Under the pieces are notes generated by a model that had not been told where the DNA came from, searched no databases, and worked only from the letters and a program-made list of their open reading frames with translations. From Patescibacteria group bacterium (GTDB taxonomy: Bacteria; Patescibacteriota; Saccharimonadia; Saccharimonadales; UBA4665), in the NCBI GenBank assembly GCA_030271625.1, contig JARXKN010000003.1:1-64000 (forward strand): 64,000 bases of DNA. The letters are read 5' to 3'. The stretch's first letter is position 1. Each line of letters opens with the position of its first letter. Positions 1 to 64,000 of the stretch are shown here, piece by piece. A program made the translations under genes and the position numbers.

Positions 1-1
1 T

Positions 2-3000
2 AACGGCGGCATCACCGACACTGGTAACTTTGCTCAAACCGGCACCGGCAGCTTCAGTACCGGTACTGGCGCCGTTTCCTTGAACGGCAATACCACTGTT
101 ACGGGCGCCAATACTTTGACGGTCGGAACCGGATCAACCACGCTTGGTGGTACCTTAGCGGTTACCGGTACCTCTAGCTTTAATGGCAACGTCAACATTA
201 ATGGTACCAACAACTTAACCGTAACTAGCGGCGCCACCACCCTTGGCGGTACGCTGGCTGTTACCGGCGCTGCCACGCTGAGCGGTGGCTTGAGCGTTAC
301 CGGTGCCAGCAGCTTCAGCGGCAACGTTTCCTTAAATGGTCTTAGCAGCTTTACCACTGGCACCGGTACGGTAACCCTTGGTTCACTGGGAGATGGCATT
401 GTCCAAAGTAGCGCCACCGGTGTCCTCAGTAGCGGCACGATTGATCGCAACAGCACCTACCTAAGCGGCACTACTTCTGTTAGCAACGGCGGCACCGGCG
501 CCACCACCTTTACCTCCGGCGGTATTTTGTACGGTAATGGCACTAGCCCTATCCTCGCTACCGCTTCCGCTGCTAATAGTGTTCTTATAACTAGCTCGGG
601 CAGCGTTCCATCGCTCAGCCAGACTTTGCCAGTTGCCGTTCAAGGCAATATTACTAGTACTGGTACCTTAACTGCCGGCTCGATTGCTAGCGGCTTCGGC
701 ACTATTTCTACTACTAATAACATCACTACCACGGCCACGATTCAGGGTGGCATTGTGACCGCCACTGGCGCTCTAAACGGTAATAGCCTTAGCATTAATG
801 CTGGCGCTTTTGCCGTTAGCTCAACTGGCGCGATTACGGCTGCCACCGGCATCACCACCACTGGTAACTTCTCGCAAACTGGTGCTGGTAACTTCAGTAC
901 TGGCACCGGCGCCGTTAGCTTAAATGGCGCCACCAACATTAATGGTGCCACCAATGTTACCGGCACTAATACCTTTAGTGTTGGCACCGGTGCCACCACA
1001 CTCGGCGGCACGCTAACAACCACTGGCCTGACGACATTGAACGGTGGCTTAACTGAAACTGGTGCCGCTAATATCAATACGACCGGTACCGCCAATACTG
1101 CCATCGGCAACACCACCGGTACCTTTAGTCTGCAGTCCAACGGTCTTAACGTCACTACAGCTGGCGCCCTCAGCGGCATTACCGGCTACGCCCAAGCGAG
1201 CGGTAACTTCTTACAGAGCGGTGCAGGTACCTTTGGCACCGGCGCCGGCGCCGTCAGCTTAAACGGCGCCACCAGCGTTACCGGTAGTAACAGCTTTAGC
1301 GTTGGCACCGGCGCCACCACCCTTGGTGGTACTTTGGCCGTTACTGGCACCAGCACTTACACCGGCGCGGCCACCTTTAACGGTGGCATCACCGACACCG
1401 GCAACTTTAGCCAAACTGGTGCTGGCAGCTTTAGCACCGGCAGCGGTGCGATTAGCTTGAACGGTGCCACCGCAGTAACCGGCGCGAACACATTTACGGT
1501 CGGTAGCGGCGCCACCAGCTTGGGCGGTACCTTGGCCGTGACCGGCTCATCAACACTAAATGGTAACACTTCAATAACCGGCACCAACACCCTAACTGTT
1601 GGCACCGGCGCTACTAACTTGGGCGGTACATTGAGTGTTACTGGTGCCACAACGCTCAGCAGCACCTTAGCCGTCACGGGCGCAACCACCTTAAACGGCA
1701 ACACTAGTGTTACTGGATCAAGCACCCTAACTGTTGGTACTGGTGCGACGACTTTGGGTGGCACACTGGCTGTGACTGGCACCAGCGGTTTCACCGGCGC
1801 GGCCACCTTTAACGGCGGCATCACCGACACTGGTAACTTTGCTCAAACCGGCACCGGCACGTTTAGTACCGGCACCGGTGCCGTTAGCCTCAATGGTGCA
1901 ACTAGCATCACAGGCACCAACACCCTGACTGTCGGCACCGGCGCGACTACCCTTGGCGGCACCTTAACTACCGCCGGATTAACAACCTTGAACGGCGGCG
2001 CTACTGTCTCTGGCGCCACTAGCATTACTGGCGCAACAACTATCAACACTAGCGGCACGGCTAGCACCACTATCGGCAATGGTAGCGCGGCCTTTAGCGT
2101 GGCTTCAACTGGCCTAAACGTCAGTTCGGCCGGCGTCTTATCGGGCATAACTGGCTACACTCAAAACAGCGGTAACTTCTTACAGAGTGGCGCTGGCAGC
2201 TTTGGCACCGGCACCGGCGCTGTCAGTTTAAACGGCAACACCAATGTTACCGGCAGCAATACCTTTACCGTTGGTACTGGTGCCACCACGCTTGGCGGCA
2301 CGCTCACTGAAGCTGGCTTAGCCACTCTTAATGGCGGCCTAACAGTTACGGGAGCGACTGCAATTAATACCGGCGGTACTGCCAACACCGCTATCGGTAA
2401 CAACACGGGTACATTTAGTCTTCAATCATCAGCCTTCAATGTCTCTAGTACCGGTGCCTTGAGTGGTATTAGTGGCTACAGCCAGACCAGTGGTAACTTT
2501 AGCCAAACTGGCGTGGGTACATTTAGTACGGCTACGGGCAACGTTACGTTGAACGGCGCTACGACCGTTGCCGGAACGAACAACTTTACCGTTAACTCGG
2601 GCGCCACTTCACTTGGCGGCACCTTAGCCGTTACTGGCGCATCAACCTTTAATGGCAACGTTTCGGTTGCTGGATCCAACACCCTCACTGTTGGCACTGG
2701 CGCAACTAACTTGGGTGGTACTTTGACCGTTGCCGGTGCCACTACTTTGAACGGCAACACTAGCATCACGGGTACCAACACCCTGACTGTTGGCACTGGT
2801 GCTACCACCCTCGGCGGCACCTTAGCCGTTACTGGCACCAGCACTTACACCGGCGCGGCAACCTTTAATGGCGGCATCACCGACACCGGCAACTTTAGCC
2901 AAACTGGTGCTGGTAACTTCAGTACTGGCACCGGCGCCGTTAGCTTGAATGGCAACACTAGCATTACCGGTACTAACACGCTGACTGTCGGCACCGGCAC

Positions 3001-6000
3001 TACAACACTCGGCGGCACACTCGGCGTAGCTGGTCTTACGAGCCTTAATGGCGGTGCTACCGTTACCGGCGCCACGACAATTACCGGTGTCACAAACATC
3101 AACACTTCGGGCACTGCAGCGACCACCATTGGCAATGGCGCCGCCGCCTTTAGCGTCGCCTCAACTGGCTTGAATATCTCTACTGCCGGTGCCCTCAGCG
3201 GTGTAACTGGTTACACGCAGACCAGCGGCAACTTCTCGCAAACTGGTGCCGGCAGCTTCGGAACGGGCACTGGCGCCGTCAGCCTCAATGGCGCCACGAC
3301 GGTCTCAGGTACGAATACATTCAACGTTGGCACCGGCGCGACGACGCTGGGTGGCACGCTAACCGTAGCCAACTCCAGCACCTTTAACGGCAACCTGTCG
3401 GTTACGGGAACAAACAGCCTAACAACCGGTACTGGAGCAGTCACCTTTGGTTCACTTGGTGCCGGTATCGTTCAGTCAAACTCGAGTGGCTTACTTAGTA
3501 GTAGTGCTGTTGATCGCAACAGTGCCACGCTGTTAACTGGTACCACGAACGTTGCTAATGGTGGCACCGGGGCTACCAGCTTAACAGCCAATGGCATTTT
3601 GTACGGCAACGGTACGGCGGCAATCCAGGCTACTGCAGCGGCTGCTAACAGTATCTTGGCTACCAACGGCAGTAACGTTCCAAGCCTCACCCAAACGCTA
3701 CCAACTGCCGTTCAAGGTAACATCACTAGCACCGGTATACTAACGGCTGGTTCGATTGCCGCTGGCTTCGGTACCATCGTTACTGGCAACAACATTACGA
3801 CTACGGCTGCAGTGCAGGGTGGCAGCGTTACGGCCACCGGCGCTCTAACCGGCAATACGCTCAGTGTTGGTGGTGGCGCCTTTATCGTCAACGCCACCGG
3901 TGCCATTACCGCCGCTACTGGCATTACTACCACCGGTAATCTGAGCCAAACTGGTACCGGTAGCTTCAGCACCGGCACCGGCGCGGTCAGCCTCAATGGC
4001 GCCACCAGCATCACTGGCACCAGCACCCTGACTGTCGGCACCGGCGCTACCGTCTTTGGTGGCACACTGCAAGTTGCTGGCGCCGGCACCTTTACTAGCA
4101 CGCTGGCCGTTCAAGGCGCCGGTGGCTTAACCTTGGGTGTAGCGGGCACAACTGATGGCCTCCTCAAGTTCGCTAACAGCACCAACACTAACCTAGCTAT
4201 CATCAACTCGATTGCTCCAACCGGCACCGGCAATGCTACCTACAGCTTGCCAACTTTGCCTGCTGGCACCACCGCTTACCTCTGTCTTGACACGGGTAAC
4301 TGTGCCGGCGCTGGCGGTGCCATTACCGGTACCGGTACCACCAACTACATTGCCCGCTTTAACAGCAACAGTACGCTTAACGCTTCAACCTTGCTGTACG
4401 ACGACACGACCTTTATTGGCGTCAATACAACTGCTAGCAATGCAACGCTTTCTGTTCTCGGTGCAGTCGCAACCAAGCCAGCCTTCCTGGCTCAGGCTAC
4501 CGCTTCGGCTACAACTCCAGTGGCAGTCATTAAGGGCGGCGCCACTCCAGGTGCCGGCGGCGATTTACTACAACTACAGAACTCGGCTGGAACGGTACTG
4601 GCTAAGGTTGATGCTGTCGGTAACTTATCGGCTGTTAATGCCGCCTTCAGCGGAACACTCGGTGTAACCGGCGCCGCTACCTTCGGTGGTGCTGCCACCT
4701 TTAATAACACCGTTGCAGTTACCGGCACTAACACCCTGACTGTCGGCACCGGCGCCACCACGCTCGGCGGCACCCTCGGCGTTGCCGGTCTCAGCACGCT
4801 TAGTGGTGGCTTAACCGAAACTGGCGCTGTCAGTATTACCGGTGGCACTAACATCAACACGACAGGCACTGCCAGCACCTCAATTGGCAACACCAGCGGA
4901 GCATTTACCTTGGCTTCAACCGGTCTTAATGTAACCCCAGCTGGCGCCCTGAGCGGCATCACTACCATCTCGGCATCGGGTGCCATTACGGCTGCTACCA
5001 CTGGTAACACTATTAACGGCTTAATCATAAATGGTGGTGCCTTAAGTGGTATTACCGGTTACAACCAGACCAGCGGTAACTTCGCTCAAGGTGGCACCGG
5101 TACCTTTAGTACTGCCACCGGCGCGGTAGCTTTGAACGGCGCCACGACCATCAGCAGCACCTTGAACGTCCAGGGTGCTGGCGGCCTAACTCTTGGTGTG
5201 GCTGGCACGACGGCTGGCGCACTTAAGTTTGCCAATACTACCAATACTAACGTCACCTTACTGCAGGCTTTGGCGCCTACAGGCACCGGCACCGCAACCC
5301 TCAACTTGCCAAGCGTAGCCGGCGGCTCAACCGATGAAATCTGTTTGAAATTCTCTGGTAACTGTGCCGGTTCTGGTGGTGGTGTGACGACTACCGGTGG
5401 TTCACAAAACTATGTCGCTAAGTTTACTAACGCCGGTGGTACGCAAATCGGCAGCGCCAGCATTTACGATGACGGCACGTTTGTCGGAGTTAATACCTTA
5501 ACCAACAGCGGTGCCTTCTCGGTGCAGGGTATTAGCGCCACTCAGCCAGCCATCTTTGCGCAGGCGGTTGCCAACGCTACTACTCCAGTCGCGGTCATTA
5601 AGGGCGGCGCCACACCAGGTACCGGCGGCGACTTGTTACAACTCCAGAATAACGCCGGCACCGTACTGGCTAAGATTGATGCTAGCGGCAATATTACCAC
5701 CGTTAACGACACTGTTACCGGCAACTTCAACCAAACTGGTAGCGGTACCTTTACGACTGGCACCGGCGCCGTGTCACTCAATGGCAACACGACTATCAGC
5801 GGCACCAACACCCTAACCGTTGGCACCGGTGCCACCACGCTCGGCGGCACCCTCGGCGTTGCCGGTCTGACCAGCTTGAACGGCGGCGCCACGATTACCG
5901 GCACGACCGCTATTAACACCACTGGCACCGCTAACACCAGCATCGGTAATGCAACCGGCTCCTTCAGCGTTGCTTCAAGCGGCCTCAACATCAGCACGGC

Positions 6001-9000
6001 TGGTGCCGTTAGTGGCGCCACGACTATCGCTGCTAGCGGTGCCATCTCGGCTGCAACCGCTGGCAACACCATCAATGGTTTGATTATTAACGGCGGCGCT
6101 TTAAGCGGTATTACTGGCTATAGCCAGACTAGCGGCAACTTTAGCCAAACCGGTGCTGGCAGCTTCGGCACCGGCACTGGCGCTGTTAGCTTAAACGGCG
6201 CTACGACGGTGTCTGGCAGCAACACGCTGACTGTCGGCACCGGTGCGACCTTACTCGGTGGCAGCTTAACCGTTACCGGCGCCAGCACCTTAAATGGCTC
6301 AGTTAGTATTTCCGGCACCAACACCTTAACTACCGGCACTGGCACCGTTACGCTCGGCTCATTAGGGGCTGGCTTAGTCCAAAGTAGTGCCGGCGGCGTT
6401 CTGACCAGCGGCGCCGTTGATCGCAACACGGCTACTTACTTGAGCGGTACGCTTAACGTCGGCAACGGCGGTACCGGCGCTACTAGCTTCACCACTAACG
6501 GTATCGTGTACGGTAACGGCAGCAGCCCGCTCCAGAGTACCGCCGCCGCTGCTAACAGCATCTTAGCCACCAATGGCACTAACGTTCCAGCTTTAACGCA
6601 GACCTTACCAACCGCCGTCCAAACTAACATCACTGCTACGGGTGCTTTAGCAACTGGTTCAATTGCTTCCGGCTTTGGCACCATTAGCACCACTAACACC
6701 ATTGCTACCACTGGCGCAGTGCAGGGCGGTACGCTCAGTATTGCTAGCGCTGCCTTTGCTGTTAACGGCACCGGTGCCATAAGCGCTGCTACCGGTATTA
6801 CTACTAGCGGCAACTTCTTACAGAGCGGTGCCGGTACCTTCGGCACCGGCACTGGCGCCGTCAGCTTGAACGGTGCCACCACTATCAGCAGCACGCTAGC
6901 TGTCCAGGGCGCTGGTGGCATTACTGTCGGCGTTGCTGGTACGACTGCCGGCGTGATCAGCTTTGCTAATGCCACCAACACTAACAAGACACTCTTGAAC
7001 TCATTGGCACCAACCGGTACCGGCGATGCAACCGTCAATATACCAGCTGTAGCCGGCGGTACCACCGACCAATTCTGTTTGAAATTTACTGGTAACTGTT
7101 CCGGTAGTGGTACTGGTGTCACCGTCGTTGGCGGTACCCAGAACTACCTCGCTAAATTCAATAACGCCGGCGGTACGCAGATTGGCAGCGCCAGCTTGTA
7201 CGACGACGGCAACTTTGTTGGCCTCGGCACTACTAGCAACAATGGCTTACTGAGCATTGTTAGCGCCAGCGCTACTCAAGCCGCTATCTTTGCTCAGGGT
7301 GCCGCTAGCGCCACCACACCGGTAGCTATCATTAAGGGCGGCGCTACTCCTGGCGCTGGCGGTGACTTGCTACAACTCCAGACTTCTGCTGGTACAGTCG
7401 TTGCCAAAATTGATGCTGCCGGTAACCTGAGTGCCGTCAACGGTAACTTCACCGGCAACATTGCCCAAACTGGTACTGGCACGCTCAGCACCGGTACTGG
7501 TGCCATCAGTCTTAACGGCGCGACTAGCGTCACTGGCACTAACACCTTTACCGTCGGTACCGGCGCCACAGCCCTCAACGGTACGCTAGCTGTCACTGGC
7601 GCTACAACGCTAACTGGTACGCTAACTGCCAACGGTGCTAGCAGCTTTAACGCTAACGTAGCAGTTAGCGGCACTAACACCCTAACTGTTGGCACCGGCG
7701 CCACTACCCTTGGCGGGACCTTAGCCGTCACCGGCGCCAGCACTTTTACCGGCGCTACAACCCACAACGGCGCTGTCAGTATTACTGGCACCAACACACT
7801 TACGACCGGCACCGGTACTGTTACGCTCGGTTCACTCGGCACCGGTATAGTCCAAAGCAGCGCAACGGGCGTACTTACCAGCGGAGCAGTTGATCGTAAC
7901 AGCGCAACGTACTTAACCGGTACCTTAAATGTCAGCAATGGCGGTACTGGCGCTACAACCTTAGCTGCTAACGGTATCCTCTACGGCAACGGTACGAGTG
8001 CCATTCAAGCCACCAGCGCCGCCGCTAACAGCATCTTGGCCACCAATGGCTCCAACGTTCCAAGCTTAACCCAAACGCTGCCTACGGCTGTTCAAGGCAA
8101 CATCACTAGCACCGGTATTCTGACGGCCGGCTCGATAGCCAGCGGCTTTGGTACCATCAGCACCGCCAACAACATCACCACTACTGCTACCGTTCAAGGT
8201 GGATCAGTAACTGCCACGGGCGTCCTTAGCGGCAACAGCCTCAGCATTAATGCCGGGGCCTTTGCGGTCAGCAGTGCTGGCGCGATTACGGCTGCCACCG
8301 GCATCACCACTACCGGTAACTTCTCGCAAACTGGTGCTGGCACCTTCGGTACCGGCACGGGCGCCGTCAGCCTCAACGGCGCTACCAGCGTTACGGGTAC
8401 CAACACCTTTGCTGTCGGTACTGGCACTGCTACCTTCGGCGGCGCCGTCAATGTCCAGAGTGCCGCTGGCATCACCCTCGGCAACGCCGGCACCGTAAAC
8501 GGTAAGCTCAGCTTTGCCAACAGCACTAACAGCAACCTTGGCGTCCTGCAGATTGCTGCCCCAACCGGTACCGGTACTGCCACTTACACGATTCCAAGTG
8601 TGGCCGGCGGTACTAACGAAGAAATCTGTCTGAAGTTCGCCGGCAACTGTGCTGGTAGCTTGAGCGCTAGTGGCGGTACCGCCAACTACGTCGCCCGCTT
8701 TACTGGCCCAAGCACGCTTGGTATCGGTGTACTGTACGACAATGGTACCTTTGCGGGCGTCAACACGGCTACCGATAACGGCCAGCTTAGCATCGTCAGC
8801 CGCGGCGCTGCCGAAGCGGCTATCTTTGCCCAAGCCGCTGCCAGTGCAACTACCCCAGTGGCTGTCATTAAGGGTGGCGCTACTCCTGGCGCTGGTGGTG
8901 ACTTATTACAACTTCAGACTGCAGCTGGTACGGTTGTGGCTAAGGTAGATGCCAGCGGTAACTTAACCGCCGTTGATGGTAACTTCACCGGCAACATCAC

Positions 9001-11960
9001 GCAAACTGGTACTGGCACGCTCAGCACCGGCACCGGCGCCGTCAGCCTCAACGGCGCTACCAGCGTTACCGGCACTAACACCCTCACCGTCGGTACGGGC
9101 GCAACTACTTTGGGTGGCACGCTAACTGTTGCCGGTCTCAGCACTTTCAACGGCAATGTCAGCATCACTGGCACTAAGACGCTCACCACCGCTACTGGCG
9201 CCGTCACCTTTGGTTCGCTCGGCGCTGGCATCGTCCAATCAAACGCCAGCGGCTTACTCAGCAGCAGCGCCGTTGACCGCAACAGCAGCACTTTACTAGC
9301 CAATAACTTAACAGTTGCTAATGGTGGTACAGGCGTCAGCACATTGGCCGCCAACGGCATCCTGTATGGCAATGGTGCCGGTAACGTCTTGGCCACCGCA
9401 TCGGCCGCCAACAGCATCTTAGCTACCAATGGCTCGAGCGTTCCTAGCTTGACCCAAACATTGCCAGCGGTTGTTCAAGGTAACATCACCAGCACTGGTG
9501 CTTTAACGGCTGGCTCAATTGCCAGCGGCTTCGGCATTATCAGCACGGCTAACAATATTACGACGACGACTACCATCCAAGGTGGTACCGTCACCTCAAC
9601 CGGCGCCCTCAATGGTGCTAGCCTCAGTATCAACAGCGGTGCCTTTGCCGTTAATAATGCTGGCGCGATTACGGCGGCCACCGGCATTACCACCACTGGC
9701 AACGTCTCGCAAACTGGTACTGGCACCTTCGGCACCGGCACCGGCGCCATTAGTCTCAATGGCCCAACCAGCGTCACTACCAGCAATACCTTCAATGTTG
9801 GTACCGGTACCTCGACCTTTGGCGGCGCGGTAAACGTCCAGAGCGCAGCTGGTCTGACGCTTGGAACGGCTAGTTCTGTGAACGGTAAGCTTAGCTTTGC
9901 TAATGCCACCAACGCTAACCTCGGTGTTATCCAAGTTGGTGCTCCAAGTGGTGCTGGCAACGCTACCTATACTGTCCCAAGCATCGCTGGCGGTACCAGC
10001 GATACCGTTTGTTTACTAACGCTGGCTAACTGTGCCGGTAGCGTTACGGCTACAGGCGGCACCAACAACTATGTTGCTAAGTTCACCGGCGCCAGCACCC
10101 TCGGCATTGGTCAATTATTCGATAACGGTAGCTTCGTAGGCGTCAATACTACTACTAACAATGGTCAATTAAGCATCTTAAGCAGCGGCGCTACCCAGGC
10201 TGCTATCTTTGCTCAAGGCGCTGCCAGTGCAACTACCCCAGTCGCTATCATTAAGGGCGGCGCTTCACCGGGCGTTGGCGGCGACTTGCTACAACTTCAG
10301 ACTTCAGCTGGTACGGTTGTTGCCAAAATTGATGCTGCCGGTAATCTTAGCGCCGTAAACGCCACCTTAACGGGTAGCTTTACGCAGACTGGCGCTGGCA
10401 CCTTCAGCACCGGCACCGGCGCTATCAGCTTAAACGGCGCCACCACTATCGGCAGCACTAATACCCTAACGGTCGGTACCGGTGCCGTAACCTTTGGCTC
10501 CCTCGGGGCTGGGCTGGTCCAGAGCAACGCCAGCGGCTTACTCAGCAGCAGCGCCGTTGATCGCAACAGCGCCACCTACTTTACGGGCACACTCAACGTT
10601 GGCAACGGCGGCACTGGCGCAACAACCCTGGCTTCTAACGGTATCCTCTACGGCAATGGTACCGGCGCTATCCAGGCCACCACCGCTTTGGCCGGTGCAG
10701 TCTTGGTCACTGATGCCGCTACTAGCATTCCAAGCCTAAGCCAGACCTTACCAACCGCCGTTCAAGGTAATATCACCCGTACTGGTGCGCTGGCTGCTGG
10801 CTCAATTGCCGCCGGCTTTGGCACTATTAGCACCAGTAACAACATCACCACTAGCACGACCATCCAAGGTGGTACCGTCACCTCAACCGGAGCTTTGAAC
10901 GGCGCTAGTCTCAGCATTAACAGCGGCGCCTTTGCCGTTAACAATGCTGGCGCGATTACGGCGGCCACTGGCATTACCACCACCGGTAACGTCTCGCAAA
11001 CCGGCACCGGCAGCTTCAGTACCGGTACTGGCGCCGTCAGCTTGAACGGTGCAACTACGGTCAGTACCACCTTAGCGGTGCAGGGCGCAGGTGGCTTAAC
11101 CCTCGGCGTGGCTGGTAGTACAACTGGAACGCTCAACTTTGCTAACACCACTAACACCAACCTCGGCAGCCTGCAGATTACCGCCCCAACTGGCGTTGGA
11201 ACCGGCACCTACACCATTCCAAGCATCGCCGGTGGCACCAGCGACATTATCTGTGTTAAGAACATTAATAACTGTGGTGGTGTAACTGCTTCTGGCGGCA
11301 CTGCTAACTACGTAGCCAAGTTCACTGGTGCTGGCACCCTCGGTATTGGTCAATTATTCGATAACGGTAGCTTCGTAGGCGTCAACACTACCACCAACAA
11401 TGGCCAATTGAGCATCCTGAGCAGTGGCGCGACAGCAGCGGCCATCTTCGCCCAAGGTGCCGCCAACGCTACCACACCAGTGGCCGTCATTAAGGGTGGT
11501 GCTACGCCTGGCGCCGGTGGCGATTTGGTTCAGTTCCAAACCTCTGCCGGTACCCCAGTTGCCAAGATTGATGCCAGTGGTAACATCCTTGGCGCCAGCT
11601 TTGACACGGTGAGTGCCGGCGCTTTAAACATCGGCGCTACTAACGCTACTAGCATTGCTCTCAAGCAAAACACTGGTGTAACTGGCAGCTTAACCGTCAG
11701 TAATGGCCTAACTGTTACGGCTGGCGCCAGCAGCTTCGGCGGTGCGGTCAGCATCTCTAACGGCAACAACTTAACCGTCGGTACTGGTGCCACTTCACTT
11801 GGCGGCACCCTGGCCGTTACGGGCACTAGTACCTTTACCGGGCTCGCAACCTTTAACGGAGGCGTGGCCGTTGGTAACAACAGTAGCATTACCCAAACTG
11901 GCTCTGGCAGCTTCAGCACCGGCACCGGCGCTATCAGCTTAAACGGCGCCACCACTATCG
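2..11960 (+). repeat. Short ~30-residue (about 90 bp) imperfect tandem units in the giant gene
   Basis: Units of the type TGTNTLTVGTGATTLGGTLAV, usually followed by TGATTLNGN, alternate with units of the type NFSQTGAGSFSTGTGAVSLN. They occur dozens of times, most densely from the left edge to about nt 3400, then interspersed between larger modules to about nt 11960. The alternating small/polar and beta-branched residues suggest stacked short beta strands (a beta-solenoid or fibre shaft). That fold is an inference from the pattern. Confidence 0.85.
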
Positions 11961-14900
11961 GCAGTACCCTTAACGTTAGTGGCGGCAGCGTAACGGTTGG
12001 TTCGACCGGTCAGTTCACCATCGCTACCAACGGTAATGTTGCTACCAGCGGCTCCGTCCTGGGCGCTAGCTTCGACGTTAACGCCAGCGGCGCACTCAAC
12101 ATCGGCACCACTAACGCTACCAGCATTGCGCTCAAGCAAAACACTAGCATCACCGGCGTCTTAACCATCTCGACCTTAAGCGCCACTAGTGGTACAACCC
12201 AGGTCTGTCAGAACGCCAGTAACCAGCTCAGCACCTGTACTAATACCTACGAAGCGACGACTGGTACCGACTTCATCCGCAACCAAACCGCTCAGCAGAC
12301 TAGTGGTAACTTCAACATCCAAGCCCGTGCTGCCACCGTGGCCGCTACTATCCAGGGTGCCGCTGGCCAAGATATCGCTGATTTTGTCAGCAGTGGTAAC
12401 GCTACGGTCGCCAAGATTGATGCTAGCGGCAACCTAACTGCCGTACAGGGAACCTTTAGCGGCGCCATTAATGCTAACGGTGGCGTTTTCTTAGGCGCTA
12501 ACCAGAACCTATCATTAGCAACTGGTACCGGCACGATTACTCAAGGTTACAGCAACACTACTGGCACGGCCGAGACTAAGACCGTCGCTAACACCGCAAC
12601 AAGTGGTGCTAGTGTCGTTAATGGCATCGCCATTAATATGACCGGCGCTGCTAACGGCACCGGTACTAACACCAATACGGCTATCAATCTAGGCAATGTG
12701 GCGGCTGCTGCTGGTAACGCCTTCTACGCCTTTAAGGTAGGAACTGGCTACGCAGATGTCCTGAACTACAACGGTACCAGTATCATTAATGGCTCCGGAC
12801 AGCTTAATTTAGCCCAAGTTACTGGCACACTGGGTGTCGGCAATGGTGGTACTGGCACCACCAGCCTAACCAGTAACGGCATCTTGTTTGGCAACGGTAG
12901 CGGTGCTATTCAGGCAACTAGCGCCGCCGCTAATAGCATCTTAGCTACCAACGGTTCCAACGTTCCAGCCCTTACCCAGTTCCTACCAGCTGCAGTGCAG
13001 GGTAACATCACCAGCACCGGTGCCTTAACCGCTGGTTCGATTACCAGCTTCGGCACTATTAGCACCGCCAACACTATCACTACCAGCGCCACGCTCTCGG
13101 GTGGTGTGGTTAACGCTACCACCGGCTTTACTATCGGTGGTGCTGCTCCAGCCGGCCACTTCCTGCGTGGCAACGGTACCAACTATGTCGACAGCACGAT
13201 TGCTGGCACCGACATTTCTGGTACCTTGTTTACGGTCGCAGCTTCAGCTGGTACGGCTCAAAACGTCAGTGGTGGTGGTACCGTTACCTTCCTCAAGGGT
13301 GCCAGTAACAACCTAACAACTACCGCTAGTGCCACTAACAACATCACTATCGATATCGTTAACAACCCAAGCTTCAGCGGTGCCGTAACTAGTACTGCTG
13401 GCACAACTGGCTTGGTGGCTAGTGGCGCGCCAGTCGCCGGCAGTGGCATTACCTCGTTATTGCAACTTGGTGGCGCCATTGCAGCTGGTAATGTCAGCGC
13501 CAACGGTGGTACCTACTTTGGTATCAATGAGCCAGCTTCTGGCGCCGGTTCAGCCGCTGACTTTATTAACTTCCAGAACAACGGCACGACTAAGCTGCAG
13601 GTTAGCAGCGCCGGCTTGCTAAATGCCGCTGGCGGCTTTGCAGTCGGCGCCAACGCTGGCAGTACAGTTAGCTGTGCTGCTAACTTTGCCGTCACCGCCA
13701 GCAACTACACCGGCGGCATCCTGACCGGTGGTAGCTGCCAACAAACTGCTGATACGTTGCAAACGGCCTACAACAACTCTGGTGCTACCAACCCTCAGAT
13801 TCTGCTTACCAGCGCTAACGGTGGCATCAAGATCCAAGACGGTACCACCCCAGTTAGCGGCAACTTAATGCAGATTTCTAACAACGGTGGCACCACAAAC
13901 TACTTTGGCGTTAGCAGCAGCGCCGTTACAATCATTGACGCCTTAAATGTCACCGGTGGCTACACCCAAACTGGTACGGCTGCCAACACCTTCCTCGGCG
14001 CCACCACCTTCAGCGCTACTGGTACGGCCGTGGCAGTCACCAACGGTAGCTTGGCAGTTGGTACTACCGGCCAGTTCAACGTCAACAGCTCCGGTAATAC
14101 CACCACCAGCGGTACCTTTGCGCAGACCTACAGCACCGCTGCCACTGGCGCTACCAACGTCAACAGTGTTAGTGCTACCACTACCAACACAACGGCTACC
14201 GCTGCTACCGTTAACGCTCGCAGCATCAGCCTTACCGGTACGACTAACACGCTCAGTACCAACGTTCTGAACGGCATAAACCTCGCTAACGTCACGCCAC
14301 TTACCGGTAACCAGTTCAACGGCATCGTTATTGGTTCTGGTTACGACAACCCAATTTCCATTGCCGGTAACTCTATCTTCTCCGCTACCGGCATCATCCA
14401 AAATGGCGCCTTCAGCACCGGTACCACCTACAGCAACATCACTAAGATTGGTACCGTCACAGCCGGTGTTTGGAACGCCACGACCGTTACTGCTGGTTAC
14501 GGCGGAACCGGTACTAGTCAGATTCCGACCAACGGCCAACTACTGATTGGTAACGGCACCGGTTACAACGCTGCCACGCTTAGCACCACGGGTATTACCC
14601 AAACTGCCGGCGCCGGTACGCTTAGCCTCGCGGTCGCCTATGGTTCTGGCGCCAACACTGCTGCTCAGGGTAACACCAGCATTACTTGTACCGCCGGTAC
14701 TGGTAACTTAACTGGTGGTGGTAACACCATTACCGCCGGCGCCGGTGGCACCTGTGGAACCATCAACACCGTTGCAAACCCATCGTTCAACAGCGTGACT
14801 ATTGCCAACACCACCAACACCAACACTGCCTTGCTAGTCCAAAATGCCGGTGGCTTTGCCTCACTTATCTTCGATACCATCAGCGGTGGCTTAAAGGTTT

Positions 14901-16618
14901 GTGACAGCACCGTTAACGGCACTTCCACTGCCTGTTCGAGCTATGCATCGGTTACGTACGCTAACGGTGCCGCCGTCTTTGCCGCTTCAAGTGGTATTAC
15001 TCAGCTGGGTGCTACTTCCGGTAACGTTTCCGTACCATTAACCGGTATTTCCGATAAGTTCCTCTTCACCAAGACCTACACCGCCGGCAGCGCCTACAGC
15101 ACTAACGACTTTGCGGTTCAGCGTATCGTAACTGGTGCAGCCAATGCGCTAACCGGTAACGTCTTCTCAGTTGAAAACCGATCAACCGGTACTAATGATG
15201 GCAGCACCGTGTTGTACTTAAACCAAAATAACGCCAGTGCTTTATCGACTGGCTTTGTCATCCAGGCGCAATCAGCTGCTGCCACCAACTTGTTAACCCT
15301 CGATAACGCCGGTAACCTCAACATCAAAACCGGCTACCAGCTCAACGGTACCCCTGGTATTACGTCGACCTGTACCGGCGGTCAGTCCCTCACCAACTCC
15401 ACTGTTGCCGGCGGTATCGTCACCGGTGGCACTTGTGCTGCCGGAGCTGGTCAGACGCTACAAGGTGTTTATGACACCTCTAGCAGCCCAGCTACAATCG
15501 TTACCACCTCGGCTACCAAGGGTATGTTACTAAAGGCTGGAGCAACATTCGATAACACCACTTTGTTCCAAGTTCAGAACTCTGCCGGTGTGGCCATCCT
15601 AACTACCGACTCAACCAATAAAGCCGTTCAGGTGGGCTCGGTTCTGGGTGATGCGACACAAGTTAACCTAACTCTCGACTCGTACAACACCTATGCTGAT
15701 GCAAACTCTACCAACGCTGCTTGTAACACCACCGCTAACCCGAGTGGCGCAATGTACTACAACACCGTCAGTAACTCAATTCGTGCCTGTATTGGTAGCA
15801 CTTTTGAAGACCTAGTTTCAACAGCTGGCCTTGGCATCATGTTGTTTGGAGTGGTACCAGATAGCGGCTCCAACGGCGGTGACTTACCAGCCCTAGGAAC
15901 AGCTGGTGTAACTGGCCCATGTAAAGTTTCTTGGACTACGGCAACAACTGTTACAGTTGCGCCATGTACTGCTTACTCAGCCGGCCGTAAAGTAGTGGTA
16001 CCTTCAACGGTAGTTACCATTAACACCTTGACTACCACAAACATCTGGGCCCACATCTGCCTCAGCAGTACGACTAACCAACCAGTACTTTCAGCCGGTG
16101 CCACTACGGAAATTGCGAACTTAGCAACTGTTTCGTTCGTCAGTGCTAACAACCCAATCGTCTGTCTAGCAGACATTAAGGGATCAGCCACAACCGCCAA
16201 TAACATTGCCCAGATTTATGATGTTCGTACCTTTACTAACAGCCAGAAAGAATTTGTTACCCTCAGTACTGCAGCCAGCTTAGGTCAGGCTGTCATAGCC
16301 AGCACCAGCAATGCAGTTCCGGCTACCGCTGCCGGCAGCGCCACCGTTATGGGTGTGGTCGTAGCTTCAACTGGTGCTACCTCTAGCACCGCGCCAAACG
16401 GCATCATTGTCACCTCCGGGCCAGCCTATGCCAAAGCCGTCAGTACTGCCGCAGCTGGTAACTTTGTAATCACCAGCACCACCGCCGGCTATGTAAACGC
16501 GGCCACAGCCACCGGTGCTTTCGGCACTATGGGAACGGCACGCACGACCTTTACAACTGGCTGTACCTCTGCCGCAACTTGCCTTGGTTCGGTATACTTT
16601 AATGAGAGTATTCGATAA
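2..16618 (+). CDS. Giant Gly/Thr/Ser/Asn-rich repeat surface protein, 5' end cut by window edge
   Basis: The reading frame is open from the left edge to TAA at 16616-16618, giving at least 5538 residues. The true start lies outside; the TTG at 80 is only an internal Leu codon. The protein is almost entirely Gly, Thr, Ser, Asn, Ala, Val and Leu, with very few charged or aromatic residues. It is built from a short unit of about 30 residues (TGTNTLTVGTGATTLGGTL type), a unit of the type NFSQTGAGSFSTGTGAVSLN, and larger modules described separately. From about nt 15650 (residue ~5217) a non-repetitive C-terminal region follows with several Cys and a GAMYYNTVSNSIRACIG segment, which recalls C-terminal modules of phage tail-fibre-like and CPR surface proteins. 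No LPXTG signal or C-terminal membrane anchor is visible. A role as a surface fibre or adhesin is inference. The next gene starts inside the stop codon. Confidence 0.9.
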   Translation, partial: NGGITDTGNFAQTGTGSFSTGTGAVSLNGNTTVTGANTLTVGTGSTTLGGTLAVTGTSSFNGNVNINGTNNLTVTSGATTLGGTLAVTGAATLSGGLSVTGASSFSGNVSLNGLSSFTTGTGTVTLGSLGDGIVQSSATGVLSSGTIDRNSTYLSGTTSVSNGGTGATTFTSGGILYGNGTSPILATASAANSVLITSSGSVPSLSQTLPVAVQGNITSTGTLTAGSIASGFGTISTTNNITTTATIQGGIVTATGALNGNSLSINAGAFAVSSTGAITAATGITTTGNFSQTGAGNFSTGTGAVSLNGATNINGATNVTGTNTFSVGTGATTLGGTLTTTGLTTLNGGLTETGAANINTTGTANTAIGNTTGTFSLQSNGLNVTTAGALSGITGYAQASGNFLQSGAGTFGTGAGAVSLNGATSVTGSNSFSVGTGATTLGGTLAVTGTSTYTGAATFNGGITDTGNFSQTGAGSFSTGSGAISLNGATAVTGANTFTVGSGATSLGGTLAVTGSSTLNGNTSITGTNTLTVGTGATNLGGTLSVTGATTLSSTLAVTGATTLNGNTSVTGSSTLTVGTGATTLGGTLAVTGTSGFTGAATFNGGITDTGNFAQTGTGTFSTGTGAVSLNGATSITGTNTLTVGTGATTLGGTLTTAGLTTLNGGATVSGATSITGATTINTSGTASTTIGNGSAAFSVASTGLNVSSAGVLSGITGYTQNSGNFLQSGAGSFGTGTGAVSLNGNTNVTGSNTFTVGTGATTLGGTLTEAGLATLNGGLTVTGATAINTGGTANTAIGNNTGTFSLQSSAFNVSSTGALSGISGYSQTSGNFSQTGVGTFSTATGNVTLNGATTVAGTNNFTVNSGATSLGGTLAVTGASTFNGNVSVAGSNTLTVGTGATNLGGTLTVAGATTLNGNTSITGTNTLTVGTGATTLGGTLAVTGTSTYTGAATFNGGITDTGNFSQTGAGNFSTGTGAVSLNGNTSITGTNTLTVGTGTTTLGGTLGVAGLTSLNGGATVTGATTITGVTNINTSGTAATTIGNGAAAFSVASTGLNISTAGALSGVTGYTQTSGNFSQTGAGSFGTGTGAVSLNGATTVSGTNTFNVGTGATTLGGTLTVANSSTFNGNLSVTGTNSLTTGTGAVTFGSLGAGIVQSNSSGLLSSSAVDRNSATLLTGTTNVANGGTGATSLTANGILYGNGTAAIQATAAAANSILATNGSNVPSLTQTLPTAVQGNITSTGILTAGSIAAGFGTIVTGNNITTTAAVQGGSVTATGALTGNTLSVGGGAFIVNATGAITAATGITTTGNLSQTGTGSFSTGTGAVSLNGATSITGTSTLTVGTGATVFGGTLQVAGAGTFTSTLAVQGAGGLTLGVAGTTDGLLKFANSTNTNLAIINSIAPTGTGNATYSLPTLPAGTTAYLCLDTGNCAGAGGAITGTGTTNYIARFNSNSTLNASTLLYDDTTFIGVNTTASNATLSVLGAVATKPAFLAQATASATTPVAVIKGGATPGAGGDLLQLQNSAGTVLAKVDAVGNLSAVNAAFSGTLGVTGAATFGGAATFNNTVAVTGTNTLTVGTGATTLGGTLGVAGLSTLSGGLTETGAVSITGGTNINTTGTASTSIGNTSGAFTLASTGLNVTPAGALSGITTISASGAITAATTGNTINGLIINGGALSGITGYNQTSGNFAQGGTGTFSTATGAVALNGATTISSTLNVQGAGGLTLGVAGTTAGALKFANTTNTNVTLLQALAPTGTGTATLNLPSVAGGSTDEICLKFSGNCAGSGGGVTTTGGSQNYVAKFTNAGGTQIGSASIYDDGTFVGVNTLTNSGAFSVQGISATQPAIFAQAVANATTPVAVIKGGATPGTGGDLLQLQNNAGTVLAKIDASGNITTVNDTVTGNFNQTGSGTFTTGTGAVSLNGNTTISGTNTLTVGTGATTLGGTLGVAGLTSLNGGATITGTTAINTTGTANTSIGNATGSFSVASSGLNISTAGAVSGATTIAASGAISAATAGNTINGLIINGGALSGITGYSQTSGNFSQTGAGSFGTGTGAVSLNGATTVSGSNTLTVGTGATLLGGSLTVTGASTLNGSVSISGTNTLTTGTGTVTLGSLGAGLVQSSAGGVLTSGAVDRNTATYLSGTLNVGNGGTGATSFTTNGIVYGNGSSPLQSTAAAANSILATNGTNVPALTQTLPTAVQTNITATGALATGSIASGFGTISTTNTIATTGAVQGGTLSIASAAFAVNGTGAISAATGITTSGNFLQSGAGTFGTGTGAVSLNGATTISSTLAVQGAGGITVGVAGTTAGVISFANATNTNKTLLNSLAPTGTGDATVNIPAVAGGTTDQFCLKFTGNCSGSGTGVTVVGGTQNYLAKFNNAGGTQIGSASLYDDGNFVGLGTTSNNGLLSIVSASATQAAIFAQGAASATTPVAIIKGGATPGAGGDLLQLQTSAGTVVAKIDAAGNLSAVNGNFTGNIAQTGTGTLSTGTGAISLNGATSVTGTNTFTVGTGATALNGTLAVTGATTLTGTLTANGASSFNANVAVSGTNTLTVGTGATTLGGTLAVTGASTFTGATTHNGAVSITGTNTLTTGTGTVTLGSLGTGIVQSSATGVLTSGAVDRNSATYLTGTLNVSNGGTGATTLAANGILYGNGTSAIQATSAAANSILATNGSNVPSLTQTLPTAVQGNITSTGILTAGSIASGFGTISTANNITTTATVQGGSVTATGVLSGNSLSINAGAFAVSSAGAITAATGITTTGNFSQTGAGTFGTGTGAVSLNGATSVTGTNTFAVGTGTATFGGAVNVQSAAGITLGNAGTVNGKLSFANSTNSNLGVLQIAAPTGTGTATYTIPSVAGGTNEEICLKFAGNCAGSLSASGGTANYVARFTGPSTLGIGVLYDNGTFAGVNTATDNGQLSIVSRGAAEAAIFAQAAASATTPVAVIKGGATPGAGGDLLQLQTAAGTVVAKVDASGNLTAVDGNFTGNITQTGTGTLSTGTGAVSLNGATSVTGTNTLTVGTGATTLGGTLTVAGLSTFNGNVSITGTKTLTTATGAVTFGSLGAGIVQSNASGLLSSSAVDRNSSTLLANNLTVANGGTGVSTLAANGILYGNGAGNVLATASAANSILATNGSSVPSLTQTLPAVVQGNITSTGALTAGSIASGFGIISTANNITTTTTIQGGTVTSTGALNGASLSINSGAFAVNNAGAITAATGITTTGNVSQTGTGTFGTGTGAISLNGPTSVTTSNTFNVGTGTSTFGGAVNVQSAAGLTLGTASSVNGKLSFANATNANLGVIQVGAPSGAGNATYTVPSIAGGTSDTVCLLTLANCAGSVTATGGTNNYVAKFTGASTLGIGQLFDNGSFVGVNTTTNNGQLSILSSGATQAAIFAQGAASATTPVAIIKGGASPGVGGDLLQLQTSAGTVVAKIDAAGNLSAVNATLTGSFTQTGAGTFSTGTGAISLNGATTIGSTNTLTVGTGAVTFGSLGAGLVQSNASGLLSSSAVDRNSATYFTGTLNVGNGGTGATTLASNGILYGNGTGAIQATTALAGAVLVTDAATSIPSLSQTLPTAVQGNITRTGALAAGSIAAGFGTISTSNNITTSTTIQGGTVTSTGALNGASLSINSGAFAVNNAGAITAATGITTTGNVSQTGTGSFSTGTGAVSLNGATTVSTTLAVQGAGGLTLGVAGSTTGTLNFANTTNTNLGSLQITAPTGVGTGTYTIPSIAGGTSDIICVKNINNCGGVTASGGTANYVAKFTGAGTLGIGQLFDNGSFVGVNTTTNNGQLSILSSGATAAAIFAQGAANATTPVAVIKGGATPGAGGDLVQFQTSAGTPVAKIDASGNILGASFDTVSAGALNIGATNATSIALKQNTGVTGSLTVSNGLTVTAGASSFGGAVSISNGNNLTVGTGATSLGGTLAVTGTSTFTGLATFNGGVAVGNNSSITQTGSGSFSTGTGAISLNGATTIGSTLNVSGGSVTVGSTGQFTIATNGNVATSGSVLGASFDVNASGALNIGTTNATSIALKQNTSITGVLTISTLSATSGTTQVCQNASNQLSTCTNTYEATTGTDFIRNQTAQQTSGNFNIQARAATVAATIQGAAGQDIADFVSSGNATVAKIDASGNLTAVQGTFSGAINANGGVFLGANQNLSLATGTGTITQGYSNTTGTAETKTVANTATSGASVVNGIAINMTGAANGTGTNTNTAINLGNVAAAAGNAFYAFKVGTGYADVLNYNGTSIINGSGQLNLAQVTGTLGVGNGGTGTTSLTSNGILFGNGSGAIQATSAAANSILATNGSNVPALTQFLPAAVQGNITSTGALTAGSITSFGTISTANTITTSATLSGGVVNATTGFTIGGAAPAGHFLRGNGTNYVDSTIAGTDISGTLFTVAASAGTAQNVSGGGTVTFLKGASNNLTTTASATNNITIDIVNNPSFSGAVTSTAGTTGLVASGAPVAGSGITSLLQLGGAIAAGNVSANGGTYFGINEPASGAGSAADFINFQNNGTTKLQVSSAGLLNAAGGFAVGANAGSTVSCAANFAVTASNYTGGILTGGSCQQTADTLQTAYNNSGATNPQILLTSANGGIKIQDGTTPVSGNLMQISNNGGTTNYFGVSSSAVTIIDALNVTGGYTQTGTAANTFLGATTFSATGTAVAVTNGSLAVGTTGQFNVNSSGNTTTSGTFAQTYSTAATGATNVNSVSATTTNTTATAATVNARSISLTGTTNTLSTNVLNGINLANVTPLTGNQFNGIVIGSGYDNPISIAGNSIFSATGIIQNGAFSTGTTYSNITKIGTVTAGVWNATTVTAGYGGTGTSQIPTNGQLLIGNGTGYNAATLSTTGITQTAGAGTLSLAVAYGSGANTAAQGNTSITCTAGTGNLTGGGNTITAGAGGTCGTINTVANPSFNSVTIANTTNTNTALLVQNAGGFASLIFDTISGGLKVCDSTVNGTSTACSSYASVTYANGAAVFAASSGITQLGATSGNVSVPLTGISDKFLFTKTYTAGSAYSTNDFAVQRIVTGAANALTGNVFSVENRSTGTNDGSTVLYLNQNNASALSTGFVIQAQSAAATNLLTLDNAGNLNIKTGYQLNGTPGITSTCTGGQSLTNSTVAGGIVTGGTCAAGAGQTLQGVYDTSSSPATIVTTSATKGMLLKAGATFDNTTLFQVQNSAGVAILTTDSTNKAVQVGSVLGDATQVNLTLDSYNTYADANSTNAACNTTANPSGAMYYNTVSNSIRACIGSTFEDLVSTAGLGIMLFGVVPDSGSNGGDLPALGTAGVTGPCKVSWTTATTVTVAPCTAYSAGRKVVVPSTVVTINTLTTTNIWAHICLSSTTNQPVLSAGATTEIANLATVSFVSANNPIVCLADIKGSATTANNIAQIYDVRTFTNSQKEFVTLSTAASLGQAVIASTSNAVPATAAGSATVMGVVVASTGATSSTAPNGIIVTSGPAYAKAVSTAAAGNFVITSTTAGYVNAATATGAFGTMGTARTTFTTGCTSAATCLGSVYFNESIR
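368..13120 (+). repeat. Seven copies of a ~125-residue VDRN/NGGTG/YGN module in the giant gene
   Basis: Each copy reads roughly GSLGAGIVQSS, then SSSAVDRNSATYL, then LNVxNGGTGATTL, NGILYGNGTSAIQAT, AAANSILATNGSNVPSLTQ, TLPTAVQGNITSTGALTAGS and IASGFGTIST. The NGGTG codons start at 485, 3557, 6464, 7937, 9320, 10604 and 12842. The last copy is a variant that lacks the VDRN segment. NGGTG and YGNG signatures are familiar from tail-fibre-like repeat proteins, so this may be an intertwined or trimeric fibre element (inference). Confidence 0.85.
4099..11600 (+). repeat. Six copies of a ~180-residue cysteine-pair module in the giant gene
   Basis: Copies lie at about 4099-4640, 5149-5710, 6883-7450, 8440-8985, 9827-10370 and 11062-11600. 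Order within each: VQGAGGLTLGVAGTT, KFANxTNTN, APTGTGTATYTIPS, a Cys pair (CLKFAGNCAG type, 6-7 residues apart), NYVAKFT, YDDGTFVGVNT, AIFAQ, TPVAVIKGGATPGAGGDLLQ and AKIDASGNL. The conserved Cys pair and the few Lys/Asp residues fall at fixed positions, so these look like folded domains set into the fibre-like repeats. A disulfide is likely outside the cell (inference). A further, more widely spaced Cys pair occurs near nt 12205-12240. Confidence 0.85.
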
Positions 16619-18837
16619 TGAAAATTAGAATGAAAACCAAAAAGTTAAATCTTATCCGCTCCGGAGCAGCTGCAACCTTGTTTGTATTGGCTGTAAGTTT
16701 AGCGTCGACAATTATTGGTCCCGGACAAGCCCAAGCAGCGATTGCTTTGGTAGGGAGCAATACCGCCACTACCACAACCGGTACTACCGCCACCACCTTG
16801 GCACTGACAAAACCAGCGGGGGTTATTAGTGGTACGGTTATGGTCGTGCATTTAACATACAATGCTGGCGCGAATAAGGGCGTCACTGTTACGAAACCAA
16901 CCGGCTGGTTACAGGCTGGAGGGTATGTCAGTAATGGTAACTGGTGGCAGAGTGTTTTCTATAAAGTTGCCGGTGGTAGTGAACCAACTTCGTATACCTT
17001 TACTATTTCTCGAGCCAGTAATATCGTGGGGGGTATTCTCGCGTATTCGGGAGTGGACAATACGGCACCGATAGATGATGTTATTGGGTATACCAGTGGC
17101 GCAACCAACACTACTACCCACTCCGCTCCTTCAGCTTCAGCCAGTACTAATGGCGATATGATGGTTAACTTTTGGGGCTATTTAACTGCCACCACCGCGA
17201 CCAGCTACGATGCCTCGCTAACGGCCAATTATTCAGTTTCGACTACTAATGTTGGTGATGCATCGGCCGGGAAGGTACTTAATAACGCCGGTGTAACCGG
17301 AACGTTTAACTCCTTCACTGCTGGTAATACCAAGTGGTTGGCGCATACCGTGCTTTTGTTACCGTCATCGCGACCGGCCGGTATTAGTTTTGTGTCGTCG
17401 GCCACGACTTTCTGTGCTTCTTGTTCTAACTTATCACTGACTTCACCGGCCGGCTGGAGTGCAGGGGACTTCTTTATAGTTAGTGTCCTGTGGAATAGCG
17501 CCGCCACTTTAACCGCTCCCAACTCAAGCTGGGTGCAGATTGGCTCGACGCAAGTCGATGGCGCATACAGCCAGGCCGTGTTCTACCATGTGGCAGATAT
17601 CAGTGATCCGTCATCTTACTCGTGGCTCTTTAGTACCGCCACCAACGTTATAATTGCCGGCACTGACTATGCCGGTGTTGATGTGGCGGCCCCGGTCGAT
17701 GACACTCAAACGGCAAACGACGCCTCGGGCTCGAATCACATTGCGCCCTCAGTAACCAGTACGCACTCCAATGACTACTACGTCGGGATTTGGGGTTTTG
17801 AAGCCAACTTTATCGGCAGTACTACCTCCTTCTCAAGTACCCTAAACAGTGCCTGGAACCTGGTAGATGGTACCACTCTGGGTAGCGACAGCATGTATGA
17901 ACCGCTTGGTAACGCCGGTGCTAGCGGTACACGCTTTACGACTTCAGTAAACCCTAGCAATAACGCCCAGTTAAGAAACACTCGATCGCTCATGCGCTCA
18001 ATAGCGTTAAAGCCATTTATCCCGATTCCAAAATTGTACATACCCGTCGATCAGTCAACCGGCGCGCCGCTGTATACTGTTTTTCAAGTTAAGGATTATT
18101 TAATTAATCCAGGGCCAGAAAAGTACAAGATTGAACTGTGTTCCAACAGTACCTGCACGACGATTCTCAGTACCTACGACCAAACCTCGTCTCAAACTGG
18201 CTGGAGTGGACAGGATGTGTCCGGCGCCACCGCCTATAACGGCACCAGCGCTCTCAGTACATCAACCATGGCCACGTACACCTTACAGACGCCGCTAACC
18301 GCTAATACCCAGTATTGGTGGCGGGCCTATGCCTACGATGTAAATGGCGGTTACTTCACGCCCCCATCTAACATTAGCTCCTTTAAGACCAGCGTCTATC
18401 CAGCCGCGCCAACTCTATTTCAGCCCGGTAATGGCGCCTCTAATGTGCCACTTAATCCAGAATTTCGCTTAGCCGCAACTGATGCAGATGGCGATGATCT
18501 TCAGTATAAAATCCAGTTATGTAGTACGGCTACCTGTTCAACAGTTCTGTACACCTTTGATCAGACGTCCTCGCAAGCTGGCTGGAGCGGGCAGGATAAC
18601 GCAACCTTTACAGCCTATGGGTCAGATCCTACCTTAGCTTCCAATTCGACGCCGGCCTTCTATGACTTTACATCGGCGAACTTAGCGCAGAATACCCAGT
18701 ATTGGTGGCGAGCCTATGCCATCGATCCAGCCGGTACCAATACGTTCAGTGCTGCCTCTGCAATTAGTAGCTTCACGACTAACCTTACGGAAACCCGTAT
18801 CATAGAAGGTCGGATACTGGGCAGCAAGATTCTGTAG
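16618..18837 (+). CDS. Secreted multidomain protein, translationally coupled to the giant gene
   Basis: This 739-residue protein starts at ATG 16618, which overlaps the preceding TAA (TAATG); a second in-frame ATG lies at 16630. Residues 1-41 form a signal peptide (basic start, hydrophobic core, AQAA near the cleavage site). Residues ~42-250 and ~253-470 are two diverged copies of one domain: WWQSVFYKVAGGSEPTSYTF in the first matches YSQAVFYHVADISDPSSYSW in the second, and both continue into GVD-x-x-APxDD. Then come two copies of a fibronectin-III-like domain, each with a Cys-x4-Cys pair, WSGQD and NTQYWWRAYA. The C-terminus has no sorting signal. It is probably an extracellular partner or anchor of the giant protein (inference from coupling). 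Confidence 0.85.
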   Translation: MKIRMKTKKLNLIRSGAAATLFVLAVSLASTIIGPGQAQAAIALVGSNTATTTTGTTATTLALTKPAGVISGTVMVVHLTYNAGANKGVTVTKPTGWLQAGGYVSNGNWWQSVFYKVAGGSEPTSYTFTISRASNIVGGILAYSGVDNTAPIDDVIGYTSGATNTTTHSAPSASASTNGDMMVNFWGYLTATTATSYDASLTANYSVSTTNVGDASAGKVLNNAGVTGTFNSFTAGNTKWLAHTVLLLPSSRPAGISFVSSATTFCASCSNLSLTSPAGWSAGDFFIVSVLWNSAATLTAPNSSWVQIGSTQVDGAYSQAVFYHVADISDPSSYSWLFSTATNVIIAGTDYAGVDVAAPVDDTQTANDASGSNHIAPSVTSTHSNDYYVGIWGFEANFIGSTTSFSSTLNSAWNLVDGTTLGSDSMYEPLGNAGASGTRFTTSVNPSNNAQLRNTRSLMRSIALKPFIPIPKLYIPVDQSTGAPLYTVFQVKDYLINPGPEKYKIELCSNSTCTTILSTYDQTSSQTGWSGQDVSGATAYNGTSALSTSTMATYTLQTPLTANTQYWWRAYAYDVNGGYFTPPSNISSFKTSVYPAAPTLFQPGNGASNVPLNPEFRLAATDADGDDLQYKIQLCSTATCSTVLYTFDQTSSQAGWSGQDNATFTAYGSDPTLASNSTPAFYDFTSANLAQNTQYWWRAYAIDPAGTNTFSAASAISSFTTNLTETRIIEGRILGSKIL

Positions 18838-18854
18838 CTAGCAGGGCTACGGGC

Positions 18855-18883
18855 TTAGCACGAGCGGCACAATCAGGTATCAT
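18855..18883 (+). promoter_or_regulatory. Promoter for the 18891 gene
   Basis: TTAGCA at 18855-18860, a 17-bp spacer and TATCAT at 18878-18883. Only 7 nt separate the -10 box from the ATG at 18891, so transcription would begin at or next to the start codon. Confidence 0.55.
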
Positions 18884-18890
18884 AAGAGGT

Positions 18891-19595
18891 ATGAAAGAAC
18901 GCCCCCCTCGATCCGCAACAGCCGGTCCGGCCTTAGATCAACACCTTCGTCGCCCAGTAACTCCGTCAACGCTGCCGCTCCCGCCTAGACTGCCGGTCAG
19001 GCCAGTGGCTCCCACCAGTGCTGCAGCCCACCATACCGTTACGCCTAGAACTGCAAAGCCAAAACGGTCATTTACTGTCAGCCGGAAAGTATTAGTCATC
19101 GCCCTATCTACCGCACTACTGCTGGCGGCTGCAAGCGGCGTCGTGAAGCTTAGCCATGGGGCAGGGCAGGTCTTGCCCCCGGCTATCGCTAGTAAGGTCA
19201 ATTTTGCTGTCTTTTATCCTGCTAACGACAAGCTCGTTGCCGTCGAGCGCAAATCAATATCGTTTAATGACCAAGCCGGCGTCCTTAGCTATACTGGTAG
19301 GCTGCTTGGCGGGGCTGATCTATACATTAATCAACAAGCTACACCCGAGAGCTTTGTGGACATCCCGCAAGCCTACGACAAACTTATCGCCAGCCTTTTG
19401 CCGTATGGTAATTTCGATACGGTTAACGGCCGGGTGTCATTAACCAAACCAAAGGAATTACAGGGCAACCAATCGGCCGTCATGAATGCCAAAGGCACCC
19501 TGATGTTCGTTCGTGCTAGCAGTAATATTACCGATTCACAGTGGCGACAGGTATTTAACAGCCTAAAATTGATAGAAAGTTCAGCTGCCAAATAA
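18891..19595 (+). CDS. Hypothetical membrane-anchored protein with Pro-rich N-terminus
   Basis: 234 residues. Residues 1-~60 are Pro/Arg/Thr-rich and probably cytoplasmic. A basic stretch (KPKRSFTVSRK) precedes one transmembrane helix at about 68-88. The remaining ~145 residues would lie outside the cell and read like a small alpha/beta domain, ending in SQWRQVFNSLKLIES. I do not recognise the family. It lies downstream of the two surface-protein genes but has its own promoter. The start fits the leaderless promoter pattern of the window. A role in surface assembly is possible but unsupported. Confidence 0.75.
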   Translation: MKERPPRSATAGPALDQHLRRPVTPSTLPLPPRLPVRPVAPTSAAAHHTVTPRTAKPKRSFTVSRKVLVIALSTALLLAAASGVVKLSHGAGQVLPPAIASKVNFAVFYPANDKLVAVERKSISFNDQAGVLSYTGRLLGGADLYINQQATPESFVDIPQAYDKLIASLLPYGNFDTVNGRVSLTKPKELQGNQSAVMNAKGTLMFVRASSNITDSQWRQVFNSLKLIESSAAK

Positions 19596-19716
19596 GCAGC
19601 CTTTTCTGACGCTTATGACTTGCTAGCTGTGACGCACGTACAGCCCCTACATGCCCCCAAACCGGGCGAAGACTAAAGTTTTAGCATAAGCGATAAGACA
19701 GGGCGTACCACAAAAT

Positions 19717-19725
19717 TTATCCACA
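19717..19725 (+). other. Perfect DnaA box (TTATCCACA)
   Basis: TTATCCACA matches the strong DnaA consensus exactly. It sits in the AT-rich 638-bp gap between the 18891 gene and parA. Only one perfect box was seen, so it does not by itself define an origin, although parA/parB are often near oriC. Confidence 0.4.
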
Positions 19726-19744
19726 GTTATCTTCTTAAAAACAC

Positions 19745-19774
19745 TTTACAAGAGGGCTTTTAGGGAACTATAAT
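19745..19774 (+). promoter_or_regulatory. Promoter of the small-peptide transcript
   Basis: TTTACA at 19745-19750, an 18-bp spacer and a perfect TATAAT at 19769-19774. Predicted transcript start is near 19781. With the terminator at 20094-20121 this defines a unit of about 340 nt. Confidence 0.65.
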
Positions 19775-19819
19775 AACCTTTAGATCTTCAAGAAAAATCA
19801 AAAAGATCAAACAAAAAAA

Positions 19820-19873
19820 ATGAACACAATAAGACCACCAGCAATCCCCAGTCTTAGCGGCGCTTCTCCGTAA
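19820..19873 (+). CDS. Possible 17-codon upstream ORF in the leader
   Basis: ATG at 19820 opens MNTIRPPAIPSLSGASP and stops at TAA 19871-19873. There is no Shine-Dalgarno sequence. The stop codon lies in the 3' arm of the inner leader hairpin, and the peptide carries a Pro-Pro pair. That arrangement would suit control of the downstream 40-codon ORF by translation, but the ORF could also be chance. Confidence 0.25.
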   Translation: MNTIRPPAIPSLSGASP

Positions 19874-19885
19874 GTGGCCCGGTGG
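19835..19885 (+). ncRNA. Nested hairpin in the A-rich leader of the 40-aa gene
   Basis: The outer stem pairs CCACC (19835-19839) with GGTGG (19881-19885). The inner stem pairs CTTAGCGG (19853-19860, one G bulged) with CCGTAAG (19868-19874) around a 7-nt loop. Flanking sequence is A-rich and unstructured. It does not match tmRNA, RNase P, SRP or 6S motifs that I could check by eye. It may be a cis-regulatory element or a small RNA domain. Confidence 0.4.
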
Positions 19886-19946
19886 CAGACAAAAACCAAA
19901 AGTAAGACAAAAACAGACATAACAAACCAACAGTAGGAAACACAAA

Positions 19947-20069
19947 ATGAAGCGCGACAAAAAGAAACAGGACGATCGACTGCTCAAGCAATTAACGCGA
20001 CAGGAAAGAAAACACCAGGAAGAGCTTAGAAAACTCATTCTGAGCGACAAAATCTTCCAGTTCGTGTAA
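19947..20069 (+). CDS. Small highly charged peptide, 40 aa
   Basis: ATG 19947 to TAA 20067-20069. The sequence begins MKRDKKKQDDRLLKQLTRQE and ends with FQFV; it is mostly Lys/Arg/Glu/Gln with regular Leu, so a single amphipathic helix or coiled coil is likely. AGGAA about 8 nt upstream serves as ribosome binding site. A strong promoter (-10 at 19769) precedes it and an intrinsic terminator follows 25 nt after the stop, so it is a self-contained unit. I know no family; the charge suggests nucleic-acid or ribosome binding (inference). Confidence 0.5.
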   Translation: MKRDKKKQDDRLLKQLTRQERKHQEELRKLILSDKIFQFV

Positions 20070-20093
20070 CGGTCTCCACAAAAACAAAAATCC

Positions 20094-20121
20094 AAACGCC
20101 AGGTCCAAACTGGCGTTTTTT
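20094..20121 (+). terminator. Rho-independent terminator of the small-peptide unit
   Basis: AAACGCCAG (20094-20102) pairs with CTGGCGTTT (20110-20118) around a 7-nt loop, followed by T to 20121. A 9-bp stem with a U-tract. Confidence 0.8.
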
Positions 20122-20190
20122 AGTAGTTACTTCAAAGTACTATACGGTTAGTATTATACGGCTACTTAACAGAGACTACCATAATCACTC

Positions 20191-20221
20191 TTGCAGCTAA
20201 CGGCCGCATAAATGCTATACT
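20191..20221 (+). promoter_or_regulatory. Promoter of parA
   Basis: TTGCAG at 20191-20196, a 19-bp spacer and TATACT at 20216-20221, preceded by TGC (extended -10). Only 12 nt separate the box from the parA ATG and there is no Shine-Dalgarno sequence. Confidence 0.6.
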
Positions 20222-20233
20222 ACTAGTAAGCTT

Positions 20234-20995
20234 ATGACACAAAAAATAATAGCGGTCGTGAATCAAAAAGGCGGGGTAGGTAAAACCACTACCACTATTA
20301 ATGTGGCCGCCCAGTTAGCTACGGCCGGTCATTCTGTCTTATTAGTCGACCTTGACCCGCAAGGCAATGCCACGAGTGGGCTGGGATTAGTAAAAGATCA
20401 ACCGGTTACCATGTACGAACTGCTTTGTCATGGTCAATCATTGGCTAGCGCCGTCCTAGAAACGAATGTCGCACAATTATACGTGCTGCCGAGTAATACG
20501 AATTTGGCGGGGGCGGAAATTGAACTGGTTGAACGGGAACGTAGAGAGTATGTGCTGCAGCAAATTTTAGCAACTGCCGCGTATGACTACATTATTATTG
20601 ATTGTCCACCGTCACTCGGCTTGCTAACTATCAATGCTTTAACAGCGGCCAGTTTGGTGCTCATGCCGGTGCAAGCCGAATACTATGCGCTCGAAGGCTT
20701 GAGTCAATTATTAAATACTGTCCAAGCAGTTAAACACAGTACCAACCAGCAGCTAGAGCTACTTGGTGTCGTCTTAACGATGTACGACAAACGCACTAGC
20801 CTCAGCGAACAAGTTCGCGAAGAGGTAAAAAAGTTCTTCGGTGAAAACCTGTTTAAGACGGTTATCCCACGTAATATCCGCTTAGCCGAAGCGCCGAGCT
20901 ACGGTAAAACTATCTTTGAACACGATAAGTGGAGCAAGGGTGCCCGCGCTTACAAGGCCTTGGCTAAAGAAATCTTGTCGCGAACTAGCTATTAA
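20234..20995 (+). CDS. parA: Chromosome partitioning ATPase ParA/Soj
   Basis: 253 residues, usual length for a chromosomal Soj-type ParA without an N-terminal HTH. The deviant Walker A KGGVGKTT is at 12-19, followed by LLVDLDPQGNAT and the Walker B-like IIIDCPPSLGLLT. It binds DNA non-specifically as an ATP dimer and moves ParB-parS complexes during chromosome segregation (family knowledge). The start follows a strong extended -10 box with a leader of only a few nt. Its partner parB lies on the opposite strand, tail to tail, with 7 bp between stops, rather than in the usual parAB operon. Confidence 0.95.
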   Translation: MTQKIIAVVNQKGGVGKTTTTINVAAQLATAGHSVLLVDLDPQGNATSGLGLVKDQPVTMYELLCHGQSLASAVLETNVAQLYVLPSNTNLAGAEIELVERERREYVLQQILATAAYDYIIIDCPPSLGLLTINALTAASLVLMPVQAEYYALEGLSQLLNTVQAVKHSTNQQLELLGVVLTMYDKRTSLSEQVREEVKKFFGENLFKTVIPRNIRLAEAPSYGKTIFEHDKWSKGARAYKALAKEILSRTSY

Positions 20996-21002
20996 TTAAT
21001 TG

Positions 21003-21872
21003 TTATTGTAACTGAGCTAGTATTTTGGACAGTTCGTCATCGTCCTTAAAAGTAATTTCTAAGCGGCCGCCTTTAGCAGTGCGTTTGACGTGAACCGGGG
21101 CACCGAGCTGTTTAGCGAGGGCTTTGGTAGCTGGGGTTTCAGTTTGGACACGCTCGCGCACGGCGGCTGGTTCCTTAACGCCAGCTTTGAGGCTGCTCAC
21201 ATAGCGTTCGGCTTGGCGAACGCTCCAACCGTGTTGCAAGATTGCCGCCAACAAGTTTGCTTGTTCTTTAGCTTGACCCTTGAGCGCTAAAATCGCTCGG
21301 GCGTGGCCTTCGCTAATTTCGTGCTTGGCCAGTGCCGCCTGCGCCGCCTCTGGTAATTGCAATAATCGAACTAAGTTATTGACGGTCGAGGGGGCTTTGC
21401 CGAGACGCTTAGCAATCGCTTCGTAGGCAATCGAGAATTGATCGTGTAGGCGGTGCAGGCTAACGGCTTGTTCGAGCGGACTTAAGTCGACGCGCTGAAC
21501 GTTTTCGACCAAGGCAATTTCTAGTTGCTGCAATTCTTTAAGACTACGGACGATGGCCGGTACGGTTTTGAGGCCGGCTAGTTTTGAGGCTCGCCAGCGT
21601 CGTTCACCAGCCACAATCTGATACTTTTTATTACCCAGAGACCGAACTACTAACGGCAGCAAAACGCCGTGCTGACGGATAGATTCACTTAGTTCAGCTA
21701 AGGCCTTTTCGTCGAAGTGACGGCGGGGCTGCTCGGCATCGGCAATCACGTCATCGACGTTCAGCTTCTGGATGCGCTCATCATCGTTTGGTAGCAGTAA
21801 GGCTTTGTCGAACGTCTGGGGGAGGAGGGTTTCGAATCCGCGGCCCAGTCCCCGTTTTGGTGTTTGGCTCAT
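21003..21872 (-). CDS. parB: Chromosome partitioning protein ParB/Spo0J
   Basis: 289 residues. The CTPase/ParB N-terminal domain includes GERRWRA at 89-95 and ENVQR at 123-127. A helix-turn-helix spans ~148-170 (AYEAIAKRLGKAPSTVNNLV), with GHARAIL at 189-195 and a short C-terminal dimerisation domain. It loads at parS and slides as a CTP clamp (family knowledge). No full parS palindrome was found by eye in the window. Convergent with parA. On the minus strand, TATAAG (21877-21882) ends 4 nt before the start codon, so the leader is very short or the promoter is further upstream. Confidence 0.95.
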   Translation of the reverse strand: MSQTPKRGLGRGFETLLPQTFDKALLLPNDDERIQKLNVDDVIADAEQPRRHFDEKALAELSESIRQHGVLLPLVVRSLGNKKYQIVAGERRWRASKLAGLKTVPAIVRSLKELQQLEIALVENVQRVDLSPLEQAVSLHRLHDQFSIAYEAIAKRLGKAPSTVNNLVRLLQLPEAAQAALAKHEISEGHARAILALKGQAKEQANLLAAILQHGWSVRQAERYVSSLKAGVKEPAAVRERVQTETPATKALAKQLGAPVHVKRTAKGGRLEITFKDDDELSKILAQLQ

Positions 21873-21908
21873 TATGCTTATAGCGTAGCATATGCCGCTC
21901 CGGTTAGA

Positions 21909-22658
21909 CTAGAAAGTTTTAATTTGATTGGTCGGGAAGACCCGAACCACCAGTTTGCCAATAACTTGATTGGCACTGATGGGGCCGAAGGCCCGCGAAT
22001 CTAATGAGTTCGGCCGGTTATCGCCGCAAGCAAACAATTGGTCGGCCTTGAGGGTAATGTCGATGTCACCCGAGGTGGTAGGGAAGTTGGCATACTTATA
22101 ACCGAGGGTGTCATCTGGCTTAAAACCATTGGGGTGTTCGGAGTTATAAATCGTCACTGTGCCGTTTTGGACGACCACGCGGTCGCCCGGCAGGCCAATA
22201 ACGCGCTTAATAAGTTGCTTACTGTCTTCTTGGCCAAACTGACCGAGGCCGCTTTCGGTAAAGACAATCACATCGCCACGGTTCGGAATGTAGGCGTGGT
22301 GCGTTAAGCGGGCCCAGGTTCGCGGCACTTTCCAAATAATCAGTTTATCTTGGTTCTGCAGGGTCTGTTGCATGCTGGGGCCATCAACTTGGTAGGACCG
22401 AAATACGAAACCAATCATTAATAAGGCTACCAGCAGCGCCGTAGCCAGAATCCCGACCGTTGATACAAAGTCTCGCCAGCCAGATGGGCCGTCATCACTA
22501 GCTGAACTGCCACCGCCGGTATTAGTAGTAGCCGGTAAAGGCGTAACCTGTGGTGTCACCATAGGCTGGGCCACTGGATTGGTTGGCGGCACACTAGTAA
22601 TAGGTGGTGTGTGGACGGTCGGTTCAGCTGCGGGACGGGGCGTAATGTCGTTGTTCAT
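21909..22658 (-). CDS. lepB: Signal peptidase I
   Basis: 249 residues, type I leader peptidase of the S26 family. Residues 1-60 are a Pro/Thr-rich cytoplasmic tail and one transmembrane helix spans ~64-87. The catalytic Ser95 sits in GPSM, the Lys151 general base in KRVIGLPGD, and the box-E sequence GDNRPNSLDSR is at 212-222. It cleaves signal peptides of exported proteins such as the surface proteins at the left of the window. Upstream on the minus strand is TGG-TATAGT (22668-22673), 9 nt before the start. Confidence 0.95.
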   Translation of the reverse strand: MNNDITPRPAAEPTVHTPPITSVPPTNPVAQPMVTPQVTPLPATTNTGGGSSASDDGPSGWRDFVSTVGILATALLVALLMIGFVFRSYQVDGPSMQQTLQNQDKLIIWKVPRTWARLTHHAYIPNRGDVIVFTESGLGQFGQEDSKQLIKRVIGLPGDRVVVQNGTVTIYNSEHPNGFKPDDTLGYKYANFPTTSGDIDITLKADQLFACGDNRPNSLDSRAFGPISANQVIGKLVVRVFPTNQIKTF

Positions 22659-22667
22659 TAATAGTCA

Positions 22668-22673
22668 ACTATA
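22668..22673 (-). promoter_or_regulatory. Extended -10 box of lepB
   Basis: On the minus strand TATAGT is preceded by TGG, an extended -10. Nine nt separate it from the lepB ATG. No good -35 element is visible. Confidence 0.5.
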
Positions 22674-22712
22674 CCATAGCTGGCGGGGGCGTTGTTAAAT
22701 AATCGTAAGCGG

Positions 22713-22742
22713 TTTACAGACTAAGCGTAAACGCGTTATACT
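22713..22742 (+). promoter_or_regulatory. Promoter of the LCP-family gene
   Basis: TTTACA at 22713-22718, an 18-bp spacer and TATACT at 22737-22742; 14 nt lie between the -10 box and the ATG at 22757. It is divergent from the lepB promoter. Confidence 0.65.
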
Positions 22743-22756
22743 AGCACCACAAAGAG

Positions 22757-24541
22757 ATGGATAGTTCGCGATTTAAGCGGCGTGAAACACAAACAAGACG
22801 CCAAATTACAAACGATTACCGAGGGCCAGCACCAGCAGCCCGGGCGGTTCGTTCGATGGACCCCTTTATTGTCGCTCGACCAGCTCAGCCACTAGCGCCG
22901 CAGGCAATGCAGCCGCTGCCAGTGCAACCTCCCGTTGTTCAATCGGCTCCGCCGCTCCTAAACCCCGTCCAGCAAGCCCGCCAACCAGAACTATTAGCTG
23001 TTCGTCGGGTGCAGCCGACAGCTGCAGCAGTCTCCCCAGTAACGGCTACCAGCGCCTTTAATCCAGCGCTGCCGGGACCTGACCCAACTGCTTTAACAGC
23101 GGCTAATGGCCTACCAAGTCGCCGTTTGCCTATCAGTATGGCAATTCCGGGCGAACCCAGCCCCGAAAAAGCGGCCGGCGTCAAAGTGCTTAAGAGCAAG
23201 TGGCAGCTAGCCCGCCGCTGGGCCTTCCGAAGTACCGCAATTGTTATGGTATTGGTGATTGCCTCTGGTGGCTTAGTTGTTTCTCAAGGCTGGCTAAAAG
23301 CGCGCAAAGTCTTTAAAGGTGGCACAACTTCTGCCGCCGCCTTACAAACCAATGTTAACCCTGTCTTATTAAAGGGCGAGGGTGATGGCCGGATTAACGT
23401 CCTATTATTAGGACGTGGTGGTGGCACCCACTCAGCCCCAGACTTAACCGATACTATGATGCTCGCCAGCATCGACCCCGTTAACCACACCGCTACCTTA
23501 CTGAGCATTCCTCGTGACATGTGGGTTAACGTTCAAGGTGCCGGTTCAATGAAGATTAACGCTGCCTGGGAAACTGGTAAGTACAAGTATCTCGGCAAGG
23601 TGACCGATGATAATTCTGTACCACAGGCTACACTCGCCGGCTTCACCACTGTTGATCAGACTGTTGAGAACGTCATTGGCGTGCCGATCCACTATAACGT
23701 TATGATAGATTTCGACGCCTTTAAGCAAGCTATTAATACGGTCGGCGGCGTTAGTGTCAATGTTCCAGAAGACTTGGTTGATCCAACTATGGCAGCTGAT
23801 AACTACAATAACCCAGTCCTTGCTAAGGCCGGATTGCAAACCTTCGATGGTATCCACGCTCTTAATTACTCCCGTTCACGTGAGACAACAAGCGACTTTG
23901 CCCGTGGTCAGCGCCAGCGCGCTATCTTACTGGCCCTAAAAGACAAAGTCATGACTCTCGGCACGCTGTCTAGCCCGGCTAAGCTATCTGAGCTCGCTGG
24001 GGCCTTTGGCAACAACGTCCAGACCGACCTGAGCATTACCGACGCCGCCCACTTTGCCAACATCATTAAAGATGTTGCTAACAGTAGCGTAAATTCAATT
24101 GGTCTAGCTGATGCCGGCAATAGTTACGTGACAACCGCGAACATTAACGGCCAATCAGTCGTTGAGCCAAAAGCCGGCGTCACTAACTTTAGTGCTATCC
24201 AGAACTTTGTCCGCGGCCAGCTAAAAGATCCTTACCTGACGAAAGAGCAGGCGAAGATCCAGCTCTACAACGGTACGACGGTACCTGGTCTGGCCGGCAC
24301 GCAGGCTGATGTCTTGAAGTCCTACGGCTACGGAGTGACCGGTACTGGCAACGCGCCAACCAAGGGCTATGCCCAAACTATCGTCGTTGATATGACGGCC
24401 GGGGCTAAGAAATACACTAAGCATTACTTAGAGCAGCGCTATGGCGTAACCGCGGTAACCAGCTTGCCCGACCCGGCAATCACACCAAATGGCGCCGACT
24501 TTGTTATCATAGTAGGTAATGATACGTCTGCTACTCACTAA
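22757..24541 (+). CDS. LytR-CpsA-Psr (LCP) family cell-wall ligase with LytR_C domain
   Basis: 594 residues. A long Pro/Gln/Ala-rich cytoplasmic N-terminus (1-~150) is followed by one transmembrane helix (~157-178), the LCP domain (~212-400) with LTDTMMLASID, LLSIPRDMW (R253, D254) and the Arg-rich SRSRETTSDFARGQRQR, and a C-terminal LytR_C domain (~495-590). LCP proteins transfer polyprenyl-phosphate-linked glycopolymers to peptidoglycan or proteins outside the cell (family knowledge). The 3' end overlaps the next gene by 23 nt. The ~150-residue cytoplasmic extension is longer than in typical LCP proteins. Confidence 0.92.
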   Translation: MDSSRFKRRETQTRRQITNDYRGPAPAARAVRSMDPFIVARPAQPLAPQAMQPLPVQPPVVQSAPPLLNPVQQARQPELLAVRRVQPTAAAVSPVTATSAFNPALPGPDPTALTAANGLPSRRLPISMAIPGEPSPEKAAGVKVLKSKWQLARRWAFRSTAIVMVLVIASGGLVVSQGWLKARKVFKGGTTSAAALQTNVNPVLLKGEGDGRINVLLLGRGGGTHSAPDLTDTMMLASIDPVNHTATLLSIPRDMWVNVQGAGSMKINAAWETGKYKYLGKVTDDNSVPQATLAGFTTVDQTVENVIGVPIHYNVMIDFDAFKQAINTVGGVSVNVPEDLVDPTMAADNYNNPVLAKAGLQTFDGIHALNYSRSRETTSDFARGQRQRAILLALKDKVMTLGTLSSPAKLSELAGAFGNNVQTDLSITDAAHFANIIKDVANSSVNSIGLADAGNSYVTTANINGQSVVEPKAGVTNFSAIQNFVRGQLKDPYLTKEQAKIQLYNGTTVPGLAGTQADVLKSYGYGVTGTGNAPTKGYAQTIVVDMTAGAKKYTKHYLEQRYGVTAVTSLPDPAITPNGADFVIIVGNDTSATH

Positions 24542-25280
24542 GGTTAAACCCACCGCTGGTTTTGCCCACATTCTGCACCTGCTGCTATTAGTGACGCTGC
24601 CAGCAGTGGTGTTTGTGCTAGTACGACTGCAGTTTGTGCAGCTGGCTTTAATTATGGTGATCTTAAGTAAGTGGCGCATGTTTGCTGTCCGGCCGCGCTT
24701 TTGGACCGCTAATATTCGTGCCAATGCGATTGATATTATTGTCGGACTGTCGATTGTCTTATTTATGTCACATAGCGCCACATCAGTTGTCGCGCAACTT
24801 ATCTGGGCCGTACTGTATGGCGTGTGGCTAATTGTAATTAAGCCCCGGAGTAGTTTACTGTTTACGTCATTGCAGGCCGCGATTGGGCAGCTCTGTGGCT
24901 TGATGGCGCTCTACCTGACCTGGGCAGCTGGTCCCTTAGTCGGTATTGTCTTTGTAACGGGCTTGATCTGCTTCCTGGCCGCCCGGCATTTCTTCGACAG
25001 CTTCAACGAACCCTACGCCCGGTTACTATCGTATCTGTGGGGCTATTTTGGCGCCGCTTTAGCTTGGCTGATGGGGCACTGGCTACTATTTTACGTCTAT
25101 CAAATTATTGCCCAGCCAACATTACTGCTAAGCGTCCTGGGGTATGGACTGGCGGTGCTGTATTACCTCGATCATCACGGCCGCCTCAATAAGGGGTTGC
25201 AGCGTCAGTTTGTGTTCTTGATGCTGGCTGTCGTGCTGGTTGTCTTGACCTTCTCTGATTGGGGCGATAAAGCCGTTTAA
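24519..25280 (+). CDS. Polytopic membrane protein of unknown function
   Basis: 253 residues with about seven or eight hydrophobic segments, short loops and a C-terminus ending FSDWGDKAV. No catalytic motif is recognised. The gene overlaps the LCP gene by 23 nt, so the two are co-transcribed and probably coupled. A role in handling the lipid-linked substrate of the LCP ligase is possible but rests only on linkage. Confidence 0.75.
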   Translation: MIRLLLTKVKPTAGFAHILHLLLLVTLPAVVFVLVRLQFVQLALIMVILSKWRMFAVRPRFWTANIRANAIDIIVGLSIVLFMSHSATSVVAQLIWAVLYGVWLIVIKPRSSLLFTSLQAAIGQLCGLMALYLTWAAGPLVGIVFVTGLICFLAARHFFDSFNEPYARLLSYLWGYFGAALAWLMGHWLLFYVYQIIAQPTLLLSVLGYGLAVLYYLDHHGRLNKGLQRQFVFLMLAVVLVVLTFSDWGDKAV

Positions 25281-25323
25281 GCTATACTGGTTTACATAGA
25301 GTTAGCAATACGCGGGAGGAACC

Positions 25324-26640
25324 ATGACTGACACCACTAAATTGCCCGATACGGCCGCTGAGACGACAACCACTCCCAACGCCCGACGCAGTGTCAGCCT
25401 AGCCATACCCGAGTTTAAGCGACCAAAGCTAGCCCCCTTGGCCCGCACCAGCCGCTTTCGATCAGGCCTATTAGCGGTCGCCTTTTTATTAACAGCTATC
25501 TTAGGCGGTATCGGCGGCGGCTGGTTAGAAACGCACCGTGAAGCCATCAGTGTTGGTGATGGCACTCTGGCCCGACAAAAAAAAGTGGTCAGCTCGCAGA
25601 GTCAGCTGATTAGTCAGATTGCTAAAACCGTAGGACCGAGTGTGGTGAGTGTTAATGTTACCCTCACCACGGCCAGCGCCTTGCCCAGTGGCTTCGAAAG
25701 CCTGTTTGGCTACAGCGCCGGCACCCAAACCGAAGCTGCCGCTGGTACCGGTATCATAATTAGTGCTGAGGGAATTATTATTACTAACCGGCATGTGGTA
25801 CCGGAAGGTACCAATACCGTCAGTGTCACACTGAGTGATGGCACTGAACTGAAGGATGTCACTGTCATTGGTCGCACCAAAGCTTCCGACCCCCTCGACA
25901 TTGCCTTTTTAAAGATTGCTAACCCTAAAGGTCATCACCTCAAGGCGGCCCAGATTGGCGATTCGTCACGGGTGCAAGTTGGTGACGATGTGGTCGCGAT
26001 TGGTAATGCCCTCGGGCAATTCCAAAACACCGTTACCAGCGGTATTCTGTCTGGCTTTGGTCGGAGTGTCCAAGCTAGCTCCGATGGTGGCAGCGCCAGT
26101 AGCGCTGCCAGTGATACGGAAACCCTCGATAATCTATTCCAGACCGATGCTGCTATTAACGAAGGCAACTCCGGCGGCCCATTGGTTAATTTGAACGGGC
26201 AGGTAATTGGTATCAATACCGCCATTGCCGGCAACGCCCAGAACATTGGTTTTTCAATTCCAATCAATGACGTTAAGGGCCTAATTACCCAGGTTCTTAA
26301 AAACGGTAAAGTCGTTAGACCATACTTGGGCGTTCGGTACGTGCTGATTACCGCCGACTTTGCTAAGCAAAATAATTTGTCCGTTTCTAATGGCGCCTAC
26401 ATTCTCCCGAACGTAAATGCTGATGAACCGTCTGTCATTGCTGACAGTCCGGCTGCCAAGGCCGGGCTGCAAGCTAAGGACATTATTACGAAAGTGGGCA
26501 GTGCAACCATTGACCAAAACCACAGCCTCACAAGTTTACTCAGCTCGCACCAGCCCAACGAAAAAGTTAGTCTGACTATAATTCGTGATGGCAAAACCCA
26601 AAAAATTACCGTCGCCTTAGGCGAAACTCCCACCAACTAA
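25324..26640 (+). CDS. HtrA/DegP-like membrane-anchored serine protease
   Basis: 438 residues. One transmembrane helix at ~47-66 anchors an extracytoplasmic trypsin-like domain with the triad His157 (TNRHVV), Asp192 (LDIAFLKI) and Ser283 (NEGNSGGP), followed by one PDZ domain (~333-435, starting at RPYLGV). It probably degrades misfolded exported proteins (family knowledge). GGAGGA at 25315-25320 is a strong ribosome binding site for ATG 25324, and TATACT at 25283-25288 is a likely -10 box, so this gene has a conventional leader. Confidence 0.95.
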   Translation: MTDTTKLPDTAAETTTTPNARRSVSLAIPEFKRPKLAPLARTSRFRSGLLAVAFLLTAILGGIGGGWLETHREAISVGDGTLARQKKVVSSQSQLISQIAKTVGPSVVSVNVTLTTASALPSGFESLFGYSAGTQTEAAAGTGIIISAEGIIITNRHVVPEGTNTVSVTLSDGTELKDVTVIGRTKASDPLDIAFLKIANPKGHHLKAAQIGDSSRVQVGDDVVAIGNALGQFQNTVTSGILSGFGRSVQASSDGGSASSAASDTETLDNLFQTDAAINEGNSGGPLVNLNGQVIGINTAIAGNAQNIGFSIPINDVKGLITQVLKNGKVVRPYLGVRYVLITADFAKQNNLSVSNGAYILPNVNADEPSVIADSPAAKAGLQAKDIITKVGSATIDQNHSLTSLLSSHQPNEKVSLTIIRDGKTQKITVALGETPTN

Positions 26641-26735
26641 ACAGCGCCGCTGTTGCCAGTAATGGTCTGGTGCTCCGAGCTGATAATTATAGTATGCACC
26701 GCCAAAATTAGTGCTAAGTAACAAAAACTTATACG

Positions 26736-27575
26736 TTATTTGAGTACAAAGATTTGAATAAAATCAACTGAATTTTGGAGTTTATAGCCGGCTGCTACGG
26801 CGCTAACCGCTAAGTCATTATGAGTGGCTGGTAACGCCTCAGTTAAAATATACAACGGCTTAACTGATAAATTACTAATTTGCTGAAATAAGCGCCGATA
26901 CAAATCTAAACCGTCAGCGCCACCAAACAGCGCTAGCTTTGGTTCATGTTCGGCGGCCTTGTTAATTGGGTAGTCATCTGGAACATACGGTAAGTTGCAG
27001 AGTAGTACATCGTAGTTAGTTGAGCAGGTGGCCAGCAGGTCACTTTGTATGATCGGGGTGTCTGTTGCAAAACTTATAACGTTCGTTTTAGCAATTGTAA
27101 TGGCGGCGTCATCAATTTCTATTAAGCTAACCTGCGTCTTAGGCAGCTCCAAGGCGGCGGTAATACCAAGCGCCCCACTACCAGTCCCAATATCAGCCAG
27201 TTGCCACTTGTCATTGTCTGAGGCATCACCCGGCTGGTCGGCCAGGTCTAAAAATAAAGTCTTAAGTTGGTCGATCATCGTCTCCGATTCTGGTCTTGGT
27301 ACCAGCACGCCGGGGGCCACAAAAAAGCTGCGTCCATAAAATTCTTGCTGCCCGCGCAGGTAGCTCAGCGGCACGTGCTGGGCCCGACTAGTGAGTAAAT
27401 TAGTGAGCTGATCAAGTTTCGAGGCTGTTATTTCCAGCTCAGGATGAGCCAGCAGATAGCCCCGATTTTGGCCAACGGCGTCTTCTAGCAATACCAACGC
27501 GTCCAGCCGAGCGGTAGCAATACCGGCCGCGGAAAGAGAGCGAGTGGTCGTGCGAAGCCAGGATTCTACAGTCAT
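26736..27575 (-). CDS. prmC: Release factor glutamine methyltransferase PrmC/HemK
   Basis: 279 residues. The N-terminal helical domain includes PLSYLRGQQEFYGRSF and VLVPRPESE; the Rossmann domain has DIGTGSGALGI at 128-138 and motif IV NLPYVPD at 194-200, then FGGADGLDLYRRL. It methylates the Gln of the GGQ loop in RF1 and RF2, both encoded in this window. Motif IV reads N-L-P-Y rather than the usual N-P-P-Y. TACAAT (minus strand, 27583-27588) lies 7 nt before the start codon. Confidence 0.92.
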   Translation of the reverse strand: MTVESWLRTTTRSLSAAGIATARLDALVLLEDAVGQNRGYLLAHPELEITASKLDQLTNLLTSRAQHVPLSYLRGQQEFYGRSFFVAPGVLVPRPESETMIDQLKTLFLDLADQPGDASDNDKWQLADIGTGSGALGITAALELPKTQVSLIEIDDAAITIAKTNVISFATDTPIIQSDLLATCSTNYDVLLCNLPYVPDDYPINKAAEHEPKLALFGGADGLDLYRRLFQQISNLSVKPLYILTEALPATHNDLAVSAVAAGYKLQNSVDFIQIFVLK

Positions 27576-27582
27576 GTCTACG

Positions 27583-27637
27583 ATTGTACAGCACCGCTGC
27601 GCTAATTTGACAAACTAGCATTACAGTTTACTATTAA
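27583..27637. promoter_or_regulatory. Divergent promoters of prmC and the 27661 gene sharing one -35 palindrome
   Basis: On the plus strand TTGACA at 27607-27612 is followed by TATTAA at 27632-27637 (19-bp spacer; ACTATT with 17 bp is an alternative). On the minus strand TTGTCA (27608-27613) is followed after 19 bp by TACAAT (27583-27588). Both -35 elements use the same TTGACAA sequence, so the two transcripts may compete. Confidence 0.45.
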
Positions 27638-27660
27638 TAAATTACGTATCAAGGAAAGCT

Positions 27661-28146
27661 ATGACCGAACACAATCCAGCACTGGCAGACATTCATGACA
27701 GTTTTGATAAAATCTTTACCGCCGCTGCTAGCCCGATGAGTCCACTGCAGATAGAAGAGGCAGTGGCGGCCGATTCGAGCAGTCATGTCATCGAGTTAGC
27801 GGCTGATTATTTGGAGGTCATCGACGCCAATACCCGGCTGTTTCAAAAAGTCGATGCCTGCCTAGTCCGCAACTTCACTGCCAAAGACCAGTTACTAAGT
27901 GAGCAGTTTGTCTGTCGTAAAGATCAGCCACGCGGGCAGTATCTGGCGGCCGAGGATGTAATAGCTTTGGAGAGCGGTCGTTTAGTACGGACCGTGCCGC
28001 CGTTGGCGCATGGTGCCAACCGCAAGTTATCGTCAACCGCTAAACTCACCAAACAAGGGCTGCTGGTTTGTAACGAGCGCTATGCTGCTAATTTTGCCGA
28101 GCGGATGCGCCATTTGGCAGCCATCTGCATTCGTATTAGCAGCTAG
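27661..28146 (+). CDS. Hypothetical protein, 161 aa
   Basis: A soluble, mostly helical protein without signal peptide or membrane segment, and no recognised motif. The C-terminal half is moderately basic (SSTAKLTKQGLL, then NERYAANFAERMRHLAAIC). AAGGAAAG just upstream is a good ribosome binding site for ATG 27661. It is divergent from prmC, and its stop codon directly abuts the stop of prfA on the other strand. I do not recognise the family. Confidence 0.7.
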   Translation: MTEHNPALADIHDSFDKIFTAAASPMSPLQIEEAVAADSSSHVIELAADYLEVIDANTRLFQKVDACLVRNFTAKDQLLSEQFVCRKDQPRGQYLAAEDVIALESGRLVRTVPPLAHGANRKLSSTAKLTKQGLLVCNERYAANFAERMRHLAAICIRISS

Positions 28147-29205
28147 TTATTCGCTGCTAAGTAGTTCGTGCTCGGCGGCTAGGAGGGCATGTATCAAATC
28201 GTCAATATCACCAGCTAAAGCAGCTGGAATATTGGATCGTGAGTAACCAATCCGATGGTCGGTAATGCGGTCTTGGGGGAAGTTGTAAGTCCTAATCTTT
28301 TCAGACCGGTCACCCGAGCCAATCAGCTTTTTACGAGCATCTGATAATTGTTGGGCTTCTTCATCGATTTTGATCTGCAGTAAGCGAGCTCGCAACACGC
28401 CCATGGCTTTAGCCTTGTTTTTAATCTGTGATTTTTCGTCTTGATTAGATACCACCAAGCCGGAGGGCAGGTGGGTAATCCGAACCGCACTGTCAGTGGT
28501 GTTCACCGATTGGCCGCCGTGACCGCCAGAACGGTAGACGTCTATCCGTAGATCGTTAGGGTTAATCTCGATGTCTTCTTCTTCGGCTTCCGGCAACACG
28601 GCTACGGTTACGGTGGAAGTATGAATGCGGCCTTGGCTCTCGGTGCTGGGAACCCGCTGCACGCGGTGCACGCCAGCCTCAAATTTAAGCTGCTTATAGG
28701 CTTCAACACCACGTAGGGCAAAGGTAATATCTTTAAAACCACCAACGCTGTCATTAGCCGACTCGGTCAATAGCTCGAGTTTAAAGTTGTGATTTTCGGC
28801 CCAGCGAGCATACATCCGGTACAACTCACCGGCAAACAAGCTTGATTCGTCACCACCAGCCGCGGCCCGAATTTCAATAATGACATCGCGATCGTTGTTT
28901 GGGTCGGTCGGCGTGAGGGCGGCAATCAGCTTGGCTTCAGTATCGGCTAGCTCGCTATCTAATTCTTCAATCTCGACGCGGGCCATATCCTGTAACTCAG
29001 CATCGGGGCCGTGTAAGAGTACTAAAGCCGAGGCTTTATCGGCCGTTAGCTTGGTCTTGGTATCAAATAAGCCCAGCAATTCGTCGACGGCGCTCTTGCG
29101 CTTGGCCAGTTTAGGGTAGCTGGCATCACTATAAATAGCCGGATCAGCTAATTTTGTATCCAAGGCGGCTTGTTCGGCGCGGAGTTGTTGTTCTTTGGCA
29201 TCCAT
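28147..29205 (-). CDS. prfA: Peptide chain release factor 1
   Basis: 352 residues. The codon-recognition tripeptide P-S-T is at 186-188 in [14 protein letters not shown], which marks RF1 (UAA/UAG), and the catalytic GGQ at 230-232 in [20 protein letters not shown]. Length is normal. It releases finished peptides and is a substrate of PrmC encoded next door. On the minus strand GATACT (29214-29219) lies 8 nt before the start. Confidence 0.96.
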
Positions 29206-29223
29206 ATACTGTCAGTATCCTAT

Positions 29224-29259
29224 AAAAAACGGACCTCGTACATAGACGCGGTCCGTTTT
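29224..29259 (-). terminator. Terminator downstream of rpmE
   Basis: On the minus strand AAAACGGACC (29259-29250) pairs with GGTCCGTTTT (29235-29226), followed by further T. It separates rpmE from prfA. The plus-strand copy also has a T-rich end. Confidence 0.7.
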
Positions 29260-29273
29260 ATTAATTTTTGTAG

Positions 29274-29663
29274 CTAGACTTTGGCGGCAGCTGGGTTTTC
29301 GACAGCTACGGTTGGCTTGGCCTTAACATTGCCAGCAGTTTCAGCTTTCTCAATCTTGGCAGCAGTTCGCTTAGCAGCTTTTTGAGCGGCAGCAGCGCGC
29401 TTATCTTTGTTGGCAGCACCGGCAGCAGCTCGGGCCTTAAACTTGTCAACGCGACCTTCAATATCAAGGATACGCTCTTCACCGGTAAAGAAGGGGTGGC
29501 TAGCAGCACTGATGTGCACTTTAAGCAGTGGATATTCGTTGCCGTCATCCCATTTGGTTGTGCCTTCGGCTTGGACAGTTGAACGGGTTAAAATCCGAGC
29601 ACCATTGTTTAAGTCTTCGAAGACGACTAAACGGTAATTATCGGGGTGAATATCTTTTCTCAT
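29274..29663 (-). CDS. rpmE: 50S ribosomal protein L31 (type B) with extended Lys/Ala-rich tail
   Basis: 129 residues. The first ~75 match L31 type B: MRKDIHPDNYRLVVFED, then TVQAEGTTKWDDGNEYPLLK and SAASHPFFTGE. The CxxC zinc pair of type A L31 is absent. The remaining ~50 residues are a low-complexity Ala/Lys extension (KDKRAAAAQKAAKRTAAKIE). It is a component of the large subunit at the inter-subunit bridge. It has its own promoter and a ~70-nt leader, and its own terminator. Confidence 0.92.
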   Translation of the reverse strand: MRKDIHPDNYRLVVFEDLNNGARILTRSTVQAEGTTKWDDGNEYPLLKVHISAASHPFFTGEERILDIEGRVDKFKARAAAGAANKDKRAAAAQKAAKRTAAKIEKAETAGNVKAKPTVAVENPAAAKV

Positions 29664-29740
29664 AATGGTGGACCTCGTGCTCAGTTAATTCGTTGGTTAG
29701 CGGTGAGCGAAGCCGCAGTCAACTTGTTTCAATCTGGAGT

Positions 29741-29769
29741 AGTATACACCTCTGTTAGCACTAGGTCAA
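29741..29769 (-). promoter_or_regulatory. Promoter of rpmE
   Basis: On the minus strand TTGACC (29764-29769), 17 bp and TATACT (29741-29746). It stands back to back with the rpsB promoter, about 20 bp apart. Confidence 0.75.
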
Positions 29770-29789
29770 CCGACTAAGGTTGGCCCCGG

Positions 29790-29818
29790 TTGTCAAACCA
29801 CCGCCTATCTGTTAATAT
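29790..29818 (+). promoter_or_regulatory. Promoter of rpsB-tsf
   Basis: TTGTCA at 29790-29795, 17 bp and TAATAT at 29813-29818. Predicted start near 29825 gives a leader of about 90 nt before rpsB. Confidence 0.75.
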
Positions 29819-29856
29819 GACAGAGTAACAAATTAAGCAGCTTGGGAACCAATCCT

Positions 29857-29887
29857 CCCGATTGCCATCCGTGTAGGACCAATCGGG
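29857..29887 (+). promoter_or_regulatory. Hairpin in the rpsB leader, possible autoregulatory element
   Basis: CCCGATTG (29857-29864) pairs with CAATCGGG (29880-29887) around a 15-nt loop, about 28 nt before the start codon and upstream of the AGAAAGGA ribosome binding site. rpsB-tsf operons are commonly regulated by S2 binding to the leader (family knowledge); here the role is inferred from position. Confidence 0.45.
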
Positions 29888-29914
29888 CACCCATGCAAAG
29901 AGAAAGGACTCACC

Positions 29915-30652
29915 ATGGCGACAAACGTCGACATTAAAGATTTATTAGCTGCCGGAGCTCACTTCGGTCATAAAACCAGCCGTTGGCACCCTAAGATGGC
30001 ACCGTTCATCCACAGCAAGCGCAACGGTACGCACATCATTGATCTAACCAAGACGGTAAGCAGTTTGGAAGCCGCTCTAAACTTTATTAGCGACACAACT
30101 GCCGCTGGCAAGCAGGTTTTGATGGTTGGTACGAAGCGCCAAGCCCAGGATATTGTGAAGAAGCTAGCCGAAGACACGGGCATGCCATACGTTACCGAAC
30201 GCTGGCTTGGCGGTATGTTGACCAACTACAACACTATTGGTGGCCGCGTTAAGCACCTCAAGAGCCTAGAAGAGCGCATGGCTAACGGCGAACTAGCTAA
30301 CAAATACAACAAGCTCGAAGTCCAGCGTTTCCAAGAGGAAATTAATGAATTAAACCGTCTGTACAGTGGTATTAAAGACCTTGCTAGCAAGCTCGGCGCT
30401 GTCTTTATTGTCGACATCACTCACGATACCAACGCTGTCCGCGAAGCTAACAAAATGGGTACCCCAATTGTAGCCATTACCGATACCAACGCTGACCCAT
30501 CACAGGTTAAGTACCCGATTCCGGCCAACGATGACGCCATCAAGACAATTCAGCTAATTGCTGATTACGTTGCTGCTGCTGTTGCCGAAGGTAAAGCTAA
30601 GACCAAAAAGGTCGAAGACAAAACCGACGCACCTGCCAAAGCCGAAAAATAA
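29915..30652 (+). CDS. rpsB: 30S ribosomal protein S2
   Basis: 245 residues. Typical S2 features: LLAAGAHFGHKTSRWHPKM near the N-terminus, LMVGTKRQAQDIV, YVTERWLGGMLTNYNT and IVDITHDTNAVREANKMGTP. Full length, with a short Lys-rich tail. Ribosome binding site AGAAAGGA upstream. First gene of an rpsB-tsf operon with a strong promoter at 29790. Confidence 0.97.
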   Translation: MATNVDIKDLLAAGAHFGHKTSRWHPKMAPFIHSKRNGTHIIDLTKTVSSLEAALNFISDTTAAGKQVLMVGTKRQAQDIVKKLAEDTGMPYVTERWLGGMLTNYNTIGGRVKHLKSLEERMANGELANKYNKLEVQRFQEEINELNRLYSGIKDLASKLGAVFIVDITHDTNAVREANKMGTPIVAITDTNADPSQVKYPIPANDDAIKTIQLIADYVAAAVAEGKAKTKKVEDKTDAPAKAEK

Positions 30653-30690
30653 TTTTTGCTCATCAAAAAATAACCACAAGGAGACTACTT

Positions 30691-31287
30691 ATGGCCGTAG
30701 ACATTGAAACCATTAAAAGATTAAAAGATTTAACTGGTGTTGGTTTAACTGACGCCAAGGCCGCCTTAGACGAAAACGGTGGTGACTTCGATAAAGCCCT
30801 CGAAGCCATGCGCAAAAAGGGCCTGACTAAGGCCGACAAACGCGGTGAAAAAGAAGCCCGCGAAGGCCTGATCGGCAGCTACAACCACGATGGCCGCATT
30901 GGCGTCACCGTTGAAATTAACTGTGAAACTGATTTCGTGGCCCGCGGCGAAATCTTTGGTGGTCTTATTAAAGACGTCGCCATGCACATTGCTGCGGCTA
31001 GCCCACAGTTCGTTAGCGTCGAAGAAGTTCCAGCCGAAGAAGTCGCCAAAGCCAAAGCCGAATTTACCGAAAAGGCCACCGCTGACGGTAAACCAGCCGA
31101 TATGCTTGATAAAATCGTTGATGGCCAGCTCAAAAAGCACTTTGCAGAGCGCTGCCTACTCGATCAGCCCTACATTAAGAATCCTGATGTAACAGTTGGT
31201 GAGTACGTTAAATCTCAGGCCGCACTGATGAACGAAAATGTTGTCGTTCGCCGCTTTAGTCGCCTCGCCCTCGGCGAAGTCGCCTAA
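30691..31287 (+). CDS. tsf: Elongation factor Ts
   Basis: 198 residues, near the short end for EF-Ts. The N-terminal UBA-like domain reads IKRLKDLTGVGLTDAKAALD, with the conserved core CETDFVARGEIF and a C-terminal QPYIKNPDVTVGEYV segment. It is shorter than the E. coli protein (about 280), consistent with loss of one core subdomain. It recycles EF-Tu-GDP. Strong ribosome binding site AAGGAG; 38 nt after rpsB; followed by an intrinsic terminator. Confidence 0.96.
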   Translation: MAVDIETIKRLKDLTGVGLTDAKAALDENGGDFDKALEAMRKKGLTKADKRGEKEAREGLIGSYNHDGRIGVTVEINCETDFVARGEIFGGLIKDVAMHIAAASPQFVSVEEVPAEEVAKAKAEFTEKATADGKPADMLDKIVDGQLKKHFAERCLLDQPYIKNPDVTVGEYVKSQAALMNENVVVRRFSRLALGEVA

Positions 31288-31303
31288 ATACCCAGCTTCA
31301 TCT

Positions 31304-31336
31304 AAAAAACAGCGGTAGTAATGACCGCTGTTTTTT
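31304..31336 (+). terminator. Rho-independent terminator of rpsB-tsf
   Basis: AAAAAACAGCGGT (31304-31316) pairs with ACCGCTGTTTTTT (31324-31336) around a 7-nt loop. A 13-bp stem with an A-tract and a T-tract. Confidence 0.9.
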
Positions 31337-31369
31337 ATTACACTAACAACATAACGAAAGGTAATACTC

Positions 31370-31933
31370 ATGAACCCTAACGACATTATTACGCGCGCTC
31401 AGACCAAGTTTAATCAGGCGACCGAGCATTTTCAAAATGACTTAAAGAGTTTACGGACTGGCCGAGCCAGCGCCTCGATGCTTGATGGTGTTATGGCCGA
31501 AGCCTACGGCACGCCGATGCCACTGAACCAATTAGCAACTATCACTACCCCCGAAGCACAGCTAATTCAGGTGGCCCCGTTTGATATTGCTAACTTGCAG
31601 GCCATCGTTACCTCGATTCGCAATAATCAAAATTTAGGGCTTAACCCAACCGACGACGGCCGCATTATTCGACTACAAATTCCCGCTCTCACCGAAGAGC
31701 GTCGTCGTGATATCGTCAAGCAGTTAGGTCAAAAACAGGAAGACGCCATGGTCCGTCTGCGGGCGGCGCGTAAAGATGCTAATGACGAAATTGCCAAAGC
31801 TAAAAAAGACAAAGAAGTTGGTGAAGATGACGCCAAGCGCCTCGAAAAGCAAATCGATGACGCCCTGGCTAAGGTCCGCAATGATATTGAAGCCAGCTCT
31901 AGCGCTAAAGAGCGCGAGCTAATGTCACTCTAA
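31370..31933 (+). CDS. frr: Ribosome recycling factor
   Basis: 187 residues, normal length. Conserved features: LKSLRTGRASASMLD, VMAEAYGTPMPLNQLATI, TPEAQLIQVAPFD and the LTEERRRDIVKQL hinge. It works with EF-G to split post-termination ribosomes. Ribosome binding site GAAAGG. TACACT at 31339-31344 is a possible -10 box just after the tsf terminator. Confidence 0.96.
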   Translation: MNPNDIITRAQTKFNQATEHFQNDLKSLRTGRASASMLDGVMAEAYGTPMPLNQLATITTPEAQLIQVAPFDIANLQAIVTSIRNNQNLGLNPTDDGRIIRLQIPALTEERRRDIVKQLGQKQEDAMVRLRAARKDANDEIAKAKKDKEVGEDDAKRLEKQIDDALAKVRNDIEASSSAKERELMSL

Positions 31934-31960
31934 ATTACGCCCCAGCTGTAAGAATTTTGG

Positions 31961-31966
31961 TACAAT
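31961..31966 (+). promoter_or_regulatory. Extended -10 box deciding the RseP start
   Basis: TACAAT preceded by TGG (extended -10). Transcription would begin near 31973, after the upstream ATG at 31969 and just before the in-frame ATG at 31975. This favours 31975 as the start codon. Confidence 0.5.
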
Positions 31967-31974
31967 AGATGGAC

Positions 31975-33132
31975 ATGTCTGTATTGTTATTGATAGTCGG
32001 CCTCATTCTGTTCATTGGCCTAGTTGTAATCCATGAATTCGGTCACTTTATAGCGGCCCGTCGCGGCGGTGTCGATGTTGAAGAATTTGGTATTTTCTTT
32101 CCACCGCGGCTATACAAGCGTCGCATGAAGGGTGGCTGGGATTTTACCATCAACCTGTTGCCGCTGGGTGGTTTCGTAAAGCTAAAGGGCGAGCACGACA
32201 CCGACACCGAACCGCACAGTTTTGGGGCTGCTAGCCTAAAAACCAAAACCAAGGTCATGGCCGCTGGTGTTTTCATGAACCTACTAACGGCTTTAGTTTT
32301 GTTGACCTTCTTAGCTCTAGTGGGTATGCCTAAACTTATCGAACACCAGTTTACGGTTAAAAGCGATACTAAAATCAGCCGCCAAGAAGTCTTCTTAAGT
32401 TACATCGAACCAGGTAGCCCGGCGGCCAAAGCCGGCTTGCAGTCTCAGGATAAACTTTTATCTATTGACGGCCGGACAATCGCCTCGCCCAAGCAACTCC
32501 ATGATTTTACAACCACCCATCCTGAAAAAAATGTCACCGTAAAATACTCGCGGGGCGGGGATGTCAAAGTAGTGACCGCTCGTTTACTCAGCAAAGCCGC
32601 TGTTGATGCCAGTCAGAAAACTGACAATCCAAAAGGCTACCTAGGCGTCAGTCCAACCGCCTTCACCTTGCAGCGTTCAACCTGGTCAGCGCCCGTCGTG
32701 GCTGTGGGCTTCAGCGCCCAAATAACTAAATTGACGCTCCAGGGCCTGGGGCATGCCGTCGGCGGCTTAGGCAGTTTGATAGCCGGAACTGCCACTGGTA
32801 ACACTAAAGCCCGTCAGCACGGCCAAACCTCAGCTAGTAGCCAGGTTTCCGGACCGGTCGGTATCTTCTTTGTTCTCAAAACCGGCAGTGCCTTAGGGGT
32901 GCAGTTTATGCTGCTGATAATCGCTATCATTTCTCTTACGCTAGCCATTATGAACATTTTGCCAATTCCAGCTCTGGATGGCGGCCGTTTATGGCTAACA
33001 CTGATCTCGCGCGGTATCTTTAAAAAACCCCTCAGCGCCCACCGCGAAGAAGTAATTAACGCCTCAGGCTTTGCCGTGCTTCTCGCGCTGATTGCCGTCA
33101 TTACCTTCGTCGACGTTAAACGATTCTTTTAA
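31975..33132 (+). CDS. rseP: Site-2 intramembrane metalloprotease RseP family
   Basis: 385 residues from ATG 31975 (an ATG two codons upstream overlaps the promoter). The zinc motif HEFGH is at 20-24 in the first membrane helix, a PDZ domain spans ~120-190 (YIEPGSPAAKAGLQSQDKLL), and the second zinc-ligand motif NILPIPALDGGRLW lies near the C-terminus between the last helices. It cleaves membrane proteins within the bilayer, for example anti-sigma factors or signal-peptide remnants (family knowledge). The stop overlaps the start of the next gene (TAATG), so the two are coupled. Confidence 0.93.
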   Translation: MSVLLLIVGLILFIGLVVIHEFGHFIAARRGGVDVEEFGIFFPPRLYKRRMKGGWDFTINLLPLGGFVKLKGEHDTDTEPHSFGAASLKTKTKVMAAGVFMNLLTALVLLTFLALVGMPKLIEHQFTVKSDTKISRQEVFLSYIEPGSPAAKAGLQSQDKLLSIDGRTIASPKQLHDFTTTHPEKNVTVKYSRGGDVKVVTARLLSKAAVDASQKTDNPKGYLGVSPTAFTLQRSTWSAPVVAVGFSAQITKLTLQGLGHAVGGLGSLIAGTATGNTKARQHGQTSASSQVSGPVGIFFVLKTGSALGVQFMLLIIAIISLTLAIMNILPIPALDGGRLWLTLISRGIFKKPLSAHREEVINASGFAVLLALIAVITFVDVKRFF

Positions 33133-33929
33133 TGGAGCCGAAGCGACCGCTACCACCCACTTCGACTGCCGTTGCGCCTGTCGAGGCCAAGTCGGTTCCG
33201 TGGCGGCCGCTGGTTGCCGTCTTGTTCGTCGTCGGGATGTTTTATATTTCGCAGCTGATTGGCGGCTTGCTAGTTTCCATTTATCCGTTACTGCAGCACT
33301 GGACTAAAAATCAAACCGCCACCTGGCTCAACGGCTCGGTGTACGCACAGTTTATCTACATTTTAATTGCCGAAGCCGTTGTTATCGGCAGTGTCTATTG
33401 GTTCCTTAAGCTCTATAAAAGGGGCTGGGCTACCATCGGCCTGCTACGACCACGACTGCGCGACCTGGCCTATGGGCTGTCGGCAGTTATCCCATACTAT
33501 GTTTTCTATCTGATCTCAGTTTCGGTCATTAGCAAACTGGTGCCGAGCCTAAAAGTTGACCAACAGCAGCAAATTGGATTTACCAATGTTCACGGTGGCT
33601 TGCCACTGGCGCTAACCTTTATTAGCTTAGTTATTCTGCCGCCCCTGACCGAAGAAATTCTAGTGCGCGGCTTTCTCTATTCCAGCCTCAAAAAAGCTCT
33701 GCCGTTAATCTGGGCCGCTGTAGCAACCAGCCTAGTGTTTGCGGCAGCTCACTTGCCAGAGGGCGGGGCCGCCGGCCCACTCTATATTGCCGCCATCGAT
33801 ACCTTCGTGCTGTCTTTGGTACTCATATATCTGCGCGAAAAGACCGGCAGCCTCTGGGCCGGCATCACCCTCCACGCTATCAAAAACGGTATCGCTTTCT
33901 GCGCCTTGTTCATCTTCCATATGAGCTAG
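33132..33929 (+). CDS. CPBP-family (CAAX/Abi) intramembrane protease
   Basis: 265 residues with about six to eight membrane helices. The three family motifs are present: EExxxR in TEEILVRGFLYS, the His motif FAAAHLPEG, and HxxxN in HAIKNGIAF. These glutamic proteases act on membrane-embedded substrates; bacterial substrates are mostly unknown. ATG 33132 overlaps the rseP stop codon (TAATG), so two different intramembrane proteases are made in tandem. Confidence 0.9.
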   Translation: MEPKRPLPPTSTAVAPVEAKSVPWRPLVAVLFVVGMFYISQLIGGLLVSIYPLLQHWTKNQTATWLNGSVYAQFIYILIAEAVVIGSVYWFLKLYKRGWATIGLLRPRLRDLAYGLSAVIPYYVFYLISVSVISKLVPSLKVDQQQQIGFTNVHGGLPLALTFISLVILPPLTEEILVRGFLYSSLKKALPLIWAAVATSLVFAAAHLPEGGAAGPLYIAAIDTFVLSLVLIYLREKTGSLWAGITLHAIKNGIAFCALFIFHMS

Positions 33930-33935
33930 CCCTTA

Positions 33936-33964
33936 GTGTCACAGGCGTAAGAATAGGGTACAAT
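33936..33964 (+). promoter_or_regulatory. Promoter of proS
   Basis: GTGTCA at 33936-33941, 17 bp and TACAAT at 33959-33964, about 35 nt before the proS ATG. A purine-rich ribosome binding site (AGAGAAGAGA) lies between. Confidence 0.6.
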
Positions 33965-33999
33965 AAGCGCATAAATAGCCAGCAAAAGAGAAGAGAACC

Positions 34000-35268
34000 A
34001 TGAGACTATCGACCGTATTTACTAGTACTACAAAAAACGTCCCAGCTGATGAGACGTCAAAAAATGCCCAACTATTAATTCAAGCTGGCTTTATCCATAA
34101 AGAAATGGCTGGTGTCTACGCCTACCTGCCGCTCGGCCTTAAAGTTTTAGAAAACATTAAGACCATCGTCCGCGAAGAAATGAACGCCCTTAACTCTAAC
34201 GAGCTGATTATGACCAGTTTGCAGCGTAAAGAACTGTGGGAAACTACTGGCCGCTGGGATGATGACACGGTCGATGTCTGGTTTAAGAGCGAACTTAAAA
34301 ATGGTACGGCCGTTGGCTTTGGGTGGTCCCACGAAGAGCCGATTACTAACATGATGAAAAACTTCGTCACCAGCTACCGCAACTTGCCAGCCAGCGTCTA
34401 CCAGTTCCAAACTAAACTACGTAATGAGTTACGCGCCAAGAGCGGTATTATGCGTGGCCGCGAATTTGTCATGAAGGATATGTACATCTATGCCCGTTCC
34501 CAGGCTGAAAACGAGCAGCTCTACAGTGAAGCTATGGCGGCCTATTTACGAGTTTTTGAGCGGGTTGGCCTGGGGGATATCACCTTTGTCACGTCGGCAT
34601 CCGGTGGCGCCTTTACCAAGTACAGCCATGAGTTCCAGACTATCACTGATGCCGGTGAAGATGTCATCTACGTTAACCGCGATAAAAAATTAGCTATTAA
34701 TGAAGAAGTTTACAACGACGAAGCGCTAGCTGAGTTAGGTATCGAAAAGGGCGGACTGGAGAAAGTCAAAGCCGCCGAGGTGGGCAACATCTTTAACTTT
34801 GGTACTGAAAAAAGTGAGCAGATGGATTTCACATTTGATGACGAGACGGGTCAAAAGCAGTTCGTTCATCTTAGCTCCTACGGCATCGGTATTACCCGTC
34901 TAATGGGGGTGATTGCCGAAGTCTTTGCCGATGATAAGGGACTAGTTTGGCCGGAGAACATTGCCCCGGCTAAGGTTTACTTGGCGCGACTGGGCGATAG
35001 CCCCGAAACAGTTGCGCAAGCTGACCACTTATATAAAGCCTTGACGGCAGCCGGCAGCAGTGTACTATATGATGACCGTGATATCCGTCCGGGACAGAAG
35101 TTTGGTGATGCTGATCTTATGGGCATTCCATACCGCTTAGTCATAAGCGACAAAACTGTTGCAGCCGGCACGGTTGAGCTGAAAGCTCGAACGGCCGCCG
35201 AAGCCCAAAACGTAACACTTGAGAATCTAGCTGAAATGCTAGGTATTCCAGCAGCTACATTGCTATAA
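34000..35268 (+). CDS. proS: Prolyl-tRNA synthetase, short form without editing insert
   Basis: 422 residues against about 570 for the usual bacterial enzyme. Class II motif 1 (AGVYAYLPLGLKVLENI), motif 2 (FQTKLRNELRAKSGIMRGREFVMKDMY) and motif 3 (SYGIGITRLMGVIAE) are all present, followed by the anticodon-binding domain (VLYDDRDIRPGQKFGDADLMGIP). Between motifs 2 and 3 only ~110 residues remain, so the INS editing domain that clears Ala-tRNAPro is missing or reduced. It charges tRNAPro. Confidence 0.95.
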   Translation: MRLSTVFTSTTKNVPADETSKNAQLLIQAGFIHKEMAGVYAYLPLGLKVLENIKTIVREEMNALNSNELIMTSLQRKELWETTGRWDDDTVDVWFKSELKNGTAVGFGWSHEEPITNMMKNFVTSYRNLPASVYQFQTKLRNELRAKSGIMRGREFVMKDMYIYARSQAENEQLYSEAMAAYLRVFERVGLGDITFVTSASGGAFTKYSHEFQTITDAGEDVIYVNRDKKLAINEEVYNDEALAELGIEKGGLEKVKAAEVGNIFNFGTEKSEQMDFTFDDETGQKQFVHLSSYGIGITRLMGVIAEVFADDKGLVWPENIAPAKVYLARLGDSPETVAQADHLYKALTAAGSSVLYDDRDIRPGQKFGDADLMGIPYRLVISDKTVAAGTVELKARTAAEAQNVTLENLAEMLGIPAATLL

Positions 35269-35324
35269 TATCGGTATCTTATTCCAGAACAGTACAATCC
35301 GGTGATTAAAGGAGGAGAACTACA

Positions 35325-35783
35325 ATGAGAAAATTGTTTCGATTAACCCAATCGGGTGTTGATGAACTAAAAGCTGAGTATGATCACGCGGTTGCTCGGC
35401 GCACCGATGTTGCCGAAGCAATTCGCAGTGCCCGCGAACTTGGTGACTTGTCAGAAAACTCTGAATACCAGAGTGCTCGCGCCGACCAGGAGCGTAATGA
35501 AGCCCGCATTAGCGAGCTAAATAACATCTTGCAAAACGTTGATATTATCGAAAAGCCAAAGAACGGTAACAAAGTTCAGCTCGGTTCCAAGGTTACTTTA
35601 AAGGGTCCTAAAGCGAACAAAGAATTCCAAGTTGTCGGCACGGTTGAAGCTGATCCACTAGAAGGTAAAATTTCTGACGAATCGCCAATTGGCAAAGCCC
35701 TGATTGGTAAAAAAGTTGGCGACAGCGTCGAAATTAAGACACCCGCTGAAACCATCGTTTACGAACTTATCGCCATTAACTAG
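35325..35783 (+). CDS. greA: Transcription elongation factor GreA
   Basis: 152 residues. An N-terminal coiled coil (ELKAEYDHAVARRTDVAEAI, then RELGDLSENSEYQSARADQE with the acidic tip) and a C-terminal FKBP-like domain (ISDESPIGKALIGKKVGD) match GreA. It stimulates RNA polymerase to cleave backtracked transcripts. Very strong ribosome binding site AAAGGAGGAG. lysS begins 2 nt after its stop. Confidence 0.96.
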   Translation: MRKLFRLTQSGVDELKAEYDHAVARRTDVAEAIRSARELGDLSENSEYQSARADQERNEARISELNNILQNVDIIEKPKNGNKVQLGSKVTLKGPKANKEFQVVGTVEADPLEGKISDESPIGKALIGKKVGDSVEIKTPAETIVYELIAIN

Positions 35784-35785
35784 CC

Positions 35786-37294
35786 ATGGCAACGCTGAAA
35801 GAGCTCCGCGACGAACGACTCCGCAAACTAGCGGACTTACAAGCGCTGGGCATCAATAGCTATCCGGCCAAGGCCAGTCGCAGCCACACCTTAGCTGCCG
35901 TCCATGCCGATTTTGCCCAGCTAGAAGGGCAGACAGTCACGGTTGTAGGCCGCATTATATCTATCCGTAAATTCGGTAAGATTGCATTTGTTGTCATTAA
36001 AGACCAAACGGGGTCACTCCAATTATTTTGGTCGCAGAAAGATGATGTCACCGCCGAACGGACGAACAGCGAACTACTAATTACCGAAATAAGCCTGCTC
36101 GATGCCGGTGACTTTATTGAAGCGACTGGCAGCGTTATTAAAACTAAAACCGGCGAAGAGTCGGTCGACATTAGCACGCTGCGCTTACTAACAAAATCGT
36201 TGCGTCCAATGCCAACTGCCCAGGACGGCTTTACTAATAAAGAAGAGCGTCTGCGCCGCCGCTACGTTGATATGAACGTCAACGACGACGTTCGCCAACG
36301 CTTTATCCGTCGCAGTAAATTCTGGCAGGCTACCCGCGATTTCCTAAATCAGAACGAATTCACCGAAGTAAATGTGCCAGTCTTAGAGCACACTACCGGC
36401 GGTGCCGATGCTAACCCATTCGTCACTCACATGGACGCGCTAGACCAAGACTTTTACCTGCGCATTAGCCATGAGTTGCCGCTCAAGCGGTTGCTAGGAG
36501 CTGGTTTCGAAAAAGTCTACGACATTGGACCGCGCTTCCGCAACGAAAACTACAGCGACGAACACCTACCGGAACATGTCGCCATGGAGTGGTACTGGGC
36601 CTACGCTGATTGGCGCGACGGTATTAGATTTATGACAGACTTATATCGCTCGGTTCTGCAGACTACTTTTGGTACGCTGCAATTTAAGCTTGGCGAGTTC
36701 GACATCGATCTGGCCAAGGACTGGGAGGAACTCGATTATGTTCAGACTATTAAAGATCGCTATGGTATTGATCCCCTGGATTGTACGATTCAGGAAATCC
36801 AGAGCGCGCTAAAAGACAACAAGCTCGAGGTTGAAAAGACCGAGAACATCCCGCGCGGTATCGATAAGTTATGGAAAAATATCCGCAAGGATATTGCCGG
36901 ACCAGTCTGGCTGGTTAATACGCCACTGTTTATTAGTCCTCTGGCCAAGATAAATCCTGATCGCCCAGAGACCACACAGCGGTTTCAGGCAGTTGTGGCC
37001 GGCAGTGAACTCTGCAACGGCTTTAGTGAGCTGAATGACCCCCAAGAACAACTACAACGCTTTGTAGAGCAGCAACAACTGCGTGATGCCGGTGACGACG
37101 AAGCCATGATGCTCGATATCGACTTTATCGAAATGCTGGAATACGGTATGCCGCCAGCTTGTGGACTGGGCTTTAGTGAACGTGTCTTCTGGATTTTCGA
37201 AGGTGTCACCGCCCGTGAAGGTGTCCCATTCCCACAGTTGCGTTCTGATATCGACGAAACCACTAAAACCATTTATCCTAATCTAAAGTTTTAG
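35786..37294 (+). CDS. lysS: Lysyl-tRNA synthetase, class II
   Basis: 502 residues, normal length. The N-terminal OB-fold anticodon domain (TVTVVGRIISIRKFGKIAFV) is followed by the class II core: motif 2 FRNENYSDEHLPEHVAMEWY and motif 3 CGLGFSERVFWIFEGV near the C-terminus. It charges tRNALys. It forms an operon with greA (2-nt gap). Confidence 0.97.
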   Translation: MATLKELRDERLRKLADLQALGINSYPAKASRSHTLAAVHADFAQLEGQTVTVVGRIISIRKFGKIAFVVIKDQTGSLQLFWSQKDDVTAERTNSELLITEISLLDAGDFIEATGSVIKTKTGEESVDISTLRLLTKSLRPMPTAQDGFTNKEERLRRRYVDMNVNDDVRQRFIRRSKFWQATRDFLNQNEFTEVNVPVLEHTTGGADANPFVTHMDALDQDFYLRISHELPLKRLLGAGFEKVYDIGPRFRNENYSDEHLPEHVAMEWYWAYADWRDGIRFMTDLYRSVLQTTFGTLQFKLGEFDIDLAKDWEELDYVQTIKDRYGIDPLDCTIQEIQSALKDNKLEVEKTENIPRGIDKLWKNIRKDIAGPVWLVNTPLFISPLAKINPDRPETTQRFQAVVAGSELCNGFSELNDPQEQLQRFVEQQQLRDAGDDEAMMLDIDFIEMLEYGMPPACGLGFSERVFWIFEGVTAREGVPFPQLRSDIDETTKTIYPNLKF

Positions 37295-37303
37295 GAGCTA
37301 GCC

Positions 37304-37780
37304 ATGACAAACCCAGAATTATCACTGCCACCAACCAGTGTCCGTGAGCAATTTTTAGACCTGGCGGCTCTAATTTGTCGTCAAGAGTTCCAAGTAATCA
37401 CTACCCGCGATAATGGGCTTACCTACAACTGGATTCCGGAGTCGCAGCAAGCCTTTACTGAGCCTTTAGCGCTCAAGAGTATTGCTTGGACATCCCACCC
37501 GCAGTGGAATAATAATTTTAAAATTGTTGAGGCCACCTTTTGTATCTTAGGTGATAACGAGATGGATTTTGGCGTTTCACGAGATTTTCATGATCGTGAA
37601 AAATTCGACGAGACTTTAAATGATGACCCGTTAGCCGATCTAGTACTGGGCCTTTATAAAAAATCCTATTTGGAGCACCGTCATCACATTTGTTTGCAGT
37701 CTGTCAAAAATAAAAAAGAGGTGCAAGGCACTACTAAGCCAGCCGTAAAAATAACCGATAAGCGCCGAGTAACTCTGTAG
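37304..37780 (+). CDS. Hypothetical protein, 158 aa
   Basis: Soluble, no signal peptide or recognised motif. Visible features are Trp-containing stretches (YNWIPESQQAF, IAWTSHPQWNNNFKI), a His-rich segment EHRHH near 125, and a basic tail (KITDKRRVTL). It follows lysS by 9 nt and its TAG overlaps the GTG start of the next gene, a putative metallopeptidase. It may be a partner of that enzyme; the family is unknown to me. Confidence 0.7.
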   Translation: MTNPELSLPPTSVREQFLDLAALICRQEFQVITTRDNGLTYNWIPESQQAFTEPLALKSIAWTSHPQWNNNFKIVEATFCILGDNEMDFGVSRDFHDREKFDETLNDDPLADLVLGLYKKSYLEHRHHICLQSVKNKKEVQGTTKPAVKITDKRRVTL

Positions 37781-38151
37781 TGCAATTAGACGGCGAACAG
37801 TTTGCAAAGTTAATAACCGAAGCTCACGACAGCTTGCCGGGTGAGCATGTTACCAGTTTAAAAAATGTAGCCATTGTCTGGCAGGACGAACCAACTCCCG
37901 AGCAACGAGTCCAATTAGAGCTTCGCAACGACCAAACGCTACTCGGATTATATGAAGGTGTACCGCTTAGTCGGCGACAGGGCATGACGCGCTACTTGCC
38001 AGATAAGATTACGCTTTTTAAAGGCCCCCTGGAGCGCCGTAGCCCAACCCTAGTTGCCCTAAAAGAGCAGATACGGCACACGCTGTGGCACGAAATTGGG
38101 CATTATTATGGCCTTGATCATAAACGGATTGGTGAACTAGAATCGAACTAA
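37780..38151 (+). CDS. Minimal zinc metallopeptidase-like protein (zincin)
   Basis: 123 residues starting at GTG 37780, overlapping the previous stop (TAGTG). The C-terminal sequence HTLWHEIGHYYGLDHKRI carries the HExxH zinc motif followed by G and a third His, the pattern of the minimal metallopeptidase (Zincin_1, COG3824) family, and the length fits that family. Substrate unknown. The last 4 bp overlap the stop of the convergent gene. Confidence 0.8.
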   Translation: MQLDGEQFAKLITEAHDSLPGEHVTSLKNVAIVWQDEPTPEQRVQLELRNDQTLLGLYEGVPLSRRQGMTRYLPDKITLFKGPLERRSPTLVALKEQIRHTLWHEIGHYYGLDHKRIGELESN

Positions 38152-38738
38152 ATTTCTCTAAAGCCTGCAAAACGGACTGGCTCTAGCTGAATAGGTAGCG
38201 GCAACTGTTCACGAATATAACTTGTAACCGCCCTGAGTTTGATATCAGGAGTTACAGGCGGAGCCCAAAAAATTGATAAGTCTCGAAACTTTGGCGTCTC
38301 AAAGCTGGGCATAATACCAAGGTCGTTGCATATAAAATCTTGAACTAACTGGGCTTCATCTTGAAGTGCAGCTAACAAACTAGTATCCAATGTAATTAGA
38401 CCGAAATAATTTCCGTCTCGATTGGCCTTCATCCAAAATGCAGACTCAACATTGCCAACCATCGGTTGAGATAGTGCGGGCAGTTCCAGTTCGACTGCCC
38501 GGACTACTTCACTGAGTGCCGTCGTGCCAACCTTGTCTGAGCGACGCTTACCACGTTCACCCAGTACCATCACTTTTTCAAGGTATCGATCGTTACACGT
38601 CATCGCATATGACTTAAATTCAAATTCGCTATGAGCAGGATTGGCTGCCAACTTACTGGTCACGGCAGTCAACTCGGCACCGATTACTGGTCGTATAATT
38701 CGGCCGGTGACTCCAGCCGGATATCTTTCAGAATGCAT
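38148..38738 (-). CDS. Hypothetical protein, 196 aa
   Basis: Soluble, no signal peptide. The order of segments (GLITLD in the centre, then a C-terminal PIQLEPVRFAGF) loosely recalls 2'-5' RNA ligase-like 2H phosphoesterases, but the HxT/S catalytic motifs are not present, so this is only a weak hint. The start is supported by a TTTACA-17-TATAGT promoter 8 nt upstream on the minus strand. It converges on the zincin gene with a 4-bp overlap. Confidence 0.65.
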   Translation of the reverse strand: MHSERYPAGVTGRIIRPVIGAELTAVTSKLAANPAHSEFEFKSYAMTCNDRYLEKVMVLGERGKRRSDKVGTTALSEVVRAVELELPALSQPMVGNVESAFWMKANRDGNYFGLITLDTSLLAALQDEAQLVQDFICNDLGIMPSFETPKFRDLSIFWAPPVTPDIKLRAVTSYIREQLPLPIQLEPVRFAGFREI

Positions 38739-38746
38739 AAGGCATT

Positions 38747-38775
38747 ACTATACCATTAAGAAGGGTAGCTGTAAA
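38747..38775 (-). promoter_or_regulatory. Promoter of the 38738 minus-strand gene
   Basis: Minus strand: TTTACA (38770-38775), 17 bp, then TATAGT (38747-38752) preceded by TGG. Eight nt lie between the -10 box and the ATG. Confidence 0.65.
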
Positions 38776-38780
38776 TTGTC

Positions 38781-38808
38781 TTTACTCCTGTGAAGGTAGT
38801 TATATACT
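38781..38808 (+). promoter_or_regulatory. Promoter of the 38817 gene
   Basis: TTTACT at 38781-38786, a 16-bp spacer and TATACT at 38803-38808, 8 nt before the ATG. Divergent from the preceding promoter. Confidence 0.5.
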
Positions 38809-38816
38809 AAAGCTAG

Positions 38817-39770
38817 ATGGAAGACTATCCCGACGCAACGCCTGATGTGCTTGACCCGGTTTCGGTGCAAGAAGCAGCGGCTATTTGGCAAAGAAGACTT
38901 GACGCAGTTAGCAGTCGTGATTTGGGTGGTACCGCCATTGAGGCCATTAATGCCATGAACAAACGACTCTACGCTCAGCCAGAAATGCAGCCCGACGAGC
39001 CGCTGCTTTTTAGCTGTAGTGGCTATTTTGAAGACCAGGCACAGCAATTCCTGGAATACCGTGACGAAGACCAACAACGCACCTATTACGGGCTCAGCGA
39101 CGGTGTCAACGTGATTCAAGTGCCGCGGGCCAAGGAAGACGATATCGACCTAGTACTGGTCCATAGCGTATCAGTCATAGCGCGTAATAGTATCCACCGG
39201 CGCGGCAGTCATACCATTGAGGAAATTGCCCATATACCCGTGAGCGAAAGTAATTTTCTGCCGGTCCAGGGTCTGGCCGAGGCCTTCACAAGCCCGACTA
39301 ATCCCTCCGATAATCATTCTGAAGAAGTCAGCTATCTGGCCCAAGAATTTACTAACTGTCGTGACCGCTTGTTCGTAAAAGGCTACGTCTCACGGGCCGA
39401 TGCCGAAAAAAATCTTACCACCATTATCAACCAACTCGAAGCCCTAATTGGTCCTCGGGGTTGCGGCTTATTTGTAGAAAGTCCATTCGCCTATGTCGTC
39501 GATACCGACTCTACTGGCGTCATGAAATTACGGCCCAGCTATGGTTTACGAGCCGCCGGCCAACGGGCCACCTTTTTAGGGGTTGGTGACTTTGCGGCTC
39601 TAGACACTAAACTGATAGCCGTTGACTACCGAGAATTTAATTATGATCGGCACCAAGGTCTGTATATGGCAGTTGCTCTCTCAGAACAGGCCACTGACCG
39701 AGCTGGCCTAGCCCGTCAGGCTTTGCTGCTGCCACTGAGCGGTAACCGACTAAGTTACGACTACTGTTAA
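38817..39770 (+). CDS. Hypothetical protein, 317 aa
   Basis: Soluble and acidic, without signal peptide, membrane helix or recognised motif. Segments include GLSDGVNVIQVPRAKEDD, IEEIAHIPVSESNFLPVQGL and PRGCGLFVESPFAYVVD. The start agrees with a -10 box 8 nt upstream. It stands alone between a divergent gene and msrA. I do not recognise the family. Confidence 0.7.
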   Translation: MEDYPDATPDVLDPVSVQEAAAIWQRRLDAVSSRDLGGTAIEAINAMNKRLYAQPEMQPDEPLLFSCSGYFEDQAQQFLEYRDEDQQRTYYGLSDGVNVIQVPRAKEDDIDLVLVHSVSVIARNSIHRRGSHTIEEIAHIPVSESNFLPVQGLAEAFTSPTNPSDNHSEEVSYLAQEFTNCRDRLFVKGYVSRADAEKNLTTIINQLEALIGPRGCGLFVESPFAYVVDTDSTGVMKLRPSYGLRAAGQRATFLGVGDFAALDTKLIAVDYREFNYDRHQGLYMAVALSEQATDRAGLARQALLLPLSGNRLSYDYC

Positions 39771-39821
39771 GGTATAATTACTAGTAGGTTCGTAGGCTAC
39801 TAACAAGAAGGGAATTTAACT

Positions 39822-40313
39822 ATGCAACAAGCAGTCTTTGCCGCCGGGTGTTTCTGGGGAGTCCAGTATTATCTTAATCAAATTCCTGGTGTCACTAACA
39901 CAATCGTAGGCTATACGGGCGGCCACACCGAGGATCCTACTTACGAGGAGGTTTGTACTCATACAACGGGGCACGCCGAAGCAGTGCATGTTGAGTTTGA
40001 CCCTGGTGTCATCAATTATGAAAACCTCTGCCGGCACTTTTTCCGGATGCACAACCCAACCCAGCTTAACTATCAAGGGCCAGATTATGGCGACAGCTAC
40101 CGAACAGCTATCTTTTACGTAACGGACGAACAGAAGTCAATCGCGGAAGCTGCGCGGGATGCTGCCCAAGCCGACTGGGATGATCCAATTGTCACTGAAA
40201 TTACCAAAGCTGGCCCATTCTATAATGCCGAAGACTACCACCAGAAGTTTGCCGAAAAAACCGGCCGTGGCATGTGTCACGTACCGTACCAGCCATTAGC
40301 TGAGGGGAAATGA
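39822..40313 (+). CDS. msrA: Peptide methionine sulfoxide reductase A
   Basis: 163 residues. The catalytic GCFWG is at 9-13 (Cys10) and the family sequences GYTGGHTEDPTYEEVCTHTT, GHAEAVHVEFDP and YYNAEDYHQKF-like (FYNAEDYHQKF) are present. It reduces methionine-S-sulfoxide in damaged proteins. TATAAT at 39773-39778 is the probable -10 and AAGAAGGGA the ribosome binding site. The stop overlaps the next start (ATGA). Confidence 0.96.
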   Translation: MQQAVFAAGCFWGVQYYLNQIPGVTNTIVGYTGGHTEDPTYEEVCTHTTGHAEAVHVEFDPGVINYENLCRHFFRMHNPTQLNYQGPDYGDSYRTAIFYVTDEQKSIAEAARDAAQADWDDPIVTEITKAGPFYNAEDYHQKFAEKTGRGMCHVPYQPLAEGK

Positions 40314-40510
40314 TGCGTGAATCCGGCCCAGTCATTAAACCTCTAGCCCGACAATGGATTGAGGGAAAAATTTCCACTGCGGATTATTACGAGCAAGTAT
40401 ATGCTGACGAGCTACCCTTAGCAACTGCACAAGTTGAAGCAAAATTAGCCGAGCGTCGCCAGCTGCGTCACCTACAAATTGGCCAAACAGCTATCAATTT
40501 TAAACAGTAA
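40310..40510 (+). CDS. Small hypothetical protein coupled to msrA, 66 aa
   Basis: It starts at ATG 40310 (a second ATG follows directly at 40313), overlapping the msrA stop by 4 nt. The sequence is helical and charged (LARQWIEGKISTADYYEQVY, then VEAKLAERRQLRHL). No motif recognised. The overlap indicates co-translation with msrA. Confidence 0.6.
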   Translation: MMRESGPVIKPLARQWIEGKISTADYYEQVYADELPLATAQVEAKLAERRQLRHLQIGQTAINFKQ

Positions 40511-40542
40511 GAATACCGAAGAGTAGGGTACACTAGTACGAT

Positions 40543-41175
40543 ATGAAGACAGTTATTTTTGATTTTGATGGCACGCTGGTTGATAGCTTTAAAGTTGCGA
40601 TTGAAGTTGCCCATGAACTAACTCACCGAGCGATTTTGGTGCAGCCCGAAGAGATTGTGCGGCTACGCCAGCTCCGTCTTTTAGACGTTGCCCGAGAACT
40701 GAAACTACCGCGCTGGCAATGGCCATTCCTATTGATTCGAGGTCGACGTATGATGACGCGCCGTCTCAACGAAGTCCTGCCATTTGCCGATATGCCAGCT
40801 GTCGTTAAAGATCTGCATGAGTCGGGCTATAAACTCCTGGTCATGAGTTCTAATAGTCAGGTCAATGTCCAGAAAGTCCTTGATGCCCGTAGCCTCAGCC
40901 AGTACTTCAGTTTTATCAAAGGCGGTATTGGCCTGATGGGGAAGTCCAAAGGGTTACGTGAACTTATGCTGCAAAAAAACCTGGTCCTAGCCGACTGTAT
41001 TTACGTTGGCGATGAACCGCGCGATGTTGAAGGTTCGCGCAAGGTCGGTATGCCGTGTATTTCGGTAACCTGGGGCTTTAACGCCCCCGAACTGCTGAAG
41101 GATCATCACCCATTAGCCGTCGTCGACACACCACAACAACTACGAGAGGAGCTCAAAAAATGGGGCGGAAAGTAA
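40543..41175 (+). CDS. HAD-superfamily phosphatase (phosphoglycolate phosphatase-like)
   Basis: 210 residues. Motif I DFDGTLVDS at 6-14, motif II LLVMSSNSQ, motif III Lys (KGGIGLMGKSKG) and motif IV YVGDEPRDVEGSRKVG match a HAD hydrolase with a helical cap. Substrate cannot be told from sequence. TACACT at 40529-40534 lies 8 nt before the start. The 3' end overlaps the next gene by 16 nt. Confidence 0.9.
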   Translation: MKTVIFDFDGTLVDSFKVAIEVAHELTHRAILVQPEEIVRLRQLRLLDVARELKLPRWQWPFLLIRGRRMMTRRLNEVLPFADMPAVVKDLHESGYKLLVMSSNSQVNVQKVLDARSLSQYFSFIKGGIGLMGKSKGLRELMLQKNLVLADCIYVGDEPRDVEGSRKVGMPCISVTWGFNAPELLKDHHPLAVVDTPQQLREELKKWGGK

Positions 41176-42437
41176 GTACTAAGCCGCTACCATCCGAGAT
41201 AGTCAGTATCACCAAGCTGGTGCATGGTGGCCAGGGCCTGGCTGAGCTGAGCGATGGCCGGAAAGTCTTTGTTTGGAATGCCTTGCCTGGCGAAACCGTC
41301 CGGGCACAACTTATTAAGCAAAAAAGTTCGTACGCCGAGGCAATTGCCGAGGAAGTCATGGTGACCAGTCCAGAACGGGTGGAACCGAAAGAAACTAACT
41401 ATCTTTCAACCAGCCCTTGGCAAATTATGAAATTCAGTGCCGAAAACGAACACAAAAAGAGTATTGTTCTAGAATTATTTGGTCACGAAAAGCTTGCCTT
41501 GCCGGCGGTTCCCGCTGTACTGCACGGTAGCCAGGAATGGCACTATCGCAATAAAATGGAGTATAGCTTCTGGGGTGACGATGACGGATTGCATCTAGCC
41601 CTCCACCAGCGTGGTACCCACGGTAAACAGATTGTTAGTGGCAGTGAGCTAGCTATGCCAGCAATTGATGCTGGTGCCAATGCAATCGCCGCCCAGTTAT
41701 CGGCGATGAGCGCCCGAGCCGGTGACTTAAAAACTATTATGGTCCGGGCGGATGCTTCTGGCCAAGCGGTAGCGGCACTGTTTGTGAAGCTGGAAAGCTT
41801 TAAAAAACTGGAGCTGCCCGCCGCATTAAAAGGTTTGCGCGTCTATCACTCTAATCCTAAGAGCCCAGCCTCAGTTGCCACTAAGCTACTGTACGAGCTA
41901 GGCGATACCACGCTGCAGGATAGCGTTAATGGCAATAAACTGGCCTACGATCCGGTTAGCTTCTTCCAAGCCAATTTACCAGTTTTTGAGCAAGCGGTGC
42001 AGAGCATTAGTCGTGCCACCAAGGCGGCCACTAAAATTACCGACTTTTATAGTGGTGTTGGCTCGATTGGCTTGAGCATAGCTAACACGACAACACTAGT
42101 AGAAACTGATGGTTTAGCCACCGATATGGCAAAAATTAATGTCGGCAAGCGTAACATCGAAGTCGTCCGCGCCACCGCCGAAACGGCGCTCGACTATATT
42201 ACCGCCGATGCTACCATAATTGTCGATCCACCACGGGCCGGACTACACCAAAAAGTGGTTAACCAAATCTTAGACGTCCAACCTCCGCAGGTGGTGTATC
42301 TTAGCTGCAATCCAGCGACCCAAGCTCGCGACCTAAAGTTGCTTTCCGAGCGCTATAAAATAACTCAGTTCGAAATTTATAATTTCTTCCCTAAAACACC
42401 ACACATTGAGACATTAGCCGTCCTCACCTTAATTTAG
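41160..42437 (+). CDS. TrmA/RlmD-family RNA (uracil-C5) methyltransferase
   Basis: 425 residues. An N-terminal TRAM domain (~10-60: HGGQGLAELSDGRKVFV) is followed by a methyltransferase domain with FYSGVGSIGLSIA (SAM site), VDPPRAGLH and the catalytic Cys in LSCNPATQARDL, then TPHIETLAVL. It forms m5U in tRNA or 23S rRNA; which RNA cannot be decided. The Fe-S cysteine cluster of RlmD is not present. It overlaps the HAD gene by 16 nt. Confidence 0.9.
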   Translation: MGRKVSTKPLPSEIVSITKLVHGGQGLAELSDGRKVFVWNALPGETVRAQLIKQKSSYAEAIAEEVMVTSPERVEPKETNYLSTSPWQIMKFSAENEHKKSIVLELFGHEKLALPAVPAVLHGSQEWHYRNKMEYSFWGDDDGLHLALHQRGTHGKQIVSGSELAMPAIDAGANAIAAQLSAMSARAGDLKTIMVRADASGQAVAALFVKLESFKKLELPAALKGLRVYHSNPKSPASVATKLLYELGDTTLQDSVNGNKLAYDPVSFFQANLPVFEQAVQSISRATKAATKITDFYSGVGSIGLSIANTTTLVETDGLATDMAKINVGKRNIEVVRATAETALDYITADATIIVDPPRAGLHQKVVNQILDVQPPQVVYLSCNPATQARDLKLLSERYKITQFEIYNFFPKTPHIETLAVLTLI

Positions 42438-42466
42438 TTGTAACAAAGTCGTTTAGTGCTTATGAT
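42438..42466 (+). promoter_or_regulatory. Promoter of the 42490 gene
   Basis: TTGTAA at 42438-42443, 17 bp and TATGAT at 42461-42466. Start near 42473; a short leader carries AAGGA. Confidence 0.6.
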
Positions 42467-42489
42467 TAAAGCAATAAATAAGGATGACT

Positions 42490-43173
42490 ATGAAAAGCGA
42501 AATTCAGAATTTTGTGGACTTGGCCCGCGAGCGCGGCTGGAATGATGAGCGCATTAGCACGAAGTTAACACAAGCAGGCTGGGAGCAAGCTAGTATTGCC
42601 AGCGCCCTAGAAGAATTGGTTGTACCTAAGCCACCGACCGATGCATCGGCAGTAACAGCGTCCGAAGCTTTAATAGGGAACATACCGCATAATCCAAGTG
42701 CGCCAATTTCGGTAGTGTCTAATTTAACAACTCGAGGCTTCGAATACAAAATTTTCTCCGTCTCATTAACGCTGCTGCTCTTTTCAATCATATTTTTAGC
42801 AAACGTTCTGATTGGCGGTGATGAGACCAGCTCGATAGCGGCCTTTCCGTTAACGGTCTTAATAGTGACTGGCCCAATTGCCTTACTGATGTTCCGGCGC
42901 CTGCATGCCGCTGAGCTAGCGACACCCAGCTTACGGGCAGATGCATCGCGACGACAGGTAGTGCAGGGCATCCAGTTAGTTACTTTCTTGGCGGTTATTA
43001 TCCATACCGTTGTTTTACTGTATCTAGTTATTAGCGGGCATTACGTTAATAAGCCAGCCTACGGATCAACTCCGAATGTATTTGCCGACTCGCTTCGGTG
43101 GCTCATCACACTGATTGTTGCCGGTGGTACCTTTTACTACTACTGGTCAGACGAACGCCGCAAACAAAACTGA
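42490..43173 (+). CDS. Four-helix membrane protein with UBA-like N-terminal helices
   Basis: ATG 42490 (227 residues) is favoured over ATG 42484 because AAGGA (42479-42483) is spaced correctly. The N-terminus (FVDLARERGWNDERISTKLT) looks like a small helical bundle that may bind a partner. Four membrane helices follow (about 90-110, 118-138, 158-183, 199-221). The arrangement resembles DUF5671-type proteins of CPR genomes, a weak recollection. Function unknown. Confidence 0.7.
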   Translation: MKSEIQNFVDLARERGWNDERISTKLTQAGWEQASIASALEELVVPKPPTDASAVTASEALIGNIPHNPSAPISVVSNLTTRGFEYKIFSVSLTLLLFSIIFLANVLIGGDETSSIAAFPLTVLIVTGPIALLMFRRLHAAELATPSLRADASRRQVVQGIQLVTFLAVIIHTVVLLYLVISGHYVNKPAYGSTPNVFADSLRWLITLIVAGGTFYYYWSDERRKQN

Positions 43174-43185
43174 TACACTTAGGGC

Positions 43186-43974
43186 ATGGCAAATAACTAT
43201 TGGCGCGAACGGAGCGCTCCTTATAAACTGGGGCAGGCTGAACCATTTAAGGTTTCTCGTTCTAAAATCGAGTTGTTTATGCAGTGTCCGCGCTGCTTCT
43301 GGCTCGATGTCCGCTTAAAAATTACGCGACCTAGTAGCCCGCCGTTTAACATCAATAAAACTATCGATGAACTGTTTAAAAAAGAATTTGATAGTTATCG
43401 TGCCAAGGGCCAGCCACACCCGATGATGCTCGATAACCAAATTAAAGCTGTGCCGTACCAGCACGCCGATTTGGACCAATGGCGGCACAACTTCACTGGC
43501 GTAATTGCCCAGCACGAGGCCACCAACCTGCACGTCTTTGGAGCTGTCGATGATGTCTGGGTGACAGACGAGGGCGAGTTAATCGTCGTTGATTACAAAG
43601 CCACCTCGAAAGATAAGCCAGTTAGTATCGATAGTGATTGGCAGATTAGCTACAAGCGCCAAATGGAAGTCTATCAATGGTTACTGCGTCAAAACGGCTT
43701 TCCGGTCAGTGACACTGGCTACTTTGTCTACACCAACGCGCGGGTAGACGTTGACGGCTTTGGTAATCAACTAGAATTTACTACCAAAGTTATCCCATAC
43801 ACTGGCTCTGATAGCTGGGTTGAGCCGACGCTTAAAAAAATGAAAGCCTGCATGGATAACGACACCATGCCGCCGGTCGGCGATAGTATTATGGGTGGCC
43901 CCTGCGAACACTGCACGTATGCTCGGGCCCGCACCGAGCTGACAATTAAGGCGCTGCGTGCACAATCTAAATAA
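43186..43974 (+). CDS. PD-(D/E)XK nuclease, Cas4/RecB-like with four-Cys cluster
   Basis: 262 residues. The nuclease core shows FGAVDDVW (119-125), VDYKAT (135-140; D136, K138) and QMEVYQWLLRQ (159-169). Cys34 and Cys37 (QCPRCFWL) together with Cys240 and Cys243 (GPCEHCTY) resemble the Fe-S ligands of Cas4 and AddB-type nucleases. It probably acts as a DNA exonuclease in repair. No cas genes or CRISPR array occur in the window. TACACT at 43174-43179 lies 6 nt before the ATG. Confidence 0.88.
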   Translation: MANNYWRERSAPYKLGQAEPFKVSRSKIELFMQCPRCFWLDVRLKITRPSSPPFNINKTIDELFKKEFDSYRAKGQPHPMMLDNQIKAVPYQHADLDQWRHNFTGVIAQHEATNLHVFGAVDDVWVTDEGELIVVDYKATSKDKPVSIDSDWQISYKRQMEVYQWLLRQNGFPVSDTGYFVYTNARVDVDGFGNQLEFTTKVIPYTGSDSWVEPTLKKMKACMDNDTMPPVGDSIMGGPCEHCTYARARTELTIKALRAQSK

Positions 43975-43992
43975 AATCCCTATACTGTTCAT

Positions 43993-45336
43993 ATGCTAGA
44001 TATTCAATTCATCCGTGATAACACCCAGTTAGTAAAAGAGCGGTCGGCGCAAAAGGGTTATACCGTCCAAATTGACCAATTACTGGAAATTGATGGCCAG
44101 CGTCGCACGCGCTTAACGCAAATAGATGAACTGCGGGCTCGCCGCAATGCCCAGGCCGCCGAACTGAAACAGGGCAAGCCAAGCGACGAACAAATTGCCG
44201 CCGGCCGCCAATTAAAAGAAGAGCTTGCCACCCTAGAAGCCGACTTAGTTAACATTGATAATGAATATCTCTTGCTCTTAAAGGCCGTGCCGAACATTCC
44301 GCTCGATGACGTCCCCGTTGGTGCCAGCGAGCAAGAAAACGTCGTTGCTAAGCGCGTCGGTGAGCCAACCGTGTTTGACTTTGCCGTTAAAACCCACTGG
44401 GAATTAGCCGAAGCTAAGGACTTGATAGATAAAGACCGAGCTACCAAAGTGGCGGGACCACGCTTTGCCTATATCAAAGGCGGCCTAGTGGAATTACAGT
44501 TTGCCATCATGCAATTCGTTACCCAAACCCTTGGCGACGAGACAGTTTTGCAGAAACTAATAGCAGAGAATGGTTTAAATATTCCAGCCAAGCCGTTTGT
44601 TCCGGTCTTACCGCCAGCCATGATTAAGACTTCGGTCTATGAAGCCATGGACCGCTTAGAGCCGCGGGACGACCGTTATAAAGTTGGCGAAGCCGATGAT
44701 GACTTGTGGCTGCAGGGTAGTGCCGAACACACGCTTGGTTCAATGTACCAGGATGAAATTCTAGCTGAGAGCCAACTACCAATCCGCTATGTTGGCTACC
44801 TCACGAGCTTCCGCCGTGAAGCCGGTACCTACGGCAAGGATACTGAGGGGATTATTCGGATGCACCAGTTCGATAAGCTCGAAATGGAAGTCTTTAGCAC
44901 TCCCGAAACTGGTTTAGATGAACACAAGTTACTCTGTGCGCTCCAAGAATACCTGGTACAGCAATTAGAGCTGCCGTATCAAATTTTGCAAAAGTGCACG
45001 GCCGATATTGGTAAGCCCAACGCTCGTGGTATCGATTTGGAAACCTGGATGCCAGGGCAGGATAAGTACCGCGAAACACATACTGCCGATTACATGACTG
45101 ATTACCAAAGCCGTCGTTTAAAGACTCGCTTCCGCCGCGAACCAAAATCGGCCCAAGCCATTGTTGACGTTGGGGCGGCTAACCCATCAATTGGCTTGGT
45201 ACACACCAACGATGCCACGGCCTTTGCGCTGGGGCGCATCATGGTAGCCATTATGGAAAACTACCAGACCGCTGACGGTAACATTAAAATCCCAACCGTT
45301 CTGCAACCGTACATGGCCAATAAAACTCAGATTTAA
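43993..45336 (+). CDS. serS: Seryl-tRNA synthetase
   Basis: 447 residues. The N-terminal long coiled-coil arm (~25-110) is followed by the class II core with motif 2 SFRREAGTYGKDTEGIIRMH and motif 3 close to the C-terminus (NDATAFALGRIMVAIMENYQ). It charges tRNASer. TATACT at 43981-43986 lies 6 nt before the ATG, with no Shine-Dalgarno sequence: a leaderless start. Confidence 0.97.
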   Translation: MLDIQFIRDNTQLVKERSAQKGYTVQIDQLLEIDGQRRTRLTQIDELRARRNAQAAELKQGKPSDEQIAAGRQLKEELATLEADLVNIDNEYLLLLKAVPNIPLDDVPVGASEQENVVAKRVGEPTVFDFAVKTHWELAEAKDLIDKDRATKVAGPRFAYIKGGLVELQFAIMQFVTQTLGDETVLQKLIAENGLNIPAKPFVPVLPPAMIKTSVYEAMDRLEPRDDRYKVGEADDDLWLQGSAEHTLGSMYQDEILAESQLPIRYVGYLTSFRREAGTYGKDTEGIIRMHQFDKLEMEVFSTPETGLDEHKLLCALQEYLVQQLELPYQILQKCTADIGKPNARGIDLETWMPGQDKYRETHTADYMTDYQSRRLKTRFRREPKSAQAIVDVGAANPSIGLVHTNDATAFALGRIMVAIMENYQTADGNIKIPTVLQPYMANKTQI

Positions 45337-45434
45337 TCACAGACGCGTTGTTAGACAAGCGTATAATTAGGGTAGAACTGGGCCAAATATCTAGCCCAGC
45401 GTAGCCAAACCTAAAACTCTTCAAAGGAGGCAAC

Positions 45435-45827
45435 ATGATACAAAAGTTTGAAATCAGCGGTGTTCACTTAGCTGTCGATGATGATCTACGTAAATATGCA
45501 ACCCGAAAGATTGGAAATTTGGATAAGTATCTGGCCCGCGGCAGCCGCGAAAGTGCCCACGCTGAAGTCTTCTTAAAAGTTGCTAAGGCCAAAAACAAGC
45601 AACATGCTACCTGCGAAGTTAACCTACACCTACCGCACGAAATTATCAGCGTTCACGAAACCACCATTAATCTCTATGCCGCCATTGATATTGTTGAGGC
45701 TAAATTGAAACAACAATTACAAAAGTACAAAGACCTGCACCAAAATGGAAAGCTACATCGAAAACTATTTGCCAGGTTATCTCGTAAGGCCGATTTTACT
45801 GCTGTTGACCCCCAACTCGAAGTCTAA
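45435..45827 (+). CDS. hpf: Ribosome hibernation promoting factor (HPF/RaiA)
   Basis: 130 residues, short HPF form with a basic extension. FEISGVHLAVDDDLRKYATR at the N-terminus, then ATCEVNLHLPHEIISV and DIVEAKLKQQLQKYKD match the family. It blocks the decoding site of idle ribosomes. The C-terminal dimerisation domain of long HPF is absent. Strong ribosome binding site AAAGGAGG; TATAAT at 45362-45367 is the likely -10, leaving a leader of about 65 nt. Confidence 0.9.
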   Translation: MIQKFEISGVHLAVDDDLRKYATRKIGNLDKYLARGSRESAHAEVFLKVAKAKNKQHATCEVNLHLPHEIISVHETTINLYAAIDIVEAKLKQQLQKYKDLHQNGKLHRKLFARLSRKADFTAVDPQLEV

Positions 45828-45937
45828 ATCCCTACGCTGACCTAATCTGTAAAAAGTACGTCGCTTTTGCCGCCAAAAGTGGTTATAATAACGCTATACT
45901 TTGTTGAGATTCTAAACCGGAAGAGGGAAAAGCGTTC

Positions 45938-48544
45938 ATGAATACTGTCTTAAAAAAGATTTTGGGTGACCCGCAGGCTAAAACCGTTAAGCGGTTACGC
46001 AAGCGCGTAGAAGTTATTAATGGCCTCAGCGATAAATATAAAAAGCTGAGTGATAGCCAGCTGCAAGCGCAGACAGATGTGCTGCGCAAGCGTCTCGCCA
46101 AAGAGTCTTTAGACGCCATTTTGCCCGACGCCTTTGCCGTAGTTCGGGAGGCTGCCAGCCGGGTGCTGGGACAACGCCACTTCGACGTCCAGTTAATTGG
46201 TGGCATGGTTATCCACGAAGGTAACGTCGCCGAAATGAAGACTGGTGAAGGTAAAACCTTAGTGGCTACGCTACCGGTCTATTTAAATGCCCTCGGCGGG
46301 CAGGGCGCCCATGTGGTATCGGTTAACGACTACTTGGTGCAACGTGACGCTGGCTGGATGGGTGAAGTCTATAACTTTATGGGCCTTACAACTGGTGTTA
46401 TTTTAGGCGATCACAGCTATATCTTTGATAAAAGCTACACTAACACCGAACACGAAGACCCCCGACTTAAGCACCTGAAGCCATGTAGCCGCCAGGAAGC
46501 CTATGCCGCTGACATTACCTACGGCACCAACAACGAATATGGTTTTGATTACTTGCGCGACAACATGGTCCGCGAAGAAGATCAGCTACGGCAGCGCGAG
46601 CTAAACTTTGCCATCGTCGACGAAGTGGACTCGATTTTAATTGATGAAGCCCGTACGCCGTTGATTATTAGCGCCCCCAGCGTTACCAGTGGTACCGCTT
46701 ACGACCAGTTCTCGAAAGTCGTCCGGCAGTTACGCAAAGACAAGCATTTCGAAACTGATGAAAAGCGTAAAACCGTTATCTTAACTGACGCCGGCGTCGA
46801 ACTGGTTCAAAAAACCTTAGGTATCGATAACTTGTACGGTAGTGAGAACATCCGCACTATTTATCACTTGCAACAAGCCCTTCGGGCGCACGCCTTGTTT
46901 ACTCGTGACAAGGATTACGTCGTAACTAAAGACGGCGAAGTCGTGATTGTCGATGAGTTTACCGGTCGCTTACTGGCCGGCCGCCGCTATAACGAAGGCT
47001 TGCACCAAGCCATCGAAGCTAAAGAAGGCGTGGAAGTCCAGCAGGAGAGCATGACCTTGGCGACAATTTCGTTCCAGAACTACTTCCGTTTGTATAACAA
47101 ATTAGGTGGCATGACTGGTACGGCCCTGACTGAAGCCGAAGAGTTCCACCAAATCTACAAGATTGACGTCGTGGAAATTCCATCTAACAAGCCATTGGCT
47201 CGCCAGGACCGCACCGACCGCATCTACCGCACCGAAAAGGGCAAGTTCCGGGCTATTGTCCGCGAAGTTAAGACCCTCCACACCAAGGGTCAGCCAGTTT
47301 TGATCGGCACGGTATCGATTGAAAAGAATGAACAGTTGGGCAGTATGCTGACCAAAGCCGGTATTCCGCACCAGGTGCTTAATGCCAAGAACAACGAACG
47401 CGAAGCCGCGATTGTTGCCAAGGCTGGTGAAAAGGGTGCTGTCACGCTCGCGACTAACATTGCTGGTCGTGGTACTGATATTGTGCTCAACGATGAAACC
47501 AAAGCCCTCGGCGGTTTATTTGTGCTTGGTTCCGAGCGTCACGAATCACGCCGAATTGATAACCAGCTCCGAGGCCGTTCTGGTCGCCAGGGTGACCCGG
47601 GTGTTACCCAGTTCTTCGTCAGCACCGAAGACGATTTAATGCGTATCTTTGGTGGCGACCGCATCAGTAGCATCATGGACCGCTTAAATGTCGATGACGA
47701 AACGCCAATCGAAAACCGCTTGATATCACGCAGTCTTGAAAAAGCTCAGGAAAAAGTAGAAGGCTACCACTTCGACCAACGGAAGAGTGTTGTGCAGTAT
47801 GACGATGTTATGAACCGGCACCGTAAAGCTATCTACAGCATGCGACGCGAAATCTTACGCAGCAGTGATATCAGTAAGCGAATTTCAACGCTTATTAATG
47901 AAGAAGCCCATGAAATGGCAGTCTCGCCCCTGGTCACGACCGATCAATACGAAGCTGTCCTGCGCGAAGCCTTTCCATTTGACGAGCCAACGCTGGATCG
48001 CTTGTTTGATTCTGACGCCACTAAGTTTGAAAAAGTACTAACCACCGAAGCCGTTGAGCTTTATGGTACTCGAGAAACTGCTTTCCAACCAGAAGTTATG
48101 CGCAAAGTTGAACGCGATATTTACTTACAGGTCTTAGATAACCTCTGGATGCAACACCTCGAAAATATGGATCACTTGCGTGAAGGTATCCACTGGATGA
48201 GTGTCGGTCAGCAAGATCCATTAGTCGAGTATCGTCGCCGGGGTCAGATGCTCTTCGAGGAAATGCAGATGCAGCTGCGCCATGAAGTAGTGCGCGGATT
48301 ATTCCACGCGCAGCCAGTGACCGGGGAAGATTTACTACGGGCTACCGAAACCGAACTAACCCGGGCGGCTCGCAGCAGCATTGAAAATAGCCGCCAGATT
48401 ACCAACAATGCCAATGAATTTGACGAGACTGACTTTGGTGATAAGAAGGCCGAGACGGCTAAAAAGAAGCAGCCTGCGACCATTAAAAAAGCCCGTAAGA
48501 CCGAACGTAAGCGAAAAACTACCGCTAAACGGCGCAAAAAGTAA
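45938..48544 (+). CDS. secA: Preprotein translocase ATPase SecA
   Basis: 868 residues. Walker A MKTGEGKTL at 100-108, the DEVDSILIDEARTPLIIS segment, GTDIVL within TNIAGRGTDIVL, and SERHESRRIDNQLRGRSGRQ identify SecA. It drives export through SecYEG. The C-terminal zinc-binding CxCxSGxxH domain is absent; the protein ends in a Lys/Arg-rich tail (KKAETAKKKQPATIKKARKT and onwards). TATAAT (45884) and TATACT (45895) upstream are candidate -10 boxes, with a GGAAGAGGG ribosome binding site. The M16 peptidase gene follows after 7 nt. Confidence 0.97.
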   Translation: MNTVLKKILGDPQAKTVKRLRKRVEVINGLSDKYKKLSDSQLQAQTDVLRKRLAKESLDAILPDAFAVVREAASRVLGQRHFDVQLIGGMVIHEGNVAEMKTGEGKTLVATLPVYLNALGGQGAHVVSVNDYLVQRDAGWMGEVYNFMGLTTGVILGDHSYIFDKSYTNTEHEDPRLKHLKPCSRQEAYAADITYGTNNEYGFDYLRDNMVREEDQLRQRELNFAIVDEVDSILIDEARTPLIISAPSVTSGTAYDQFSKVVRQLRKDKHFETDEKRKTVILTDAGVELVQKTLGIDNLYGSENIRTIYHLQQALRAHALFTRDKDYVVTKDGEVVIVDEFTGRLLAGRRYNEGLHQAIEAKEGVEVQQESMTLATISFQNYFRLYNKLGGMTGTALTEAEEFHQIYKIDVVEIPSNKPLARQDRTDRIYRTEKGKFRAIVREVKTLHTKGQPVLIGTVSIEKNEQLGSMLTKAGIPHQVLNAKNNEREAAIVAKAGEKGAVTLATNIAGRGTDIVLNDETKALGGLFVLGSERHESRRIDNQLRGRSGRQGDPGVTQFFVSTEDDLMRIFGGDRISSIMDRLNVDDETPIENRLISRSLEKAQEKVEGYHFDQRKSVVQYDDVMNRHRKAIYSMRREILRSSDISKRISTLINEEAHEMAVSPLVTTDQYEAVLREAFPFDEPTLDRLFDSDATKFEKVLTTEAVELYGTRETAFQPEVMRKVERDIYLQVLDNLWMQHLENMDHLREGIHWMSVGQQDPLVEYRRRGQMLFEEMQMQLRHEVVRGLFHAQPVTGEDLLRATETELTRAARSSIENSRQITNNANEFDETDFGDKKAETAKKKQPATIKKARKTERKRKTTAKRRKK

Positions 48545-48551
48545 TCTATTT

Positions 48552-49883
48552 ATGAAGCATACCGTCCAAGAGGTTACGCTGAGTAATGGTGCCAAAGGCT
48601 TATTTGTACACGTCCCAAACGCTAGTGTTATGACGTTCGATATTAACTTTCGGGCCGGTGAATACTTAGTTGAGTCCGCCAAGTGGGAAGTGCCGCACTT
48701 AATGGAGCACGTGCTGCTAGGTGCCAATGAACTTATTCCGCGAGCTCGCGATTTCCAAGCTGAACTCGAAAAGAACGGGGCCTACAGTAACGCTACAACC
48801 GGCGTCTACGATATCAGCTATGAAGCTGAATGCGCCGATTTTGAATGGGACCGGGTGCTAGGTTTACTGCTGGTGGCAATTGCCAAGCCATTATTCCTCG
48901 AAGAAGAGTTTCAGGCCGAATTTGGTAATGTCCAAGAAGAAATGGTAGCCCGCAGCAACAATCACTTCCGACGCCTAAGCCTAGAAATGCGCAAAGCTTT
49001 AGGCCTAATTGCTAAAACTGATGCTGAGCGCTTAGAACTGATGTCGAATGTAACCGTTGCCGATGTCCGCGCTCATTATCAGCGCACCCACCATACCCCA
49101 AACATGCGCTTTGTAGTCGCTGGCAATTTAACACCAGCCCGTAAAGACATGCTCCGTAAGCTGTTCCAAACCATTGACCTGCCGACGAAGGGGGAGCGCT
49201 TCGAGCTACCCTCAGAAGTTCCGCAGCATCTCAAAAAACCAGTTTATGTAGCCAACGATAACGTCGAAAATCTGTACTTTTACATCGATACGTTCCAAAA
49301 CGGGCGGATTGACGACGCGGCTACCGACGCCCTCAATCTTATTAATACGATGTTAACCGAAACCTTGTATTCCAAAATTCTTGGTACCGCCCGTGAGCGG
49401 GGCTTAGTCTACGGCATGAGTTCCGGCTTAAGTCAGACGCGCGACACCAGTAACTGGTGGTTCGGTGCCCAAGTATCAGATAAAAACGCTCCGGCGCTAC
49501 TCAATATTGTGGTCCAGGAATTAGAAAAAGTCTTAATCGGTGACATCTCGGAAGATGAAATTGCAGCTACCAAACAGTATGCTCTGGGGCGCTTTCAGCG
49601 GTCCGGCCAAACCGTTGGCGGCACGGCAGCCGGCTACTCCGGACGCTATTTCTTTGATGAAGTAGTCGAGAATTATTATCAAATTCCAGCTCGTATAAAG
49701 GCTGTTTCAAAAGACCAGATCATAACGGTCGCGCGGTCGATGTTTGCCGAAAAGATGTGGGGTTTCGGTGTCTTAGGTAATTGTGGTGAAGCCTTTGCCA
49801 CTGATCTGCGTCAACAGTTGACCCCGTTGTGGAGCGAGGCGCTCAAAACAGCCGAGGCGGCTCACGATGGACGACCTCAGTAG
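48552..49883 (+). CDS. M16-family zinc peptidase (pitrilysin/processing peptidase type)
   Basis: The start is placed at ATG 48552, 7 nt after the secA stop, giving 443 residues; the frame is open further upstream inside secA but that part is overlap. The inverted zinc motif HLMEH is at 49-53, with the third ligand Glu about 76 residues later in NVQEEMVAR. The C-terminal half has RERGLVYGMSSGLSQT typical of the second M16 domain. It may clear short peptides such as signal-peptide remnants (inference from secA linkage). Overlaps prfB by 17 nt. Confidence 0.9.
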   Translation: MKHTVQEVTLSNGAKGLFVHVPNASVMTFDINFRAGEYLVESAKWEVPHLMEHVLLGANELIPRARDFQAELEKNGAYSNATTGVYDISYEAECADFEWDRVLGLLLVAIAKPLFLEEEFQAEFGNVQEEMVARSNNHFRRLSLEMRKALGLIAKTDAERLELMSNVTVADVRAHYQRTHHTPNMRFVVAGNLTPARKDMLRKLFQTIDLPTKGERFELPSEVPQHLKKPVYVANDNVENLYFYIDTFQNGRIDDAATDALNLINTMLTETLYSKILGTARERGLVYGMSSGLSQTRDTSNWWFGAQVSDKNAPALLNIVVQELEKVLIGDISEDEIAATKQYALGRFQRSGQTVGGTAAGYSGRYFFDEVVENYYQIPARIKAVSKDQIITVARSMFAEKMWGFGVLGNCGEAFATDLRQQLTPLWSEALKTAEAAHDGRPQ

Positions 49884-50958
49884 TCAAGCTGTTGTTTTAC
49901 AGACGGCCGTCAGTGAGGCCGCGCAGCGTTTAGCTATCGCCAGTCTCGATCAAGAATTACAGCAGTTACAACAGCAATCTCAGACGGCTGTTTTTTGGGA
50001 CGACAACTTGCAGGCCCAATCAGTCATGAAGCAAATTTCTAAGCTGGAAGCTCGCGTTTCGCCGTGGCTTAGTTTGCAGGCCGCCGTTAATGATATTGTT
50101 GAATTATCAAATTTAGATGATCCACAAATGGCAGTTGAGTTAGGTAAGCAGTTAGTCACGGCCCAGTCCGACTTTAGCGCCCTTAAGGAAACCTTAAAAC
50201 TAAATGGTCCCTTCGACGACTATGATGCCATCGTCAGCATTCATGCGGGGGCAGGGGGCACTGATGCTCAAGACTGGGCGGCTATGCTACTGCGCATGTA
50301 TATCCGGTACTGCGAAAAGAATGGCTGGTCCTATACCACCCTCGATGAATCAAGCGGTGATGAAGCCGGCCTTAAAAGCGTTACCTTAGATATCAGCGGC
50401 AGCTTTGCCTACGGCAAACTTAAAAGTGAGCACGGCGTCCATCGGTTAGTCCGCCTAAGCCCGTTTAACAGTGACAATCTACGCCAAACTAGTTTTGCCA
50501 AAGTCGAAGTCACCCCTAAAATTGATAAGCCAGACGACCTCGTAATAGATGACAAGGAATTAAAAATTGATGTCTACCGCAGTGGCGGTCACGGCGGTCA
50601 GAGTGTTAATACGACCGACAGTGCGGTCCGCATTACCCACTTGCCAACCGGTTTGGTAGTGGCCATCCAAAACGAGCGTTCTCAGTTACAGAACCGTGAA
50701 ACCGCCATGACTATCTTGCGCGGTCGCTTAGCGGCCCTCCAATTAGAGCAGCATCAGGCAGCTGTTAGTGAGTTGAAGGGTCCGAATCAGTCAGCCGAGT
50801 GGGGTAATCAAATCCGGTCGTACGTGCTGCACCCTTATAAACAAGTCAAAGACCTCCGTAGCCGTTACGAAACAAGTGACCCCGAGGCCGTACTTGACGG
50901 TGATCTAGCCGAGTTAGTCGATGCTTACCTTGAGTATGCCCTAGCCGATAACAGCTAG
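49867..50958 (+). CDS. prfB: Peptide chain release factor 2
   Basis: 363 residues. The recognition tripeptide S-P-F is at 198-200 (RLSPFNSDN), marking RF2 (UAA/UGA), and GGQ at 243-245. The frame is continuous from ATG 49867 with no in-frame UGA near the N-terminus, so the autoregulatory +1 frameshift known from many bacteria is absent. It overlaps the M16 gene by 17 nt and abuts the stop of the opposite-strand gene. Confidence 0.96.
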   Translation: MDDLSSQAVVLQTAVSEAAQRLAIASLDQELQQLQQQSQTAVFWDDNLQAQSVMKQISKLEARVSPWLSLQAAVNDIVELSNLDDPQMAVELGKQLVTAQSDFSALKETLKLNGPFDDYDAIVSIHAGAGGTDAQDWAAMLLRMYIRYCEKNGWSYTTLDESSGDEAGLKSVTLDISGSFAYGKLKSEHGVHRLVRLSPFNSDNLRQTSFAKVEVTPKIDKPDDLVIDDKELKIDVYRSGGHGGQSVNTTDSAVRITHLPTGLVVAIQNERSQLQNRETAMTILRGRLAALQLEQHQAAVSELKGPNQSAEWGNQIRSYVLHPYKQVKDLRSRYETSDPEAVLDGDLAELVDAYLEYALADNS

Positions 50959-51480
50959 TTAGCCTTGCGGCTTACAGACAGCAAATGCCGGCTGGTGCAG
51001 CAGTTCAGAGAAATTATCAATCGTTACCGCTGGCTGTCCGGCCGTGGGGTTACTAACGACGTACTTTACCCGCAAATGGTTGGAACCTACCGGCTGGATG
51101 CTATCGACCTCGGTCGTCTCAACCGTCAATGCACATGTATTAAGATGCTCAGTGAACTGTAGCTGTGAGCTGACCGGTGTTAAGCGCATTGGTAGGTCAG
51201 GCACAAAACCAGCATCTTCAGCCACTTGTTGTAAGGCGTAGTAGCGCAGGTCGTGTTGCGCTTGGGTATGATCTTCGGCCAACCGCTGCTGCACTAAGCC
51301 AATCAGGGCGCCACTGCCGAGCAGGGCCAGACCACCGTAGACGGCACACAGCCGTCGCCGATAAGCGTAGGCAAATAAGCGTGTCTTGCGTTCACGAGCC
51401 GTCGAGAAGTCTAAATCTTTCTCAAAATCAGCAATAATTTGGCTAAATTGCGGACGGATGTTTTCATTATGGGCAGACAT
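50959..51480 (-). CDS. Hypothetical single-pass membrane protein, 173 aa
   Basis: The start at ATG 51480 is chosen because a near-consensus promoter (TTGCCA-17-TATAAT) and AAGGA lie just upstream; the longer frame from 51534 would begin above the -35 box. A cytoplasmic N-terminus with an acidic and then Arg-rich stretch precedes one membrane helix at ~44-63 (YGGLALLGSGALIGLVQQ). The ~105 residues after it lie outside and hold two Cys. Unknown family. Its stop directly abuts prfB. Confidence 0.7.
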   Translation of the reverse strand: MSAHNENIRPQFSQIIADFEKDLDFSTARERKTRLFAYAYRRRLCAVYGGLALLGSGALIGLVQQRLAEDHTQAQHDLRYYALQQVAEDAGFVPDLPMRLTPVSSQLQFTEHLNTCALTVETTEVDSIQPVGSNHLRVKYVVSNPTAGQPAVTIDNFSELLHQPAFAVCKPQG

Positions 51481-51501
51481 AGCGTTCCTTGTAAGTAGCC
51501 G

Positions 51502-51530
51502 ATTATAGAAGCTGTTAGGATATTTGGCAA
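51502..51530 (-). promoter_or_regulatory. Promoter of the 51480 minus-strand gene
   Basis: Minus strand: TTGCCA (51525-51530), 17 bp, TATAAT (51502-51507), followed by AAGGA before ATG 51480. Confidence 0.8.
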
Positions 51531-51569
51531 GCATAAGCGCTGCCTCAAAGCATAAGGGTTAAAGTTTGC

Positions 51570-51575
51570 TATACT
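51570..51575 (+). promoter_or_regulatory. Extended -10 box of ftsE
   Basis: TGC-TATACT, 7 nt before the ftsE ATG; no Shine-Dalgarno sequence and no clear -35 element. Confidence 0.5.
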
Positions 51576-51582
51576 AGAACTA

Positions 51583-52281
51583 ATGATTCTTCTCGACCGG
51601 GTAAGCAAAACATACAATCGCAGTCTTGGTCCGTCGCTCGACCGCATTAGCCTGCACGTTGAGCCGAAGGAGTTTGTGATAGTAATTGGCCAGAGTGGGG
51701 CTGGCAAGACGACCCTACTGCGCTTATTGACCAGAGAAGAGCGTCCGAGCTCCGGCAAAATTATTATTGGTGGCATCGATTATGACAAGCTAAAGGATAA
51801 AGACATCCCGTTATTACGGCGCAAAATTGGCGTTGTCTTCCAAGACTTTAAACTGTTACCAAATAAGAACGTCTTCGAAAACGTTGCCTTTGCGCTCGAA
51901 ATTGTCGGTGTTGGTAGTCGTGAAATTAAGCATACCGTGCCCAAGGTCCTCGATATCGTCAATTTAAAAGGCAAAGAAAAACGAATGCCCAATGAACTGT
52001 CTGGTGGCGAGCGCCAGCGGGTCGCGATTGCCCGGGCGATTGTTCGCCAACCGCGCATCCTGATAGCCGATGAGCCAACTGGTAACCTTGATCCAAAACA
52101 CGCTTGGGATGTCATAAAAGTGCTGGAAAAAATTAATCGTTACGGCACGACGGTATTGCTCACCACGCACAACGCCGAAGTGGTCAATAAACTAAAGCGC
52201 CGCGTGGTCACACTAGAGCATGGCAAAATCGCCAGTGACCGTGCCAATGCAAATTACGAGGCTAAAGACGACACCAAATGA
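51583..52281 (+). CDS. ftsE: Cell-division ABC transporter ATPase FtsE
   Basis: 232 residues. Walker A GQSGAGKTT at 36-44, signature LSGGERQRVAIAR and Walker B ILIADEPTGNLDP. With FtsX it couples ATP hydrolysis at the division site to activation of peptidoglycan hydrolases. The UGA stop overlaps the ftsX start by 4 nt (ATGA). A leaderless start is likely. Confidence 0.97.
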   Translation: MILLDRVSKTYNRSLGPSLDRISLHVEPKEFVIVIGQSGAGKTTLLRLLTREERPSSGKIIIGGIDYDKLKDKDIPLLRRKIGVVFQDFKLLPNKNVFENVAFALEIVGVGSREIKHTVPKVLDIVNLKGKEKRMPNELSGGERQRVAIARAIVRQPRILIADEPTGNLDPKHAWDVIKVLEKINRYGTTVLLTTHNAEVVNKLKRRVVTLEHGKIASDRANANYEAKDDTK

Positions 52282-53234
52282 ACCGCATTTATAAACGTCG
52301 ACTGATCACATTTTGGCGGATTATCACCACCGGTATGACTAACTTTATTCGCAATGCCAGCCTGGCCATTGCGGCTATTGCCGTTATGGTCGTTACGCTC
52401 ACCATTGTCTTATTTTCGTTAATTGCCAATGCCACTTTTACGAATACCATTGCTCAAATAACTAATAAGATTGATATTTCAGTTTATTTGAAAGATAGTG
52501 TCACGCCTCAGCAAAAAGACAGCTTAGTCGCTAACCTTAAAAAGCTGCCTGATGTCGGTAAAGTTACCTACCTGTCTAAAGACCAGGCGCTGCAGACCTA
52601 TATAAAGGACAATACCAAGAACCCGCAACTACTACAGGCGATTAATGCGACCGATAACCCGTTGCCGGCGACCATTAAGATTAAACCACTCGATCTTAAT
52701 AAGATTGGCACCATTAAAAACTTTTTAGTGACGCCAGCTAATGCCGCCTTACAAACAGCCGATTCGCCGTCATATAATGGCGATCGCAAACAGGCCATCG
52801 ATACCATTACCCACGCTACTAATGTGCTGCGAACGATTGGCATTGCGTCGGTCATAATTTTTACCATTATTTGTGCCTTGATAATTTTCAACACCATTCA
52901 GATGGCAATCTTCAACCGTCGTGACGAGCTGACCATCATGCGCTTACTCGGCGCCAGTACCAGTTATATTCGTGGTCCGTTTGTGGTCGAGAGCGCCATT
53001 TATGGTATTTTGTCGGCGGTACTGTCGATGGTAATAGTAAATGCCGCCTTTATTGCCTCTAGCTCGGCCTTGCAAGCCACTAGCCTTGGACTGCTAGACA
53101 TCAATTTTGCGGCCGATTTCTTTGGTAGTCATTTTCTACGACTTTTGTTGCTGCAGCTTTTAGTTGGTATACTTATAGGGATCGCCTCGTCTACTATTGC
53201 CACTCGCCGATACCTGAAGTTTAAGACCAAGTAG
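52278..53234 (+). CDS. ftsX: Cell-division protein FtsX
   Basis: 318 residues. A first membrane helix at ~27-50, a large extracellular loop (~55-190) that in other bacteria binds the hydrolase, and three C-terminal helices. FNTIQMAIFNRRDELTIMRL and LLGASTSYIRGPFVVE are typical of FtsX. Its likely partner is the coiled-coil/CHAP protein encoded next, as with PcsB in streptococci (family knowledge, here by linkage). Confidence 0.95.
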   Translation: MNRIYKRRLITFWRIITTGMTNFIRNASLAIAAIAVMVVTLTIVLFSLIANATFTNTIAQITNKIDISVYLKDSVTPQQKDSLVANLKKLPDVGKVTYLSKDQALQTYIKDNTKNPQLLQAINATDNPLPATIKIKPLDLNKIGTIKNFLVTPANAALQTADSPSYNGDRKQAIDTITHATNVLRTIGIASVIIFTIICALIIFNTIQMAIFNRRDELTIMRLLGASTSYIRGPFVVESAIYGILSAVLSMVIVNAAFIASSSALQATSLGLLDINFAADFFGSHFLRLLLLQLLVGILIGIASSTIATRRYLKFKTK

Positions 53235-53277
53235 TCAAATCGTTCGCAACGGTAACACCTACACCAGGGGAGGGTAA

Positions 53278-53306
53278 TTGAACAACTTGCACGCTTATGC
53301 TATATT
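53278..53306 (+). promoter_or_regulatory. Promoter of the CHAP hydrolase gene
   Basis: TTGAAC at 53278-53283, 17 bp and TATATT at 53301-53306. The TTG at 53278 that could look like a start codon is the -35 box itself. Confidence 0.65.
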
Positions 53307-53352
53307 GAGGGTACAAAAGTACCTAACAAACAGCACCACTAAAATTAGTCAT

Positions 53353-54528
53353 ATGAACCACTTCACCAAACTCAAAAAAGTTACCTTTAAACACCGCCTA
53401 GTCAGTGCTGTGTTAGCGGCCACTATGGTGCTAGTGCCTTCAATGCAGATTGTTTCGGCGGCAACTACCCAACAACTCCAAGATCAGATTAATCAGTTGA
53501 ACGCGGCAAATTCCGACAGCCAATCAACGGTCAGCGGGCTGCAAAGCCAAGCTGCCAATTATCAAGATGCTATCAATAAGCTTCAAGAGCAAATTAATTC
53601 TATCCGTGGCGCGATTGCCGCTAACCAGGCTAAGCAAGCGGACTTACAACAGCAAATCATCGCCAATCAAGCCTTAATTGTTCAGAAGAAAGCCACCCTG
53701 GGCGAAGATATTAAAGCCATGTACGTCGATGGCACCCCTAGCACCATCGAACTGTTAGCGACTAGTAATAACCTCAGCGATTACTTTGACAAGCAGGAGT
53801 ACCGTACTAAGGTCCAGAGCAAGTTACAGGACACCCTGAAGCAAATTGCCGCCTTACAGCAACAGTTGCAGGCCCAAAAAGTTGAAGTCGAGCAGCTACT
53901 CGCTACTCAACAGCAACAACAGGCTCAACTTGATGCAAGTCAGGCCGAGCAGGGCCGTTTACTCAGCCTGAATCAACAACAGCAAGATGCCTACAACGCC
54001 CAAATCCAAGCCAATAAGGGTCAGATTGCCGAACTGCAACGGCAACAGGCCGAAATTAACCGCCGTAATTCATTAGCTGCAAATGTTCAGGCTAGTGGTG
54101 GCAACGGTGGCGCCTGTGATAATGGTAGCGGTAATGGCGGTTATCCAATGGTCTGGTGTGATGCCTACCAGGACACCTTGCCAACCATCGACTATAGCTC
54201 AGACCCTATTAACCGCGAATGTACCTCATTTGCTTACTGGTACTTTACTAGTCAGGAAGGTAACTCACTGCACGTTACCGGCAATGCTAAAGATTGGGTG
54301 TACACCGCTAACCGTCCGGTCGACAATACGCCAGAAGTGGGTTCGATTGGTATTAGTACCGCCGGTTACTACGGTCACGTCATGATCATCTTGGCTCTCT
54401 CAGGTCAGACCTACCACGGCTTTACGGTTGCGCCCGGCTATGTCCTGACCATGAGTATGAACTACGATTACGCCGGTCACTTCCACGTCGATCAACGCGC
54501 TGCCTCTAGTCTGTACTACATCCACTAA
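53353..54528 (+). CDS. Secreted coiled-coil CHAP-domain peptidoglycan hydrolase (PcsB/CwlO-like)
   Basis: 391 residues from ATG 53353. Signal peptide ~1-37 (ending QIVSAA), a long Gln-rich coiled coil (~38-250), a Gly-rich linker, and a C-terminal CHAP domain (~265-391) with the catalytic Cys in NRECTSFAYWYF and His in GHVMIIL. CHAP domains cleave peptide bonds in peptidoglycan as amidases or endopeptidases. The layout coiled coil plus CHAP next to ftsEX is that of PcsB, whose hydrolase activity is gated by FtsEX. It has its own promoter. Confidence 0.92.
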   Translation: MNHFTKLKKVTFKHRLVSAVLAATMVLVPSMQIVSAATTQQLQDQINQLNAANSDSQSTVSGLQSQAANYQDAINKLQEQINSIRGAIAANQAKQADLQQQIIANQALIVQKKATLGEDIKAMYVDGTPSTIELLATSNNLSDYFDKQEYRTKVQSKLQDTLKQIAALQQQLQAQKVEVEQLLATQQQQQAQLDASQAEQGRLLSLNQQQQDAYNAQIQANKGQIAELQRQQAEINRRNSLAANVQASGGNGGACDNGSGNGGYPMVWCDAYQDTLPTIDYSSDPINRECTSFAYWYFTSQEGNSLHVTGNAKDWVYTANRPVDNTPEVGSIGISTAGYYGHVMIILALSGQTYHGFTVAPGYVLTMSMNYDYAGHFHVDQRAASSLYYIH

Positions 54529-54579
54529 ACGGTAGTAAATGTTTCCCGAGCCTGGTCATAGCTGGTATACTTAAGCGTA

Positions 54580-55794
54580 ATGAGTTTTGAAAACAAACAG
54601 GGAAGTACGTCTAGCTTACTGGGCAAATTAGGTTACTTAGTTGTAGCTGGTGTTATCTTTGTAGCTGGTGTCGGCTTTGGTGATGGCCGCTTGAATCTTA
54701 ATTTACACCGCGGTCCGTCACCGGTTGCCAACGGTCTGCCCGACAAGCTAAATTACGCTTCACTCGACGAAGTCTACCAAGCCGTTAAGGCCAACTATAA
54801 CGGCGACTTAAATCAAAGTCAGATTATTGATGGCCTGAAACACGGTTTAGCAGCTTCCGCGAAAGACCCGTACACGGTGTACTTTACGGCCAAAGAAGCT
54901 AAAGATTTTAGTGATCAGCTTAATAATTCATTTGCCGGTATTGGCGCCCGCCTCAGTAAAGATAGTGATGGCAACTTAATCATTGGCGAGGCCATTGCTG
55001 GCTTTCCAGCCGAGAAGGCCGGTTTGAAGAAGCAAGATATCATTATTGAAGTCAACGGCACCCAAACCAGCAACTTAACGCTCGATGACGCTATCAGTAA
55101 GATTCGTGGCCCGGCCAGTACGACCGTTAAACTTAAGATTGTTCGCGACAAGTCTCAGACACTCGACTTTGCGGTTGTCCGCCAGACTATTAACTTACCA
55201 AGTGTAACCACTAAAACCCTTGATGGTAACATTGGTTACATCCAAATTGGCACCTTTGCTAATGACACCACCAGCTTGATGCAAAAGGCGGCGCAACAAT
55301 TTAAAGATGCCGGCGTAAAAGGAATCGTCTTAGATCTTCGTAACGATCCAGGCGGTTTGCTAGAAGCGGCGGTTAACGTCTCCAGTCTATGGTTGCCGCA
55401 GGGCACCAGCGTGCTCCAAGAGCGCCGTGGCAGCACGGTCACCCAAAGTTACGCCGCCGTTGGTAGCGACACGCTCCACGGCGTCCCAACCGTCGTTCTA
55501 ATCAACGAGGGTAGCGCCAGTGCCTCGGAAATCACGGCCGGCGCCTTACACGATAATAAGGCCGCTCGTTTAATCGGTACCAAGAGCTACGGCAAAGGCG
55601 TGGTCCAACAGCTCATTAACCTCGGCGATGGCGGTCAACTAAAAGTTACTGTTGCCAGCTGGTACCGCCCGAACGGCCAGAATATCAACCATAAAGGCAT
55701 TACGCCCGACGACACTGTTAAGATTTCTGATGCCGATCTAAAGGCTACTAAAGACACGCAATTAGACGCCGCCCAAGCCTACCTAAACAAATAG
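54580..55794 (+). CDS. S41-family C-terminal processing protease (CtpA-like)
   Basis: 404 residues. An N-terminal signal anchor (~15-35), a PDZ domain (~115-200: GIGARLSKDSDGNLII, EKAGLKKQDIIIEVNG), and the S41 core with the catalytic Ser in GSASASEITAGAL and Lys in GTKSYGKGVVQ. It cleaves C-termini of exported proteins and in several bacteria controls cell-wall hydrolases, fitting its place beside the CHAP gene. TGG-TATACT (54566-54571) lies 8 nt before the ATG: a leaderless start. Confidence 0.95.
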   Translation: MSFENKQGSTSSLLGKLGYLVVAGVIFVAGVGFGDGRLNLNLHRGPSPVANGLPDKLNYASLDEVYQAVKANYNGDLNQSQIIDGLKHGLAASAKDPYTVYFTAKEAKDFSDQLNNSFAGIGARLSKDSDGNLIIGEAIAGFPAEKAGLKKQDIIIEVNGTQTSNLTLDDAISKIRGPASTTVKLKIVRDKSQTLDFAVVRQTINLPSVTTKTLDGNIGYIQIGTFANDTTSLMQKAAQQFKDAGVKGIVLDLRNDPGGLLEAAVNVSSLWLPQGTSVLQERRGSTVTQSYAAVGSDTLHGVPTVVLINEGSASASEITAGALHDNKAARLIGTKSYGKGVVQQLINLGDGGQLKVTVASWYRPNGQNINHKGITPDDTVKISDADLKATKDTQLDAAQAYLNK

Positions 55795-55849
55795 TTGCTG
55801 GGGCTTGGGCAGCATGGTAGTATTTATGGAAAAGAGAGGTGAGTTGTAA

Positions 55850-57451
55850 GTGGCAAGTAGCACGAAGTATGTGTTTGTAACTGGGGGTGTGCTTTCTGGA
55901 CTAGGGAAGGGCATTACCGCCGCCTCGATTGCCAATCTTCTAAAAGCCCGCGGTTTATCGGTTAACTTACAAAAATGTGACCCGTATTTAAATGTTGATG
56001 CTGGCCTGTTAAACCCCCGCGAACACGGTGAGTGCTTCGTAACCCGGGATGGTGCAGAGACCGATTTGGATCTTGGTCACTACGAACGCTTTATCGATCA
56101 GGAGCTGACCCAAATTAGCTCGCTGATGAGCGGCCGGGTGCTGCTAAAAGTTATCCAAGATGAGCGTGACGGTAAGTATGAAGGCAAGTCTGTCCAAATT
56201 ATTCCCCAGGTCACCAGCACGATTCAGGACTACATTGCCGAAGCCGGTGCCGGTCACGACGTTCACATTGTCGAAATTGGTGGTACCGTTGGCGATTACG
56301 AATCACTCAGCTTTATAGAGGCCATCCGCGAGTTTAGCATGCGGGTTGGTCGCGAAAACTGCTTGTATGTCCATCTCGTCTACCTGCCTTACTTGGGCGC
56401 CAGCCAGGAAATTAAGACTAAGCCAGCTCAAAATTCGGTCCGCGAACTGCGCGGTCTGGGCATTGCGCCAGATGTATTAATGGCACGCTCCGAAGCTCCA
56501 GCCAACGAAAGTGTCAAACAGAAACTAAGTCTATTTTGTGGCGTTTCGGAAGATGCCATTGCCTTATTACCAAATGCCCGCAGCATCTACGATGTCCCGT
56601 TGACACTAGAAGATAGCGGCATAACCGATGTCATTGTCGATCGCCTCGGCCTGACTGCCAAAACCACTGATCTGACCGCTTGGCGCACCATGGTGACTCG
56701 TGCTACCACTACCTTCGATAAGACCGTTACGGTCGGCATCGTTGCCAAATACATGGATAACGCCGATACCTACTTAAGTGTCTTTGAAGCGCTAAAGGCA
56801 GCCGCCTGGTGGAACGACGTTAATATTGATCTAAAGTGGGTAGATGCCGCCGAGCTGGGTGAAAGTAACAATGTCGCGGCTGAGCTAGCTAAGTATGATG
56901 GAGTAGTTGTTCCTGGCGGTTTTGGCTCGCGCGGTGTGGAAGGCAAAATTCAGGCCGCTCAGCACGCCCTGACAAACAAATTACCGTATCTTGGTTTGTG
57001 TTACGGTCTGCACATGGCCGTCATCGCCGCCGCCCGTTTGAAAGGGCTTACCAAAGCCAACACTACCGAAGTCGATCCAGATACGCCTGACCCAATTATC
57101 GCCACTATGGCCGGCCAAGAAGGCAAGCAGAGCACCGGTGGCACGATGCGCTTGGGCGACTACACCTGCGATCTAGTCGCGGGCAGCCTAGCGGCTAAGC
57201 TATACGGCACCACTCAAATTGTCGAACGCCACCGGCACCGTTACGAATGTAACGCTGATTACGTCGACCAGTATGAGAGCTGGGGTATCCGCGCCGTCGG
57301 TACGAATCCAGAGACAAAATTGGTAGAAGTTATCGAAGCCATCGACCACCCATTCTTCTTGGCCAGTCAGTTCCACCCCGAACTTAAGGGTCGCCCGACC
57401 GCTGCTCATCCAATGTTTGACGGCTTCGTTAAAGCTATCATCAACAAATAG
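55850..57451 (+). CDS. pyrG: CTP synthase
   Basis: 533 residues starting at GTG 55850 after a GAGAGGTGAG ribosome binding site. The synthase domain has VTGGVLSGLGKGITAASIAN and KCDPYLNVDAGLLNPREHGE; the glutaminase domain has VPGGFGSRGVEGKI, the nucleophile Cys in LGLCYGLHMAV, and His/Glu in FHPELKGRP. It makes CTP from UTP and glutamine. It is the only biosynthetic enzyme in the window, in line with an organism that scavenges other metabolites. Confidence 0.97.
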   Translation: MASSTKYVFVTGGVLSGLGKGITAASIANLLKARGLSVNLQKCDPYLNVDAGLLNPREHGECFVTRDGAETDLDLGHYERFIDQELTQISSLMSGRVLLKVIQDERDGKYEGKSVQIIPQVTSTIQDYIAEAGAGHDVHIVEIGGTVGDYESLSFIEAIREFSMRVGRENCLYVHLVYLPYLGASQEIKTKPAQNSVRELRGLGIAPDVLMARSEAPANESVKQKLSLFCGVSEDAIALLPNARSIYDVPLTLEDSGITDVIVDRLGLTAKTTDLTAWRTMVTRATTTFDKTVTVGIVAKYMDNADTYLSVFEALKAAAWWNDVNIDLKWVDAAELGESNNVAAELAKYDGVVVPGGFGSRGVEGKIQAAQHALTNKLPYLGLCYGLHMAVIAAARLKGLTKANTTEVDPDTPDPIIATMAGQEGKQSTGGTMRLGDYTCDLVAGSLAAKLYGTTQIVERHRHRYECNADYVDQYESWGIRAVGTNPETKLVEVIEAIDHPFFLASQFHPELKGRPTAAHPMFDGFVKAIINK

Positions 57452-57453
57452 TT

Positions 57454-57476
57454 GCCCTAACAGCGGCCGCTAGGGC
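57454..57476 (+). other. Hairpin after pyrG, possible weak terminator
   Basis: GCCCTA (57454-57459) pairs with TAGGGC (57471-57476); the loop contains the palindrome GCGGCCGC. The following T-run is poor (CTATTT), so termination is doubtful. Confidence 0.35.
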
Positions 57477-57521
57477 CTATTTCAGTTGCCAAGCCGTCAA
57501 ATCTGCGATACCATGAGCAGT

Positions 57522-57980
57522 ATGCAACCAACATCACCCGACCCAATCAATCCAGTACCGGTACCAACTCCAGCTCCTGAAGCAGTCGCTGCGCAATCAT
57601 CCGACCATCCAAAGCGTATTTTATTAGTCGAAGATGATGACGCCCTCGCCAATGTCTACGTTATGCGTCTGCAGGCCGAAGGCATGGACATCCGTCGTGT
57701 CGCCAATGGCGAAGATGCGCTGGCAGCTGTCTTAAGCTACCACCCCGACCTGGTGCTATTAGATGTCATGATGCCCAAAGTCAGCGGCTTTGATGTTTTA
57801 GACATCCTCCGCAACACGCCAGAAACTGCCAACACCAAGATAATTATGTTGACCGCCCTCAGCCAGGAAAGTGACAAAGCCCGCGCTGAAAGCCTTGGCG
57901 TTGACGATTACCTCGTTAAATCACAGGTCGTTATTGCCGATGTTGTCGACCGGGTGAAGCATCACCTCGCAATTAACTAA
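57522..57980 (+). CDS. Stand-alone response-regulator receiver protein
   Basis: 152 residues from ATG 57522; ATG 57513 is an alternative but touches the putative -10 box GATACC (57507-57512). Residues 1-30 are a Pro-rich linker; 31-152 are a receiver domain with acidic pocket EDDD (37-40), phospho-acceptor Asp81 (VLLDVMMPK), LTAL and the conserved Lys in YLVKS. No output domain and no histidine kinase in the window. It probably signals by protein contact. Confidence 0.9.
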   Translation: MQPTSPDPINPVPVPTPAPEAVAAQSSDHPKRILLVEDDDALANVYVMRLQAEGMDIRRVANGEDALAAVLSYHPDLVLLDVMMPKVSGFDVLDILRNTPETANTKIIMLTALSQESDKARAESLGVDDYLVKSQVVIADVVDRVKHHLAIN

Positions 57981-58002
57981 TCAACTACCGCTGTAGCTGA
58001 GC

Positions 58003-58031
58003 TTGACATCTGTTAAAGCTTATGTTAAACT
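58003..58031 (+). promoter_or_regulatory. Promoter of the 58056 gene, twin of 58638
   Basis: Consensus TTGACA at 58003-58008, 17 bp, TAAACT at 58026-58031. Nucleotides 9-16 of the spacer read AGCTTATG, exactly as in the promoter at 58638. Confidence 0.75.
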
Positions 58032-58055
58032 ACAATTTAATAAGCTTCAGCAATT

Positions 58056-58616
58056 ATGTCAGCACTAACTCCTAATTTTAATAATTTTCCAAGCTCAGGC
58101 CCAGAGAGCCTGTTGGATAGTGGGGTTAGCGAATTAGTACAGACTAACCTCCGCATAATAGACAGCTATATCGCCAGTAATGGCGGTTTTGATTTTGGCC
58201 AGCCCCTTTCAGTTGTTCCTCAGCACTATCGGGGTGAGGAAATCCAGTCTAGCGTAAAAGAAGAAGTTTCAGAGAAAGCCTTACAGCAACTCCGGACCGC
58301 AGTCGGAGGTAGCGAGCCAATAACAGAAGAACTACCCTATGGCACTAACGCTTACTGGAGTTTTGATCGTGAGGGCAGGCAAGTGTTTATCACAGAAACA
58401 AGACTATATCCCAACGTAAAAGGCTCCCAATATCAAGTCTCGCCTTTAACTGCAGGGGTTAGCCTAACCATGCCGCAGCACATTGAAGCGCGCAACACTG
58501 AAGTATTACTAGTCGGTCCAGAAATAACTCAGGAGTTGACTGTTGCGTCCGTACGAACCAAAAAACTTGGTCGTTTGGCTGTCAAACGTCTTCGTCGCAG
58601 CGCTAGCGACATCTGA
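58056..58616 (+). CDS. Hypothetical protein, 186 aa, basic C-terminal tail
   Basis: Soluble, no signal peptide. A Ser/Pro/Asn-rich N-terminus, a central region (YGTNAYWSFDREGRQVFITE) and a strongly basic amphipathic end (RTKKLGRLAVKRLRRSASDI). Unknown family. No Shine-Dalgarno sequence; predicted leader about 18 nt. Its promoter matches that of the next gene and both proteins end in a basic segment containing LGRL, so the two may be functionally paired. Confidence 0.65.
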   Translation: MSALTPNFNNFPSSGPESLLDSGVSELVQTNLRIIDSYIASNGGFDFGQPLSVVPQHYRGEEIQSSVKEEVSEKALQQLRTAVGGSEPITEELPYGTNAYWSFDREGRQVFITETRLYPNVKGSQYQVSPLTAGVSLTMPQHIEARNTEVLLVGPEITQELTVASVRTKKLGRLAVKRLRRSASDI

Positions 58617-58637
58617 ATGCAACAGAGTACCACGCAG

Positions 58638-58666
58638 TTGACAAAAAATACAGCTTATGCTAACAT
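58638..58666 (+). promoter_or_regulatory. Promoter of the 58720 gene, twin of 58003
   Basis: TTGACA at 58638-58643, 17 bp, TAACAT at 58661-58666. The spacer carries AGCTTATG at the same place as the promoter at 58003. Confidence 0.75.
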
Positions 58667-58719
58667 AAGTACATACTAAATTAAGCTCACTACTTTTTCC
58701 ACAAAAGGATAAAAATAAA

Positions 58720-59103
58720 ATGTCAGAATCAACTCCTCAATCTAACCTACACGGCGGCTACACTGGTCAATCATTTAATCGCCCCATACTCGGCTTGCCA
58801 GAAGGGATGTCCGTTCAAGAAGCGCATGTCCTTAATATGCAACAGAATGCAGAAAATTCTACGCAGTTAAGCGTCAGTCCGGAAACAATTGAGCCGGTAA
58901 CTAATCCTGACCTGATTACCGAAGTACCGGACTTTAATTCGTTGCCCAAAGCTAACACTCAAAGCGTGTCTCCGTTGACAGGCTTCAGTGAAACTGGCAG
59001 TAATCAACTGCCTAGTGGTAATACCGATAGCGCCCAGCCCGAAGCAGAGCCTCGGAAGAGTCGCATGGCCCGGATGCTCGGTCGCTTAGGACTTAGTAAG
59101 TAA
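58720..59103 (+). CDS. Hypothetical protein, 127 aa, probably disordered with basic tail
   Basis: Low-complexity sequence rich in Ser, Asn, Gln, Pro and Thr, with no membrane helix or signal peptide, ending in a basic helix RKSRMARMLGRLGLSK. Ribosome binding site AAAGGA. Unknown family. It shares promoter layout and the style of its C-terminus with the 58056 gene. Confidence 0.6.
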   Translation: MSESTPQSNLHGGYTGQSFNRPILGLPEGMSVQEAHVLNMQQNAENSTQLSVSPETIEPVTNPDLITEVPDFNSLPKANTQSVSPLTGFSETGSNQLPSGNTDSAQPEAEPRKSRMARMLGRLGLSK

Positions 59104-59112
59104 TTCTAGATC

Positions 59113-59156
59113 GCGCAAATAAATAACCGCTCAGTTGAGCGGTTATTTATTTGCGC
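59113..59156. terminator. Bidirectional terminator, perfect 21-bp inverted repeat
   Basis: Arms 59113-59133 and 59136-59156 are perfectly complementary (core ATAACCGCTCA / TGAGCGGTTAT) with 2 nt between. A/T-rich outer parts give a T-tract on each strand. It separates the 58720 gene from the oppositely oriented rpmA. Confidence 0.85.
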
Positions 59157-59166
59157 AACAGCGTTA

Positions 59167-59439
59167 TTAGATAACGGTAACTTCAGTGCGAGGGACGCTG
59201 CGGCCGCTAAAGGTACGGACTTTGCGGGTAGTGTACTTTACGATGCCATCGCGGTCAGCGTGGATGGTAAAGTTGCGGCTAACTTTGGTGCCAACACCGC
59301 CACGCTTGCTCATGCCAACTTGGCGCACAATTACCATGCCGGTCTTAACTTTTTCGCCACCGAAGAGCTTAACGCCAAGGCGCTGGCCGGGTGAGTCGCG
59401 GGTATTTTTGGCGGTACCGCCAGCTTTCACATGTGACAT
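59167..59439 (-). CDS. rpmA: 50S ribosomal protein L27
   Basis: 90 residues: MSHVKAGGTAKNTRDSPGQR, then LGVKLFGGEKVKTGMVIVRQ and GVGTKVSRNFTIHADRDGIV match L27. The N-terminus reaches toward the peptidyl transferase centre. There is no cleavable N-terminal extension of the Firmicutes kind. Ribosome binding site AAGGAA. It follows the RNA methyltransferase gene by 10 nt. Confidence 0.95.
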   Translation of the reverse strand: MSHVKAGGTAKNTRDSPGQRLGVKLFGGEKVKTGMVIVRQVGMSKRGGVGTKVSRNFTIHADRDGIVKYTTRKVRTFSGRSVPRTEVTVI

Positions 59440-59449
59440 AGAGTGTTCC

Positions 59450-60655
59450 TTACTGCTTTACTAATACTAAGAGCTGGCGGGCGACGTATTGATCTGGTCT
59501 AAAGTAGATCAGCTCATCGTTCCCAGCGTGCTCAAAACTTACTCGATTATAGCCCAAATCGCTTATCTGGTCAACAAGGGGTAGGATTTTGAAGGCTGCC
59601 GGGGCATTTGTAGTTGCCCAAGCCGGCACTGCTAAACAGAAGCGTGTCCCCGCCGGCACCTGGCTGTGAATATTACGCAGAAACTTTTTTATAATTAGGT
59701 TACAGTCGGCCACGGTCTGAGCTAAGGCTTCAGCAGCCGGCGGCCTAGTGAATGGCTTACCTAAATAGGTCTCGCCAGCTACGTAATTAACGGGCATATC
59801 CCAGACAAAATTAGTGGCGTCACCCTTAGCAAGTTTTGCAAAATCAGCCGGTAGGTTGAGTCGGTACTGCGTGTTAAGCCAGTCGAAGTTGAGGCCAGAG
59901 TAGTCAATCATGCGTTGCTCAAGGTCGGTACCATAGGGCGTGTAGCCCATTAGAGCGGCTTCTTGTAGCAAAACGCCAGTGCCACAAAAAGGGTCTAAAA
60001 TAATTTGACCAGCCGGCGCCGGGGCAGCGGACAGTGGCCCAACGGCTAAATTAATTAACAGCTGAGCCAATTTCGGCGGAAGCATACCAACGCGGGCATC
60101 ACGCTTTGGGCGCTCGCGGTCGCGGTAGGTATAACTAGCAATATCCTGCACTTGGACGGTCTGACCGATGACAGTCCGGTCGCCATCGGTAACAATCACT
60201 AATTCCCAACCCATCGGACCGGTCAGTTTATTGTGATGGACTTGGGCAGTATTGAGCTCTAATTCTTTGTTGGGTACTAATCTGACGGAGCGACCGGTTT
60301 TTCGAATAACTTTTTTGAGGTTGAGACCGGTGGCTTCCAACTGGCGGATGTTGACATCAAAGCCTTGGACGCTCAGTCCGAGCGTCAGCTTACCCTCTGG
60401 AAGTTGGCTAGCGTGGCGGGGGGCGGCTTGCATAAGAAACTTTTCAACTTGGCGCCACTGAACAGTGTCTAGCTCATGGACGACACGGCAGAGCTTGGTT
60501 GCACCGCCTAAACGATTAAAGTCTATCTGAGCGGCGTCGAGCGCTACAATGACCGCTTGATCACCGATGTTAGTTAAAACGCTACTGCCGTATAGACTTT
60601 CGAGCTCGGCCAGGCCCAGCGCTGGTTGACGGCCGAGGAGTAATAAACTGTTCAT
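59450..60655 (-). CDS. Trm11/TrmG10-like RNA or DNA methyltransferase
   Basis: 401 residues. A THUMP-like N-terminal half (~1-170: GRQPALGLAELESLYG, then ATKLCRVV) is followed by YRDRERPKRDARVGMLPPKLAQL and SAM motif I DPFCGTGVLLQEA. This is the layout of the Trm11/TrmG10 guanine-N2 tRNA methyltransferases. The usual motif IV DPPYG is replaced by a segment reading AGETYLGKPF, so the exact chemistry is uncertain. TACACT (minus strand, 60663-60668) lies 7 nt before the start. rpmA follows after 10 nt. Confidence 0.82.
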   Translation of the reverse strand: MNSLLLLGRQPALGLAELESLYGSSVLTNIGDQAVIVALDAAQIDFNRLGGATKLCRVVHELDTVQWRQVEKFLMQAAPRHASQLPEGKLTLGLSVQGFDVNIRQLEATGLNLKKVIRKTGRSVRLVPNKELELNTAQVHHNKLTGPMGWELVIVTDGDRTVIGQTVQVQDIASYTYRDRERPKRDARVGMLPPKLAQLLINLAVGPLSAAPAPAGQIILDPFCGTGVLLQEAALMGYTPYGTDLEQRMIDYSGLNFDWLNTQYRLNLPADFAKLAKGDATNFVWDMPVNYVAGETYLGKPFTRPPAAEALAQTVADCNLIIKKFLRNIHSQVPAGTRFCLAVPAWATTNAPAAFKILPLVDQISDLGYNRVSFEHAGNDELIYFRPDQYVARQLLVLVKQ

Positions 60656-60662
60656 AGGCTTA

Positions 60663-60714
60663 AGTGTACCGCAAACTTGGCAGCAGTGGTAACCAGCCGC
60701 CGCAGCTGTATACT
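60663..60714. promoter_or_regulatory. Divergent -10 boxes for the 60655 and 60722 genes
   Basis: Minus strand TACACT at 60663-60668 lies 7 nt before ATG 60655. Plus strand TATACT at 60709-60714 lies 7 nt before ATG 60722. Both imply very short leaders. Confidence 0.5.
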
Positions 60715-60721
60715 ATTGGAT

Positions 60722-61810
60722 ATGCACGAATCGTCCCAACCGGCTACTAAAAAGAGTCACTGGAAGTTAATTCTTAATATCGTAACAGTCTTGCTGCTGG
60801 CGTTGCTGGTCTATGGCAGCCGCGATCAATTGTCGCAAACGCTTAGTAATCTACGGCACGTCAATGGTTGGATCTTGTTGCTTCTAATACCAATTGAGGC
60901 TTTGAATTACCACGCCCAGGCCCGCTTGTATCAACGATTATTTATGCTGGTCGGCACTCATTTTCCGTATTGGTACTTGTTTCGGACCTCGCTGGAACTA
61001 AACTTTGTGAACCATGTGTTTCCTAGTGGTGGAGCTGCTGGGGTGTCTTATTTTGGCGTTACGGTTCGCAAGGGCAAAGAAGTATCCGGTGGCAAGGCAA
61101 CGTTGGTGCACGTCATTAAATTGGCGGCTACCTTTACCTCGTTAGAAATAATTATTGCTTTTGGGTTATTGTGTTTGGCAATTGGCAACCGCGTGAATGG
61201 CTTGCTCTTACTTGTAACGGCTTCGTTATCGACGATTGTATTGCTGGTAACAGCAGCCGTGCCGTATGTGATTGGTTCTAAACAACGGACCAATAGTCTG
61301 CTGACTAATTCGACGGTACTGATAAACCGGCTGATTCATATCGTTCGGCCGGGTAGCCCGGAAACAATCAATATGACGGCTGCGAAAGATGCTTTTACCG
61401 AATTCCACGAAAATTATCAACAGCTAAAAAGTCGTTGGCGTGAACTCCGAGTGCCATTTATTTATGCCTTATTGGCTAACCTAACTGAAGTTGCGGCGCT
61501 GTATGTTGTCTATGTCGCCTTCGGCAAGTACGTTAATATCGGGGCGGTAATTATTGCTTACTCAGTGGCTAACTTTGCCGGCCTAGTCTCGGTACTACCT
61601 GGCGGAGTTGGTATCTATGAGGCCCTCATGACGGCCGTCATGGCCAGTGCTGGTGTGGCGCCAGGCGTTAGCTTACCGGTAACCGTCATGTACCGGGTAG
61701 TGAATACGGCCATCCAAGTACCTCCCGGCTATTTCCTATACCAACGTAGTTTGCGGCGCAAAAATGCTGAAGCCGCCAGCGCCCGGTTAGAAGCTTCGCA
61801 TGGCGCCTGA
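60722..61810 (+). CDS. Lysylphosphatidylglycerol synthase/flippase-type membrane protein (YbhN family)
   Basis: Start at ATG 60722 (362 residues), 7 nt after TATACT; the frame upstream to 60677 overlaps the promoter. About seven to eight membrane helices; family signatures NHVFPSGGAAGVSYFGVTVR and VSVLPGGVGIYEALMTAVMA. Related proteins flip or modify membrane lipids or intermediates; no synthase domain is attached, so the substrate is unknown. The UGA stop lies 11 nt inside xseA. Confidence 0.88.
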   Translation: MHESSQPATKKSHWKLILNIVTVLLLALLVYGSRDQLSQTLSNLRHVNGWILLLLIPIEALNYHAQARLYQRLFMLVGTHFPYWYLFRTSLELNFVNHVFPSGGAAGVSYFGVTVRKGKEVSGGKATLVHVIKLAATFTSLEIIIAFGLLCLAIGNRVNGLLLLVTASLSTIVLLVTAAVPYVIGSKQRTNSLLTNSTVLINRLIHIVRPGSPETINMTAAKDAFTEFHENYQQLKSRWRELRVPFIYALLANLTEVAALYVVYVAFGKYVNIGAVIIAYSVANFAGLVSVLPGGVGIYEALMTAVMASAGVAPGVSLPVTVMYRVVNTAIQVPPGYFLYQRSLRRKNAEAASARLEASHGA

Positions 61811-62912
61811 TGCTAACGACTTAAGCTTGGGCGTTACCGAATTTGTAACGCTGTTAAACCAGACGTTTGATTTTGCGTACCCCAGCCTGCTGATTACCGG
61901 CGAACTGGCAAACTTACGAATCAGTAAGAACAAGTGGGTCTATTTTGACCTGAAGGATGAGTCCTCGAGTGTTAAATTCTTTGGTACCGTTTATCAATTA
62001 CCTGGTCCACTAGAAGATGGCATGCTGCTAAAAGTGCGCGGTGCACCACGCTTGCACAATTTATATGGTTTTAGTGTGACTGTGCAGTCAATGCAGCCGG
62101 CTGGAGAGGGAACGATTAAGCGCGCCGCCGAGCTATTACAGGCTAAACTACAGACCGAAGGCTTATTTGATACCAGTCGAAAACGAGCGCTACCGTACCC
62201 GCCGCAAACTGTTGGCTTAATCACTTCCGGTCAGTCAGCAGCTTACGCTGATTTTGTAAAAATTATTAATGCCCGCTGGTCTGGACTAACTATTTCGCAT
62301 ATCGATGTCCAAGTGCAGGGTGAAGCAGCGCCGTTACAAATTGTATCGGCCATCGAGCAGTGTAACGCCCTCGCTGAACCGCCAGAGGTCTTAGTGCTTA
62401 TCCGCGGGGGCGGTAGTGCCGAGGACCTGGCGGCTTTTAGCACCGAACAAGTTACCCGGGCTGTAGCGGCCAGCCGTATCCCCACCTTAGTAGCGATTGG
62501 TCACGAAATCGACCTGAGTTTAGCGGAGCTGGCCGCCGACCAGCGAGCTAGTACACCCAGTAACGCTGCCGAGCTTTTGGTGCCTGACCGCCGAACCGTC
62601 TTGAGTCAATTGGCAGTTGCTCGGCAGCAGCTGAGTCATCAAAGCAACCAATTACTGCAGCAAGCCCACCAAGACCTAGTAGTCGTAACCGCAAGCTTGC
62701 AGGCCTTAGCACTCCAAAAAGTCGCCCAGCAGCGACAACATGTACAGGCCGCCCAGCAGCTGCTAGCCGCCTTTAATCCGGTCTTTATCTTACAGCGAGG
62801 CTACGCGATTGTCCGCCAAAACGGCCACGTAATCCGCAGTACCGCGGCCTATGACCGACGCCAACCAACCAGCCTTACCATGCAAGACGGCACCATAGAA
62901 ATAAGCAATTAA
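61800..62912 (+). CDS. xseA: Exodeoxyribonuclease VII large subunit
   Basis: 370 residues, shorter than the ~450 of E. coli mainly in the C-terminal coiled coil. The N-terminal OB fold (LLITGELANLRISKNKWVYF) and nuclease domain with TSGQSAAYADFVKI, LIRGGGSAEDLAAF and GHEIDLSLAELAADQRASTP are clear. With XseB it degrades single-stranded DNA. It starts inside the previous gene; xseB follows after 10 nt. Confidence 0.95.
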   Translation: MAPDANDLSLGVTEFVTLLNQTFDFAYPSLLITGELANLRISKNKWVYFDLKDESSSVKFFGTVYQLPGPLEDGMLLKVRGAPRLHNLYGFSVTVQSMQPAGEGTIKRAAELLQAKLQTEGLFDTSRKRALPYPPQTVGLITSGQSAAYADFVKIINARWSGLTISHIDVQVQGEAAPLQIVSAIEQCNALAEPPEVLVLIRGGGSAEDLAAFSTEQVTRAVAASRIPTLVAIGHEIDLSLAELAADQRASTPSNAAELLVPDRRTVLSQLAVARQQLSHQSNQLLQQAHQDLVVVTASLQALALQKVAQQRQHVQAAQQLLAAFNPVFILQRGYAIVRQNGHVIRSTAAYDRRQPTSLTMQDGTIEISN

Positions 62913-62922
62913 GGAGATAATA

Positions 62923-63129
62923 ATGGCCACCAGCAAATCCAAAGCAGTAAATTACCAGCAATTAAAAGCCGAGCTTGATGCCGTCCTCGAAACGTTGCAG
63001 CAGCCAGACACCGACGTCGACGCCGCCGTAGCTGGCTACGAACGGGGACTGACCCTGATACATCAACTAGAGTCGTATCTACAAACTGCCGAAAATCACA
63101 TTAAACAATTGCCAACGCAGCAGGGTTAA
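62923..63129 (+). CDS. xseB: Exodeoxyribonuclease VII small subunit
   Basis: 68 residues with the XseB pattern: YQQLKAELDAVLETLQQP, VDAAVAGYERGLTLI and ENHIKQL. It binds the XseA coiled coil. Ribosome binding site AAGGAG. Confidence 0.92.
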   Translation: MATSKSKAVNYQQLKAELDAVLETLQQPDTDVDAAVAGYERGLTLIHQLESYLQTAENHIKQLPTQQG

Positions 63130-63161
63130 TCATTTACCTCCTGAGTATCATCGGAATTTTA

Positions 63162-63617
63162 GTGCTGGTATGCTTTGCCGGCGTATTGCTGGTGGGTGCG
63201 CCCTACCTGCCAACGCTGTCTCCCCAAGTGTCGGCCGCTCTCACGCTGGCTGATTTGCAACCAGGCCAAACCTTATTAGAACTCGGCTGCGGGGACGGGA
63301 AGGTAGTACTAGCTGCCGCCAAAGCCGGCTATACCGTTATTGGCTACGAGCTCAATCCGCTGATGGCGGCCGTTGCCTGGCTTAGAACTCGTCGGTACGG
63401 AAAACAAGTTCAAATTCGCTGTGCTAATTTTTGGCAGCCTAACTGGCCACCGGCCGACGCTATCTTCGTCTTCTTGCTGCCAAAATATATGACAAAGCTG
63501 GATAATAAAGTTATGCAACAATACCCTAAGGGCGTCAAAGTTATTAGTTTTGCCTTCCGTATACCTAACCGGGAGCCCAAAAATACTTTGAACGGGGTGT
63601 TCTTATATAAATACTAA
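63162..63617 (+). CDS. Membrane-anchored class I SAM-dependent methyltransferase
   Basis: 151 residues from GTG 63162. SAM motif I is LLELGCGDGKVVLAAA and is followed by GYELNPLMAAVAWLRTRRYG; no zinc or substrate motif. A hydrophobic N-terminus (VCFAGVLLVGA) is cut short by the GTG start; the open frame continues upstream as IYLLSIIGIL to the xseB stop, so translation may really begin at ATC 63129 or ATT 63132 and include a full membrane helix. Substrate unknown. Confidence 0.75.
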   Translation: MLVCFAGVLLVGAPYLPTLSPQVSAALTLADLQPGQTLLELGCGDGKVVLAAAKAGYTVIGYELNPLMAAVAWLRTRRYGKQVQIRCANFWQPNWPPADAIFVFLLPKYMTKLDNKVMQQYPKGVKVISFAFRIPNREPKNTLNGVFLYKY

Positions 63618-63626
63618 GCTTCTACC

Positions 63627-63655
63627 TTGCGTAGGCCGGTAATCTCCGCTACGAT
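63627..63655 (+). promoter_or_regulatory. Promoter of the last, truncated gene
   Basis: TTGCGT at 63627-63632, 17 bp, TACGAT at 63650-63655, 6 nt before the ATG at 63662. Confidence 0.55.
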
Positions 63656-63661
63656 TAACCT

Positions 63662-64000
63662 ATGATTAAGCATGACCAGAATGGCTCTCTCAATAGCCTG
63701 CTTGTGCCGTTAATAGTGGTGACGCTATTTTTTGTGGGCAGCGCTAGCTTTGCCGCCTGGGCTTTTGCCAGTCGACAAGACTACAAAACTAATACAGATG
63801 AAAAGATTGCCAGTGCCGTTACGCTGGCTCGCCAAAATGAGAGTACTCTCAAAGATAAGCAATTTGCGGAGGTCGAGAAGAATCCATTACGAGCTTACAC
63901 CGGTCCCCAAGCTTACGGCAGTTTAGTTATTAAATTCCCCAAGACCTGGAGCGCCTATGTTGACGATACCGGTAACGGCAGTAGTGTCGTTGACGGCTAC
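63662..64000 (+). CDS. Membrane-anchored protein, 3' end cut by window edge
   Basis: The frame runs from ATG 63662 to the window end (113 residues seen). MIKHDQNGSLNSL is followed by a membrane helix (~14-36), a charged helical segment (DEKIASAVTLARQNESTLKD) and then an extracellular part beginning YGSLVIKFPKTWSAY. The last segment resembles the start of a PsbP/lipoprotein-like beta domain, a weak hint. The start is supported by the promoter 6 nt upstream. Confidence 0.7.
   Translation, partial: MIKHDQNGSLNSLLVPLIVVTLFFVGSASFAAWAFASRQDYKTNTDEKIASAVTLARQNESTLKDKQFAEVEKNPLRAYTGPQAYGSLVIKFPKTWSAYVDDTGNGSSVVDGY

Follow-up and report, generated by a model that had tools for sequence, protein, structure and literature searches.

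Upstream of the partition gene parA, the analysed DNA encodes a conserved basic protein of 40 residues which represents a new family, to date from one family of Saccharibacteria. With some reserve, we lean towards viewing the whole as a monocistronic gene for this protein in the rplU-to-parA region, furnished with a translation-sensing leader and linked to ParA by its position. The window, meaning the whole stretch of 64,000 nt that was analysed, is part of contig C18 of a 1.15 Mb genome (G000) assembled in 23 contigs; metagenome-assembled Candidatus Saccharibacteria are among the relatives compared. The unit carries a promoter of a type common to several relatives as well as a terminator, and is composed as follows.

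19717-19725, plus strand: DnaA-box sequence, TTATCCACA, located 19 nt before the -35 hexamer
19745-19774, plus strand: promoter TTTACA-N18-TATAAT from the promoter scan (-35 at 19745-19750, -10 at 19769-19774)
19783-19788 and 19803-19808, plus strand: 5' stem GATCTT/AAGATC with an A-rich stretch after it
19820-19873, plus strand: upstream ORF of 17 codons, MNTIRPPAIPSLSGASP, its stop codon UAA (19871-19873) lying inside the hairpin
19851-19890, plus strand: nested leader hairpin of -13.4 kcal/mol, containing the UAA of the upstream ORF
19947-20069, plus strand: ORF of 40 codons for the conserved basic, mostly helical protein MKRDKKKQDDRLLKQLTRQERKHQEELRKLILSDKIFQFV, with GTAGGAA upstream
20094-20122, plus strand: terminator hairpin after the 40-codon ORF (stem 20094-20118, then TTTAG)

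A sequence-only reading of this DNA had recognised the TATAAT promoter, the 17-codon ORF ending within the hairpin, the 40-codon ORF with its ribosome binding site and the terminator, all of which are borne out. The nested hairpin which it described in the A-rich leader also exists, but occupies 19851-19890 instead of the proposed 19835-19885.

The protein family and its distribution

The 40-codon ORF is shown to be protein-coding and under strong purifying selection: between the window and G003, dN is 0.06 and dS 0.96 (dN/dS ~0.06). The protein is rich in Lys, Arg and Glu, and Met1, Asp10, Arg11, Leu13, Lys14, Arg21, Gln24, Arg28 and Ile31 are invariant in its alignment A1. The predicted structure, of moderate confidence (mean pLDDT 74.5, pTM 0.44), contains helices at residues 11-14, 18-33 and 35-39. 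The best Pfam match of the window protein, PF02915, has an E-value of 0.022 and 15.6 bits, below the cut-off of 22.8; NCBIfam gave no match, and the best matches in PHROGs and the PDB had E-values of 0.11 and 1.5, respectively.

The protein is present in five of the six genomes of the window's genus and in 24 of the 93 genomes of its family (its own included), a profile search likewise giving 24 of 93. In a sample of the phylum, 4 of 379 genomes contained a match; three of them belong to the window's family, and the fourth, outside it, matched with an E-value of 5.6e-4 across 23 residues. G001 contains two copies of the gene ~4 kb apart. Scoring of 64 parA-side stretches with an unfiltered profile gave 14 strong matches (58-80 bits) and values below 9 bits for the rest, a gap which implies that the gene directly upstream of parA is either present or absent and has not gradually diverged. 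On a ParA tree of 70 tips with many unresolved forks, the small gene underwent at least nine presence/absence changes.

Promoter, terminator and genomic surroundings

The promoter agrees with 11 of the 12 consensus letters and has an 18-nt spacer. The scan of 19500-20400 found one promoter and shuffled sequences yield 1.2, so that the match in the window on its own is no evidence. Its type, TTTACA-N17/18-TAnnnT, precedes the 40-residue protein gene in 8 of 25 loci, 143-212 nt upstream (genomes G000, G003, G001, G005, G004, G079, G030 and G083), and one further promoter, TTGACA-18-TATTAT, lies upstream of the gene at L010. The window contains two matches to the DnaA-box pattern TTWTCCACA where 1.0 is expected; upstream of the unit, G003 and G004 have a perfect box as well, and the other five loci with the same promoter type have none. 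The 3' terminator hairpin appeared in the pattern scan for the minus strand alone; in plus-strand orientation, its T run is partly inside the stem.

Long ORFs resembling those of surface proteins flank the unit on one side and parA on the other.

80-16618, 16618-18837 and 18891-19595: long ORFs, considered surface-type from their appearance
20213-20221, plus strand: TGCTATACT, a candidate extended -10 type promoter for parA, found by eye
20234-20995, plus strand: parA, partition ATPase and downstream neighbour of the unit (AAA_31, E 4.8e-63)
21003-21872: parB, convergent with parA

The ORF at 80-16618 is giant and repetitive, comprising more than 5500 residues, and may extend past the start of the window. 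The GC profile of the window was uninformative. In the window, the terminator lies between the 40-residue protein gene and parA, which has the promoter-like TGCTATACT of its own. This element is absent from the list of the promoter scan (19500-20400), which requires two hexamers; a similar TGGTATACT precedes parA in several relatives. Also before parA, TTAGTATTATACGGCTA at 20148-20164 is a possible operator, and like sequences were noticed by eye in several of 14 relatives.

The small gene and parA are co-located in 20 of 21 loci (the window and L027-L046, flanks up to 10 kb), several of which have other genes, in several cases long surface-type ORFs, in between. At L040 parA is nearby on the opposite strand, and at L039 (G023) it is on a different contig from the small gene. 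This linkage is the location of the gene and says nothing of what the gene does; judged from position alone, the protein might act together with ParA/ParB or contribute to the same growth-linked process.

The leader in the window and in relatives

By eye, G003, G030 and G083 have short 5' stems comparable to that of the window leader. The upstream ORF lacks a Shine-Dalgarno sequence, and an A-rich sequence precedes its ATG. The hairpin containing its stop codon has no U tract and is not a terminator. In G003 the counterpart of the upstream ORF, MNTIRTHPTTTPCGAFP, has the same length of 17 codons and shares the start, the stop and few residues; dN and dS between the two are 0.32 and 1.33, and past codon 5 there are 10 nonsynonymous and 7 synonymous differences. 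Beyond G003, neither the upstream peptide nor the big hairpin is conserved, and even there conservation is partial. The sequence-only reading was to fall if neither peptide nor stems were conserved in relatives; it withstands this check, as conservation at the protein level is seen for the 40 codons. The big hairpin is kept only partly and in G003 only.

An ATG ORF of 8-20 codons occurs in six of the eight leaders with this promoter type (shuffles 2.0, P 0.0055), Pro-Pro is found in the upstream ORFs of three of the eight (shuffles 0.08) and a terminal Pro in those of two (shuffles 0.11); these measures, including the codon range, were picked post hoc, and G000 and G003 are closely related. 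The leaders of L012 and L020 are the two without such an ORF, that of L020 having been counted ~24 nt short; by eye, the missing part adds just an ATG-stop.

Terminators were searched for within 450 nt upstream of the small gene at 25 loci and matched at eight; those at L006 and L012 are located before the respective promoters, and none was found in the window, G003, G001 and G005. An ATG ORF enters the intrinsic terminator in all five leaders counted, ending within it in L015 and L017, ending at its foot in L026 and crossing it in L013 and L022. Shuffling of the stretch upstream of each terminator, with segment limits chosen by the analyst, gave fractions of 0.32 (L013), 0.46 (L017), 0.71 (L022), 0.16 (L026) and 0.21 (L015) with a product of 0.0034, which is suggestive, not conclusive. 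L019 was excluded as ambiguous: with 260 or 320 nt included, an ATG ORF crosses its terminator-like match (shuffle fractions of 0.36 and 0.65, respectively), and none does so with 230 nt. In these relatives, the covarying element RNA1 after rplU, or another leader, precedes the ORF and terminator. Different arrangements were also seen. The 40-residue protein gene directly follows a surface-type gene at L007 and L023 (by eye), a short ORF MKYTYKPLPNRPPP lies between the two at L008, and at L016, L024 and L025 a strong Shine-Dalgarno sequence and then a minimal ORF, ATG-stop or ATG-ACA-stop, lie between the surface-type gene and the small gene (by eye).

The RNA1 element

Upstream of parA, many relatives contain RNA1, which reads TTCAAAAA...CTTGattaC...GATACT and then AUAGGrUUGG...AACCAACAAAnAUUGGUUAAAA (for example L171:2951-3022). 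Its covariance model matched 43 of the 93 family genomes at E<=0.01 and 35 of 93 at E<=1e-4; in a sample of the order there were 47 of 294, six of them outside the family and near the threshold (E 0.0018-0.0072). In an alignment of 34 distinct sequences, pairing extends to 94.3% of cells compared to 88.7% in shuffles, double changes occur in 5 of 11 pairs, and slid controls do not exceed 54.5%, figures which are flattered by the fitting of the alignment to the structure. The end of rplU is located ~245-640 nt upstream of RNA1 at 34 of 35 loci; at the 35th, L149, just 32 nt of the available sequence precede RNA1.

The window's genome has good RNA1 matches on contigs C20 and C19, each between rplU and a long surface-type ORF, a third match near the threshold and none in the window unit. 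The window leader as a divergent RNA1 was considered and rejected (best 9.8 bits, E 0.53). On C19 and C20 (L172 and L171), two ileS-rplU-RNA1-long ORF segments with differing rplU sequences were observed, reflecting either duplication or contamination in the assembly. The small gene of G003 is on the same contig as RNA1, 31 kb away, so that the window unit is probably what is found at the parA side of an insertion of this kind. The sequence-only reading had matched the transcript to no known RNA class, and Rfam gave no match in the window; stretches of 14 relatives produced three matches at E<=1, each of them in L077 and under the gathering score. Having no library match, RNA1 and the protein family look undescribed, and nothing on either was found in the open-access literature as judged on titles and abstract beginnings.

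Within the first 120 nt of the RNA1-led long surface-type ORFs, a terminator-like hairpin at ~nt 36-70 (near codons 12-24) was found at all six loci examined (L171, L172, L174, L175, L176 and L177; shuffle fractions 0.07, 0.25, 0.10, 0.14, 0.09 and 0.09) by criteria partly looser than those of the 450-nt scan. L171 and L174 are close kin with a common stem, and the other stems differ in part. By eye, ACCAATAC is present just upstream of the start codon of each of the six long ORFs.

At -234 to -241 from RNA1, 24 of 29 loci have a perfect DnaA box TGTGGATAA, followed by GTnGT...CAAC blocks with steady spacing. A replication origin in the rplU-RNA1 interval, as suggested by the box, is disfavoured on dnaA distance and GC skew. 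In the two single-contig family members G087 and G081, dnaA and parA are ~209 kb and ~194 kb apart, assuming closed circular contigs, and the skew, readable in 19 of 20 sampled stretches per genome, has its negative-to-positive turn close to dnaA and the contig ends rather than at parA. These two genomes have no RNA1 match and no gene for the 40-residue protein.

Mechanistic interpretation

In our favoured scenario, ribosomes would start at the A-rich site of the upstream ORF, which is devoid of a Shine-Dalgarno sequence, and run into the leader hairpin, thereby altering the yield of the downstream protein. In some relatives the hairpin met by the upstream ORF is an intrinsic terminator, and translation of the ORF would lead to read-through by RNA polymerase, i.e. 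to attenuation; in the window's genus, where the gene has its own promoter and lacks the terminator, a leftover effect on mRNA stability or translation may persist. It is the arrangement in relatives which suggests that the leader senses translation, and we read it as descending from, or resembling, a translation-dependent attenuator, of which the window retains only the upstream ORF and the hairpin. The attenuation-type leader put forward in the sequence-only reading gains partial support from the upstream ORFs in six of eight leaders and from the entry of such ORFs into the terminator in relatives, but finds none in the window copy, where the hairpin lacks a U tract, pairing that hides the start is confined to one of eight leaders, and peptide and hairpin are poorly conserved. 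Because no terminator follows the hairpin, we do not file the window copy as an attenuator; its leader may be a weakened attenuator or exert no regulation at all.

Alternatively, the unit might be a plain small-protein gene, in which hairpins stabilise the mRNA, the upstream ORF is fortuitous and its UAA belongs to a recurring CCGUAA loop. We grant this explanation appreciable weight, short of adopting it. It agrees with the variation of hairpin sequence and upstream peptide across the genus, with start-site pairing in just one of eight leaders, and with the recurrence of CCGUAA in the small-gene leaders of G000, G003 and G072 as well as in the RNA1 leaders of the first two. However, upstream ORFs are commoner than in shuffles and enter the terminator in each of the five counted terminator-bearing leaders.

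A more specific device would be translational attenuation, in which GCGCUUC, at the end of the upstream ORF, base-pairs with GAAGCGC at the start of the small gene and a translating ribosome frees this start. The window leader has several of the expected properties: the two strands pair with a probability of 0.97-1.0, pairing between start region and leader is 0.62 against 0.24 in shuffles (fraction at least as high 0.035), and masking of the upstream site opens the ribosome binding site from 0.69 to 0.83 and codons 2-4 from 0.28 to 0.45. Yet the AUG itself stays unopened upon masking (0.66 to 0.63), and the other seven leaders are at shuffle level (0.29, 0.11, 0.00, 0.01, 0.33, 0.07 and 0.00), which makes this mechanism improbable. 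Start-codon sequestration as a conserved switch was rejected, the pairing being above shuffles in one of the eight leaders, that of G000. The further suggestion of the sequence-only reading, that the entire 340-nt transcript is a noncoding RNA, agrees with the folding of 19780-20124, which beats shuffles (z -3.1), but conflicts with the retention of the ORF as protein in 24 genomes and with its low dN/dS towards G003; this protein-level conservation rules the alternative out and leaves practically no likelihood for it.

Extending the scenario of a translation-sensing leader, RNA1 together with an ORF over a terminator might form a new class of translation-dependent attenuators controlling the 40-residue protein and the giant surface proteins, with the window unit as a derived form. 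We consider this extension rather doubtful; if it holds, these proteins would be made only under brisk translation. A review (PMC11665869) considers the regulation of translation a likely key to how Patescibacteria change between the free and the host-attached state, by mechanisms that it calls unknown. If surface-type and parA-linked genes do carry a translation-sensing leader, it would provide a concrete candidate for the regulation of this lifestyle switch.

Comparison with known systems

Type I toxin-antitoxin systems are characterized by a small hydrophobic toxin and the promoter of an antisense RNA; here, the peptide is rich in Lys, Arg and Glu, and the scan of 19500-20400 shows just one promoter-like site, which belongs to the plus strand. 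In translational attenuation of the erm type, the start of the downstream gene is sequestered by pairing with the upstream ORF. The window copy is similar in that a strand of its upstream ORF pairs with the region around the start of the 40-codon ORF; it differs in that the other seven leaders do not share the pairing.

Leader-peptide transcription attenuators, such as ilvB-II of Corynebacterium with its upstream ORF (PMC10272879) and those of the trp type, have a short ORF before or overlapping an intrinsic terminator ahead of the regulated gene, as found in some relatives. Overlap of the leader ORF with the terminator was found in all five leaders counted, L019 being ambiguous; in contrast, no terminator was found in the 450 nt before the 40-codon ORF of the window copy. 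A further system for comparison is UpsM (PMC5089854), a 5'-UTR-derived sRNA of Rhodobacteraceae whose terminator precedes the dcw cluster. RNA1 differs from UpsM in its position after rplU and before parA, the 40-residue protein gene or surface-type ORFs; the RNA1 leaders and UpsM are alike in being long, family-restricted leaders with a terminator near cell-cycle genes. By analogy to UpsM, RNA1 by itself could yield a short RNA.
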